Shown piece after piece: positions 1-64,000 of a stretch of DNA of 64,000 nucleotides. The translations under genes and the position numbers were made by a program. Position 1 is the first letter of the stretch; each line of letters begins with the position of its first letter. The notes beneath the pieces were generated by a model. It saw only the letters and a program-made list of their open reading frames with translations. It made no database searches and was not told the origin of the DNA. The stretch lies in contig BRYA01000355.1 in the NCBI GenBank assembly GCA_030267965.1, positions 1-64,000 of the forward strand, written 5' to 3'. Source of the DNA: Triparma columacea (lineage: Eukaryota; Sar; Bolidophyceae; Parmales; Triparmaceae).

Positions 1-66
1 CCCTAACCCTAACCCTAACCCTAACCCTAACCCTAACCCTAACCCTAACCCTAACCCTAACCCTAA
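1..66. repeat. Telomeric repeat (CCCTAA)n
   Basis: Eleven head-to-tail CCCTAA units start at base 1. On the other strand this is TTAGGG running toward the end, so base 1 is a left chromosome end. TTAGGG telomeres are common in stramenopiles and many other eukaryotes, so the motif alone does not fix the lineage. Confidence 0.97.
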
Positions 67-132
67 CCCCAATCTAGCTCTAACCCTATCTCTAACTCTA
101 ACTCTAACTCTAACTCTAACTCTAACCCTAAA
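67..132. repeat. Degenerate telomere-proximal repeats
   Basis: Telomere-like hexamers continue but are mutated, mostly to CTCTAA and related variants, ending with one more CCCTAA. This is the usual pattern where the telomerase-maintained tract gives way to older variant units. Confidence 0.85.
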
Positions 133-167
133 AATACCCAGGATTTCAAAGTGCGCGCTATAGCCTA

Positions 168-312
168 CCTTTTACCCTTTACACGCCTTTTACCCTTTAC
201 ACACCTTTTACCCTTTACACACCTTTTACCCTTTACACACACTTTACTCTTTACACACACTTTACTCTTTACACACACTTTACTCTTTACACACACTTTA
301 CTACCAGATCAA
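168..312. repeat. Subtelomeric 18-bp tandem repeat (8 units, two variants)
   Basis: About four copies of an 18-bp unit containing TTTTACCCTTTACACACC are followed by about four copies of a second version containing ACTTTACTCTTTACACAC. The + strand stays open across them and reads as a hexapeptide repeat (LLPFTH, then TLLFTH). Since 18 is a multiple of 3 and the sequence is only C/A/T, I read this as a by-product of a satellite and not as a gene. Confidence 0.85.
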
Positions 313-901
313 AAAGTAACGGTTATCGTATCCCACACATTCTCATATACACACCTTCAAACACACCCACATGCACACCTTCAAACACACTTACAAACAC
401 TCACACACCATATCACCTTATACCCCCTTCTCCTCTACTCACCCCCTTCACTTCCTCTCTCTCCTCTATACAACCACACTCTTCTATCTTTTAGTTATCC
501 CCATACACTTCTCAACACTTCCACCTTAACCCCAAACCACTATAACACTTCTTCTATTCCTAAAACCTCATTAACATTTACCTACACACAATTACATCAC
601 TAAACCCTTTAATCTTCTCTCCACAACTCTTTCCCCTTAATCCTTCTTTCCTCTACACAACCACACTTACCTTCAATTTATTTAACCCCATACACATACA
701 CTTCACTTCTATCATACTCACAAACCCCTATAACACTTCCACATACTTTGAAAAACTCCATCACATCTACTACACTTTCATTATACTTATAAACCACTAT
801 AACACTTCCACAGTACTAACATATACCTCAAACACTTTCAAAAAAATCATAACAATACTAAATCAAATCATTTTATCCTACAAATGTTGCTGCCCTATTA
901 G
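313..901. other. C/A/T-rich subtelomeric spacer, no gene
   Basis: This stretch is almost free of G on the + strand. A loose motif of the form ACCACTATAACACTTC recurs near 535, 727 and 790. Open frames here reflect base composition. Its right end is the 3' flank of the large minus-strand gene, whose TAA is at 902-904. Confidence 0.6.
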
Positions 902-3900
902 TTACTCCCCATCCTCATCTTCCGGCACAACACTGCTTACTTTACCCTTGCCACCTCCCACCCCTATAATATCTCCACCATCAGCGCCTCCAACACTTGC
1001 TCTCCTAATACTTGCTCTCAAAGTACCTGCTAGACCATCCTCAGCTTCAGCATCTACACTTGCTCTCCTCAGGCTTTCTCTCCTTCTAGCATCTCCATCG
1101 GCTGGAATTAAATCGACAGGTACTTTAGCCTTCACCAAATCAGTAAACCACTCTGGTTGCTCCTCTTCCCATTTAGCCCAGTTCAACTTGATCCACTTTT
1201 TAATTTCTCTATCAAATGAGACCCAATGATGTCTGGAGCTACCAAACACTTTTATCTTTGTTGCATCATTTTGTCCTTGAAGAAAATATGCCATAGAATA
1301 TTCCTTCGATTTCTGCATGCTCCAGAACGTGTCCCAGTGCTTCTTCTCTATGTTCAAAAAGAAGACAGCAAAGCATATGGTAGTAATTGGTATGAAATAA
1401 TTCACAATTGCTGATGCTATATTAATTGCCTTCTTATCAATATAAGGTGAAGCTAAATATATTGCCACTGGCAAGCTTCCCATTGTCAATAGAAGTCCAA
1501 ACAACCAATATACACCCCCAACTTCGTTTGGATGTCTAAATTTGATTATTGAGGTGAAGTCTACAATGATCTTTATCAGCACTCTGCAAAGAATGCTACT
1601 CACAATTTCTATGTTTCCCCCCAATGGTATCCAGTACCAAAAGTCTCCCCTTAATATTTTAACAAACAAGTAAAGACCAAGGTCAGCTCCAATGTAGAGG
1701 AAGGCCCAATTGCCTCCAATCAACCCAAGAAGGACTATGGTTGCACATCTTATTAGAAGCATCCCTGCTGACAAGAGCAACATAGATACAAACACTACCG
1801 TTCTCTTGCTTGCTTTTGCTGGTATATATCCATAAAAGTCTGGTGCCACTTCTCTCTTAGCAGGGTCTGTGTCCCAGTCATAACTAATTGTTGCTGAGGC
1901 AAAGCCTGTGGTAATTGCTGACACTGCAACTGAAAGCCATGCTGAAGTTCCAACCTTTTTGTCACTGGTTGCTATAGCCATAAGTTGGATGATTACACCA
2001 GGTATGGCCTCAGCAAACATCTCAACACATTTCATGAATGTCATCTCATACATTGGGTCCATTGCAGTCCCCACCTCTTGCTTTGCTCCAGTTGCCACCC
2101 TGTAAGCATCAACTGCAGGCTTGTACCCAAAAAAAATTGGAATCAACTCCTGCAACATCCTTCTCATCCCCAACTTGCTGTTCTGCATCCAAACAAAAAG
2201 CATTTGTATCCCAAATGACACTGCTAAACTTGCCAAAGAAGCCTGAAAGTACCCATACTTCTCATCACTCCAAAACATGTACGTCACATACACATCAGTT
2301 AGCAAATCAGTCATACTAGTGATAGCCCCAACAGTCACTCTTGCCTTCAATCCCCAAGGAACTTTCTCCAACAGCCTGTAGCTAATTGTCTCAAGCATAG
2401 GTCTGAACCATTCATTCTCCTCATCAAGGTCCTGTAGAGCAGGGAAATTCAAAATAAATTCATCCACAGCAGCAATTGGCTGTGTATTAATAGCCAAACT
2501 CCTCGCTAGAGACTCTCCAATCTCCCTTCCTTCCTTCTCTCCCAGCTCTATAGCCTTACCCTCTACCTTCCTAAGCCCAAGCAACTTGTTCTTGACAACA
2601 GCGCCAAGCATTGGTGTGACAAATGCATATTTCTCTGTAGCCTGTCTCAGAACATAGTTTTTCCCAATAAATGACCTGACTGCCTCCTCCTTTGTCATTC
2701 CCTTCTTCCTGAAACTTAATGCAACCAACAGTTGCTCTCCCACTAACTGTCCTATTTGGCTAGGATCTAAACCTGTATATTCTTGTGTAGTATCATTCAC
2801 AGCATGTGAAGCAATCAGTGCGCCTCCGTTGTCCAAGCCAACACTTGCTCTTCTAGTACTTGCTCTATAAGCACCTGCTAGACCACCCTCAGCTTCAGCA
2901 TCAACACTTGCTCTCCTCACACTCTCTCTCCTTCTAGCATCTCCATCTGCTGGAATAAACTCCTCTGGGACACTTGCTTTCATCACATCAGTAAACCACT
3001 CTGGCTGCTCCTCTTCCCATGTAGCCCAGTTTGACTCAACCCATTTCCTTAACTCGCCTTCAATTGAGACCCAATGATGCCTTGAGGTACCAAAGACTTG
3101 AGTCTTCATGTTATCACTTTCCCCTTCGAGGAAATATGCCATTGACATATCCTTAGATCTCTTTGTGCTCCAGAAGGTGTCCCAGTAATTCTTCTCAATG
3201 TTCAAAAAGAAGACAGCAAAGCACAGGGTAGTTATCAGTATAGAATATTTCAAAATAGTCGATGCTACATCAATTGCGTTGTTATCTACATAAGGTGAAG
3301 CTAAATATATTGACACTGGCAAGCTTCCCATTGTCAACATAAGACCAAACAACCAATATGCTCCCCCAACTTCGTTTGGATGTCTAAACTGCACAATTGA
3401 AGTGAAGTCTACAATGATCTTTATAATAACTCTGCTCAAAATACTACTCACTATTTCTGCCTTACCCCCCACTGGTATCCAATACCAGAAGTCTCCTCTC
3501 ATTATCTTAACCAACAAGTACAGACCTAGGTCAGCTCCAATGTAGAGAAAGGCCCAACTACCTCCAATCAACCCAAGAAGGACTATTGTTGTACACCTTA
3601 TAAAAAGCATCCCTGCTGACAAGAGCAACATAGATACAAACACTACCGTTCTCTTGCTTGCTTTTGCAGGTATGTACCCATAGAAGTCTGGTGCATATTC
3701 TCTCTTAGCAGGGTCTGTGTCCCAGTCATAACTAATTGTTGCAGAGGCAAAGCCTGTTGTAATCGCAGACACTGCAACAGAAAGCCATGCTGAAGTTCCT
3801 ACATCTTTGCCGCTGGTTGCTATTGCCATAAGTTGGATAATCACTCCAGGGATTGCCTCAGCAAACATCTCAACACATTTCATGAATGTCATCTCAAACA

Positions 3901-6900
3901 TTGGGTCCAGTGCAGCCCCAACCTCCTGCTTTGCCCCAGTTGCTACCCTATAGGCGTCTACTGCAGGCTTGTACCCAAACAAGATTGGAATCAACTCCCT
4001 TAACACCCTCTTCATCCCCAACTTCTTGTTTTGAAACCAAACAACAAGCATCTGAATGCCAATTGACACTGCCAAACTTGCCAGAGAAGCCTTGAAGTAC
4101 CCATACTTCTTATCTCTCCAAAACTTACGTGTCACATACACATCAGTCAGCAAATCAAGCATGCTTGTGGCAGCACCAACAGTGACCCTTGCCTTTAAGC
4201 CTAAGGTAGACTTCATGAATAGTTTCATAACTATCTCCTCAAGCATGGGCCTTAACCACACTTGTTCATTCATGACCTCCTGCACTTCAGTGAATTGCTG
4301 TGCCCACTCATCTACAGCATGAGCAGCAGACAAAGTAGTCAACATGACTGCTGTCATTGCACTCCCAATCTCCCACCCCCTAGCTTCCTCTTCACTCTTA
4401 TCTTCTCCCTCATTTGTCACTCTCCTTTTAAATTTATTCATAACCACAGCATACAGCATAGTTCTCGTGAAAACATGCTGCTCTGTAATCTCTCTCAGTG
4501 CCCTATTGGCAACAATGAACTCCCTCACGACCTCTACCTTACTGTCCCCTGCAACATTCCTTTTCTTCACTCTCTCCATCAGCTGCTCTCCAAACCTCCT
4601 CCCATCCTGTTCCCCTGCTTCTGTGCTCTTCAGAAGGTTGTCAAAGTAGTAAGCAGCATCAGTTGCTATACCCACGTTCTTAACTACACTCTGTTTGCTA
4701 GCAACCTTTCGTAAACCCTCCTGTCTAGTCATCAGTTCAAGATCTGTCTTCATGTGGCCAGCCTCTGAGAACCTTACAGCAGTGAATTGCCCTTCACTCT
4801 CAACTGTGACTACAAGTGTCTTGTTGTTAACTTTGTGAAGCTTGAGCTTGGAGTCAACTTGATTTTTAAGGTTCCAGAAGAATGCTGCAACTTCCTTATG
4901 GGATGCTCTCACAGTTATTGAAGTCTTTCCCCATCCCATTCCCTTCTCTGCCTTTATCATTGTCGTTCCAAACAACCCACTACTGATCTCTTGAGCTCCT
5001 TGAATCTCTTCAAAATGACTTTCAAGCCCTGGCGCTCCCTTCACTGCAATTTCCTCAAACTTGTTAATAATCTGCTGTCTATTAAAGGCTTCATTCTTTT
5101 TGCTCTGGTCAAATATCTTCCTCAAGTCTGAGACTACTCCGAGAAACCTCGGTGCAATCTTGTTCATGATGGAAGAGTAGAAGACACCACCAAGCTCTAC
5201 CTTTGTTGTAAAAGTCACTGATGTCTGTGGCACACCTCCAATAGTGCCAAGTGGCTCAAACACCCATACTGTGTGTGCCTTCCCTAAAATATGCCCAGAC
5301 TTCACTGGAAAGTCTACCTGAAGTTCTTCTGTGTCTGCAACATCAATAAAAACTTTGCCATCCTGTTGCTTGAACCAGGTAACTTTACTCCTCCCATCAC
5401 GAGGAACAAATCCAGGGATGCCAAGATTCCTCGTTGTTATGTAGTAGAGAGTGTGGGGATTAACATTTACTACCTTCATAGTGGTTATCCCATTCATTTT
5501 GGCTTTCTTCATTTCATCTCTGCTGTTTAGACCGACTATTTCATTTGCCGCACACCTCTCCACACTCGCATCAACCACAGTAGTAGCAACTCCAGTGCAA
5601 AGACTTTCCCCTTCAACATGAACTAGCTTCATCTTGACTCTCTCATCAGGACTCTTCAGATCATCAAAGTTCTCGTCCTTCTTGCACTTCTCATAGAACT
5701 CTTTCCCTTTCCTAATTGCCCCCTTCTCCTCATCTGTATAATCTTGCTGCTCATTTCTCATGATGTTTGCAAGATTCTCTAGCGCAGCCTTATCAATCTC
5801 CTCATCTTGCTTGAAAGCTTCTTGAATCCCGTGTAAGATTTGCAGTTGCTTTGGAATTTTTTTCTCGACAACTTTTAGGGGGATGAAACCGCCAAAATCC
5901 AAGTGCTGTTTGAAATCAAGCTTACATTGCGCTACTTCTCCTTCTTTGCTGATGTTGGTAGCTATAAGCAGTCCTCTGCCTTCTGCTCTGACTACATTTT
6001 TGATTTCTCCACCGTAATCAATCTCATCGTCGCTTGGCCAAGAGCCAACAGAGATACTTTCATTTTTGTTCTTTTTCCACAGATTTCTGAAGACAAATTC
6101 TCTGTTATTGAGCAGCAAAGGAAGTTTCTTGACTGATGCAATCAGCTTCTCGTTTCTCCTTTGCACTCCCTTTCTTACTTCAAGCCGGGCAAGATCGCCA
6201 GCCTGGAAACCAAGAGTATTCCTCTCCCTGCCACAGTACTCAAAGTACCATGCTGCTGCCTCCTCTGCTGTACAGTCTGCATTTCCGTAAGCTCTCCCGA
6301 GTGCAATGCTTCTCTCACCCTTCTTCTGCTGACTGTACTTGATCTCCATCTTCACTCCCTCATAGGGTGACTTCTGAGGCTTCCACCCTCCTTCCTCCCC
6401 ATCAAAGAGTTCACCCAGGTCCTTGAAGACCTTCTCGTGGTCATTCTCCAGCTTGACCCCCTCTCTCATCCTCTCCACCAAGGCACCCCTCACTTCAGCA
6501 TCAACCTCCTTCCCGTTCCTCCTGAACTTCTTCTGCAAGCTGTTGGCCTCTACAAGCTGCTTCTTTGCAAGGTAGTCAATTGCATTGTCCATCAATGTCT
6601 TATGAATGCCACTGAATTTCAGATCAACTGTTTGAATGCGTGTCACTCTGCAGACATTTGGAGCGATCTCATAGAAGAAGTAGGCACCTGTAGTCTCAGC
6701 CAGCTCGAATCCTTCCTTACTAAGGTCCTTGAAGCCTCCTCCTGGGTACTCTGTCAGTGGCACAAAAGCCAAAATGTATGATGACCGGCCATTCTCAAGT
6801 TTGACTTCCTTCCACACAAACCAATTCTCAAATAGTCGATTGGTGGTGGCAGGGACCTTCACGCCGAAATGATAGTGCATGCTTCTAGTTCCCTCAAAAT

Positions 6901-9900
6901 CATTCCTGATAACCCTTCGTAAGTTCCCATTATTTTTCAAGTGCTTCTTAGATCGTGCAAATGTGTCAAGCAGAAATTGCTCTGCCAATACACCCTTTGC
7001 TGACTTGTCCACAGTGACCCCAAAGGCTGCCCAAACTGCGTCTTCCTCTCTCCACAGGAACTTGTCCACTCCCTCCTTCAATGTTCCCTTGACTCTCTTT
7101 CCCTTCTTGTAGAGTTCCTCCTCCAGCCACACAACACTTTCCAGCATCCTGTCCTCTTCCTCAGTAAGAGTTGGCACATTGGGCATGACCTCCTCCACAA
7201 AGTGCATCTTCCTCCGCTCGTCAATGACTGCAGGCTGTCTGAACTTCTTCCTGACCTCCTCCATGATACCCTTTACTGCTGCATACGCAGCCTTGACGTC
7301 TCCCTTCTTGATACTGCCGCTGTTCCAGCCTCCAACCCTAGATCTCGTGGGTCTCGCACTCTTCAAAGTGGGACGCGCACTCTTGAAAGTAGGGCGCGCA
7401 CTCTTTGAGCTTTTGTTTGTGCGAACATCAACTTCTGGTTTCATCTCTGTTATCCTCTCCTCTGCCTTAAGAGTTCCCACCATGGTGACTGCAGTTTGTC
7501 CAAACTCAAAGTCAGTGAAGCTGAGCTCCCCCTCAATGACACCTCGCTTGACAGTCTTGGTATTTTTAAATGCTAGAATCTCAACAAGCTTCGCAGTTGC
7601 CTCATCAGAAAGGTCATCCTCATCAAGGGGTGCCAACTCCATAATGTTCATCGATTTGTCAGGAGATACGACTTTGACGTCGAGGAGAAATTCGACAAAC
7701 TTATTCCCGCTTCTGTAGTGCTGCCAGTAGACGAGTCTGTGAATGGCTCCTTCGTTTTCATCATACTCCTGGAGGGTCTTTCTTCGGAAGTTGCCCTGCT
7801 CACAATCGGTGAGGAGAAAGTCAATGATCTTGTCGCGCTCATCGTGGAAGACACCAGCGAGCTCCATAACCTTCACATCGACGCCGGCAGAGTTGTCTAT
7901 AAGGCCTTCAACGGCTCCGCGGTCATCCAGAAGCTTGACAAGTTTGACTTGCTCAGGGCCAGGAGCTGTGTAATCGATATCAAGTTGTCCTTGCGTAGTG
8001 GAAGAGGCGTGATTGGGGCTAGAGAGGGACTGGGGGGGGTCTTTGTTCCTGACGGTGTTGTCAGGATCTAATGTCATGGACTGAGCGGTAGTGGCGTTGC
8101 TGACAGTCGCAAGGTCGACTGGCGTGCGGCCAGGAGTCGCACACCCGACAGCAGGTGGTATAGCGCTTAAATTGTTCTCGCGGGCTATTCCACCGTTTAA
8201 GGGATCGTCGGAAACTTTGGCGTTGAAATTTTCATGTCCAGGTTGAAGATGAGTATGGCCAGAAATTTCTGGGGGTGGTTTTGGGGGAATTTTTGGTGAA
8301 AAGGGTCAAAAAAAGGCAAAATCTGAAACTCCCTCAGAATGGCTTCTCAGCCCTCCCCTGAACGATCAAAATGCTCTACTCTTCGTCTACATGACTACAC
8401 AAACTCACCTCGTCTAGCATCCTCATGAGAGCTTCTAGAGACTGCGAAGGGGACAATATTGTTGTAAAAGTGAGATAAAAATACAAAGTTTCAATGCGCC
8501 CTCTCGCGAATCTCCCGCTCTCCCCTAGAGTATTAAAGTGTGTTTTTCTTTTCCAGCTCTCAACGCACAACTCACCTTGTCCGGCGTCCTCGTGACCGTT
8601 TTTAGAGTCTGCGGTAATGGCGACTATGGTGTTTGTTAGTCAACATGAAGATATATCAACGCGTGCTCCTCGTTTCTGTGTAGCATATCAAGCGCCCCAC
8701 GTGGTCGCCGGAGACGGAACCCATGCGGTCGCCGCAGAAGCGCCCCATGCGGTCGCCGCAGAAGCGCCCCATGCGGTCGCCGCAGACGGAACCCACGCGG
8801 TTGCCGGAGACGGACCCCATGCGGTTGCCGCAGACCGGCGCCCGCGCGCGTGCGACGCAGCCACCGCCCGTCAAGCTCGACGCCGACGGCCAGGACCTCC
8901 GCGAACGGCTCCACGCGTTCCGCACGCAGGCGGTGGGAAAAAACTACAAAGTTTCAACGCGCCCACCCACGACTCTCCTGCTCTCTCCTAGAGTATTAAA
9001 CTGTATTTTTCTTTTCCGGCGCTCATTGCACAACTCACCTTGTCCAGCGTTCTCGTGACCATTTTCAGAGTCTGCGGTAATGGCGACTATGGTGTTTGTT
9101 ATGTTAGTCAACATGAAGAGATATCAACGCGTGCTCCTCGTTTCTGTGTAGTATATCAAGCGCCCCATGCGGTCGCCGGAGATGGAACCCACGCGGTCGC
9201 CGGAGATGGATCCCATGCGGTCACCGCAGACCGGCGCACGCACGCATGCGCCGAAGCCGCCGCCCGTTGAGCTCGACGCCGAGGGCCAGGCCCTCAGCGA
9301 ATGGCTCCGCGCGTTCCACACGCAGGCGGTGAGAAAAAACTACAAAGTTTCAACGCGCCCTCCCGCGACTCTTCCGCTTTCCCCTAGAATATTAAAATGT
9401 ATTTTTCTTATCCGGCTCTCAACGAACAACTCACCTCGTCCCGCGTCCTCGTGGCGGTTTTCAGAGTCTGCGGTAATGCCGATTATGGCGTTTGTTAGTC
9501 AACATGAAAAGATTTCCACGCGTGTTCCTGTTCCTCGATTCCGTGTAGAATATCAAGGGTCTCTCCCCCTACGACTCCCTGAATCGAACTTACCTCGGTC
9601 TTGTCCAGCGTCATTGTGAGAGCTTTTAGATTTAGAGACTGCGAAGGGGACACCTTGTTGCAAAAGTAAGAAAAAAATACAAAGTCTCAAAGCGTACTCC
9701 CGCGACTCTCCTGCTCTCGCCTAGAGTATTAATATGTATTTTTTCTTTCGGGCGCTCAATGCACAACTCACCTCGTCCGGCGTCCTCATGACCATTTTCA
9801 GAGTCTGCGGTAATGGCGATTATGGTGTTTGTTGTGTTAGTCAACATGAAGAGATTTCAACGCGTGCTCCTCGTTTCTGTGTAGCATATCAATCGCCCCG

Positions 9901-11671
9901 CGCGGTCGCCGGAGACAGAACCCATGCGGTCGCCGCAGAAGTGCCCCATGCGGTCGCCGTAGAAGCGCCCCATGCGGTCGCCACAGACAGAACCCACGCA
10001 GTCGCCGGAGACGGATCCCATGCGGTCGCCGCGGTTGCCGCCCGTCAAGCTCGACGCCGAGGGCCAGGCCCTCAGCGAACGGCTCCACGTGTTCCGCACG
10101 CAGGCAGTGAGAAAAAATACAAGGGTCTCCCCCCCTGCGACTCCCTGAATCGAACTTACCTCGGTCTTGTCCAGCGTCCTCATGAGAGCTTTTAGATTTA
10201 GAGACTGCGAAGGGGACAACACAACACATTGCAAAAGTGAGCAAAAATTACAAAGTTTCAACGCGCCCTCCCCCACGACTCTCCCGCTCTCCCCTAGGTA
10301 TTAAATTGTCCTTTCTGTCTTCCGGCTCTTAACGCACAACTCACCTCGTCCGGCGTCTTCAAGATCATTTTCAGAGTCTGCGGTAATGGCGATTATGGCG
10401 TTTGTTATGTTAGTCAACATGAAGAGATTTCAACGCGTGCTCCTCGTTTCTGTGTAGCATATCAAGCGCCCCACGCGGTCGCCGGAGACGGAACCCATGC
10501 GGTCGCCGCAGACGGAACCCATGTGGTCGCCGCAGACGGAACCCATGCGGTCGCCGCAGACGGAACCCATGCGGTCGCCAGAGACGGATCCCGTGCGGTT
10601 GCCGCAGCACGTTCCGCACACAGGCGGTGAGAAAAATACAAAGTTTCAACGCATCCTCCCGCGACTCTCCTGCTCTCCCCTAGAGTATTAAATTGTCCTT
10701 TCTCTCTTCCGGCTCTCAACGCACAACTCACCTCGTCCGGCGTCCTCATGACCATTTTCAGAGTCTGCGGTAATGGCGATTATGGCGTTTGTTATGTTAG
10801 TCAACATGAAGAGATTTCAACGCGTGCTCCTCGTTTCTGTGTAGCATATCAAGCGCCCCACGCGGTCGCCGGAGACGGAACCCATGCGGTCGCCGCAGAA
10901 GTGCCCCATGCGGTCGCCAGTATAAGCGCCCCATGCGGTCGCCGTAGATGGAACCCACGCAGTTGCCGGAGACGGATCCCATGGTGTCGCCGCAGACCGG
11001 CGCACGGGCGCATGCGCCTCGGCCGCCGCTCGTCGAGCTCGACGCCGAGGGCCAGGCCCTCCACGAACGGCTCCGCGCGTTCCGCACGCAGGCGGTGAGA
11101 GAAAACTACAAGGGTCTCCCCCCATACGACTCCCTGAATCGAGCTTACCTCTGTCTCGTCCAGCGTCCTCATGAGAGCTTTTAGATTTAGACACTGTGAA
11201 GGGGACAACACAACACATTGCAAAAGTGAGCAAAAAATACAAAGCTTCAACGCGTCCTCCTTCGACTCTCCCGCTCTCTCCTAGAGTATCAAATTGTCCT
11301 TTCTCTCTTCAGGCTCTCAACGCACAACTCACCTCGTCCGGCGTCCTCAAGACCATTTTCAGAGTCTGCGGTAATAGCGATTTTGGCGTTGTTAGTCAAA
11401 ATGAAAAGATTTCCACGCGTGTTCCTACATATCGTCCTCGATTCCCTATAGCACATCAATGGACTCCAACTCAACAACCCCCTGACACGAACTCACCTCG
11501 TTCCGCGTCCCCATGAGGTCTTTCAATTGACGAAGACGGAGTAACTTGCCTCTCATGGCCTAGATCAGGTACTGAATGGCAGTTATCGGGCATCGGGGAG
11601 TCAACTTGAAGTGTATGAGTCTCCTCCACACGCTCTTCTCTCCCTCCTCGGGAATCATTTTCCGTGTCCAT
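902..11671 (-). CDS. Giant START-like / XK-like membrane protein with an N-terminal mini-exon repeat array (13 exons)
   Basis: My model has exon 1 at 11671-11497, eleven mini-exons (11365-11333, 11193-11149, 10764-10732, 10377-10345, 10204-10160, 9804-9772, 9638-9594, 9467-9435, 9071-9039, 8608-8576, 8441-8409) and a final exon 8268-902. All internal junctions are phase 1 and the total is 7,941 nt (2,646 aa). Residues 1-58 are hydrophilic. The mini-exons encode 11- or 15-residue repeats such as DSENGHEDAGR and VSKSKSSHEDAGQDR. Residues from about 310 to 1380 look like several START-like lipid-binding folds, judged by pattern only. Two copies of a multi-pass membrane module follow (about 1544-1894 and 2171-2511) with an RVTVGA-TSM-DLLTDVYVT entry and an E-AIPGVIIQL motif reminiscent of XK-related scramblase-like proteins. 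Each copy ends in a soluble RRRES-RRASVDAEAE tail. A lipid-handling role at a membrane is inference. The coding region is well supported, the family name less so. Confidence 0.72.
1000..4330 (-). repeat. Internal duplication of the membrane module (about 1.86-kb period)
   Basis: DNA around 1000-2390 closely matches DNA around 2860-4220, including long identical stretches in the membrane-spanning part and the Ser/Arg-rich tail. The soluble segments between them (about 2430-2760 and 4240-4560) are still alignable in protein (for example AVDEW versus AVDEF) but much more diverged. This is a tandem intragenic duplication with uneven divergence. Confidence 0.8.
8409..11365 (-). repeat. Array of 11 symmetric phase-1 mini-exons (8 x 33 nt, 3 x 45 nt)
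   Basis: Each unit has CGCAG or CACAG acceptor, a 33- or 45-nt exon, then GTGAGT or GTAAGT. D-type exons begin AC-TCT and encode DS(E/K)N-(H/L)E(D/N)AG(R/Q). V-type exons begin TC-TCT or TG-TCT and encode VSKSKSSHEDAG-DR; the most 3' V-type exon is a 33-nt form, VSRSSHEDARR. The end of exon 1 (RPHGDAER) matches the same consensus, so the array probably grew from that exon boundary. D- and V-type exons each keep their own upstream acceptor sequence, so the duplicated unit included intron sequence. Confidence 0.8.
8609..11148. repeat. Intronic 24-bp minisatellite cassettes (five introns)
   Basis: Introns 8609-9038, 9072-9434, 9805-10159, 10378-10731 and 10765-11148 are 350-430 nt, against 126-140 nt for their neighbours. 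The extra sequence holds tandem 24-bp units rich in CGGTCGCCG (about 8690-8850, 9155-9235, 9893-10035, 10466-10610 and 10853-11005), usually with a flanking GC-rich block. On the + strand the unit reads as an octapeptide such as MRSPQTEP. On the minus strand it is also open, as RRPHGFRL-type repeats. All five long introns precede D-type exons. Confidence 0.8.
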
Positions 11672-12563
11672 GTGCAGTTAGCACGCTCAACTCTCGTGCG
11701 GGGGATTTAGAATCTGTGGGGGCATGCGAACGTTTGGTGAGAGTGAGAATACTGCCGGTCTCGTCCCATGTTTGAGAGAGATGTTACCCTCGATCACTCA
11801 AGCCGGCATTTAGGCCCCTTCTGAGAATCCAACACACCCACACAACAGGATCGCTGCCTCTCTCCCTGTCTCTCAGGGTCTTTTCTGTTGATTTACGACT
11901 CCTCCGCCACCGGGTGCCTATATTCTTCTGATGGTCCTCCCCTCCAGCTTACCTGCCCAGACCTCGTCTTGTAGCCCCACTCCTTCAAGAGTCTTGAAAA
12001 AAACAGCTCTTGCGATGTTGATGTGTATTTCACTTTGGCCGATGTACGACACAATGTGAGCGCTCTCTCTCTCGAATCTACAATTGTTTGCGCTTCTTAG
12101 GCACAATCCCTCGATAGTTGTCTGTATGGCTACAGTTAATTAGGGATCTAACACACTTCCGACTTATACTGGTTTTTCCATCTCATTTTCCCCCCGGACT
12201 GGCTGTCTGTTTTTTCCTGACTAAAGGGTTATGAGGGCACGTATAACATAAAAATACCTGCGGTAGGAGTGGTTTTAATATGAAATAGATTGGACGCTTT
12301 AATTTTACGTATCCCTTTTAAGTTTGTCATACTGATCACTCGCCAAGCCCCAAAAAAATAAAGAAAATGACGACGCGTAAAGTTTTCAATACGTTTTCTT
12401 CGGATTCTTGGGGGAACTTAAGCGCATAGTGGATAATATTTAGGTTTCTTATGCCATATTATCCTAAAACCAAGCACTAAAAAAGCTGAGGTGTTCTTAG
12501 GGGACCAGGGGAGAAGGGTAACAATTTCTCAGAAATAGTCCCCTAGCCGCTCCAGCTCCCGTC
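11672..12563. other. Divergent intergenic region
   Basis: This lies between the ATG of the giant minus-strand gene (11671) and the ATG of the plus-strand gene at 12564, so it should hold both promoters. The part from about 12130 onward is AT-rich. I see no tRNA, no conserved motif I can name, and only short unsupported ORFs. Confidence 0.5.
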
Positions 12564-13520
12564 TTGTTCATCTTCGGCAGCATGATTAAATCTTTCGCGG
12601 TCGTCCTATTTATGCTATCACTACAGAACGCGCTCGCGTTTACGTTCAATCCTAATCCAAATGGATTTTTGATCGAATCACCAAGACGAGATACCTTTAT
12701 CTATTCATCCTTCAGGTCCTCTGTCGTTGGTTCCTCCTTGTTCACATTCAATCCTAATCCAATTGATTTAATCGATTCGTCAAGACGAGATACCCTCAGA
12801 TTTATCTCTTCATCCTTCGGATCCTCTGTCGTTGGTTCCTCCTTTGTCACCGACCTGCCTAGAGTTCTCGAGGTCGGACAGGGAACTGATATAATGTCGA
12901 ACAGTGATGCCTACTCTGACGCTGTGTTTCCCAAGAGCCTAAAAGGGCTTTGGGAGGTTGAGAAGACGGTGGTTTCTTCGGAGGGAGACGTGGGACAAGC
13001 GGAGACGGCTTGGTTTCTTTTAGGAGGAGCTAAAGAAGCGTTCAAGTCAAAGCGAGGTGAAACATACGAGACTCTCTACGTTGATCCAACGTCATCATCG
13101 TCGTCATACTCGTATGAGGTCGACGGAAAGTCTGTCGTGGGAGTCGTTCTCGACAGAGGCTTCGAGCTCAAAAGCAGGGCCGACCCATCCATTGAAGATG
13201 TCAGCTTCGATAGCTCGGACTTCAACCATCTCACGTACTATCGGCAAAAGAAAAAAATCTCGATCGACACTGTTCAGCGTCAGGTTCTCCTACCTGATTC
13301 AAAGGGCTGGGGGTCGAACGAACTCCTACGAATAACAACGCCTTCAATCGGCCGGGCCGTTAAAGTGAGCAGAAGATTCAGGCGTTCTTACGAAGGTGAA
13401 GATCGAGTAATAGAGGGTATTGAAATCGTGAAAACGTTCAGGGTCATGGACGGGATCGCGGGGACGGAGTACCCAACCTCAACTACAAAATCAACACTGA
13501 AGCTTCGAAGGCCGAAATGA
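12564..13520 (+). CDS. Signal-peptide protein, possibly plastid-targeted (DUF6816-like?)
   Basis: This is a single exon of 318 aa. Residues 1-25 form a signal peptide (or residues 7-25 if the second Met is used) ending ALA, with Phe immediately after. In heterokonts a Phe at +1 after signal cleavage is a hallmark of plastid-directed preproteins, so import is plausible. A Ser/Arg-rich segment to about residue 94 follows and is itself a tandem duplication. The mature part has a LKGLWEVEKTVVSSEGD segment, an AETAWFLLGG segment and regular beta-type spacing ending in a basic tail. It reminds me of the DUF6816 family of cyanobacteria and plastids, but I cannot confirm that. It converges on the Sfi1-like gene with a 122-nt gap. 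Confidence 0.7.
   Translation: MFIFGSMIKSFAVVLFMLSLQNALAFTFNPNPNGFLIESPRRDTFIYSSFRSSVVGSSLFTFNPNPIDLIDSSRRDTLRFISSSFGSSVVGSSFVTDLPRVLEVGQGTDIMSNSDAYSDAVFPKSLKGLWEVEKTVVSSEGDVGQAETAWFLLGGAKEAFKSKRGETYETLYVDPTSSSSSYSYEVDGKSVVGVVLDRGFELKSRADPSIEDVSFDSSDFNHLTYYRQKKKISIDTVQRQVLLPDSKGWGSNELLRITTPSIGRAVKVSRRFRRSYEGEDRVIEGIEIVKTFRVMDGIAGTEYPTSTTKSTLKLRRPK
12639..12845 (+). repeat. Tandem duplication inside the targeting presequence
   Basis: Residues 26-59 and 60-94 are two copies of the same segment. Both begin FTFNPNP, contain RRDT, and end SSVVGSS followed by L or F, and the DNA is clearly similar. The duplication repeats the Phe-initiated region that follows the signal peptide. Confidence 0.85.
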
Positions 13521-13642
13521 ATACGAATACCAACTGTTGTTGAAGAATATAAACAAGTACATTATTTCTCTGTCCCTACTTATCGCCCCTCCTCCCCCCC
13601 CACTGAATTTAGGAAGTCCTAAAAGTAGGAATTACAAGTATC

Positions 13643-16600
13643 TTAAAACTGGAAGCGCTCCTCTCCAGTCGTTAATCTCTGGAGGAGCCGCTTCTGAAGG
13701 TCATCGATCGTGTCTTCTAAGCTGTCAAGCTCCTCGATCTCGTACATGGGCCTTGACGTTTCTGTGAGCTCGAGGAGAGTGATGGAGGTGTCTGGCACCG
13801 ATGGCGAGCTGGCTGCCGTGGTGCTCGTTTGGGATGTGTTGTTGTCGTCTGTTGCTGTCTCCCCCCCCTCTATTTCGGTGGTGTCACTCCATAGGCTGTT
13901 TGTGCTCACGGCCAGGTCGAATGCCTGGCCGAGGTTTTCGAGCTCGAATATTCTCTGCTCTGCCTTAGTTGCGTCCCTAGCGTCCGTGATAAAGTTGCGC
14001 TGGACGGACTTCATTTTGGGGAACTTTGGGAGCTTGGCCCTCCTCACTTTGGACCTTTCCTCCTCTTCCCTTTTCTTCTTGCTCTCTTCTGATTGCCTGA
14101 CTGCAATCCCCATATCGCTGAGGGAGAGGCCAAGAGGCCTACCGGGGTCTTCGCCGGCACCGTCTGCTGCGCTGAGGAGCCTCTGCATTTCCTGGCTCTC
14201 CTTCGCTTGCTTCATTTCGACCTGAAGCTCCAGTATCTCCTCCTCCTTCTCCCTCAAGAGGAGGACAGCTTCCTCGGCCCTTTTTTCGCTCTCTGCTACC
14301 CTCATCCGGAGGACATTGAGCTCGTTCGTCCTCTCCGAGAAGATCCCGCCTGAAAGCTTATCCTTATGATCCTTCCTCTCGAGCTCCGCCCTGACTTTCT
14401 TAATTCTGATCTCCTCGAGCCTATGCCTAGTCTGCTCCAGCTCCGCAGCTTCCTTCGCTTCCTCGTCCCGCAGGGCCAAGACCTCCTTATTCGCGTCTCG
14501 CGCCGTCTTCTCGAAGGCGTAGATAAGGTTCAGACTGCCTTTGCCCTCCTCATCGATACTGCTCTGGACCTTTTTCATTACGTCCTGAGCGTGCACAATC
14601 GCGTCTTGTAGTTTCTTCTTCTCTTCCTCGATCTTCCCGACCTCCTTCTTGCCTTTCAGCTTCCTGAGGTTTGCCGCCCTCGTCGACTTGTCCTCTTCTC
14701 GCTGCCTCTGGTTCTCTATCTTTTCGAGCTTAGCAGCTTCCCTCAACGTCTGCGAGAGACTCGCCGAGTTCATCTGGATCTCTACCTTGACCCTTGCTAG
14801 ATTGATTGACTTTTCTTCGATGGTATCCTTGGTCTCGACCGCCTTGAGCTTTAGGTCAGCCTTCATTTCTTTCATGTCCTGCAGCTCGCTCTCTATCTCA
14901 GCCCTCCTCTCGGACGCCTCCCGCTGCTTCTCGATCAAGCCTCCCTTGGTCTTATTTAACTCGCTCAGGCGCACCTTCGTGTTCTCCTCCTCAATCTCTG
15001 CCACGGTGTTCTTGGCCCTCTTAACTCTCATGAAAACAATGAACCACGACGACAAGGCGGACCTCTTGGTCTTTTGGTCAACCTGGAGTTTCACTTTTTC
15101 GGATGTTACTCTCGCCCTCTTCCTCATATTGGCGTGAATTTTCCATTTCTTCAAAATAGTGGCGAGCCTCACTTTCTCCCTCTCGTCGTTCATCTTCTCA
15201 ATAATAGAATCCCTCTTCTGCTCGTGTCTGACGAGTGGGACAAACATAACCCAATTGCGGAAGAGCTTTCCGACAAGTCTCCCATTTTTCCTCATCAAGA
15301 AGGCGTCGGCCTTAGTGCTCTTAAACCTCCATCCATTGAAGGCAATTCTCGTAAGGTGGGTGAAAAAGTGGTTTGTCGCGATGAGTGCCTTGACCCTCTG
15401 GTCTTGCACGAATCTGGGACGAATTTGTTTGTGAAGGGTTAACATGACGCAAATGTCGGGGCTCTACCAAGATACTCAACTCCCTCCTCACCTGACATTT
15501 CCGAGGTAACGGCTGAACATTCGTCTCACAAAGTGCAAGTCTGCGTTGTGCTCTCTCTTGGAGAGGTCGACGAATGCCCTGAAGTTTCGGAGGCCTCGCT
15601 TCAGCAGTACTTTGTGTTGCATCATGTCGGCCTTATAATCCAGCTCAAACTCCTGCATGCTGTGCCTGTGCTCGGCCCTCCACTTTTTGAAGAATTCCCT
15701 CCTTAGTCGTTTGCGGCTAATCCTCCCCATCCCGCAGTGCTGCCCGATTCTCCTGAAGAACTTGCTGAGAACCCTGAGCCTGCTTCTGTTCCTAATATTT
15801 TTCAAGGCGAAGCTGTCAAAGTCCTCCGTGAGCCTCAAACCGAGCACTTTCCGCTGCCACCTGTGAAATAGGGCGTCCCTGTGGTGGACCGCCGCCTTTC
15901 GATTGAGGGACCTAAGGACGTCCTTGGGTAGTATGCAGGATTTTGTGAACGCTGCCAACTTCTTGAAGGAGAGCTTCAGGGTAAGCTTGTACTTGGCGTC
16001 CTGTGCTATGATTCTATCGTGCCTGTCTACCCTGTTTGCAGCGACATTGTCCCTCCATGTGCGAAGGTTCCGGCGCATGAGCCCATGGATGTACTTGAAC
16101 CTGGAGAGGCGGCGGGTGTGGGCAAAGTTTGACCAGGCTCTCAAAATCTCCGCCAACCTCTTTCTCATCCGTAGGAGAAGGGTCGCTGGCCTGTGCTTCA
16201 CATGCTTGACCCTCTGGTTGTGGTGGCGTTTCCAGTGTGCGAAGGTGAGAACCTGATAGTGCCTCGACGTGAAGAGTTGGAATCGATGAGTGATTCGGTC
16301 CATCTTCTTGGACACTAACGTGGCCCGATGGAGGAGAGCGAAGCTCCTGGCTGCACCCCTGCTGCTTCTTTCCCACCAACTGTGCAGCCTGTCCTCAACC
16401 ATTTGCAGGTTCTTAGCTGCGAGGGGCAGAAAGGAGGGGGGGATGGTAGTGGGGGGTGAGGGTGGGGGGCACGTGGGTGTGGGTGGAATTTGTGGAATCG
16501 GTCGCGCTCTTTCCTGATATCTCACCTCTCTCCAGGTTTCTCTTCCTCTGTTTGATGTCTTCCTTTCTTCTGTGGTCCTCGTCCAGGGCCATCTCAACTT

Positions 16601-17887
16601 CGACCTTTCTCTTTCTCTCCTCCTCGAGAACCGATTCGAGTTTTGATTTCATTGCCATTACAGTCTTCATAGCTTCACTTTCCTGATTCTTGGCAAACTC
16701 CAGCTGTTGGGGGTTGGAACAGAGGTGGGAGAGAGGAGGCGATGAGCGATGAGTCGCGGACCTACCAAATGGCGTGGAGCTAGTTGCATGATCTCACCTC
16801 CTCTCCCTTTCCCTGGCGTAACTTGCTGGCGCCCCTAAGGTGATCGAACGCTTCCTTCCTTCTCTGCTCGGCGACCTTCCCTACGTCCTTGATTTTCGCG
16901 TTGCTTGCCATTGCCTTGGCCTCGTTCTCTGTTACGTTGGTTTTGTACAGTTCCACTCTCTCCCAAAGCAGCAAATTTTGTTCGTATAGGGCCTGGGGAG
17001 GGGGGGAGTCAGCAATCGCCAAAGGTTAATCGTGAACGAGAGGAAGGTGGAGGGAGAAGCGCGCCCAGGGAAGCAACCCTCACCTCCATGGACTTTGCTC
17101 TGCTCTTGAGCTCTGAGTGAAGGGCAGTCACTTGAGACCGCAATGATCGCATATCGTAGCACTTGTCGGGACGGCGCGGGGCGGAAGGGGGGGGGAGAGG
17201 AGTAAAGACCGAAGAGGACGTGCCGGGGTCAGGATCAACGAGTGCCCGTAGTTCCTCCGAGACATTTGAAGAAGGCAAAGGGAGGGGTATGGGGGCGAAG
17301 GCATCCGAAGGTTTATTCGCCCTAACAGGGGATTTTTTGCTCGCCCGAGGAGGGGGTGACCGACGACGGGGCTTGGAGGTGCGGGGAGGAGATATTGGGG
17401 CAGGTGCAGGGGTGGGTTGGGGACCAAGGCGGGGCTGAGAAGATGGAGAAAGGGCTGAGGCAGCGGATGACTCCGAAACAGTAGGTTTCGAGGGATTATT
17501 GAGACGGGGTGGCGTGGGAGGCTCTGGAGGGTGTCGGTGCGATCGTTGGTGGGTCGATCGCATTGCAGCCTTAGGGCTCTTATTTGGCTCCTCTTTCGGT
17601 CCAAAGTGCCTCTGGTAATAACCTCTCTTTGATCCTAAGCTTGTTTCGTCATTCCGGTTGGGAAGAGGGATCTTTCCGGAACGTTGAGCTCTAGATGAGG
17701 GCTGGAGGTACTCCAACAGGGAGGAGGTGGGATTTCCAGGGGATTCCAAAGGGACACCCCGAGAGGGGAGGTTTGTTGGGTGGGGAGGGGGGGGGAGAGG
17801 AGATGGAGAATGGGTATGAGATAGCAGGTTGGACGATGGTGCGGGAATGGAGGAGGGGGGTCGAGGGGAGGGTGGCGGGGAGGGCAT
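13643..17887 (-). CDS. Sfi1-like Trp-repeat coiled-coil protein (5 exons)
   Basis: Exons are 17887-17084, 16992-16798, 16703-16526, 16416-15492 and 15413-13643, giving 1,290 aa. Introns are 78-109 nt and every junction phase agrees. Residues 1-230 are low-complexity Pro/Ser-rich, and a coiled-coil segment with ALYEQNLLLWERVELYK follows. From about residue 400 to 780 there are regularly spaced helical units each centred on a Trp: LRAWSNFA, LRTWRDNV, FHRWQRKV, FFKKWRAE, FNGWRFKS, LFRNWVMF, LKKWKIHA, LSSWFIVF. Such Trp-centred repeats typify Sfi1-like centrin-binding proteins of centrosomes and basal bodies. The C-terminal 450 residues are a long charged coiled coil. A basal-body or centrin role is inferred from the repeats. 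The first Met is the least certain part. Confidence 0.78.
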
Positions 17888-17959
17888 AGGTGGAGGTGGA
17901 GTTCAAAAACTGCTCATGATGGTGAAGGGGTCAAGGGTCCAGGAAGGAAGAAGAAGAGG

Positions 17960-18115
17960 AAAGGATTTATTTCTCTCAAACCCTGTTATCGTTCGTTACA
18001 TAGGAAGGAGGAAAGGATTTATTTCTCTCAAACCCTGTTATCGTTCGTTACATAGGAAGGAGGAAAGGATTTATTTCTCTCACACCCTGTTGTCGTTTGT
18101 TACATCCCCCGCCTT
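17960..18115. repeat. 52-bp tandem repeat (3 units) overlapping a stop codon
   Basis: Units start at 17960, 18012 and 18064. The unit nearest the acyltransferase gene contains its last codons and TGA. The two others lie downstream and still read VTNDNRV plus stop on the minus strand. The 3' end of the coding sequence has therefore been copied into the 3' flank. Confidence 0.85.
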
Positions 18116-20204
18116 CTCCTCCACTTTCTTCATCTTTGGCTTCCATTTCTTCTTCCTCGCCAGGACCTCGCTCCTTGACAAGAACTCAACCTTGAACACG
18201 TCGACCAAGCCCTCTGCAGCATTGGCCTTCAAGAAGTCCTCGAAATCCTTGTGAGAAACGCGGCCATCGCCATCCTTGTCGGCCTTTTTGAACATGGCAC
18301 TCTTGTCAGACTTCTCGAGCTCAGGGTGCCACGACATCAAGTTAGAGAACTGTGCCAGGTTCAAACCCTTCCCCTCAACGTCAAACGACTTGAATGCCAG
18401 CTTCATAAGCTGCCCCCTATTAGTGGACGACTCGTTGACTAGGGCGAGGCCGAAAAGGTAGTCCTTGAAGTCGATCGAGCCGTCCCCGGACGTATCAATC
18501 AGGTTGAACATGCTCCTGCAGGAGGAGTGCGAAGGATGCGAAGCGCGTGTTGTATTATATATATATTTATTAGAAAATGAATATGTCGTAACTCTGATTT
18601 GCTCTTCTTTGGCCCATTCTCACCTTGCCCCTGCCGTGTAAGATCCGTCTTCCTTCTTCATCTCAAAGGCGGTGGCAAATTGTTCGAAGTTAACGTGCCC
18701 AGTTTGCCCAGTGTCCATAGCAGCAAAAGCGTTGAGATGTTTCTCGATGGTCTCCATCGTAACGTCTCCCAAGAATTTCTTGGCAACGCCAATCTCGATG
18801 AGAGCGTCGCTTGCAGGAAGGTGCAAAGTCTGAGCAAGTCCTGCGAGGCGAACGTCCTCGTAGCTATGCTCGGTAGTGGGGACGTTCATATGCTTCGCCA
18901 TATACTCGCGGACATTCGTCGCAAACAATTTGGCACTGGAAAAATCGCCTCCTCGCTCGTGCTCATCTGGAGTATAAACTGGAAGGTACTCCACCTCCAA
19001 ACGGTTGTGGAACTGACAGAGCAGTCTCCAGAGGATCTCAGGCTGTGATAGTCCCCCGGCCACCCAAGAAACGTCAAGGTGCCTGAACGGGAATCTGTGT
19101 GTTTGTGTTGGAGGCGAAATCATTAGGAACGAAGGGTGATGATGCCGTCTGCTATTTTCCCATTCTCACCTGATCACGATGGGTTGCACAGGCATCCCAG
19201 GTAGGAACGGGCCACTCTTAAACTTGACCAGCGCGTTGGAGCTCTTGGTCGTTCCCTCGGGAAAGATGAGCAGCTGGGGCCATACTCCTCCGCTTTTCGT
19301 TCTTCCCGTGATTTGGGTCTGAAGGCAGGGAAGAAGATTGAGCTGACAGTTATCTATTCTTTCACTTCCCTTGCCCCCCCCACGCCCTCCTCTCTCACCT
19401 TGACCCACTCTCGGCTGTACACATTATCCACTGAATTCGGTTCCAAATACTTCTCAAGAGGGATGTTCTGGAGCATCTTGTGGGCTTTGCTAAAACCAGG
19501 GAACATCATCGTTGCGTATGCCCCGACGCTCATCGGCGTATTGGCGTAGACAATCCACAAAGGCTCGATGAAGGAGACGTGGTTAGGGCAGATGACGGGA
19601 GCGTCCTTGGCGGAGGCCTTCTTCCCCTTCACTGAAACCCAATGGAAACCCCACACGAAGAGCAAGGAACGAAGTAACATCCGGAAGGGGAAAAGCAACA
19701 CGGTCCTGAACTTGGATATTGGCTTGCTGATGCCGTCCTCTTTGGACATTCCTATCGCGGCCACATTCGTGTAAATCATTGCCAGAAGCAAAACAATGAT
19801 AGAGAGGAGGAGTCTGATGGGGAAGACTGTGACACTCATTATCGATAGTTTCACCCTCTCGTACTCATCGATTAAAACGGTTTCGTTCACAAAGGGGTTA
19901 GCCTTGAGGTAGGGGTGGGGGTAGGGGTGGGGGGGGGGGGGGGGGTCAATTACCGTCTATTGTGGCGGGTAAAGGTCCGAGCCAGCCCCAGACCCTCAAA
20001 TCCACTCACCTCTTCCCCCTTCTTCGCATCTTCGATGTAGGACTGGTGCAAATAGTCAGAATATCCTCGTCGCCTCCCACTGGGAGGTTCGGGGCTAGGC
20101 AGAAGGCCCTTGGCGTCTTCGCCCCTCTTCACTGATGGAGCTAGTCGCACGTAGATATACAACGCCAACACGGCAATACCTACCAAGGAAGCAATTAAGG
20201 CCAT
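18080..20204 (-). CDS. Lysophospholipid acyltransferase with EF-hands (LPCAT/LPEAT-like, 5 exons)
   Basis: Exons are 20204-20007, 19902-19399, 19318-19170, 19094-18624 and 18515-18080, giving 585 aa. Residues 1-20 are an N-terminal membrane anchor, and a second hydrophobic stretch lies near 85-115. The acyltransferase block I is NHVSFIEPLW, with the catalytic His at about 174. The substrate-binding block is FPEGTTKSSNALVKFKSGPF near 253. The C-terminal third carries a degenerate EF-hand (DTGQTGHVNFEQF) and two good ones (DTSGDGSIDFKD at about 448, DKDGDGRVSHKD at about 520). This order matches LPCAT1/2 and plant LPEAT2, ER enzymes that re-acylate lysophospholipids and may respond to calcium. 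The last position of the H-x4-D motif is Glu here. The extreme C-terminus is basic, without an obvious KDEL or KKXX signal. Confidence 0.88.
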
Positions 20205-20951
20205 GCCTTTTCAACAACTGACAAGGATCTTTGAGAATTTTTTTTTGGCCTTCTCGTTTTTTAACCGAACCGATTCACAATCTATTAATTCAATTTTTTG
20301 TTTATTAATATCTAATTGATCATATAAAATAAGTTTGATACTCAATAAGACATTTGTAATAAATCCACAAAAACTTTTCTCATCAATTGATTTTTAAATC
20401 ATAAACATAATGAATATTTTAACATATCATCGTTATACTTTATTGAACATTTATATAAACTTTGATAAAAAATTAAAAATCGTAATAAATATAAATTGTT
20501 CCAATTATTATTTTGTGTCTTACAAATACGATTTATATATAGTGAATCACACATTAATTTCTTTAAGACAAATGACATGACATCTAGTTAATTGAAATAT
20601 GCCAAAAAAGTTTTTAATTTGATTTTTTGCGCTGACTGATTTCCCCATTTTCACTCACTGTTACACTCAAGTTACGCTCACTTGATCTGAATAATTTGTC
20701 TTAATCACTCACTTACTCACATGTTCTGTCACTCACGTTGTGTCATCACATGACATGTAGACAGTGGCAAGAATTTGGGAAGATTGTTCACCCATCCATT
20801 TTGATTGATCGTTTATCGTACATTCGAGTCAGTTCCTCGGGGAGTAGGCGTGGGAAAACAGAAAAGACGCTTTAAAAAAATCTTCTTATCTAACCCTAAC
20901 AGAATAATCAACAACCCTAAAACCAACAACAACATCTCAAACCCCCCCCCC
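20205..20951. other. AT-rich intergenic island
   Basis: From about 20225 to 20640 the sequence is strikingly AT-rich by eye, with runs such as TTTATTAATATCTAATTG, in a locus that is otherwise balanced to GC-rich. From 20640 to 20780 there are repeated CACTCAC/CTCACT-type words. No gene is supported. It lies upstream of the acyltransferase and downstream of the ankyrin-WW gene. Confidence 0.55.
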
Positions 20952-22494
20952 TCAGTGGTAAAAGTGCATCCCAAAGGTCGCCCTCTTCATGACATAGGTG
21001 AGATCTTTCTTGTAGTCCTTGGGTTCCTCCCATTGGCTCTCCCTTGAGACTTTGTTGTAGTAGAATATTTCGTTCTTCTTCTTGTCAAGATAGGGTACCC
21101 ATGCGCCGTAGGCGCTGCCCATGCTCACCCCTCTGAGCCCGTTCCCCTTTGCGGCCCCCTTCATTTGCGCCTCGGCAGCCGCCTTGGCATCCTTTTCGTC
21201 CATCTCAAGCCTCTTCATAATTTCGTCAAAGGCTTTTCCTTCCAGGAGGTCAAACGCGCTTTTCCTCCTTTGGGCCTTGAAATCGAGCAGCATATGAGTG
21301 ATTTCCGTCCTCTGCCCCTGGCATGCCATCTTGAGTGGAGTTTTTTTACTGTAGTTGACTGCGTTGGGGTCGGCGTCGTAGGCTAGGAGGCACTCGATGA
21401 TGTCAATATTATTGTTGGCGATGGCTATGAAGAGGGCAGTGTCCCCCTCAGAGTTCCTCGCGTTTATCTGAATGTCCGTGTTCTCCACGAGCCATTCTAC
21501 AGTTTCAAGGTGGTTGTGCTTACAGGCGAGAATCAAGCAGTTGTCCCCGAGAATGTCAACGGCCTCCACCTCGGCCCCCTTCTCGATCAGGTATTCCACA
21601 ATGTCAGTCCAGCCCCAGATGACAGCGAAGTGCAAGGGCGTGTAATTGTGGAAGTCAAGCTTATTCACGTCCGCCCCCTCGTCAACGAGGAGCTTTACGA
21701 TATTTTTCCTCTCTTCGTCCCCTCCTGGCTTTATCCAGTCGCTGTCGATTTGAATTTCGTCTGGCCGATCTGCCTTGGGGAGGCCCTCCTTGTTGAGTCC
21801 CCCGTACTTCGCTGCACAGTAGGTCCCCGAGGGCGGAGTGAACGCAAGTATGAGGGGTGTCCTCCACTTGCTATTTTCCACATCCGTCACGAGTTGTGTT
21901 GTGTCAAAGATGGATCTGTTCTTTGGGTTGAACATGAACTCGCACATTACATAGTACCCCTCTCTACACACAATATGTAGCAGGGTGTCTCCTTCCCAGT
22001 GCCCCGTGTATGGTCCTGTGCAATTGTGCGGTGGGGTTGTGGTGGGGGAGGTGGTTAGTTTTTTTGGCCGCTCGTGTGGCATTAAACGCTCCATTCACAA
22101 CTCCTCCCTCTTCCCCTCCCCTCCCCACCCTAGACTCACTGTTAATGGTCGTGAAATGCCCGATGACCTGCTCTCTCATGACTCTCATGTTACCCTGGGC
22201 AATTCCATCCGCCACCTTGTTGGCCCTTGCAGCCCTTGGGTCGATCTTTCCTGTTTCTAACTTCTGCTTCTGAGCGTTCGCGTTTGCACAAGATACTGTC
22301 GAAAAATCAAACGGCGGAAGCTCTCCCCCCCCTGGATCATGGTTAGTTCGATTTCGAGTTGCGTCAATGAAGTCCATGAGAGCAAAAAGTTGGGAGTTCC
22401 TTTTACGGTTGTCCTTCTTCTTGTCCTTCTTCTTCTCGTCTTCCTCCTCTAGAAGGTCCACATCAGCGGTTCCTCCGCCACAAACTTGACCCAT
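20952..22494 (-). CDS. Ankyrin-repeat protein with C-terminal WW domain (2 exons)
   Basis: Exons are 22494-22140 and 22015-20952 (phase 1 junction), giving 472 aa. An upstream in-frame ATG at 22512 would add six residues. I prefer 22494 because it gives MGQVCGGG, which fits N-myristoylation on Gly2 with a nearby Cys, and so membrane tethering. An acidic/Lys-rich segment follows. About six ankyrin repeats come next, for example TPLHFAVIWGWTDIVEYLIEKG, CLILACKHNHLETVEWLVEN and TALFIAIANNNIDIIECLLAYD-type units. A WW domain (WVPYLDKKKNEIFYYNKVS, then SQWEEP) lies about 35 residues from the C-terminus. WW domains bind Pro-rich motifs. I infer an adaptor role; no catalytic residues are visible. 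Confidence 0.85.
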
Positions 22495-22699
22495 GACTGG
22501 CCAATTCCCCAATTCCCAAAATAAATTGGAAAGTTGGGAAAACTGGGCCCTCCCAAATTCCGGAAGGAAGCCGAGAACAAAAAAGGGACAGCTCTTTCTG
22601 CACGACTAAGCCCTCTTCTGCGCCCCTAAACCCCCCCGTGCCCCCCCCCCCCCAACTCCCCCCCCCCCGTGCCTGTTGTACACTAACAGGTATCAGTCA

Positions 22700-24303
22700 A
22701 TGGAGTTCTCCAATGAGACACTAACTGCAGAGTGGCAGGGGAAATCGTCTGTGAGTTCTGGTTTATTATCCTCCTCAGGGACCTCGACATCGATGCTCAC
22801 CCCCCCCCCCCTCACAACTTCCGTCGCCACAGTCGTCCCATGATCCTACAACCTGGACCAATACCTACTTGCTCTTTACTTGCATCTCCACGGCCCCAAC
22901 TGCCCCAAATAGGAAAGTCTACTCCATAACTGGGAGGGGCGTGTCGTTGTGGAAGGGCCAGAGAATTGACTTCACGATTGTTGGCCACCTTGATTCGTTC
23001 ACAAAAAAGTTCGAGCTCAAGAAGCGCCATCAGGGAAAATACAACAATGAGATTACTTACACTGGCAATGTCGACGTGACTAGGGACCCCGAGAACGGCG
23101 AGAACGTGTTCAGGATGAGGGGTAGCTACCACAACGGAACCATTTGTCTCGTGCAGTGCCGCGGAGGGCCTTATCGTCTCCTGAGTAGTTTGTTGAGTGG
23201 GTTTGCCTGGAGTGGCATCAGTATCAGTTTGAACAGTGATAGGTGCGTGGGGAGTGGTAGTGAAGTAACGATTTAATTGACCATGGCTAACCCCCTCTTT
23301 CCTCAATTCCACCCCTTCCAACACCAGAACACACTGGAGCGACGTTCACCTTGAATTCGCTGCTCCGCCCACCCTCAAGTATTACCTCGAGAACGAAGGC
23401 AGGGACGTCACTGACATCAGCGACCCCCAATGCAAATGGGCTGTTTCTACGGCCTCAATCCATGGCTCCGGGGTATCCCTCTGGAGGGGCAACAACATTG
23501 ACTTTGAGATAAATGGTCGGATTAACTATTCTTCCGGGGAGGTGCACCTCGTGAAGGAGCACAAGGGGCAGTACACGAACGTCGTGGAGTACAACTGCAA
23601 GATGAACCCTTCCAACATGTCCATAGACGGTACATTCGGGAGCGGCGGTACGTTCGAGCTGAAGGTCGGCGGCGCTATCGTGGATGAGGACAACGTTAGC
23701 GGCTCGGGCGACTGGAGGGCGATGAGCGCAGCACTGCTGGAGGGGAGCTGGGAGAGGCTAGAGGCGTACGCGGAGGGGGCGCTTGCGCTATACGCAGGAG
23801 AGGCTGAGGCAGCGACGGAGGTTAAGGGCTTGCGGGAGGAGGCGAAGGAGGAGGAGGAGGAGGAGGAGGAAGAGGAGGAGGAGGAGGAGGAGGAGGAGGA
23901 GGAGGAGGGTAAGGAGGAGGAGAGCAAGGAGAAGGAGAGCGAGGAGGAGGGGGAGGAGGAAAAGGGGGAGGAAGAGGAGAGTAAAATAGATGATAGTTTA
24001 GAAAGGGTGGAGGGAATTTCGGACTCGGATGACGGTTCCATGGAAGAGGAGGAGGAAGCAGAATTCTACCACGACGACTACCAAGACCTCGACGACGACG
24101 AGTTCATCGCTGCCATGTCCCTCCGTTCCGACGCTCGCGAGGAGGAGAAGGGCCTCTGCAAGATATGCTTTGACAACAGGGCCAACGTCATTTTCGTGCC
24201 GTGCGGGCACTTTATGAGCTGCGTGGAGTGCGGGGGCAAGTGCGACGTTTGCCCGATATGCAGGGTGCAGATCAACCTCGCCCAGGAGGTCTTCCAGTCA
24301 TGA
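22700..24303 (+). CDS. RING-type E3 ubiquitin ligase with tandem beta modules and acidic linker (3 exons)
   Basis: Exons are 22700-22750, 22833-23242 and 23328-24303, giving 478 aa. The second intron's donor is the least certain call: AG|GTGCGT at 23243 fits phase and gives an 85-nt intron with a CTAAC branch, but CA|GTGCCG about 80 nt earlier also fits. Two related beta-rich modules follow each other; each has a GxGVSLW(K/R)G...IDF core and a (K/R)HxGxYxN segment. I do not recognise them. A Glu-dominated tract starts near residue 325, and a C3HC4 RING at about 430-475 reads CKICFDNRANVIFVPCGH and ends with CPICR. The RING is of the XIAP/BIRC type and should recruit an E2. An AATAAA at 24364 may be the poly(A) signal. 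Confidence 0.82.
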
Positions 24304-24363
24304 ATAAGGAAGGGGGCGGGAAACAAGAAGGTTGCAATTTTTTAGTTCCAACTTTTTTGCCCG

Positions 24364-24369
24364 AATAAA
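24364..24369 (+). promoter_or_regulatory. Putative poly(A) signal AATAAA
   Basis: An AATAAA hexamer lies about 60 nt after the stop codon of the RING gene, within the 124-nt gap to the convergent NAA10-like gene. Assigned by position only. Confidence 0.35.
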
Positions 24370-24427
24370 AAGTGTGTCGGGCCTTTCTTAATTAGTTCGT
24401 ATTTCATAATTCGTAGTCCCTCTTTGT

Positions 24428-25315
24428 CTAAAATGCCAGCGCCTCCTTCCCCTCTCCGCGCAGGATGCGTGGTAGGCCCAAGACCTGGTGTTCCCCTTCC
24501 ACCACCTTGACCTTCTGCTGCCTCTCCCTCTTCCTCTGCAGTCCCTCCTGGAAGACGCCGTCCACGGTGAGAGCCGTTCCGGCCGTGGCCTTCCGACTCA
24601 GGGGCTTGGTCATAAGGTAGGCGTCCTCCCCGTCCTGGTAGTAGCCCTTGATTACCTCCTCCACCTCGTAGCCCATGCTTTCCTTGTAGAGCTGGGTGGC
24701 GGCCTGGTTGGAGATCCGGACGTGGAGCCCCACCCTGTCAACGTTATGGTGGGCCGACATTTGGTGGTGCAGCTGGCAGGCGGGGGAAGCGGAGCGGCGG
24801 GATGCGGGCTGCTGTTAGTGTGGTTTATTTGCACAATGGGAACGGAAGACAAATAAATGGAAATGGCGTCTGCCGCGCTCCTCAGTTACGCCCGGAAAAA
24901 CGTCGCCGCCTCGTTCTCCCCCTCCCCCCTCCCTCACCTGTGTCATTAGCTCGTTGCCTAGCCCCAGCCTCCTGTAGTCCCTCATAACTGCCAGGGAGGT
25001 GACGTGCCCCCTGGGGCGCCTGTGGAAGCCCCCGCTCTCGAGGGGGTCGACCTTGCCCAGCACGTAGGCGATGACCTCCGCGCTCCCGCCATCATCAGGA
25101 ACAGCCTCTGCAACGAGCGCTAAGTTGGGCCATGTTCGAAGGTGATTGCTATAGAATGTCGGCGCGTAGTTCTCGGGGAGTGTGGCGAGGTTCGTTTGGG
25201 CTATGGATTGGATATCTGATAGCTTGGCTAGTCTAAGGTTGATATTATTGCTATTGATTGCGAAGGCTGAAGATCTGAGGAAATAGAGGAAGAGAAGCTT
25301 AGCCTGGATGGGTAT
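24428..25315 (-). CDS. NAA10: N-alpha-acetyltransferase NAA10-like catalytic subunit (5' end unresolved)
   Basis: The last exon is 24772-24428 and the preceding exon ends at 24938 (165-nt intron, phase 0). The product has the GNAT order of NAA10: an N-terminal LPENYAPTFYSNHLRTWP segment, acetyl-CoA loop RDYRRLGLGNELM preceded by GHVTSLAV, then GLHVRISNQAATQLY and YYQDGEDAYLM. YYxDGEDAYxM separates NAA10 from NAA20. NAA10 is the NatA enzyme that acetylates nascent chains at the ribosome. The start is not visible: the reading frame is open back to a TAA at 25316 with no ATG, so a 5' exon is missing from my model. That open stretch reads LLFLYFLRSSAFA, which resembles an organelle presequence. 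The C-terminal tail is charged and unconserved. Confidence 0.85.
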
Positions 25316-25711
25316 TTATGCGATTGACGGCGAGAGAAGGGTAAGATGTACAGTAATGTCGAGTATTACACTGTATTTGTTGTACAAGTGTGTTGAGGGA
25401 GTGTTTTCATGAGGCTGGAAGACCACATCATCGGGAAGGAACAAGTATGTGTGTTTGATTGTTGTTTCTGAGTTGTTTGAATATCGATATAACTTTCATT
25501 CTCAACACTCAAATAACATCATACCTGAGAATTCACGCGTGAAAGACTGCGCATAACGAGATCCACCAACAAAAGCAAAAAGACAGAACAAAACTTAATA
25601 TAACCAGTGTGTCTCCAGTGTCCTCGCCTAAGGGAACGTTTGTAAGATCAAAGCAAAGTCAAGAAGGAGAAAATATTGCTTCTCCATTCCTGCCAGCAAA
25701 TCACCATCAAA
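25316..25711. other. Divergent intergenic region with missing NAA10 5' exon
   Basis: The space between the NAA10-like gene and the plus-strand coiled-coil gene must contain both promoters and probably a short 5' exon for NAA10. On the minus strand an ATG-ATG pair near 25430 could begin such an exon, but I could not settle its donor. Confidence 0.4.
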
Positions 25712-28700
25712 ATGTCTGACGATGCTAGCTTAGTTTCAACAACAAGCTCTAAGCGTGACCCACTAGGTGAATTGAGATCAAGACTAGGATCAGTCTCAAA
25801 ATCTACCCACACTCCAGATAGTCTCCCCTCGCTGCCATCTCTTGGATTGCTTAATAAATACAAGTTGGACTCACCTTCATCTAACAATGACGAAAACTCG
25901 GCCATACCACTCAATATTACCACCACATTGAAAGCTGAAACCGTTGTTAAGCCTCTTGTTAAGCCAGTTGTTAAGCCTGCTGCTGCTGCTGCTGTTTCCA
26001 CTCCACAGATGCCTTTGCAAACCATCAAGGTGAGAGCTTGAAGGAACAACAACAACAACAAAATGACTCACGAAACAACTCACGACTCACTGCATGAGGC
26101 GCCAACAAAATAATAACCCTCCCATTTCTTATTTTCCCTTTTCCCTTTCCCCTCTCACCCCCCCCCCCTTTCTCTCCACCCCTGAAGACTGAGGTCCCCA
26201 CTCCCCCCACTCCGCCCACCCCCCTCTCTCCCGACACTCCTCCTAAAGCTACAATGACGGCACGCGAGAAGGCAAGGATGATCCTTGCGAAGAGGAACAA
26301 GCTGACCGCTCCGTCCACCACCGCCCCCATCACCTCCGCCCCCATTACTGCCGCCCCCTCTGCCACCGCCCCAGCGCCGACCTCCGCCCCCCCCAAGCCC
26401 CCGACCTCTGCTGCCACCCAGCCTCCCTCAGAGGCCGCCCTCGCTGTCAAGGGCATCGCAGCCGCCGTGGCGTCCGCCCCCAAGCCCCAAACCACCCCCG
26501 TAACCAACTACAAGGCCATGGCCTACGAGACCGGGGTCCGCCTCAAGTCCTCCGAGCAGCGCGTCCTCGCCCTGCAGCAGGAGATATCCGACCTCAAAAC
26601 CTTCACTTCAGCTAGCAACGACAACCTCGTGGAGACGACCAAGAAGCTGGAGGAGGCGCTTACGAAGGTAGCGGCCCTATCCTCCGCCCCCCCTTCCCCC
26701 CCCCCCGCCGCCCCAGAGCCCCGCGGGGCAACTGCCCCCTTGGAGGCCGAGCTCACGGAGGCCAAGTCTAAGATTGCCTCCCTCGAGGCCACGGTTGAAA
26801 TGTGCGAGGGCGCAATCGGGGACTACGAGGACACACAGACCAAGCAGAGCGAGGAGATCCTCCTCGCCACCAGCGCCAAGGAGACGGCCCTAAGGAAGCT
26901 GGAGGAGAGCAGGGCTGAGGCTGTCGCGATGGAGGCCAAGATTGCAGAGCTCGACGCTAAGGAGCAGGAGATCATCGGACTGAACGCGCAGCTTGCCTCA
27001 TCCTCGACTTCCAACAACGCCAAGATCGAAGCCCTCCAAAACGCCGTGTCAAACAGGGACGCTGAGATCGAGAAGCTCACCTCTGAAAAGTCACAAGTTA
27101 CCACCGAGGAGGTAGACAGCCTCAAGGCGACCATCTCAGGGAAGGACGCTGAGATCGAGGCCCTCACCGAGAAGGCAAGTACACTCAACTCTAACCTCGC
27201 TTCCAAGGACGCGGAGATCGAGGCTCTTACCGAGAAGGCAACCACACTTAACTCCAACCTCGCTTCCAAGGACGCGGAGATCGAGGCCCTTACCGAGAAG
27301 TCAAATACACTCAACTCCAACCTCGCTTCCAAGGACGCGGAGATCGAGGCACTTACTGAGAAGGCAACTACACTCAACTCCAACCTCGCTTCTAAGGACG
27401 CGGAGATCGAGGCCCTCTCCTCCGAAATCGCCTCCCTAAAATCTCAGGTCTCCTCCTCCTCCAACTCAAACACGGAGGAGATCGAAACACTCAACGCCAC
27501 CATCGCATGCAACTACAACGAGATCGCGACCCTATCCTCCGAGGTGACCGAACTAAAATCCACCATTGCATCCAAGGAAGCCGAGATCGAGTCCCTCTCC
27601 TCCACCTCTTCCGCTACCATCTCTGAGATCACCACCCTCAAATCCACCATTGCGTCCAAGGATGCCGAGATCGAGTCCCTCTCCTCCACCTCTTCCGCTA
27701 CCATTTCTGAGATCACCACACTCAAATCCACCATTGCGTCCAAGGATGCCGAGATCGAGTCCCTCTCCTCCACCTCTTCCGCTACCATTTCTGAGATCAC
27801 CACCCTCAAATCCACCATTGCATTCAAGGATGCCGAGATTGAGGCACTCTCCTCCACCTCTTCCGCTACCATCTCTGAGATCACCACACTCAAATCCACC
27901 ATTGCATTCAAGGATGCCGAGATCGAGTCCCTCTCCTCCACCTCTTCCGCTACCATTTCTGAGATCACCACACTCAAATCCACCATTGCATCCAAGGATG
28001 CCGAGATCGAGGCACTCTCCTCCACCTCTTCCGCTACCATCTCTGAGATCACCACACTCAAATCCACCATTGCATCCAAGGATGCCGAGATCGAGGCACT
28101 CTCCTCCACCTCTTCCGCTACCATCTCTGAGATCAACGCCCTGAACTCAACCATTGCATCCCTGAGTTCTGAGGTCTCCTCCTCCTCCTCCTACGCCTTC
28201 TCCCTCACCTCCCAGCTGTCGGTAGCGCAGAGCTCCATCGAGGCCCTAACCGCAGAGCTGGCCGAAGCACAGGCGAGCATCGAGGCGTCTTCCACGAGCA
28301 ACGGCGAGGAGATGGACAACCTGAGAGCCCAGGTGAAGACTTCCGAAACCAAGGTACAGGACCTCACCCTCGCGTTGGACAAAGTCAAGGAGAAGGTGAG
28401 AAGAAAGGACGACCGTAATAAACCGAAAACCATTCTCAGCGCTAACGCAATACAATTCCAAACACCTCGCTTCGCCCGCCGAACTCAGAACGCCAACCAC
28501 ACCGAGGAGAACGCAAACCTTCAGGAATCTCTCTCTTCCTGTGGCGAGAGGATCGAGGAATTGCAAGCGAACCTTGAGGCCCTCACGAAGGCATCTTCCT
28601 CGTTCGAAGTTGACAAGAAGAACATGCTGACGGCCATCGACAAGCAGGCGTCTCAAATTACCGATCTCAAGGCTACCAACGAGGTAAGAATAGACGAGCC

Positions 28701-29398
28701 CCAACCCCTCCCCCCACAAGACAATTCTAACACACAGCCGCAACCCCCTTCGCGACGCACTTCGTTTGTCGTAGGAGCTTTTAGCTACCCTAGCGTCGCT
28801 CCCGCCTCCCGCCGACCCGAACCTCGAGAGTGATCTGCGCTCTCAAATTGCGTCCCTGGAGGACACCATCGCGGTGGCCTCCGAGACTCTCTCTGACGAG
28901 CGCGAGAACTTTGCGCACGAGATATCAACTCTAAAGCAGCAGCTCGAGCAGGGCTCCTTAGCCCAGCCCGCAGCTCCCGCCCCCCAAGATTCTTCCGAGT
29001 TGGAGGAGCTGCAGATGGAGGTCAAGGAACTCAAGAACACCCTCGCTGCGACAAAGCGCAACATGGAGAACACTTTCGTCATGGTCGGCCGCGCGAACAA
29101 CGAGGCCAAGCAGGCAAAGGCCAGGGTAGAGAAGCTCACAATCCAGCTCGACGAGTCAGCGGCGTCCCTAGAATACGCGATGGAGAATGAGGCCACGCTC
29201 CAGGCTCAAGTGGAAGAGATGCGGGCGCAGCTCGACCAGAGCTCCCCTGAACCTGCCCCTCCCGGGGGCGAAGACAACGCTGAATTGGTAGCAGAGATGC
29301 AGCAGCTGAAGGAACAGCTACACGACAAGGCACTGGAGAACGATGGACTACGTGGATACTTGCTCTCGAGAGTGGACGACGCTTTGAGGGATCGGTAG
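25712..29398 (+). CDS. Long coiled-coil protein with homogenised heptad-type repeats (4 exons)
   Basis: Exons are 25712-26029, 26188-28395, 28489-28683 and 28775-29398, all phase 0, giving 1,114 aa. The ATG sits in a good context (AAAATG). Residues 1-250 are Ser/Pro/Ala-rich and disordered, including VVKPLVKPVVKP. Almost all of the rest is predicted coiled coil rich in Glu, Lys, Ala and Leu. Residues about 422-517 contain four to five copies of a 21-residue unit (core SKDAEIEALTEKATTLNSNL), and about 564-765 contain seven copies of a 28-residue unit (cores SSTSSATISEITTLKSTIAS and KDAEIESL). A structural or tethering protein is likely. I cannot assign it to golgin, myosin-tail or centrosomal families. 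Confidence 0.8.
27125..28165 (+). repeat. 63-bp and 84-bp coding tandem repeats
   Basis: A 63-bp unit (21 aa) is repeated from about 27125 to 27420 and an 84-bp unit (28 aa) from about 27560 to 28165. Copies are nearly identical in DNA, including at silent sites, differing mostly by S/A or S/F substitutions. This implies recent expansion or ongoing homogenisation. Confidence 0.9.
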
Positions 29399-29465
29399 AA
29401 GTGCCCCCCCCCCCCCAAAAAAATACCCTTTGTCTGTTTTTACCGAGAACCGCGAATTTTAGCTT

Positions 29466-32400
29466 CTACTTGCTGCTCCCTTGTGCGGCAGCGATCTGTT
29501 GGTCAGAGAGGATCCGGGCCCTTTTGTGCAGCCTTGCGATAGAATCGCCGTCTTCCTCGGCGGTGCCCTCCGCCCAGTGGACGTGTGGGGAAGCTATTTC
29601 AGAAACATCCTTCCTCTTCTGAGAGTTGGGCTCTTCTTTTACTATGGGGCTTTTTGAGTCCCCGTTTCCCACGTTATTGCCTCCCTCACCCACTTCCTTC
29701 TTTGAGACCTCCACATTCATGTCAACCACATCTTCCTCCTTTGAGACCTCCACGTTCATGTCAACCACATCTTCCTTCTTTGAGACTTCCACGCTCATGT
29801 CAACCACATCTTCCTTCTTTGAGCCCTCCACCTTCATGTCAACCACATCTTCCTTCTTCTTCTCCTTCCTTCCCTCCTTCCCAAGTCGCCAATTGCTGAA
29901 GGTCCAAACAATTGTATTGTTCTTGTCTTGGTTTGCTTGAGCATTGTGCTTGATTTCAGCTACCTGCGCTGTGTTGACAATCTTGACCCCGTTTATGTAA
30001 CAGACTTGGGTGCCCTCCTTTATCTTACGATTGTTCGCGAGGGGACAATTATCCCCCATGACCCCGATGATGACGACGTCCGGCTCTTCAGCTAGCGGCT
30101 TAATAGTACAGTTCAGAGGCAGGTTCGCGTTGGTATTAACAAAGAACATTGAGTGATGGGAGGAAGTTGCGCTCTTATCACCCAACACTCCTTCCTCGTC
30201 GCCGTTACTGCCAGGCGCACCAACATTCTTGACCGGGTACTTATCAGGGTCGCTCAAAATCAAGTCCTTGCAGTTGTGAGAGCTTATCCTGGTCTCCCCG
30301 TTCTCAAAATACCACTGCACTTCCATCCCTATTGTCCCCTTCTTCTTGACGGGCACCAGCGCCACCCCAAAGTAGTCGTCCCCGACTTCGCTGCACTTGA
30401 CCCTGACTCCGATTCTCGCAGCAGGCTTCAATGCCCCCAAAGTGCCCTTCTTCTTCGCAGCATTCTCCCTGGCCTTCTTGAGTTTGCTTACGGTGGCTTC
30501 GTCAAGAGATTTGCCCTCGGCAGTCATCGCCCCTTTCTCTTTCGGCTTGCCTCCAACCCTCACCTCCGGACCACCGCCCTTGCTGCCATTCCCCTCATTC
30601 CCCGACACTCCTCCTACTTTGACGTCGAGGAGCTTCTTCGTCTTTAATTTCGCCCTTCCGTCGATGCCCGTCTGCCTCTTCTTGTCTCTCAAGTTTCGCT
30701 GCTGCTGCATATTGACAGGAAGGCCTCTTTCTTTCCCACACGAGTGAGCCCACAATCGACCCAAACAAGCCCTGCAGGTCACCAGTGCGTCTCCAGCAAC
30801 TTGAAAGGACGAACCCGAGCCGGTGGCTGCAACATTTCGCTGCGCCGTGATAAGCTTCTTCATTTCATTTCCAGTTGACGCCAGATTCCGAGGAGGCTGG
30901 CTCGTCACCTTCTTTTCGTCAGCTTTCGACAAAGATGGAGTTGGGAGGAGGTCCAAGAACCAATTTGGGCCGCCGCCTAAAGAAGGATTGTCTGATTTCA
31001 CAAAGGCCCCGTTCTTGTTCTCTCCCCCCTTCGCTCGCTTCAAGTCCTCCAACTTCAACTTCATCTGGATCTCCTTTTCAAACTTTAGCGTAATTTTCGG
31101 CTCAACATTCTTCGCGTCCGCGCTATCGAATGGACCGAAAATATCAACGTCCTCTTCCTCCCTGGTGCTGGCGAGGAGGCGGTTCGTAGAGAATTTCCTG
31201 GTCGTCGTCGGCTTTTCAGCCTCCTCGTTCACCACCTTGTCCAGCTCGTCCTCTTGCTCCAAGTAGTAGTAATTCCTGTCGACAATTTTGTAGCCTGGAG
31301 GGTACATTGGTCCTGGCCATTCGCTCGCAATCTTCCCGCTGCGAAGCCAAAATTGTCCCTCAAGGCCAATCGAAAGGATGGTCTGCGACTTGTCATCGAA
31401 GGTAGCATGCAAGAGGCCGCACTTGTCTGGCAGATCGAAGGATCTCTCGCTGAAGGTGGTGAACTTGTACTTGAAGCCCTCGGTCTTTGTCTCCTCAATG
31501 ATTTTGCTATCGTCGTCGACCCCAACTTGCCAGAGGTACATCTTCTGGAAGAGGTCCCCCTGCTCCCTCCACCAGAGGGGTAGCCCAGCCGCCCAAATCT
31601 TGCCGTACGCCTTGCAGAAGAAGCAATCGTTATACTCCAGGGGTAAGCTGCCTTCTATTTTTATACCCTCCCCGAACACTCCGATGAGGACGAGGTCATC
31701 AGCGGAGTAAACGCGGATCCCCGTTCCCACGCCTGTCGTCATGATCATCCTTTTGCTCTCGTTGAGGAAGAGCCTGGCAGCCGCTTTTTTGACAAACCCT
31801 CCCTTTTCGAGACTCCGCTTCGATTGCGGCTGGAGGATGTCAGTGGGGTTCGTCGTGGTGCTGGCTCCGGGGGAAGGGAGGAAGGATATGCGAGCAAAGT
31901 CCTTCCCCTTGAGTTGAAGGGGGTTCATGGAATTCACAGAAGAGTCGGGGTCAATGGAGGTGTACACTGATAGAAGGACAATTGCGTCGGGGTTCGTTGG
32001 TTCGTGCCTGTAGATGGCTACTGCCGCGCAAACGAGCTTGTGCGGGTCGGGGGACGAATGGGCGGTGAGGGACGAGGGGGAGACTGTGTAGTACTTGTTT
32101 GAGATCCCAGTCCGGGGGGGGAAGAAAGATAGAAGGGCCTTCAATGGGTCAGTAGGGTGAGGGTCAGCATGCACGACAGGCCCGAGGGGGGTGAGTGTAG
32201 TTTCGAGAGTTGAGGAATCTTCCCCCACCCCGTTCTTCTTTACAGTTTCAAAGCTATAGACAACCTTTTCAGTTTCGAGGTTGACCAACATTACCCTGTC
32301 ACACATAGAGACAATTGCATGAACGCCGTCGCATGCCCATTTGACATATTCAACGTAACCGGGAGGGGACACCGGTCCAGGCATCCGCTCGTCGTCGTAT

Positions 32401-32957
32401 TTGATGGAGGAGGTATAGGGAGGCAGCTGTGGGGGAGGAGCGAGCGGCAGGGAGGAGCAAAACGATGACCGCCGAGGGCAATTAGACACATGAGCCGCCC
32501 CGTAAACCTTTTCACCGCTCGCTTCGTTCCTCGTCTCTCGTCTCACCTTGACCCTCTTGATGCTGTTCCTGTCCTTGTAAATTGTGAGGCAGCCCGAGTC
32601 GTCCCCGAGGAGCCACAACCCCTTGGTGCTCAAAACGTCGACGCAGGTGCAGAATCTTTCCGGCTGACTCCTCTCGTCCACCGGCTCGGTGACTTTCTTG
32701 GTGTAGAGGTTTTTGATGCGCCTTCTAATGCCAGAGTTGTCTGAGTTTAGGACGGTCGAACCCCCCGACTCGTAGGTGCAGTTCAAAACCCCATCAACTT
32801 CAGACAAATCGGCTTCATCCTGGTAGTTGTACACCTCCACATTCTCCCAGCTGGAGGCCTCAATCACAGGTCCTCGGATGAAGGAGTGGGGAATGGAAGT
32901 TGAACCAGATTGTGTCCACTTATTGACGGGGACATATGATTTTTTTGCACGAGTCAT
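29466..32957 (-). CDS. Putative beta-propeller protein with PDZ-like domain (2 exons)
   Basis: Exons are 32957-32547 and 32426-29466 (120-nt intron, phase 0), giving 1,123 aa. The N-terminal half has recurring beta-propeller-like strands, for example WLLGDDSGCLTIYKD, YVEYVKWACDGVHAIVSM and KIWAAGLPLWWREQGD, but canonical WD dipeptides are rare. A Cys-containing patch (CRACLGRLWAHSCG) lies near residue 720. A PDZ-like fold lies at about 896-982 with VVIIGVMGDNCPLANNRKI, EGTQVCYINGVKI and a helix ending the domain. An acidic 13-residue repeat then runs to about 1046. It could be a cytoskeletal or trafficking scaffold; this is inference. I do not recognise an orthologue. Confidence 0.72.
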   Translation of the reverse strand: MTRAKKSYVPVNKWTQSGSTSIPHSFIRGPVIEASSWENVEVYNYQDEADLSEVDGVLNCTYESGGSTVLNSDNSGIRRRIKNLYTKKVTEPVDERSQPERFCTCVDVLSTKGLWLLGDDSGCLTIYKDRNSIKRVKVRRETRNEASGEKVYGAAHVSNCPRRSSFCSSLPLAPPPQLPPYTSSIKYDDERMPGPVSPPGYVEYVKWACDGVHAIVSMCDRVMLVNLETEKVVYSFETVKKNGVGEDSSTLETTLTPLGPVVHADPHPTDPLKALLSFFPPRTGISNKYYTVSPSSLTAHSSPDPHKLVCAAVAIYRHEPTNPDAIVLLSVYTSIDPDSSVNSMNPLQLKGKDFARISFLPSPGASTTTNPTDILQPQSKRSLEKGGFVKKAAARLFLNESKRMIMTTGVGTGIRVYSADDLVLIGVFGEGIKIEGSLPLEYNDCFFCKAYGKIWAAGLPLWWREQGDLFQKMYLWQVGVDDDSKIIEETKTEGFKYKFTTFSERSFDLPDKCGLLHATFDDKSQTILSIGLEGQFWLRSGKIASEWPGPMYPPGYKIVDRNYYYLEQEDELDKVVNEEAEKPTTTRKFSTNRLLASTREEEDVDIFGPFDSADAKNVEPKITLKFEKEIQMKLKLEDLKRAKGGENKNGAFVKSDNPSLGGGPNWFLDLLPTPSLSKADEKKVTSQPPRNLASTGNEMKKLITAQRNVAATGSGSSFQVAGDALVTCRACLGRLWAHSCGKERGLPVNMQQQRNLRDKKRQTGIDGRAKLKTKKLLDVKVGGVSGNEGNGSKGGGPEVRVGGKPKEKGAMTAEGKSLDEATVSKLKKARENAAKKKGTLGALKPAARIGVRVKCSEVGDDYFGVALVPVKKKGTIGMEVQWYFENGETRISSHNCKDLILSDPDKYPVKNVGAPGSNGDEEGVLGDKSATSSHHSMFFVNTNANLPLNCTIKPLAEEPDVVIIGVMGDNCPLANNRKIKEGTQVCYINGVKIVNTAQVAEIKHNAQANQDKNNTIVWTFSNWRLGKEGRKEKKKEDVVDMKVEGSKKEDVVDMSVEVSKKEDVVDMNVEVSKEEDVVDMNVEVSKKEVGEGGNNVGNGDSKSPIVKEEPNSQKRKDVSEIASPHVHWAEGTAEEDGDSIARLHKRARILSDQQIAAAQGSSK
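29698..29860 (-). repeat. 39-bp coding repeat (4 units)
   Basis: Four tandem 39-bp units encode a 13-residue acidic repeat, consensus SKKEDVVDMNVEV, close to the C-terminus of the PDZ-like protein. DNA copies are nearly identical. Confidence 0.88.
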
Positions 32958-35310
<2,353 letters not shown>

Positions 35311-35493
35311 CCATCGGTCGTGTTTCGTGAAAAAATAATAGTGTAATTTGAGCGGCTCTCAGGTTTTGAGTTTAACTGCTCACAGCCATCCACGCCTCCT
35401 CGAAGTTGTGTATAGGCATGGGGAAGTTGCCCAGGGCTGGGATCGAGAGTGCAGCATGTGCCTCGATTTCTCCCTTGCCCTTCCCTCGCGGAC

Positions 35494-36060
35494 TCAGCAC
35501 ATTGTCTTGAAGCTGCCAGCAAGTTGCCCCCCCACATCTCTTGCTCTTGAAGCCACCACTCTTGCCCCCCGGCGACAGGCATTTTTGGCGACCTCGTCCA
35601 TCAGCTTAAAAGAAGCATTCTTTCTGCAGCTAATCATTTTGTACGGGCCATCGGTGCCAATGTAAATCCTCCCCTCCTCGCCAACCTCAACAAGCTTCAG
35701 TTGCAATACTCCAACTCTGCAAATGCGTGGGGCGGCAAACACAAGGAACGCGACGAGGAAAAAGAGCTTATAGATGAAGGGGAATGGGACAGGCTTCTCC
35801 TCCGTCTTCTTTACCTTTTTCGTCACCTTGAGGTCTTGGGTTTTTTTCGGCTCCACTTCCTCCTTCACCGGTGATGGTGACAGCGGGGTCTTGGGCGTAA
35901 CAGAAGAAGCAGGCGGACCACGATTCTTCACAGGGGTGCTCATTAGAGGAGGGAAAAGACTATTATCGTCATCCTTGGGCTTGCTAATTGGCTTGGCCGA
36001 AGGTCGAGCGATATCCCTTGGCTTAAACTTCATTGGTTTTGGGGAGGGGAACGAAGGCAT
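35494..36060 (-). CDS. Small single-pass membrane protein, unknown
   Basis: A single exon of 188 aa. Residues 1-90 are Pro/Lys/Ser-rich and probably cytosolic, and include repeated KP motifs. A single membrane segment (FIYKLFFLVAFLVFAAPRI) lies at about 95-115. A compact basic C-terminal domain with the strands GRIYIGTDGPYKMIS and several Cys follows. I do not recognise it. It is tail-to-tail with the Obg gene and lies just downstream of RAD54 on the same strand. ATG context and codon use look genuine, but no second line of evidence is available. Confidence 0.6.
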   Translation of the reverse strand: MPSFPSPKPMKFKPRDIARPSAKPISKPKDDDNSLFPPLMSTPVKNRGPPASSVTPKTPLSPSPVKEEVEPKKTQDLKVTKKVKKTEEKPVPFPFIYKLFFLVAFLVFAAPRICRVGVLQLKLVEVGEEGRIYIGTDGPYKMISCRKNASFKLMDEVAKNACRRGARVVASRARDVGGQLAGSFKTMC

Positions 36061-36323
36061 GACGGGAGATTACGGATAAATAAGACAGAAGACGGACTTA
36101 TTGCAGCGATAAAAGGCGGACTTTACGAGACAGAACTTATTTTGTAGATATGAGGAGGAACGGCTATGATACAAAAAAGGTGGTGAAGATGGTTGAAAAG
36201 ATGATCAAAGATTTGTTCTGTTTTTTCATTACAATCCTACAACATTGTTACTTCACTTCACTTTTCCCACGATAGCACCCCTCTCCTCCTCTCCCCCGTC
36301 TCACCCCCCCGTCTCCCAAATCC

Positions 36324-39300
36324 CTAGTTGACCGAAAGAGTGGTGTTCTCCTTATCAGACCTCCTCCCCTTCGGCTTGGAGGCCTTGGGTGCAGGTGCAG
36401 TGCACATTTCGCATTTCTTGCGCCCCTTGTTATTCACGTAGGTGCACACGCCACATTCCCATCCAGTAGGTGCGGCGTGTTTCTTTTGGTACTTCTTAAT
36501 GGCTGCGTTGAGCTGCTTCTCTGTCATGATAGTCATCTCTTCAAGACCTTCGAAGTGCACTTCAAAAGTCGCCTCTTCCTCACCATTTCCTGTTACCACC
36601 CCTTCGTGTTCTCCGAACCCTCCGAACTTCTTTATGCACTTAGTTTCACCGATGACAATCTCGAAGCCCTCGCTCGTTGAGTAAGTCGAAGCGGAGGTCG
36701 ACCCAAGGGAAAGCCTCGGAAGCGGGGCAGCTTTAGGAGAGGGAGGCGCCTGTGCCATTGGTTCGGGGACTGGTTCGTTGATGGTCTTTTCGACCTCATC
36801 TTGACCTTTCATTCCCTGGCTTAGATTGACTTGGATCTTGACCTTCCCGTCTCTCTTGCGCGCGGGGCTCAGCGACTCCTTTCTCTTGGAACTACCTGGG
36901 GGGCTCAAGCGCAATAGGACGTCGACGCTTTTCGTTGGGGGTCGAGGTGGTTTGCTTGTGGCTGGGGGGGAAACTTCAGTGTTCGTGACCGCTTCTTCTG
37001 GTGGCTCCTCCATCACAATCTCCTCCTCCTCCTCCTCATCGTGTAGATCGTCGTCAATCATGCGATTAACGATGTTCTTCTCCTTAGCCTCCGTCGGAAC
37101 AACTTCCTCGATCACTTCAAACATAGTATCATCCTCATCCTCTTCCTCGTCGTTGATGATTTTCTTCTTCTTCTTCTTCAGCTTCTGGGCTTCTTTGGCC
37201 TCCTTTTTCTTCCTCTTGCGCTCCCTCCTCTCCTCCTTCATCTTCTTCTTCCTCTTATTCTTGTCCCCTGTTACTTCAGGTTTCATTTCAAAATCGTCCT
37301 CTTTTTCGTCATCCATTTCGACGTCCATCACCTCCTCCTCCTCCTCCTCCTCCTCCTCCTCCATCACCTCCTCCTCCTTTTCTTCCACAATATCTCTTTC
37401 CTCTTCCTCCTCCTCCTCATCCTCTTCCTCTTCCTCGTCCCCCCCTTCCTCGTCATCTTCACCTTCGAAGTCCCCTTCCTCTTCCTCGTCATCATCAACG
37501 AGAAAGTCACCCATATCGTTGGGTCCGTCATCACCCTCATCGTTACTATCTTCGTAGTCCGCCGACCTCTTCTTCTTCTCCCTTTTTGCCTTGGCCCTTT
37601 TCTCGGATTTCTCCCCTCCCTTGACATCGCAGACGACCATAGGCTTCTCCACGCCATCGTCATCGCTATTGTCAGAATCCTCATTAGCTTTCATGGCCTC
37701 CTCCAAAGTGGCAAGCTCATCAAGCGCCCTCTGTTCCTCCTCCTCCTGTTTCCTCGCAGTGATGAGATCCCAAGTGACTTCGAGGCCAAACACAAAGGAA
37801 ACGGTGTCGTACCCCTTCATGGCGGCGCGGAAAATGGGGTCATCGCAAGTGTCTGTGTTGAAGTGGTGGGACCAGTTGCGCATGTCTTCCTCTTCGGGCA
37901 TTCCAATTTGCTGCTGGTAGTTATCCCCTCTCTCCACCTTTATCAGCTCCTCTTCCTTAACAGCAGATGTGGTTCCCTCAGGGATCTCTTGGCACACGAC
38001 GGTGTTCGGGGAAGGGGAGGTCACATCCTTCGGAGGGGGCTTCATGCTCATGAGGACTGGCACCGTCTGTGTCCACCTCTGGACCCAGATCGACTGCAGC
38101 ATGGACGCCGCAAGCCCAATCTCAGTGTCGACATTCCAGACCTTTGCCACATTACCGAAAATTCTGTTAACGTCCTTAGAGAACTCCCCAGCCGACTTGT
38201 AGAAGGGCTGCCCAGTCTTCTCGTCAACCTTCTCGAGCTGAGCCTTAATCCTGCTGAAGTCCATGGGCTGCTTGACGAGGCTGTCGTACTCACTCTCGCT
38301 CACTCCTTCGTTGGTTGGGATAAGGGGAGTAAGGAACTTTTCGGCATTTTCATCCGCCATGATGGTCTCAAGGAGCTCGGCGCACTTCGCCAGCTTGAAG
38401 GGCAGTACACGCTTCTCCTTCTCGTCCGCATCATCCTTGACAGTCTTGCAGCGCTCGCACTGCAGCTTATCGTGAGTATCGGAGGGGGTGTCAGCCCTGA
38501 GCTTGAAGAGGTTACGAAGGTCTTTTGTGGAAAGGGCGTTCACTTGCTCCTTGTCGTCGACGATGGACTGAAGGCCTTCCTTGGAGAGCTGCCTCTGGTA
38601 GATCTGCGAGGAAAGGCGTGAAAGAAGGAGCCGAAGGGGGGTTAGCTTGAAAGCTCATTGCGATCATCAACATATTCGCTCTCACCTTTTCCTCGACACT
38701 CCCGGAGGTAAGGAAGCGGTAGGTGAAGCAGCGCTTCTTTTGCCCATCGCGCCAACAACGGGCGGCGGCCTGCTTGTCGACGGCAGGGTTCCAGTCGGGG
38801 TCAAAGAGGACGAGCCTGTTGCCTCCGATAAGGTTGAGACCGCAGCCACCGGCCTTAGAGGAGAGGAGGAAGGCAACCAAGTTGGACGAGGGGGTGTTGA
38901 ATTCATCCACCATCTTCTGGCGTTTCTTCATTCCGATGCTGCCGTCTAACCTGCAGAACCCCCAGCTATTCTCGTCACACATCTTGCCTATGAGATCCAG
39001 GGTTTGGGTGTAGTTCGACACGATGACGATCTTGTCGTTTCCGTTCCCCGGCTTGCGCATCTCTCTCATGAGACGGAACAGCGTGAACATCTTCCCTGAC
39101 CACTCTGGGAAGACGGGTTGTCGTCCTTTCCTCCCCTCGACGTAAGGCAAGAATTGGTTGACGCCCTCTGCGCCCGGGGCCGCGGAAGACTTGACCTCCT
39201 CAGCGTAATTCTTCCTAGCCTTGCCCGCATTCCTGCCGGTTGTCTTGGCGCCCTCGTCCTCGTTTGCGACGAGGCGGGGATGGTTGCAGAGCTTCATAAG

Positions 39301-41475
39301 CATTTGGATGGAGGAGAGGCAATTGACCTGCGGCGGGAGGGGTGCGACCGAGGGACGATAAGTGAACGTTGCTTCTGTTCGTCAAAAAAATGCAGGCGAA
39401 CCTCACCTGCTTTCCATCGGTAACCTGCTGGATGGCCTTGCTGCCGATGAGGTGGTTGTAGATGTTCTGCTGCATGTCGGTCATCTTGCAGCACACGACC
39501 TGGACTAACTTGGCGGGCAGGTGCTGCGCGTTGAGGGTATTGACTCTACGGAGGATGAACTCATTCACGATAGAGCTCATCTCGTTCTGCTTCTGGAGCA
39601 TCTTATCACGCTGCTTCTTTGTCGCGTCAGGCTCGCGCCCCTTCAAGATTGGCGCGCGAATCTTCCTCCTGAATTCCTCCGGGGATCCAAGGACGCCCAT
39701 GTTGGTAAAGTCGACCATGGAAAAGAACTCCTCCAGGTCGTTTTGCATTGGAGTTCCAGTGAGCAAGACGCGACGCCGGACCTTGAGAGAGTTGAGGGCC
39801 ACGGAGGTCTAGGGAGAAGGGAACGGGGAACCCTAGGTTAGCTTCGCGGCGAAGGAAGAAAGAAAGGGACGGCGAGGAACCATCTCCCAATTTTCAGTCG
39901 ATAAGAATGTGCGCGAACCCACAAGAGATGCCGAGGAGGGACTTGAACCATCAATCTCCAGCGCCGGAAACTGGCGCCTTGTCCATCAGGTGAAAAGGCC
40001 GGCGCAATATGCAAATAGGGAACACACACGAAATATATCTTCACAGCGAAAGTATGCACGCACACCTGGCTCTCACCTGATTCTCGCGGTTCTTGAGGCG
40101 GTGGGCCTCATCGCAAACGAGGAGATCGCAGGATTCCTCAGTCTTGTTGAGCCTCCCGACGTGGGTGCGGAGGCACTCATAGCTGAGAATGAGAACGTTG
40201 AAGAGGGAGGTTTTAACAAAGCAGTCAATGTTCTTCTCTACGGTCTGCGACAAGCGGGTGACACAACGTGTGGGTAAAGAAAAGGAGACGAGATGAGTGA
40301 GTAGGGAGAAAGAGGAATACGCGAAGGAGCTCAGTGACAGCATAAATGGGGGCGCAATGCAAAGCACCTCATGTTCACTTCGGTTCATTTCTCACGCCAT
40401 TCTCACCTTGCGGTCCTGCTCGGCAATGGCGAGTGTCTTGACGCCACCGGGTCCTAGCCACTTCACGAATTCGTTGTCCCAGTTCTTCACCAGGGAGCAG
40501 GGGCATGTGACGATGACCCTCTTGGCCGTCGGCTTACCGTCAGCCGTCAACCCCGTCTTGAGGAGTGTGTAAATTAGGCACACGGACTGAAGCGTCTTGC
40601 CCAATCCCATGTCGTCCGCCAAGATGCAGCCGGCGCCGTTGAAGCCACGCATGGACATGACGCACTCATACATGAACGAGACTCCCTCGCGTTGATGGGG
40701 ACGGAGCCACTTGGCCAACACCCCAGGAACCTCGACACTCTTCTTGGAGTAGTGGTGCTCGGGGGCCTCCTTGAGGACCGTGCGCGTCGCCTCGACACCA
40801 AACTCATCCTCGTACTTTTCGGTGATAACCTTGGGAGGGATCCCCCTGGCCTCCCCCCCCTCGTCGGGACTCACCCAAACCACGAGGGGGTCAAATGGCA
40901 TGTCCTAGGGCGTTGAGAGAGGACGGAAGGGGTCAGTCCGATGCGATGCGATGCGGCTCCAATGATGCCCCCTAACCACTTCTCTTCTTTCCTCGTCCTC
41001 CCCCAACTCTCACTCACCACCTCCGGCTCAGACTCTTCGCCCTCGCTCTCACTTCCACTGTGGACCTCTTTCCTCTTGACGAAGCCACCGGGGACACGGA
41101 ACTTGTTGCCAAGCAGCTTGGCCATGCCGCTCCTCTTTCTCTGCCCTAGTGTGGCCGTTTTGAGAGCATTGTTGGCAGCCTTTTGGTTCCTCTTTTTGAA
41201 CGGTCTCACAAAGGGCTTCTGTAGAGACGCAGGAATATTCAGACCTGAGAGCGAGAGGGGAGGGGGTATCATCGAGGAGACGAGTAAGGGCTGGAATCTG
41301 GGGCTGATAAAACACTCCCTCCGATGGCAAATGAAATGACCAATTTACCTGACATTATAGGCGCCCTTTTGACACAAATCGTAGGCGCTCCTTTCGCAAA
41401 CATCCCAACACCACCACCATTGCGACTCCCATCCGTGTTGAAAGCCAGCTGTCTCGGAGATGCCCTGTTAAGCAT
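36324..41475 (-). CDS. RAD54: RAD54-like Swi2/Snf2 translocase fused to bromodomain and RanBP2 zinc finger (7 exons)
   Basis: Exons are 41475-41349, 41244-41018, 40904-40407, 40244-40077, 39808-39407, 39327-38686 and 38603-36324, giving 1,447 aa with every junction phase matching. The N-terminus RASPRQLA and APIMSGLNIP...KPFVRPFK match the RAD54 N-terminal region. Motif I is DDMGLGKT (about 215-222), motif II DEAH (329-332), then [14 protein letters not shown], the helicase C motifs [17 protein letters not shown] and [16 protein letters not shown], and the RAD54 tail ending [11 protein letters not shown]. That tail normally ends the protein. Here about 700 residues follow: a bromodomain at about 756-868 (core [18 protein letters not shown]), a long acidic/basic region, and a RanBP2-type zinc finger near 1405-1430 ([20 protein letters not shown]). 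The role in Rad51-dependent recombination is from family knowledge; acetyl-lysine reading by the extension is inference. Confidence 0.93.
39929..40003 (-). pseudogene. tRNA-Arg(CCG)-like relic in a RAD54 intron
   Basis: The minus strand of the unusually long (268-nt) intron 39809-40076 contains a perfect B-box (GGTTCAAGTCC). It also has an anticodon arm CCAGT/GCTGG closing the 7-nt loop TTCCGGC (T33, anticodon CCG) and a D-arm-like GATGGACAAGG. The T-stem has one mismatch, the A-box is poor (G at position 14), and the 5' acceptor strand does not pair properly with CTCGGCA. It is probably a decayed tRNA or tRNA-derived element and not a working gene. Confidence 0.5.
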
Positions 41476-41853
41476 AATGAGTCGATCGTTGGTAGTTTTG
41501 GGGGAATTTAGAAGAATGCGTGTGCGTCTGGGTGGGAATTCGATGAAGCTAAGTGGTAAAGATGGCTATGTGAAGGTATGTGTTGGTCCAAAAGAGGTGC
41601 AGGAGAATGGATTTCGAAGGTGGGGAGAGGAATATTTGAGCAATGCACTCGGGGGGAATTGGGGAGGCGCAAGGAAATCCGATCAGTCCGAAATCAGTCA
41701 GGCAAACAAAGTGTTCAGGTTGGGAAAACCACAAGGCCACTTCAAGGCCTAAGAAGGCGCCGCACTTCAGGAACCCCCGCATTCCCCCCACTTTATTCTA
41801 CCTCCCCCACCCGGCGGCAACCCAACCCCAACGACACGTCCTCTTTTTGCAGA
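41476..41853. other. Divergent intergenic region
   Basis: A 378-nt spacer separates the RAD54 start (-) and the giant REJ protein start (+). It ends in a C-rich run and CTCTTTTTGCAG just before the ATG. This could be an acceptor of an untranslated 5' intron, or coincidence. No other feature is visible. Confidence 0.4.
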
Positions 41854-44800
41854 ATGATTGCTCCCCTTAACATCCTCATTTTAATCTGTGTTCTGTATCT
41901 GACCCCTTTCGTTTCGTGTCAGGGGTATTCAGTAAACCGCGAGCACACATGGTACCGTCTATCGCTTATTACGGGACCCACAACTGGATGGGAAACGTAT
42001 GTTTATGAAATTGAATGGTGGTCTGCTGATGGTCAAGACGTCTCATCATCTTGCATCCCATCTGCGGGGAACAGCGGGGGCTCTGTTGGAAACGCAATAG
42101 ATGGGAGCGAATCTACAGAGTATCGAAGCAGGAACGGTGATACAGCTAACTTTGATTACATCACGTGTGAATTTGATCAACCACTTGAGCTAGGTGAGGC
42201 TTCATTCACATGCCGCTATAAAACCGCGTAGCCCCTACTTTTCTCGTTGCTTTCTACTTANNNTACCCCCCCCCCCCCCCCCCCCCTTCCCCCTCCTCTC
42301 CCCAGTTGCCTTCACTGCCTCCTCAAACAACGGCGGATGGTCAAGCTCTAAGGAAAGGTTCACATTCGATGACAGTAGCGCCAATGTTCTTGACCTCGAT
42401 TCCATAAATTCGATAATTACGTTCGACTTTCGGAATTGCATTTCGAGTAGTAACACTTTTTCCGGGAGGTTGTCGAACATGACATCCGCAGGGACGACTA
42501 CAACTACGAACCTTACTGCGACACTACACGGAGCGACATGCGCCAGTGATCCCGACGACTCAAATAATAAACTTGGCCTCCTCTTCGACGGGGTCAACGA
42601 CTACGTGGAACTGGACAGTTTTGAATTTGGTGGCATTACCACAATTGAAATGTACCTGAAGTTGGACGAGTACAATGGAAACGGCGTGATCCTAGATTTT
42701 GGTAGCAATGGATCCGATTCATTCTCAATCGGCAATCAAGATGAACTCATCGCAATGAAGTACTTTGGCACTGCCTCTACTGCTGCTGCTGCTGCTAACA
42801 TTGAGTACTCTACGAGTCACTTCAGTCAAAAGGCTTGGGACCACTTGGTATTGACAATCGCTGCTGATGGTATTTGGACGCTATATAAAAACGGGAACGA
42901 GGTGGACAGCAGGCAACAGTCTATCCCTAGCCGCACCACCCGCGGTAATCACGGCTTAGGAAATTTGGCCTCGAACCCAACCGACAACTGGTTCCAAGGA
43001 ATCATTGGGTTCTTAAAAATTTATAAGGGGTACAGGTGAGAATGAGCAAGAGAAGGAAAGAGCAGAAGGAAAGAGCACGACCCACCCTGGCGAAGGGGTG
43101 GTAACACACAATATTTCGTTTATGCATCATATTCCTAACGCAACGCTTTCATTCCTCTTTTTCCCTCCGTTCCATTCCATTCCGTTCCTTTCCACTCGGC
43201 TCCTCGCTTCGCTTCGCTTCGCTTCGCTTCGCTTCGCTTGTCTCAGCGTTGACGACACAAATAGCTTGGATGTCCACACAATGTACACAGACAATGGGTT
43301 CCGCCCGGGATGTTTCGAAAGTTGCGACGCTTCTGGAGCCACAGGTATCGGATTAGAAGGTCAGCCGCCAGAACAGCACTTCTGGAATTTCACGGGCTGC
43401 ACAACCGGGACGGCAGTGAACGACGGAAGTGTCGGAGGGATTAGCGTGATACAGGCCATGAACAGTGGCGGTACGTGTGGCGACGAGGGGATGCATCTCG
43501 ATGGCACCAATAGTTTCATAGCCCTTGACTCCTTTATGTGGGGAGGGGAATCTTCCTTGGAAATGTATGTCCAAATTGGTGTGAACAAGCCCAATTCAAT
43601 TGGCTTACTTGACTTTCATGAGGAACCAAGTTCCTCTGCTCCCAGCTCCGCCGGCGCCCCCACCGAAAGGTCCTACCTCGGACTTAATGACAAAGGCAGG
43701 TTGGTGTTTATGGCCACGAGGTGAGAACGGACAATCAAAAAACATTTGTCTTGCGAACGACGCGACGCTTCTAACCAAGTATCGAACCCCCACCCCCATT
43801 TTGCGCTTCGCTCACGCAGCGCTACTGGCAGCGAGGTGTCAGTAGAGAGTGACAAGCCTGTGAATACGATGGTCTGGACCCATTTGCTAGTCACCATCGA
43901 CTCGCAGGGGAACGTCAAGCTCTTTGTCGACGGCGTCTTCCAAGGGAGGCACGCCAATGAGATAAGTTTTGTCCCTCGCGTCTACAGACGTGCAAATATG
44001 TACATTGGAAGTTCATCAGTTCCTGGCCACAGCAACTTTAAAGGCGTCATCAAGTATGTGAAAACCTACCCATACGCTCTTACGAAGCCAGAAGCTCAAT
44101 ACGTTTACTACGATTACATGCTTGAACCAGCAATCTCTTTCAACTTTATGGATTTATGCTCAAATGATGTTGGGGCAATGAATCTTGTCGACTCAGCAGC
44201 TAAAATCGAGGCAACTAGAAACGGTGCTAGTTGCACTACGGAGGGGCTTGCGTTTGACGGTTTGGACGATTTTCTTGCTTTGGAAGCATGGCATTGGGGT
44301 GGAAATACAGGGATGACGATTGAAGTCTTGGTTCGTCTGGACGAGAGCAGACCTTTCAACCCTATCCTCTCGTTCGGGACAAATGAAAGTGACAGCAGCG
44401 CGATCATCAGCAGAGTCGATATTGCGACAAAATTCCTCGAAACCTATGTTGCGATAACAGGAAATTCGACAGGAAACTTGACAACGCTAATGAAAACCAA
44501 CCACCAATTTGCTTCCGAAGGGAAATGGTCGCGAATACTTTGGAGAACTATGTCGCATACCAGTGACGGTAGCAAACAAATCAATTGGCAAGTACTTTCA
44601 GGCACTGGGCCGGTAGATGTGGCCAGTGGAAACGTGTTAGAAAACCCTAAGTTTGCTCTACACACTCAAAACTTCCTCGGTAAATCCAACGACGGCTCCA
44701 CTTATTTCAAAGGAACCATCGGCTCGTTGAGGATGTGGACTCACGGGGTAGGATATAAACAGGACCGGAATGCGTGGCCTACCGCGATTCTCACTGATAT

Positions 44801-47800
44801 GATGGAGGACACGGGCAATTCGCTGTCGCTCCCTTGCGTGGCAGGAACTTACGGAACGACCTACCCAGATTGCGTGGTCTGCGATGTTGGTAAGATTTCA
44901 TCCACTGCTAGTGCTGCAGCTTGCACGGAATGCCCAATTGGCAAGTACAACGACGGAACGGCAGTGAGTGCCTCTAGCCACACATCTTGCACGAATTGTG
45001 AGAGCGGGAAGTTTATAGACACCCCTGGATCCGCAAGCTGCCTCGATTGTCAAGCCGGAAGTCATAGTCCAACGGCTGGCAGCACGTTTTGCACGAATTG
45101 TGAGGCTGGAAAATTTGGAAACAGCACCGGGTCCCCAAGCTGCGAAGATTGTCCAGCAGGAAATTATAGTCCAACGGCTGGCAGTACATCATGCACGAGG
45201 TGCGGGGCTGGAAAATTTGGAGACGGCATCGGGTCCCCAAGCTGCCTCGATTGTCTAGCCGGAAATTATAGTCCAATGGCTGGCAGTACATCATGCACGA
45301 AGTGCGAGGCTGGGAAGCACAGCTCGACACCTGGATCACTAAATTGCACCGTTTGTGGAGAGGGCAAGTACAATCCTAACGAAGGTGCAATCAATTGCAC
45401 TACCTGCCCAGCACGTACTTGGATCGTTGACAACGGGAGAAACGTCAGTCATCATCTTGACAACAGCAATTGTGTTGACATGTGCTCGTCGAATCTTCCT
45501 GTTATCACATTTTCATCGCATGTATCATCAATCCTTCCCTACGAGGCGTTCACAATTTCTGCAAGCGCGGCAACGTCCCCTTGTTCGTACTACGAATATT
45601 TGCCAACCCCCCTCGTGTCGGCGAATAAGTTCCAATACTTAGTCTTCGTCGCTGATCAGGTTGTTTCCTTCACATCTTCCTCGTCAGACAAGAGAAAGAT
45701 TACCATCCCCCCATTTTCTTTTGAGCCAGCGAGTGAGGTGATTGTCTCTCTGAAGGTAACGAATCAGCTTGGTATGAACGAGACGAAGACGACCAACTTC
45801 ACTGTTGGCAGAGCGAATTTGATTGCTAAGATAGAGGGGGGTGACGAGCTGACTTTACCATATCAAGGAAATTTGATGCTCGATGGTTCGACGAGCAGAG
45901 ACCCCAACAAAGAAGACGGTGGTACAAATTTGTTGGCGTACTCCTGGTCTTGTTTAGATGTCACAAGAAGTGAGAATGGATCAGCGTGTTCCCTGCAGTT
46001 TGAGGACCCCGATTCGCCCTCCATCACAATCTCGGACATCCCCGTTCTGTCGACCTACAAGTACACGCTAACAGTTAGTAGTAAAGATGATTACACACTG
46101 AGCCCTGCATCAGCGTCGGTCACCGTGTTTTCTCAGGCAGTTCTGACTCCAATAGTAACAATCGACTCAAGCTCACTGCCCGTCAAAGTGAACCCAATGG
46201 CGAAGCTCACAATTCCGGGAACTATCTCTCTCCCGCCAGACACAGTGGCGGCCTCAGTTTCCATGGCCTGGTCCGTGTTTGACGAGACAAACTCGGCTGC
46301 AGTGGAGCTACCAGCCGCATCATATTCATCTGCATCTGCGGCAACAAATAAAGTTTCAGCACAGACCGACTTCCCTTTCCCGTTGGTTCTCAAAGCTTTC
46401 TCGTTGACTCCTGGGAAAAGGTACAGATTTCAAATTTCTAGCATGTTCGAGGGAGGCCAAAGCGGTGACAGCGCACTATCCTCCGTGAGCGTTGTCGTTA
46501 ACACGGCGCCATTGGGAGGAAACCTTACAATTTTTGACGGAAATGACAGTAACAATGGGAACAGCGGAACTGCTCTCATAACGCCTTTCACATTTTCTGC
46601 GAGTTCCTGGGCCGACGACGACCTCCCCTTAACTTACAGCTTCTCGTGGCAGGTGCAAGGCACTTCCGAAAAGACAAGTGCTGGACAGAGAGGGATGTCA
46701 GATTTTATAGACAAGGTTTTTTTACCAACAGGGCAAGTTGTGTGCACCGTACGAGTTTTTGACAGCTACAACAGCTATTCCGATGGAGATGGACTTGCGA
46801 TCGTTCACCCACCTGCCTCTATTGATGCAGCCATGGAAAGCTCATCTGCGCTTGTCGAGGAGGCGATGCTTACGGGCGACAACTCTGGAGCGCTGGCTGT
46901 CATCACCTCGACAGCACAGGTTCTGAAGACCACTGATTGTACATCAGCCCCTAGCTGCGCAACTTTGAACAGGGAGGATTGCGGCTACTACAGGACAGCT
47001 GAGGGAGGAAATAACATGTGTGGGGATTGCTTACCTGGCTATTTTGGGCCATCCGGGCCTGAAGAGACTTTGATCTGCGAGGATGTGCTTGCTCAATGCG
47101 AAAATGATTCATTGGATGACGGCGAAACCGATGTTGATTGCGGTGGTTTATCCTGCCCGAGGTGCGGAGACGGCAAAGCGTGCAAAGTCGCTGAAGATTG
47201 CGACAGCGGCATTTGCGAAGGTGGCTTTTGCAAGTCACCCCAAAAGCCGTGTCCCACCACGACTAAGGGGACGGATTGCAGTGGGAAGGGAGTTTGTAGC
47301 TACGAAAGCTTTGTAACTTACGAGCCAATCGCAGCATGCTCGACTTATGATGCAACATGCAATGCGCTGTGTACTTGTGAGGCTGGATCCTTTGGGAAGG
47401 CCTGCCAGTACACTGAAGCTGAAAGGTTGGAGGCGCAAAAAAATAGGCTCACACTTTTGAACTCAGTCCTTGACGTGCAAGAGTCCGCAGGCACAGACGG
47501 AGGTATTGCTGATGTTCACAAAGCAGCGACTGACCAAGCAATCACGTTGAAGACAATCACTTCAGATCCCGATGAATTGGATTCGACTTCGGTATCTCTT
47601 GCCACGTTTCTGCTCAAGAGTACAGTCCTGTCAGTCAAGACCAGCATCGAAGACAGCGAAGATGAAGGTGGCACTGACGAAGAGGGGGGTTCTCTCTCTT
47701 TGGAGATCACCGAAGTTGTGAGCAGCTTGTTGTCCACCTCTGCTATTAAGGAAAACGCTACAATTAGCCAAGAACTAAACTCAATCATGCAAAGTGTCGC

Positions 47801-50800
47801 TTTCCTCGAGCTCAACAAGCTAGTGGAGGGGGAAGACCCAGCCCTTTTGGTCACAGATAATGTGAAGATGAGCAGTGTCATCGTTAATGAAGCTGTGGTA
47901 AAGGAGGCAACATTTTCCTCCTCTGGGGAGAAGATGGGAACGACGAACAGCTCACGTTTCAGATTTCCAAGCGGAATCCGGCCCGAAGAAGGCGGAGGGA
48001 GCGGGGTAGTTGTAACTTCTTGGGAAAAAAACCCTCACGCGACGGCAGGAACTACCACTAATAAAGGTGCCTTGGATATCTTGGGTGCTGTCGTCAAGTT
48101 GACGGTCACAACCTTGTCGAACGAGAGAGAGGGAAGAAGGAAAAGGAGAAGAATGGTCGCAAACAATCACACCAACATCACGGTTGCCGTCGAGCTTCCC
48201 ATGGCAGATTACTTGATGCCCGGTGTGGAGTTTGAACAGAGTTCCATAGTAAAGAGTGTCAAAATTGAATGTTCCGAGGGAGTTAACGAGACCAAGTACG
48301 TAGAATGCCCGGGACAAACATTCCCGTTTGCGTGTGACGGGGAAGATAACAGCTTATTTGAGGTTAATTGCACGAGCGCTAGTGTGAGGCCAGCGTGTGG
48401 GGTATTTGACGAGGTCAGTAACGCCTGGTCTACGGAAAACTGCGTCGAGGTCGAGAGCGGAAAAGTCGGGGTTGTCAAGTGCATCTGCATGTTTGACACC
48501 GCGACGATAAGCCCCGACTTTTCTGCCATGGCGGAGACTGTCGGTAGGAGCCTCATTAGCACCATTTTGTTTGGCGGCAGCAATTTGTTTGATTTGGACC
48601 AGGTCTCCCGCAACCCTACCATGTTTTATACCCTTGGCAGCCTAGCTACCGTCGCCTTGATTCTCTGCTACTGGGGAATTCAGTTGGACGAGAGGGACAA
48701 GATTGGCGAGAGGGAGAGAGTTTTTACTGACTATAAATTACACTGCATGGCTGAGAAGAAGAGAAAAACAATCACAAAGCAACGCCAAGAGAGCAAGAAG
48801 GTCACCATCGAGAAGTTGTTAAGTAGCGACAACGAGTTTGAAAGGCAAAAGGGTATCATCCTGATGGATAGGCACAAAGAGGAGGGGGAGGGGGGAGAAA
48901 TATCAAAGAAGAGGTGGGGCGCGATTTTCAACTCTGTTGGGAAGAGAAATGACAAGCATGTTGATGAGAAGATCAGGGGGATGGATGGGAACGAAGAGCA
49001 CGAGGGAGACAAGCCCAATTATTTTGTTGATATGGTCATCGATCAAGAGGTCACTGTCGCAAGGCAGATCGAAGAAAGTGTTCCTCGCTACCTCAGAGAG
49101 GACAGCAACATTGGCTTGTTCAGCAAGACTGTTATCCAATTTCATTCCTTGCTTTACATACTAGCAAAGAAGTACAATGGAGAGGGGTTCGATCGGCCCA
49201 GCAAGGTGGCCTTCTTATTCACGAATTTGTTGAACCTCATGGTTGCCACTGCCGTGACTTATGAGCTGAGGGCCGGCAGCGAGGTGGACTTGTGCTCGAA
49301 GTGGTCCAAGACGAGCTTTAGCGACTGCATCGAAGGAGGTGGCGCGAGCCCCTTTGATAGTGGGATGAGCAGGTGCCTGTGGGAGTTCGATTCAGCCGTC
49401 TGCACAGACAGGCCCCTCGGGGAGGACCAGTGGAAGATCGCGGCGTTCCTCAGCTTCTTCACGAGCCTACTAACCGTGCCGCTGAACGTGCTCCTGAAGA
49501 AGATTTTCTTCTTGGGCATCCTGCCCCCCAGTTTGCAGGCGACGAAAGAGGCCAATTTGAAGTACGTTCAAGAGTGCAAGAAGCTCATATCGGAGAAAAA
49601 TAGCGAAGAAGAAAGCAGCGAAGCAAGCACTTTTGGAGAGGTCGAGTGCTGGGAAAGTCAATGTATAAAGTTCAAGAAGAACAGAGAGAGGCAGAAGTCC
49701 AAGGAGTTAGCTATGATAGCCGACAAGGATGGACCTGCGAGAATGAGCGGCTGGTGGTGGAAGCTCGTTCCCTTCGGCGTCAAGAGGAAATTGCTGATAA
49801 GTAGGGTGAACCAGAGAAAAGCATTCGGGGAAGTCAAGGCAGTCATGGGCGTGCTCATGGACAGGAGAAACGAGATAGTCATGTCTATTGCCGACCTGGA
49901 GACCAGGAAGAGCGAGAGCTTCCGCTTCGACTTGATGCTTATCTCGATCGGAGTTGACAAGTCGCACTTCAGCGTGGAACAGGGAGGAACGCGGACAGAC
50001 GATGAGGACAGACTAAGGTGCAAGTTGGCTCTTCAAGAGTTCGACACACTCTTCGAATCGGGGTTCAGAAACCTTTGCAAGCACATCGAGGACGCGGACG
50101 AGCAGAAAAGGGTCTGCAACATCATCTGGGAATGGTGGATGTTCCACAAGTTCAATTACATTGTCAAGGGCTCGAAATTTGAGGAATTCGCGCTCAACTA
50201 CAACCGCACCCGTGGCAGTCACTTCCTCACGAAGAAATTCATGAAGTACAGGACTGCGGCCTCCAAGAAGTTTTGGAGGGAGTTTGTAAAGACTATCGGT
50301 TTGGAGGGCTTTGATTGGGAGGACGATTCCTCGCTGGACATCTTGGTGAAGTTCGAGGAGAGCCTCAGCTTGGTGTACGAGATGATCCTGGGCGACTTGA
50401 AGATGCAGAGCGAGCTCGACGACGAGTTAATGAAGCTGCCCAACGCACAGAAGGGTGTGAGGCTGATGGAGTTCTACAATATGGGGAATCTGAATAAGCT
50501 TGAGAAGGTCATCTACAAATTGAACATGCAGAGGTTGATGGTGCTACCATTTGCGATTCAGGAGTTCAATAAGTACATTTACTGGGGTCTGGTGGTAGGC
50601 TGGACTGCCTTTTGTACCTTCTACTTGCTGAGCTTCGCCCTGAAGGTGGGGGACGAGGTTATAAAGTTGTGGCTTTATTCCTTCTTCTTCGGATGGGTCC
50701 AGAAGGCATTTCTAAACGAGCCCCAGATAATTCTCTTCAAGCACGTGCTATTGCCCCTCTTGATTGTAGGGACGATGGAGCACGGCATGGCTTCCAGCAG

Positions 50801-52784
50801 TAGATGGCAGCTCAAGTACCATGTATTCGTCCACTCCATCAACGCAGGGGTGGAGAAGCTCCCTAATAGCGGGGCTCACAGGGTTGCTCTCGCGAACCCT
50901 GACCTGTCCACCAGCTTTCATATCGTGAAAGACTCGACCACGCCCACTCCGTTGAGGCCCAAGGGGGACATAGGGGAGGCGGGGGATGATGGGATGGACG
51001 ACAAGGCTCTGAAGTACCTCGAGGAGCTAAAGAGGGCCAGCTCGGATAGGCTGTTTAGGATGGCACTGGAGCAGAGTGCCACGGGGAATATGGATGAAAA
51101 CAGTGGAGGGACATCCGGGCTGTCACGAAAGGGAATATTGGCGGCGGAGAAGTTCGAAAAAGCGCTGCTTAGCGAGGGGAGGCACAACGTGGACAAGGCC
51201 TTGGAAAGGTTTGAAACCATAAGGCACTCGAGGTATGGAAGGGATTGGATAAAGAAGAGGAAAATGTACCTGAAGATGGGAGCGGCGGTTTTAGGCTTCA
51301 TGTTCCTTTTGATAGTGCTCGATGAGATTGGGCTCGGCGATGTCTTCCTGGCGGGAATCCAGTGCGGGGTGTTGTGGTTGATGGACAGGAACACGGCTTG
51401 GATCATATTTGGCGCCTTGGTTGCACCGGTTGCTGCATTGGTTTTGGGAGGGGTTTTGAAGCACTTTGACTTACTTGCCGTAGTAACGGGCAAGTTGAGG
51501 CCGATGGATTGGGCCAAAAGATGGGTGGGCGTGTTCAGAAAGATCGAGGAGAGGGAGAAGGTTGAAGGCTTTTACACCAAGACCAAGATGCAGGCCGTTT
51601 GGGAATGGATGTGGGAGGACAACCTGCTTAGCTGGATTTGGAGGTGGGCCGTGGGGATTGTTATGCTGTTTAGGGAGAGGGGTATTGGGGGGCTGGTGAT
51701 GGAGAGCAGGCCGGTGAGGGGGGCGAAGAGGTTCTGGTTTGCATTTGGAGAGTGGAGGAAGGCGTTAGGGGGGAACAGGGACGCTTTGATTTATGCAGCG
51801 GAGGAGGAGGAGGGGAAGGAGGAAGAGGAGAAAGAGGGTGAGAGGTTGGAGAAGGAGAGGTTGGAGAAGGAGAAGTTGGAGAAGGAGGCGTTGGAGAAGG
51901 AGGCGTTGGAGAAGGAGGCGTTGGAGAAGGAGAAGTTGGAGAAGGAGAGGTTGGAGAAGGAGGGGGTGGAGAAGGAAAAGTTGGAGAAGGAGAAGTTGGA
52001 GAAGGAGAGGTTGGAGAAGGAGAGGTTGGAGAAGGAGAGGTTGGAGAAGGAGAGGTTGGAGAAGGAGAGGTTGGAGAAGGAATTGGAAGTCAAAAGAGAA
52101 AGGAAGAAACAGAGAAGGCGTCTCAAGCAGATAGAAAAAGCGAAGAAGATAATGGAGGAGGAGAAGAGGTTGGAAGAGGAGCTAGTGAAGGCCGAGGAGG
52201 AGAAGGCCAGGGAGGAGGAAAGGAAGAAAAAGATAATGGAGGAGGAGGAAAGCAGGAAGGCCGAGGAGGAGGAAAAGAGGAAGACAGAGGAGGAGGCAAG
52301 AAGGAACGCCGAGGAGGAGAAGGCCAGGGAGGAGGAAAGGAAGAAAAAGACAAAGGAGGAGGAGGAAAGCAGGAAGGCTGAGGAGGAGGAAAAGAGGAAG
52401 AAAGAGGAGGAGGCAAGAAGGAAGGCCTCAGAGGACAAAGCGAAAGCGGACAGAGAGCGAAAGATCAATGAGATGCATTTAGTGCTCTCTGAAGTAAACA
52501 AACGGATCAGCAACGGCGACAGCGACAGCGACGACGAGTCCCTGGCAAGCCCGAGTTCGCAGTTCAAGCTGAACCTGTTCTCACCTGTGAGAATGCGCGG
52601 ACCTCCCATCAACTTTGACGACACGATACTGTTTGATGGGGGGGACGAGGAGAGAGTTAAGATGGAAGCTGCCAAGGAATATAAGGTACCGACGCCTTTT
52701 AAGAAGGGAGCGCTGAAAATGGAGGGACCGTTTAGGGTCATGACACCGAAGAATGGCATGAGGACGAAGAATGACAATGTTTAA
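41854..52784 (+). CDS. Giant LamG / Cys-rich / REJ / GPS multi-pass membrane protein, polycystin-1-like (4 exons)
   Basis: Exons are 41854-42193, 42306-43035, 43247-43720 and 43820-52784, giving 3,502 aa. Residues 1-24 are a signal peptide. Residues 30-115 resemble a discoidin/F5-8C domain (NAIDGSESTEYRS). Three LamG-like domains follow at about 200-356, 420-605 and 648-828. A run of ephrin-receptor/TNFR-type Cys repeats (CPAGNYSPTAGSTSCTRC style) lies at 865-1068. PKD/REJ-like beta domains span about 1070-1540, an EGF-like Cys segment about 1575-1715, and a GAIN-like stretch ends in a GPS-like KCICMFDTATIS near 2068. The first membrane helix is at about 2115 and roughly seven more follow to about 3065. 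The cytosolic tail has LEKER repeats. The layout recalls polycystin-1/REJ receptors, which are mechanosensory or adhesion proteins. No PLAT domain was seen and channel function is not shown. Confidence 0.85.
42261..42288. other. Ambiguous bases next to a long C-run in an intron
   Basis: Three N bases are directly followed, after TA, by a run of about 20 C within intron 42194-42305. The Ns probably mark an assembly or polishing failure at the homopolymer. The run lies just before the CCCCAG acceptor, and other acceptors in the window also have long C-runs. Confidence 0.9.
43203..43239 (+). repeat. (GCTTC)n microsatellite in an intron
   Basis: About seven GCTTC units form the polypyrimidine tract of intron 43036-43246, directly upstream of the TTGTCTCAG acceptor. 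Length variation here could affect splicing of the giant gene. Confidence 0.9.
51843..52085 (+). repeat. 15-bp coding repeat (LEKER/LEKEK) in the REJ protein tail
   Basis: About sixteen tandem 15-bp units encode the pentapeptide LEKE(R/K/A), a highly charged single-helix or coiled-coil segment. A further run of longer EEE-rich repeats extends to about 52440. The + strand is almost pure purine. Confidence 0.92.
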
Positions 52785-53123
52785 GTAAAGACACACACAA
52801 GTAATTTTTGATGTATTATGAATTATATTCGGGATATCGTATTTGGCTCAAGCGATGGGTTATCACCATGCCGGGAATTCTAGAGCTATGCTGGGTTGCG
52901 GGCGCAATTTATGGGCAACTTCAAAGTTTGTTCAAGAGTCGGAAAACCTTTCCGTGAGGGCACATTTTCATCAGGGCAGCTTTTATTGAAACTTGCGTGA
53001 TAGCCTTCAAATTTGTAACGATTAGGTGTTTTGACCCTCTATTTGCTGGTGGATCACAGAAAAACAGCGAGAAATAGGGGAATATATCCAAAATTGCTAG
53101 TGGTATCGAGGCCCTCGGAACAA
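52785..53123. other. Intergenic region
   Basis: A 339-nt spacer between the REJ protein stop and the EngB start, both on the + strand. It must hold the 3' end of one gene and the promoter of the next. No RNA gene or clear motif is seen. Confidence 0.4.
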
Positions 53124-54074
53124 ATGCAGACTTCCAGGTGTTTTTCTTCACTAAATCGCACCTTATTCTACACAAAGACACCTAAAACGACCAACAATAC
53201 CCTCCATCGTCCCCTATCAAGTAAACCCAATCCCCCCTCCTCAAAGTCCAACTTTAAGACCTTCATAAACCCCACAATATCACCTCACGTCTTTAAAGTA
53301 ATCGACCCTCTCCTACCCCCCCCCTCAAACCCCTCTCCTCCCCCCCCTCAATCCCTCCTCGTGTCGTCCTCAAACCGCGCGATATCATACGTACCACCCC
53401 AAATGTTCCCCTCCCACACCCCCCCACCAATAACATGGAACATACCTGAGTTTGCTTTCCTAGGTCGTTCTAACGTCGGTAAGTCTACATTAATTAAATC
53501 CCTCCTCCACTCTCTATCAGGGGTAAGGAAGATCCCAGGTAAGACAGTCCCACATGTAGGTAAGAAACCAGGTAAGACGACTATGGTAAACTACTACGGT
53601 ACCTGGAGTTCAACCGTTTCTGATGAGACCGTAGATAACGCCGATTACTACATGGTCGATCTCCCTGGATACGGTTTCGCTTCTACAGTCGATGAGGGTA
53701 CACGTCGTGGTTGGGACAAGCGAACCCGTAGGTACCTTACATCCCGAGCGAACCCTGACTGGAGGACTGGTGGGGGGGGGGGTATGAGGAACGTATTCCT
53801 ACTAATCGACGGACGTAGAGGTGTGGGGGGGAAGGATAGGGAGGTTATGGAATGGATGGAGGATAACATGCTCGAGTACAGCATCGTCGTTACTAAGGTT
53901 GACGCGCTCGGGAAACTTGAGAGGATTAGAGCCATGAACGAGGCGGGGAGGGAAATCGTGGAGAGGAATAGGGGGAGGTTTGGATGGTGTAGGAGGGAGG
54001 TTATAGGGGTTAGCGGGAAGGGGGGGGAGGGGGTGGAGGATATTGTAAAGAGGATGGAAGTGGGGTGGGAATGA
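53124..54074 (+). CDS. ENGB: EngB/YihA-family GTPase, probably mitochondrial
   Basis: A single exon of 316 aa starting at the first in-frame ATG (CAAATGC). The frame is open upstream but without ATG. The N-terminus MQTSRCFSSLNRTLFYTKT is Arg/Ser-rich, lacks acids, and fits a mitochondrial presequence. G1 is LGRSNVGKST at about 113-121, the switch region contains KKPGKTTMVNYY, G3 is VDLPGYGFA, and G4 is the VTKVDALGK segment. EngB GTPases act in large-subunit ribosome assembly in bacteria and organelles. An insertion with poly-Gly (about residue 215) is odd but in frame. Downstream DNA is very G-rich. Confidence 0.9.
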   Translation: MQTSRCFSSLNRTLFYTKTPKTTNNTLHRPLSSKPNPPSSKSNFKTFINPTISPHVFKVIDPLLPPPSNPSPPPPQSLLVSSSNRAISYVPPQMFPSHTPPPITWNIPEFAFLGRSNVGKSTLIKSLLHSLSGVRKIPGKTVPHVGKKPGKTTMVNYYGTWSSTVSDETVDNADYYMVDLPGYGFASTVDEGTRRGWDKRTRRYLTSRANPDWRTGGGGGMRNVFLLIDGRRGVGGKDREVMEWMEDNMLEYSIVVTKVDALGKLERIRAMNEAGREIVERNRGRFGWCRREVIGVSGKGGEGVEDIVKRMEVGWE

Positions 54075-54303
54075 TATAAAAGGGAGTTGGGGGAAGGGGA
54101 GGGTGGGAATGGTGGTTGGGAAGGAGGGCTGGGAGTGGGGAATGGGGCTAGCAAGAGACTGTTGTTATTTTAGACGATGTATGGTACAGCCTTTTTATCT
54201 TCTTTCTTTATTTTTCTCTTCCTTTCTTCTTACCCCCCCCCTCCCCCCCTTCCACCAGGGCCTTACTTAACGCCCCACGATAGCTCGCATCTGGCTCCTG
54301 GCC

Positions 54304-55138
54304 TTACTTAACTCCCCACGATAGCTCGCATCTGCTCCTGATGCCCTTGTTCTGTAGCATGACTTGCACCTCCTCCCCGTACTCCCCCTCCACCGACATG
54401 GCGTAGCACCCCCTCTTGAACGTCTTTAGCCTCAGCCACTTCGCCATCCAGCTCTCGGAGGGGTTTATCATGGAGTACACCCCGCCGTAGAACGAACTGG
54501 TGCACTCGGATACGCGGGCCTGGTCCTCCTGCATGTCAAAGAAGGGACAGTTCTCACAACCCTGGTCGTAGAACTGGGTGAACGTCTTGAGGAGACCGCA
54601 ACGCTTGCAGGCACGGAGGTTCGTCAGGGCGTTCGGGGTGGCGGCAAACGATGATTCCTCTGGTGGTTGGAGGGGAGGAAGGGGAAGGGCGGTGAGAGGG
54701 GAGGCGGAGGTGGGGGAATGTGGGAAGCTAGGGTGCAAATGAGGGTGATTGTATACGATTGTACACGTATTGTATACGATTATACACGTATTTACCCCGA
54801 CCCCCCTTGAGGATCCAGAAAATCCTTTGAAAGCAGTAAAAAGCAACTCCGAACTCTCCCCTTCATCCCGTCTTGTCTTGTGTCTCTCCCCCCCTTGTGT
54901 CTCTCCCCCCTATTTACTCACCCTCCGCTGCTAATTCTTCCTCATCCTCCTCTTCCTCCTCCTCCATTCTGCCCCCCTCCCCCTCCTTGTTTGTTTCCTC
55001 AAGCTCCGAGGCGGCTGAACGTGCCGGGGGAGCCTCATTTACCTCAGCTGAAGCTGTGGAGGCTTCAATTTGTGACTGAGATGTGTTCAAAGGGTCAGAT
55101 GATAAGGGAGCGTCGGAAGTTGATGCAAATTCTGACAT
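54304..55138 (-). CDS. SPT4: Transcription elongation factor Spt4 (2 exons)
   Basis: Exons are 55138-54922 and 54659-54304 (262-nt intron, phase 1), giving 190 aa. The C-terminal 115 residues are Spt4: LRACKRCGLLKTFTQF, a four-Cys zinc site (about C90, C93, C107, C110), then CTSSFYGGVYSMINPSESW and AKWLRLKTFKRGCYAMSV. Spt4 pairs with Spt5 (DSIF) to support Pol II processivity. The N-terminal 72 residues are an acidic Ser/Glu-rich extension not found in yeast or human Spt4, which are about 100-117 aa. The ATG is 107 bp from the ATG of a divergent Myb-like gene. Confidence 0.92.
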
Positions 55139-55245
55139 TGTCCCTTAAATACAGACCCTAAGGGTAAAATTCTGGGGTGGGCTTTCCGGCTACACTTTCC
55201 CAGACCCTCTGTACCCTTTTTAGGCTCATTTCCTCAACGTTGCAG

Positions 55246-55995
55246 ATGAATTTATCGCCTAAAACCTCTCTCCCATTAGTTTCCAGTCCCTTAGATTTAC
55301 TTTCCTCCCCACAATATCCTCAAAATATCCCCAGAAAGTCATCCCGTTCCTCGAAGCCTCCCTCCCGATTTCATGAGACTATTTATGACACAATCACACC
55401 CCGACGATCTCCCTCATCAGTCACTAACATCAGTTACCCCTATGCAACTACAGGAGACTTTAGCAAGGCAAGTTTCGAGGTGGGTCATTCACATTTATTC
55501 TCAACGAGAACACATGAGGTAGACGTTTCACAGATGGAGGTTGAGATGGCCATGTTTGCACCGGCTAAGGGGGGAGAGGGGGGAGAGGGGGGAGAGAGTG
55601 AGGGGGAGCATTATCGGGACTCGGGGTTATATAATATAGAGCAGATGGGGGAGGAGGGGGGTGTGGCGCCTGAGATAAGACCTTCGAAAGGCCCCGAGAA
55701 AAAGGTCTTCAATGGAACCTTCAGGATGTGGTCCGAGGGTGAAGACGCCTGCCTCAGGGAGGGGGTGAGCATTCATGGGCGTTCTTGGGCGACCATTAAG
55801 AGGGCTTATGAGCTGGACAGGTCTCAGAGTGCCATCAGTAACAGGTGGGCGTACTTGAACGGCAGGAGGCCTGGTAAGGGTGGGAGTAAGGGCGAGAGGA
55901 GGAAGAGTGTCGACAAGAGGGGGAAGGCAGACATACTTGATGAGCATGTCGTCAAAGGATTCATCGCAGAGGACGACGATTTCCTATACTTTTGA
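55246..55995 (+). CDS. Myb/SANT-like DNA-binding protein
   Basis: A single exon of 249 aa from the ATG at 55246. The frame is open further upstream without ATG. Residues 1-130 are Ser/Pro-rich. A Gly/Glu-rich stretch (GGEGGEGGESEGE) follows. A single Myb/SANT-like helix set lies at about 175-225, with MWSEGEDACLREGVSIHG, SWATIKRAYELDRSQ and AISNRWAYLNGRR. It has one W at each helix boundary as in MYB-related factors. A basic patch comes next and the protein ends FIAEDDDFLYF. A nuclear transcription factor is inferred. It is divergent from SPT4. Confidence 0.75.
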   Translation: MNLSPKTSLPLVSSPLDLLSSPQYPQNIPRKSSRSSKPPSRFHETIYDTITPRRSPSSVTNISYPYATTGDFSKASFEVGHSHLFSTRTHEVDVSQMEVEMAMFAPAKGGEGGEGGESEGEHYRDSGLYNIEQMGEEGGVAPEIRPSKGPEKKVFNGTFRMWSEGEDACLREGVSIHGRSWATIKRAYELDRSQSAISNRWAYLNGRRPGKGGSKGERRKSVDKRGKADILDEHVVKGFIAEDDDFLYF

Positions 55996-56153
55996 AGCTG
56001 ATTATGTGCGCGTGTGGGAGGAGAAGGGGGGGGGAGAACGTTTGGCTCAATGTAACGAATGGGCTGGCCTTTTGTACAACAAATAAATTCGTTCAACGCC
56101 CTTTGAATCAAGCGACTCCATCTTTACACCTCAAATTGCGGACACAAATACAA

Positions 56154-57657
56154 TCACAGCTCCTCAATAAGCAACCCCCCTCCCCGCTCCTCTCCTTCTG
56201 TACTTCCCCCCCCCTCCCCCTCTCCCTCCCGCTTCTCAGCCCTCCTTCTATTCTCCTCCATAACCTTAAGTACCTCAATCCTCCTCCTCCCCTCGTCTTC
56301 CCCCCCTCCCCCCCCCTCCGCCTTCCTCAGTACCCACCTCACGACCTTATACCCTCCTCCCCCCCCTCCTCCCCCTCCCATCGTCTCCCCCCCATCGTAT
56401 CCTACCCCCTCCCAACCTATCTCCCAAGTGACGACTATGAATCCAGCGGCGATCAAGAGACTCTTCAACTCAGAAACGCCGACGCGGACGGAGCTGGAGG
56501 CGTGCCAGCTAAGAGGACCGGAGTTTACCCAGTAACCTCCGGGGGGGAGGGAGGAAAGGATACACAGGATGGAGACGCGGAAGTCTGGGACGGCGTCGAG
56601 GAAGTACTAAGGGGTTGTTTGGTTGGGGGGGGTGGGAGGAGGGTTAGTTTTTGGTAAGGGAAGTAGACCAGGACCGCTTATTTTGTTCCAGATTGCTCAC
56701 CTCAGTGTACACAGCGTCGAAGGTCCTCCCCCCCCCCCTCATTGTGATGTCCCCCACGTCCCCGACCTCCCAGCTCACGTTGTCCCTTTCCATTCTTTCC
56801 GCCCTAACCTCCGTTATCGATTCCGCCGCCCTCTCTGCCACGCCCTCTCCCTGCTGCACGGTGTCTGCTAGTGTCGCGGTGTAGACGTAGGTGCCGGGGG
56901 GGAGGCCGTGCTTCATTATGTGACGGCCTGCTAGGACCATGTTTACAGACACGTCGTTGAGGACTACTTTACCGACCCTCCTTGATAGCCAGTAAGCAGC
57001 ACCACCAAGCCCGCAGCCAGGGACTAGGACGGTCCAGTTTGCCTCCCATATATCAAGATCGTAACCCCATCCTAACCTCTTCTCTAACGTATCCTCCTCA
57101 TTGTCTTCACCCTCCCCCCCCCCCTCAACAGCGCGTCTTTCAGGTAGCCTACTCTGCCCCCTTTGCCCGTACTCCCTAACGACATGGTTGCAAACGTGTT
57201 CAACGCTGCCGTATTGGTTTCCCATGTATGTCACCCCCCCACCCGGGGCAGTAGCGCCTTCGCCGGAGCCGCCGTGTGAGGGGGGAGGGGGGGGAGGAGG
57301 GGATATAGCAGCTGTGTAAACGACGTCTTTGGTAAGGTCCGTGAACAACACCCTGTTTGCTTCGAAGGCTATCTTTAGATCCTCTAGTTTCCAGTTCCCT
57401 TCCTCTTCATCTCCCTCTTCCTTTTCAACTTCCTCCTCATCGCCAACTCTTTTTTCCGCGATTTCACTCCTCTCTTCTCTAAAATCGGCTTTTAGGAGTT
57501 GCTTAAATTCCCTAACTCTCCTCCTGTTGAGTTCCGCTTCGTCAAGAAGGCCCTTCAATCGTTCATTGTAGGTGGTTAGTGCGTAGTTAACGCATGCTAA
57601 TGATAAGGATGTGAAGGTGAAGACATCATAGTTTGGGGGTGGGTAGATTGGGAACAT
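56154..57657 (-). CDS. CARNMT1: Carnosine N-methyltransferase-like (N2227 family) SAM enzyme (2 exons)
   Basis: Exons are 57657-56701 and 56606-56154 (94-nt intron, phase 0), giving 469 aa. The product begins YDVFTFTSLSLACVNYALTTY, followed by an acidic Glu-rich insertion. SAM-binding motif I is VLVPGCGLGGAAYWLSRR at about 210. The FDAVYTE|YFLDAVPDF junction and PPGGYWVNSGPLSWH are typical of the N2227 family, which reads like FFLDTA...GGxWINxGPLLYH. Family members methylate carnosine or related His-containing peptides. The Pro-run (PPPPPPP) and Gly-run insertions look recent. The last 60 residues are low-complexity Gly/Glu/Arg and may not be functional. Confidence 0.82.
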
Positions 57658-58037
57658 GTTGAGGATGTTGTTTGTTTTCTTTTCGTTATTTGACTACAAC
57701 ACTTTGCCCGAACTGTATCTTTGATTGTTTAAACACACAAGGGGTGGTAGGAAGAAAGGAAAAGGAAAGAGGAGGGAGGAGGAGGGAGAAGGGAGGACGA
57801 TCTACCTACTACTACACGCAGCCTGTACCGGGGGGAAATATCTGAATGGATAATAAACTTGGTAACCCAGTTGATTTCTTTGCCAGTTTCCCCAAATTAA
57901 CCAAATACTGTGAAGTTTTGAACGTGAATATCGTATTTCCTTATCCCCCCCCCCGTTGCCCCCCGATGCCCCGCGCAGCTGAACACCGCGTGCTCATAGT
58001 AAGGGGCCTCCGAGTGACATCTTTTTTCCCCCCCATC
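57658..58037. other. Intergenic region between two minus-strand genes
   Basis: A 380-nt spacer, 5' flank of the CARNMT1-like gene and 3' flank of the EF-hand protein. It contains a GA-rich block near 57750-57800 and C-runs. No gene seen. Confidence 0.4.
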
Positions 58038-61000
58038 TTAAATTGTTGACTCGATCTTGAGGAGTTGGATGCCCTTCTCGCTCACGGCATTAGCACTGTG
58101 CTGGCTGACGTTGACTTTGTGCTCTTTCATCATCTTCTTGTACTCATCAAAATCGAGCTGCCCATTTCCATCGACATCGTACTTTTGGAAGAGACTGTCA
58201 ACCTCGCCCTTTGTGACATTTTCGCCAAACTCCTTCTTAAACATGGCGACGACTTCACCCTTGTCGAGCATTCCGTCTCCATCAGCATCGGCACTAGAAA
58301 AGAAGGCTTTGTTTAGGTGTTTCTTCATGACCTTCCTCGACTTGGGGTGAGCCCAAAGTCCGCAGCAGGAGGCAACAATGCAACCGGCAACGGAGATTGC
58401 AGCGATGATGCCTCCTCCGATAGCAGCATAGTAACTCAGGGACCCCTTCTGCAGCCATTCACAGCTTTCCGAGTCTCCAGCGGTGCACTTCTTCTTCATG
58501 ACGACCTCAGTAACAATCATTTCGACGAGACCACATTCTCCATTACCCTGGTCCTCGGTCGCGTCGGCGTAATCAGGGATGCGGGCGATAGGGCACACCG
58601 TGACACTCTCATAGACATCAAGGCACAGCGTCGTGCCATCGATGCTCGCAACTTCAGGCCTTGCAAGGTATTTCTCGTCGCCATCCAGCTCGGCAAAACC
58701 CTTGACAGTGAAATTGCTGTTGATGGTAATGGCAGAATTGGTCTGTACACAAAGAGTTGCGGGAGCTTGTGGATTGATGGGGGCGGTGGTATTGAACATC
58801 ACGCAGTCACCGAGGAGCTGGCCGACAAGGAACCCATTGTCATTCTCCACAACAGTCATGCACGCAGCGGAGTTAAGTCCGCTGTCAACCTCTTCCTCAA
58901 GACGACGCACACCACCCTTCATGGCACGCGTGAGCATGCGGCGTACCTGCTTTGACAAGGACGCAGTTCCAGTATCCTCGCTCGTCTTCGGGATAAAGAG
59001 CTGCTTTGAAGCAGAGATGTCGCTCGTGTACTCTTCAGCATCCTCGTCCACGACAATAGACTCCTTTTTCATCTTGATCTTGGTCGCCATCTCCCTCCCA
59101 GCAGTCTCAGCTGCGTCAGCATAGGCGGTAGTATTAACGAGGCTGACCATGCCACCAAAAATTGCATTGCACTCTCCTTCCTTTGCTCCTTCACCACAGA
59201 CACAAGCAATCTTCTCAATGCTGTCCATCATTCCGTTGTACATGCAGTTCACGTATTCAGCATGGATCTCTTCGCTTAGGGAATCAATCACGCCGCGCAT
59301 CACTTCTTGGAACCTCCACTGGTCAATCTCAGATCCCCAGGTGTTTTTCTTGTCGTAAGAACGTTCGAGCCACACCATGTTCTGCTCAACCGTACCAAAC
59401 TTCCACGTGTTACCGAACCAGGTGTTCACGTATTCCATGCTTTGTCCACACTTGGTGCACTCATCCTCAGGAAGCCTCGAAAAGTCCCAGTCCCCACGCT
59501 TGCACTTCTTTTTGACCTCGCAAGTGGACTCGGTCATCAGAGTGCTAGTCCATACACCCTTGCTGTCAGCGGGACCGCTGACAGCATCGCAATCAGCTTG
59601 ATCCTCAACTTTAAGTAAAACGCATTCATCAGAAGCCCAAAGGTGCTCGATTCCATATTGCCAAGTGTCATACCCAACGACATCATCAGGAAGGTAATCA
59701 TGGCAGTGACTCCAACCATGTTCGATAGTGGCGGGCGCGATGCAAACATATGGTTTATAGTGTTCCTCCTCATTTTCATCGCCCTCAGCCTTGTAATGAT
59801 AAGAGGATCGCAGTCCGCCATCACACCACCCCGCAGCTTCACAGCTCTCCTGATCGCGGCATTTGGCGTGCCCAGATGCCTCACAGACGAGGAGATGTTC
59901 AGCAATTCCGTCAGTAGGGAAAGGTGTCCCGTCCCCTCCGCACTGGTCAGTTTCCATGTTTTCGCAGTTACCCCAAATGTATCCATCTCCAACGCAATTC
60001 GTCTGGTCATTGTCCTTCGAAATAATGCAAACAGGGTCAGACGAGCCAGAGATAGTCTTCCACTCCGTTTCGTCACTGATGTCGCCGCAGTCAGTCTCCG
60101 AGAAGTCATCTCCACCCAACTTGTAGCAGACGCTCCAAGGGACTTCATCACCATTGTTGCGCTTCTCGTCGGCTTTCATCCAGTTCTGTCTGCATCCTAG
60201 GCAGTTCCAGTTGCTGCACTCAGCAGTCTTCGCACACTCTTCAGCGTCAAGGTGAGAACCAAAACTACAAGCTGCGACATAGGGAAGGGAAACAGCAAAA
60301 AATGTTAGGAAGATGTGCGTACAGGGTTAAAGAGGAGGGTCAAATATGCGGCGCAATACTCACTTCCAGCATCACACTTCTCTTCAGTTTCGAACTGTCC
60401 CAAATGGAAGTGCTTCCCACGATGCATCGTGAAACCATCCATCGAGTCTTCACAAAAGTCAATGAAAGCCTGTGTTGCTGTGAGGTCGCCCCACCAGCGA
60501 TGGGATTGAAACCTGCACCTGTTCTGTTGTGTATCAAAGTAAATATCCCAGTCATTACTATTGAGCGCAAGGGTGATGTCACTGTTCTTATTTTCACGTA
60601 CGGCATTACAAGCAGTTTCGTCGGCAACTTCTGAGAGCGGTGCATAGCACATCAACCCTTCGTTTTTGCAAGTATCCGACACAGAATCAGTTTTCTGGGC
60701 AACACTTCCAGCAGGGCAGTGTTCAGTGAGGTATGTCTTGTCGTCATAATCACCATTTCTCCACCTCCACAGCGTGCAAATCTCTACCCATTTGTGGCCG
60801 CCTACATCGGCCTTCGAGTTGTACCAATGAGATTGCCACTTATTCTCCCACCAGTCGCAGCAATCATCATTATCTCCGTCGCACCAAGTGGAGTCACATC
60901 CAGACGTGATGGATTCGCAGCCTTGAGGAGGAACATCTTCAACAACACAAGCCATCTTCTCTGCGAAGCCAGCAGCCTTGCAGCTCGCCTCGGGGTTGCA

Positions 61001-64000
61001 CTCCTCTTGACTGTTAGCCCTTAGTTCGCAAAAGTTGTTCTGATCCCATTCATGGTCCTGTTCCCTGACATAGGCGTTCGTGTTAGGGTTCGACGTAGTC
61101 CCAAAATACTTCTGACACGAGTCCTCAGTCCAGCCACCATCTACTCCGATAGAATTACCATCCGGGTGAGCCCTGCATTCTGATGGGCGAGACTCTTCAT
61201 GACAATCGCTTCCTATCATTTTACCGGTCTCATCAGTCGTGACACCCCCCCAGCACCTTCCACAGAACTTTCCGTTGGTGGTGCCGGTTTCGGCGGCATT
61301 GTAGAGTCTGTCTTTTTCACACTTCGCCTCGTTCCAATCTTCCCATGGGTTGGTGTTGCAGCTCTGTCCTGAGTTTTCACACTTCTCCATGCAGTCTTCT
61401 TCCCCCTCGCACCAATACTTGGTGCATTCATATGTGGTGTCGTCCCAAATTTCGCACTCGCGCCAGTCAGGATTGTATCTCCAGCCATCGGCTCCCAAAC
61501 ACATGGAGCGCCCAGCAACTTGGCTAATTCCTTGTCCAACCAACTGTGGGCTAGCACGGGGGTTTCCATTTGCGAAGAATGCCATCGTTTTCATTCGCGC
61601 CTTCGGTTTGTTTCTGAGTTTATCATTAAGACACTTGGCGAGGAAGGTAGGGTCGTTCGAAGTTTGGCAGTACCTAGTCTTTTCACCAGATGCTGCAGCT
61701 TTGCACGTGCCAGTGTAGCACTCATCGTTCGTGGTGCATTCCTGAGAAGATTTCCACTGACTTTCCCAGCTGCCCATAACAGCGTCTGTGCAGTTTTTCC
61801 CAACGTTGCGGTAAGGGGCGTACGCCTCGATTTTCTTTTCCCTGTCTGCCCCGCAGCCTGTTGCTTGGTCAGTAGACTCTTTTTTGGCCTCAGTGAAGGC
61901 CTTCGCAGCGTATACGGCAGTCGTCAGCTGCCTAACATCGTCAGCGCAGTAAGCGGCGAGGGCAGTGGTGTCCACCTGGGCCTCAGGAACCATGGCAGTT
62001 TGTTCGCGGGGGGCACAGCACATTGTATCACTAAGCTCCCAGTTACAGCAGGGGTCAGATTTCCACGCATCGGTGTCCCAGTCGTGAGTGCACATGGAAG
62101 TTTCAATAGTTCTCGGCTTGTCAACAAAAGTAAGAGCCTGATCGATAAGCGAGGAGCAAGCACCCCAGGAATCGGATCCGAGAATTGGCAGAAGGTTTTC
62201 AGAGGAAGGCGAGATCTTGGAGTACTTGATTTGCCTGGTGGTGGTACGTTGGTGCGCCGCGAGATTTTATTTTTGTGTGGGAGGGGAGATGAGAAACGAG
62301 GGTAGATGAGAAATACAAATTCTGATGAGAAGGGTCCCCCCCCCTCCCCCCCACGACGTTCCAAGCCTTGTCCTCCCTTCTCACTCACCAAAGAGCCTTC
62401 CTCATTTCAAAGGTTTGAAGCTTGATCTCAGGGAGGGAGCAGTCAGGTGTGATGGGCTTGACATTCCTGGTGTCACAGAGGTCACCAACATTAACGCCAT
62501 CCTCGTCCGTAACACCATTAATCCATATTTCGCAGCTTTCCATGGTCGCCATGTTAGGAATAAATCCATCCTTGTTCGCTTTTCCCGTGTCAATGTCAGT
62601 CACTCTCACGACCTTGCCAAACTTCAACTGATTGGCCACAACCGTATCCTTGAAAGACATCTTGGAGTTCATCTCAACCTTGCCAGCAGGGGCAGGGCAC
62701 GATTCAGGCATTACGTAACGGAACTTCTTTGCTGCATCCCACTCATTCGTGTTCTCAGCGTTGTAGTAGTAATCATTGCCATCACTATCAGTTGCGATTG
62801 GAAGAACAGAACACTTGCTGTTCGATTCCCAAAGTTTACTTTCACGAGTTTCGATAAGAGCATCAAGCATGGTCCACTTCTTGTAGGTCAGGTAGATCCC
62901 GTCCCTCGATTTCTCCTTTCCAGTTTTTGGGTCGATATACTTGACGGTAACAGACTCCGTACCATCTCTGACAGTGGGAGGAGCGTATCCATTGATTCTC
63001 CTCATCCAGAAACGGAGGTCCCGGAGGACGTTGAGGTACTCGTTTCCACTCCACCATTCGGCCATATAATGTTCTTGGTAGAACTGTTCTGTGCCAGCCC
63101 TCTTCTGATAAAATCCAGCGGCATACTTCATGAGGCACGAGATGTCAACTCCGTCAACCTCAGTAACTTCAACAAAGTCTTTATCGTTCGGGTTGAACTT
63201 GACCATAGGAACACATGCCTCCTCGACACCATCGCCACCTTTTCTGTGTACGACATTGAAGTCCGAAAAAGGTGAATACCTATCAGATGCAGGAGTTTCA
63301 TGTTGATGCTCCGACTGGAAGGCATGGAACTGGAAGAATTTCGAGAGGGCATCCTCCTCATAAGCTGGCATGATCCAATTTGTGTTGTGCCTCAAGTCGC
63401 CACCATGAGGGTTAACATAGTCGAACGGATCAGTAAGTGCGGTTATGTCAATAGGTTCAATGTCAAGCTCCTCACACATCTCTGCATCCTCGTCGCAGAC
63501 ACACTGTTTGACCATATTGACCATTTCAGTGGACGTAGCCAAGTCTTCGGCCAAGCATTGAGTTTTGATACATCCTTCGATTTCCACAGCTTTAGAGCAA
63601 GTCTGAGGAGCTGCGCCTCCGGCGCAGCTCATCAAGCACATAGGAGCATCTCCTTCTCCTTCTTGGTCGCCACCATCTTGGTCGCTACCATCTTGGTCGC
63701 TACCATCTTGGTCGCTGCTACCGTCGCTGCTACCGTCGCTGCTACCATCTTGGTCGCTGCTACCATCTTGGTCGCTGCTACCATCTTGGTCGCTACCATC
63801 TTGGTCGCTGCTACCATCTTGGTCGCTGCTACCATCTTGGTCGCTGCTACCATCTTGGTCGCTACCATCTTGGTCGCTACCATCTTGGTCGCTACCATCT
63901 TGGTCGAGACCGTCACACTTCTTGTCACAATAGCACTGTCCGAAAGGATCAAGAAAAGCGTTAGCGAGGTCCATTGAATCTTGGTCACAAGCAGCTTTTT
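58038..64000 (-). CDS. Cys-rich single-pass surface protein with cytosolic EF-hands (5' partial, at least 3 exons)
   Basis: Exons visible are >64000-62389, 62234-60364 and 60271-58038 (introns 154 and 92 nt; phases 2 and 1 match). About 1,900 residues are in the window and the frame is still open at its right edge. Most of the protein is an extracellular-type region with many spaced Cys, including WCDGDNDDCCDWW and CEKCENSGQ-like clusters, plus a DQDGS repeat near its visible N-terminal end. A Thr/Val-rich, more regular part lies just before a membrane helix (YYAAIGGGIIAAISVAGCIV, about 58345-58440). The cytosolic tail has two canonical EF-hands, DADGDGMLDKGE and DVDGNGQLDFDE. I do not recognise the ectodomain family. 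A calcium-responsive surface receptor or cell-covering anchor is inference. Confidence 0.78.
63664..63906 (-). repeat. 15/18-bp coding repeat (DQDGS / DQDGSS)
   Basis: About fifteen tandem units encode DQDGS or DQDGSS, with a few reduced to DGSS. The unit resembles a calcium-binding loop core, and its length mix (15 and 18 bp) keeps frame. Copies are nearly identical in DNA. Confidence 0.9.

Follow-up and report, generated by a model that had tools for sequence, protein, structure and literature searches.

Symmetric mini-exon arrays and a putative protein tail of variable length in a subtelomeric gene family of Triparma columacea

When eleven mini-exons, each encoding a single repeat of 11 or 15 residues, lie in tandem within one gene, does that gene generate many proteins, or does the diversity reside elsewhere? 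The question is raised by the first 64,000 nt of contig BRYA01000355.1 of Triparma columacea (hereafter the window), for which a preliminary description had proposed that such an array, close to a telomere, connects an ATG exon in frame with an exon of around 7.4 kb and may form a diversity-generating locus. All eleven mini-exons were found where they had been placed (Table 1); seven are D-type units of 33 nt, three are V-type units of 45 nt and one is a V-type unit of 33 nt, giving eight exons of 33 nt and three of 45 nt. Each is preceded by AG, followed by GTGAG or GTAAG, and has phase 1-1, and since the junctions of exon 1 and the big last exon are also in phase 1, so are all internal junctions. 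Joined together, exon 1, the mini-exons and the big exon form a coding sequence of 7,941 nt, a single open frame of 2,646 aa with no internal stop, to which the mini-exons contribute 399 nt, and any subset of the mini-exons joins in frame. The subtelomeric position likewise holds, as a telomere repeat fills the contig end. Judged from this and related sequences, the gene very probably belongs to a subtelomeric multigene family in which tail length would be set by the symmetric array, spliced mostly constitutively and altered by recombination of whole units.

Table 1. Features of the mini-exon locus in the window
Feature	Position	Strand	Details
Exon 1	11497..11671	minus	ATG at 11671; 58 codons + 1 nt; donor GTGAGT; 3' end D-unit-like
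Mini-exon 1	11333..11365	minus	D type, 33 nt, DSENGLEDAGR
Mini-exon 2	11149..11193	minus	V type, 45 nt, VSKSKSSHEDAGRDR
Mini-exon 3	10732..10764	minus	D type, 33 nt, DSENGHEDAGR
Mini-exon 4	10345..10377	minus	D type, 33 nt, DSENDLEDAGR
Mini-exon 5	10160..10204	minus	V type, 45 nt, VSKSKSSHEDAGQDR
Mini-exon 6	9772..9804	minus	D type, 33 nt, DSENGHEDAGR
Mini-exon 7	9594..9638	minus	V type, 45 nt, VSKSKSSHNDAGQDR
Mini-exon 8	9435..9467	minus	D type, 33 nt, DSENRHEDAGR
Mini-exon 9	9039..9071	minus	D type, 33 nt, DSENGHENAGQ
Mini-exon 10	8576..8608	minus	D type, 33 nt, DSKNGHEDAGQ
Mini-exon 11	8409..8441	minus	short V type, 33 nt, VSRSSHEDARR
Big last exon	902..8268	minus	7,367 nt; 64 residues precede the 8077 ATG; predicted START-fold domain, then two XK-related membrane halves
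24-nt minisatellite	8695..8835	none	within a long D-D intron
Further minisatellites of the array region	9164-9230, 9902-10032, 10470-10607, 10857-10997		
Telomere repeat (CCCTAA)n	1..131	none	contig end

The protein encoded by the big exon scores above the gathering cut-off for the XK-related family PF09815 (27.4 bits against 24.8), whilst each of its two XK-related halves falls under that cut-off when taken alone (20.5 and 17.0 bits). These halves are 76 % identical to each other and, on hydropathy only, display 14 hydrophobic segments, seven per half, indicating several predicted spans for each XK unit. With numbering from the 8077 ATG, a START helix-grip fold is predicted at about residues 802-993; the structure models were poor overall (mean pLDDT of 42.7 and 40.6), and the START region alone was used. 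Four pieces of this region gave only weak, unrelated matches to Pfam, where distant relatives can escape detection, and of two sequence searches of solved structures one returned eight matches, with E-values of 0.035 or worse, and the other none. The N-terminal tail, with its units of 11 and 15 residues, is acidic, hydrophilic and probably disordered. With regard to XK-related (PF09815) and START lipid-binding proteins, the product here places a START-fold domain and two XK-like membrane halves, XK-related proteins being of the scramblase family, behind an apparently disordered tail encoded by mini-exons.

For a wider comparison, the genome (37.85 Mb in 789 contigs) was searched and the window was set beside 60 further stretches chosen by probe match, giving 61 loci. 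A mini-exon was counted as clean when preceded by AG, followed by GT[AG]AG, 33, 39 or 45 nt in length, and free of stops in phase 1. The full symmetry described for the window extends to 302 of 314 homologous matches, with 152 distinct unit peptides; the 12 matches that are not clean resemble ends of first exons (5), units fused in frame with the exon after them (6) or a unit with a GTAGG donor (1). In the six loci with such a fusion, a D exon runs directly into its neighbour with the phase-1 frame still open, over 100 aa in L058 and as far as the examined DNA reaches in the other five. Both exon 1 and the big-exon acceptor were located in 34 loci, with 2-11 mini-exon matches each, and in 33 of them every match has AG/GT borders and a length that is a multiple of three; the exception, L013, is by inspection an alignment slip and was entered as clean in the overall tally. 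Genome-wide, the D-exon 34-mer occurs 237 times with up to three mismatches, against 0 for the reversed control. No two of the 61 loci have over 600 bp in common at 97 % or above, so that all are treated as distinct and haplotype copies are set aside as their source.

In all 46 copies found, exon 1 has a frame that is open from an ATG up to a GT donor; 39 have the MDT... start and seven begin at an internal Met. The 8268 acceptor, together with an open frame past 8077, is kept in 47 of the 51 copies found, and in four the acceptor was not found at the expected place. When the big exon was scored on 20 contigs, including the window, 13 gave a single stop-free match of at least 2,240 of 2,391 residues; the other seven contain a stop or a broken match, and part of the family may therefore be decaying or misassembled.

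Coding constraint is clearest for the D units, which yield a pN/pS of 0.29 (95 % range 0.26-0.34) in the predicted frame, or 0.36 using only pairs with 1-4 differences; the two remaining frames give 1.00 and 1.11. In the V units, pN/pS does not separate the predicted frame from one alternative, with values of 0.54 against 0.53 for those of 45 nt, and 0.48 against 0.44 for those of 33 nt. That alternative, the phase-2 frame, nevertheless meets a stop in 279 of the mini-exon matches with a length divisible by three. As a control, the six frames of an intron block gave values between 0.71 and 1.14. Neither exon 1 (0.76) nor the start of the big exon from 8268 to 8077 (0.71) is lower than one intron-stretch frame (0.66), so pN/pS gives no signal of coding constraint there. 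This start of the big exon is weakly constrained, with four indels of which two are not multiples of three, and the argument against translation from the 8077 ATG is thus carried by frame conservation. Introns of these arrays occur in all three length classes modulo 3: the lengths of D-D introns leave remainders of 0, 1 and 2 on division by three in 22, 30 and 29 cases, and those of the short introns from D to the last V are less even (21, 6 and 16). Given the clean splice sites and a D-unit pN/pS that is low in frame and near 1 elsewhere, we conclude from the sequence that the mini-exons are real and under coding selection.

The copy-number change expected of a subtelomeric array is seen between gene copies: single loci contain anything from 1 to 11 clean mini-exons (60 loci), and there are 38 distinct array strings among 61 loci. 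Identical D pairs recur inside arrays 16 times, against 2.05 expected and a maximum of 10 in 2,000 shuffles. This range of lengths and the recurrence of identical units point to diversity encoded in the genome itself through the duplication of units. The diversity seen so far lies between loci, in DNA; the locus is better worded as part of a diversity-bearing multigene family than as a diversity-generating locus.

Each unit of the tail corresponds to its own symmetric phase 1-1 mini-exon, and the pre-mRNA would be spliced one exon at a time. Unequal recombination between similar introns would gain or lose whole units, which phase symmetry would render harmless to the frame. As the units would be interchangeable, with number and order differing by gene, tail length could shift whilst the protein stays unbroken. 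The outcome would be a tail of gene-to-gene variable length ahead of a START-fold, XK-related membrane protein, where it may serve as a spacer or for interactions. Isoforms may also arise by exon skipping but are not needed to explain the data.

A non-adaptive origin of the same arrays deserves tentative consideration. If a disordered tail can be of any length, units could multiply and vanish near telomeres by unequal recombination without benefit, and symmetry would be what survives selection against frame breaks. The wide range of array lengths, the duplicates within arrays and the weak constraint on exon 1 and on the first part of the big exon all fit such a ratchet, but the D units are strongly constrained, more tightly than the flanking tail. 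Moreover, most loci have a short V unit immediately ahead of the big exon (v or w closes 45 of 61 strings), so the content of the array is not free.

Mostly constitutive splicing is suggested by the splice signals themselves. GTGAGT is the donor in 191 of 205 D matches, with no class of weak sites, and an ACTAAC branch-like motif occurs in 159 of 195 D introns, its A lying 27-34 nt upstream of the exon in 156 of the 159. Sites this strong and near-uniform read more like constitutive inclusion. Isoform diversity from one gene is possible given the exon arrangement; that the array serves to make many proteins per gene by combinatorial skipping and inclusion, as proposed for schistosome micro-exon genes, is doubtful. 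The exons are short, at 33-45 nt, their subsets all stay in frame, and near-duplicate units with near-identical sites could permit variable pairing by the spliceosome. Against this, the sites are uniform, the symmetry is already accounted for by DNA variation between loci, and no isoform appeared among the proteins matched by a search with the spliced N-terminus (E-values up to 10, 8,000 candidates scored).

None of the seven proteins matched in that search is a spliced array product. P0018, P0020 and P0022 read from exon 1 into intron, and P0021 from a V unit into intron, all four resembling unspliced open frames, and P0016, P0017 and P0019 contain no mini-exon unit. P0014, from the same protein collection, appears spliced relative to the window, and in the T. 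columacea gene model P0007 a D unit, a short V unit and the big exon are connected, the residues at the final junction differing slightly. Only one model of the 13 related proteins found holds mini-exon units, two in number, which suggests that automatic gene models in Parmales may be lacking the 5' end for a large family of subtelomeric genes. According to PMC10328945, which also describes RNA-seq of several strains, the T. columacea models were made by a pipeline that received protein hints alone.

Both P0007 and P0004 begin at an in-frame ATG opening into a D unit, as might be expected if each D unit had its own ATG ahead of it (MLTNITNTIIAITA-D...) and the array were a bank of alternative starts, a reading that we regard as very improbable. 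Such an ATG precedes 97 of 195 D exons and is lacking from the other 98, and is present for only 13 of the 49 D units that come first in their locus. The ATG stretch bears the ACTAAC motif and behaves as an intron end, and exon 1 has its own ATG-open frame in every copy found; a cluster of alternative first exons was accordingly rejected on frame conservation.

On the plus strand, the protein-like reading PPVELDAEGQALHERLRAFRTQAVRENYKGLPPYDSLNRAYLCLVQ recurs at at least 150 places (150 scored of 378 candidates), but its pN/pS is 1.14 with flat codon positions (63 gap-free copies), and the antisense block PPVELDAEGQ... beside the minisatellite displays no clear coding constraint. From these values and the range over six frames, the block is treated as non-coding intron filler, and an antisense gene was rejected. 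An RNA family was likewise set aside, the one weak Rfam match in 8200-12000 reaching 17 bits against a cut-off of 37.8 (E-value 0.65). That the mini-exons are non-coding, the gene beginning with the 8077 ATG and the array being either decayed subtelomeric repeat DNA or the site of an opposite-strand gene, could appeal to long antisense open frames, some reaching 384 aa, that cross the 24-nt minisatellites, but is scarcely credible beside the D-unit constraint, the antisense values, the lack of any Rfam match near its gathering score and the retained 8268 acceptor and open frame, so that the silent array named in the preliminary description as its own refutation is disfavoured.

Collagen and tropoelastin genes, which are animal matrix genes, are also built from short symmetric exons, with one or a few protein repeats to each exon; unlike the present case, they are not known to form a subtelomeric family with copy-number differences between paralogues. 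Schistosome micro-exon genes, as described in PMC4350168, similarly contain series of tiny symmetric exons whose omission leaves the reading frame intact. Whilst most of their coding region lies in such exons, here the mini-exons are a small fraction of an algal gene, stand ahead of a large membrane protein and vary in number over around 60 loci close to the ends of contigs. Aphid bicycle genes, as presented in PMC9168663, form a gene family with many small internal exons sharing one phase; theirs is almost always phase 2, whereas the exons here are phase 1 and near-identical tandem units. Among the papers listed by literature searches, none dealt with these mini-exon arrays.

It is conceivable, though unlikely, that the many subtelomeric START-XK genes, each with its own array, combine recombination-rewritten arrays with exon skipping to give an extensive, evolving repertoire of tails on a lipid-handling surface or endomembrane protein. 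If both layers operate, the alga, a photosynthetic and free-living protist of the picoplankton, would possess a combinatorial system of variable proteins. Parmales are the sister group of diatoms, and if isoforms exist, a phytoplankter would hold a combinatorial protein system. A single genome with about sixty such arrays side by side, whose introns can serve as internal controls, offers a natural series on the origin of tandem mini-exons, the upkeep of frame and splicing.

The anatomy of the array gene is confirmed. The coordinates, mini-exon count and phases set out in the preliminary description proved right, with all internal junctions in phase 1, all mini-exon lengths divisible by three, and a joined frame of 2,646 aa that contains no internal stop. 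The window begins with telomere repeat and forms the leading 64 kb of contig C340, within an assembly of 37.85 Mb and 789 contigs. The kin of the big exon lie in the Parmales, with six of 13 protein matches named Triparma columacea, these six at 49–71 % identity.

Coordinates of features in the window
Feature	Position	Strand	Description
Telomere repeat	1–131		
Whole array gene	902–11671	minus	exon 1, eleven mini-exons and last exon, joined in frame
Exon 1	11671–11497	minus	
Last exon	within 902–11671	minus	7,367 nt
Coiled-coil-like protein	26254–28833	plus	859 aa
Open frame	43746–52784	plus	3,012 aa; laminin-G-like, REJ and ephrin-receptor-like matches

Elsewhere in the window, the 859-aa protein carries tandem repeats of 63 nt (21 residues, 4.4 copies) and 84 nt (28 residues, 7.3 copies). 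Tandem repeats also occur near the 3′ end of the 3,012-aa frame, the ephrin-receptor-like match of which is of the GCC2/GCC3 type. A matched protein, P0014, is 97 % identical to the frame at 60305–62095 and spans the gap at 62254–62379 on the minus strand, so that a short intron there, and a gene start further upstream, are both probable.

The probes, which came from parts of the array, the start of the big exon, exon 1, an intron block and the protein of the big exon, found matches on many contigs; family counts are lower bounds, since only some of the candidates were scored in each search. The 61 loci compared comprise the window and 60 stretches taken from matching places, all read in gene orientation, and the sample is therefore selected for likeness. 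At its near edge, each stretch comes within ~13.3 kb of a contig end, and at least 10 adjoin a telomere-bearing end (C2, C29, C34, C52, C92, C105, C106, C269, C314 and the left end of C327). Contigs C327 and C467 have the gene family near both ends. Amongst the 186 matches listed, C70, C71 and C75 (~75.5, 84.3 and 67.7 kb) carry exact telomere repeat of 60 nt or more at both ends, and hence look like complete tiny chromosomes. Scaffold N50 is 63–83 kb in five of the six Triparma assemblies of PMC10328945, the main text of which contains neither 'telomer' nor 'chromosome'.

The mini-exons are real. Profile searches of the 61 loci, at a score cut of 25, gave 314 matches, of which 302, from 60 loci and with 152 distinct peptides, obey a strict rule, namely AG followed by 33, 39 or 45 nt free of phase-1 stops and then by GT[AG]AG. 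Individual inspection of the other 12 revealed five that resemble first-exon 3′ ends (L014, L036, L040, L048 and L066), one with a GTAGG donor (L033) and six D exons continuous with the exon that follows, as if through a deletion (L049, L051, L057, L058, L060 and L062). The phase-1 frame is open in all six fusions, for 100 aa in L058 and for 370–1,283 aa, until the fetched DNA ends, in the remainder; some look common by descent, and thus these are not six independent events.

As for the array ends, all 46 copies of exon 1 found have an ATG-open frame reaching the GT donor, which includes the MDT... start in 39 and is longest from an internal Met in seven. BLAST alignments of these copies contain no indels, and the following 100 nt of intron has 42 (42 copies), none divisible by three; five exon-1 alignments ended at nt 167 of 175 because those copies have one more in-frame residue close to the exon end (GDAAGQ). 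Both ends are present in 34 loci, with 2–11 matches each (mean 5.7), and in 33 of these every mini-exon match passes AG/GT and the multiple of three; the other, L013, is an alignment slip that is clean under the strict rule. In 47 of 51 copies the big-exon acceptor is kept and is followed by 100 or more open residues, which disfavours a gene start at the 8077 ATG within the big exon; in the remaining four, no acceptor was found close to where it was expected. The 189 nt before this ATG contain four indels, two of which have lengths that are not multiples of three. Of the 10 indels in the 300 nt that follow, six are likewise not multiples of three, and some of these 10 may come from broken copies. 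Protein models P0004 and P0007 use an in-frame ATG ahead of a D unit, but this is present for 97 of the 195 D exons, and for 13 of the 49 D matches that come first in their locus, and is thus not conserved.

A second type of first exon, in L066, L014 and L040, terminates with the unit-like ...GPNHTDAGQ; its sequence is similar to the opening of P0003, P0005 and P0006, which are members of the family. Loci L049, L057, L062, L058, L067 and L068 have the same mini-exon front ahead of more divergent downstream exons, some beginning with a coiled-coil-like stretch; the front may therefore be exchanged between subfamilies.

As judged by pN/pS, coding selection acts on the D units across the family. 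Calculated from every pairing among 188 D units, the ratio is 0.29 in the predicted frame (95 % 0.26–0.34, locus bootstrap), and 1.00 and 1.11 in the other two; restriction to pairs with 1–4 differences gives 0.36. The 45-nt V units (0.54, 1.92 and 0.53 over three frames) and short V units (0.48, 1.90 and 0.44) do not by themselves select a frame, which is instead set by stops, since amongst matches of length divisible by three a phase-2 stop occurs in 279 and a phase-1 stop in none of the 307 then passing. Control values for a stretch of the intron after exon 1 are 0.66, 0.91 and 0.93, indicating method noise of that size, of which D units alone are well clear. An intron-block control gave 1.14 in its protein-like frame and 0.71–1.14 across six frames; 77 of its 85 near-full copies contain no gaps. 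Values are 0.76 for exon 1, and 0.71 before and 0.35 after the 8077 ATG for the big exon. It is the D units, together with the splice and frame counts, that carry the case.

With regard to splicing, 159 of 195 D exons are preceded by an ACTAAC motif, with its A 27–34 nt ahead of the exon in 156, whilst V introns have CTCAC in its place (96 of 109). Array intron lengths spread over all three residue classes. Long antisense open frames of up to 384 aa (plus strand, 8640–11110, and other loci) cross GC-rich 24-nt minisatellites of the long introns; their flank looks protein-like, yet pN/pS of its copies reveals no clear coding constraint. The spliced N-terminus, used as a protein-search query, returned seven proteins, none with a spliced array. 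The same collection holds the unrelated P0014, which appears spliced relative to the window, and so may include some transcript-like data. In the T. columacea model P0007 a D unit, a short V unit and the big exon are joined, the residues at the last junction differing slightly; according to PMC10328945, annotation of this genome used protein hints only.

Identical D units within an array form 16 pairs, versus 2.05 expected from shuffling (maximum 10 in 2,000), and D units differ by a mean of 5.18 nt within arrays versus 5.62 between. The window displays a 396-nt exon-plus-intron period. Counting unclear units, there are 38 distinct array strings among the 61 loci; a 45-nt V unit follows D by 129–150 nt in 52 cases, and 45 of 61 strings have as their last unit the short V type or the 39-nt form of it.

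In their working, schistosome MEGs and aphid bicycle genes are each partly alike, but the array gene lacks a defining feature of each. The most likely mechanism is that the mini-exon array would recombine, and would be spliced constitutively into a tail of variable length; the isoform diversity envisaged in the preliminary description is a possible, and testable, addition to this.
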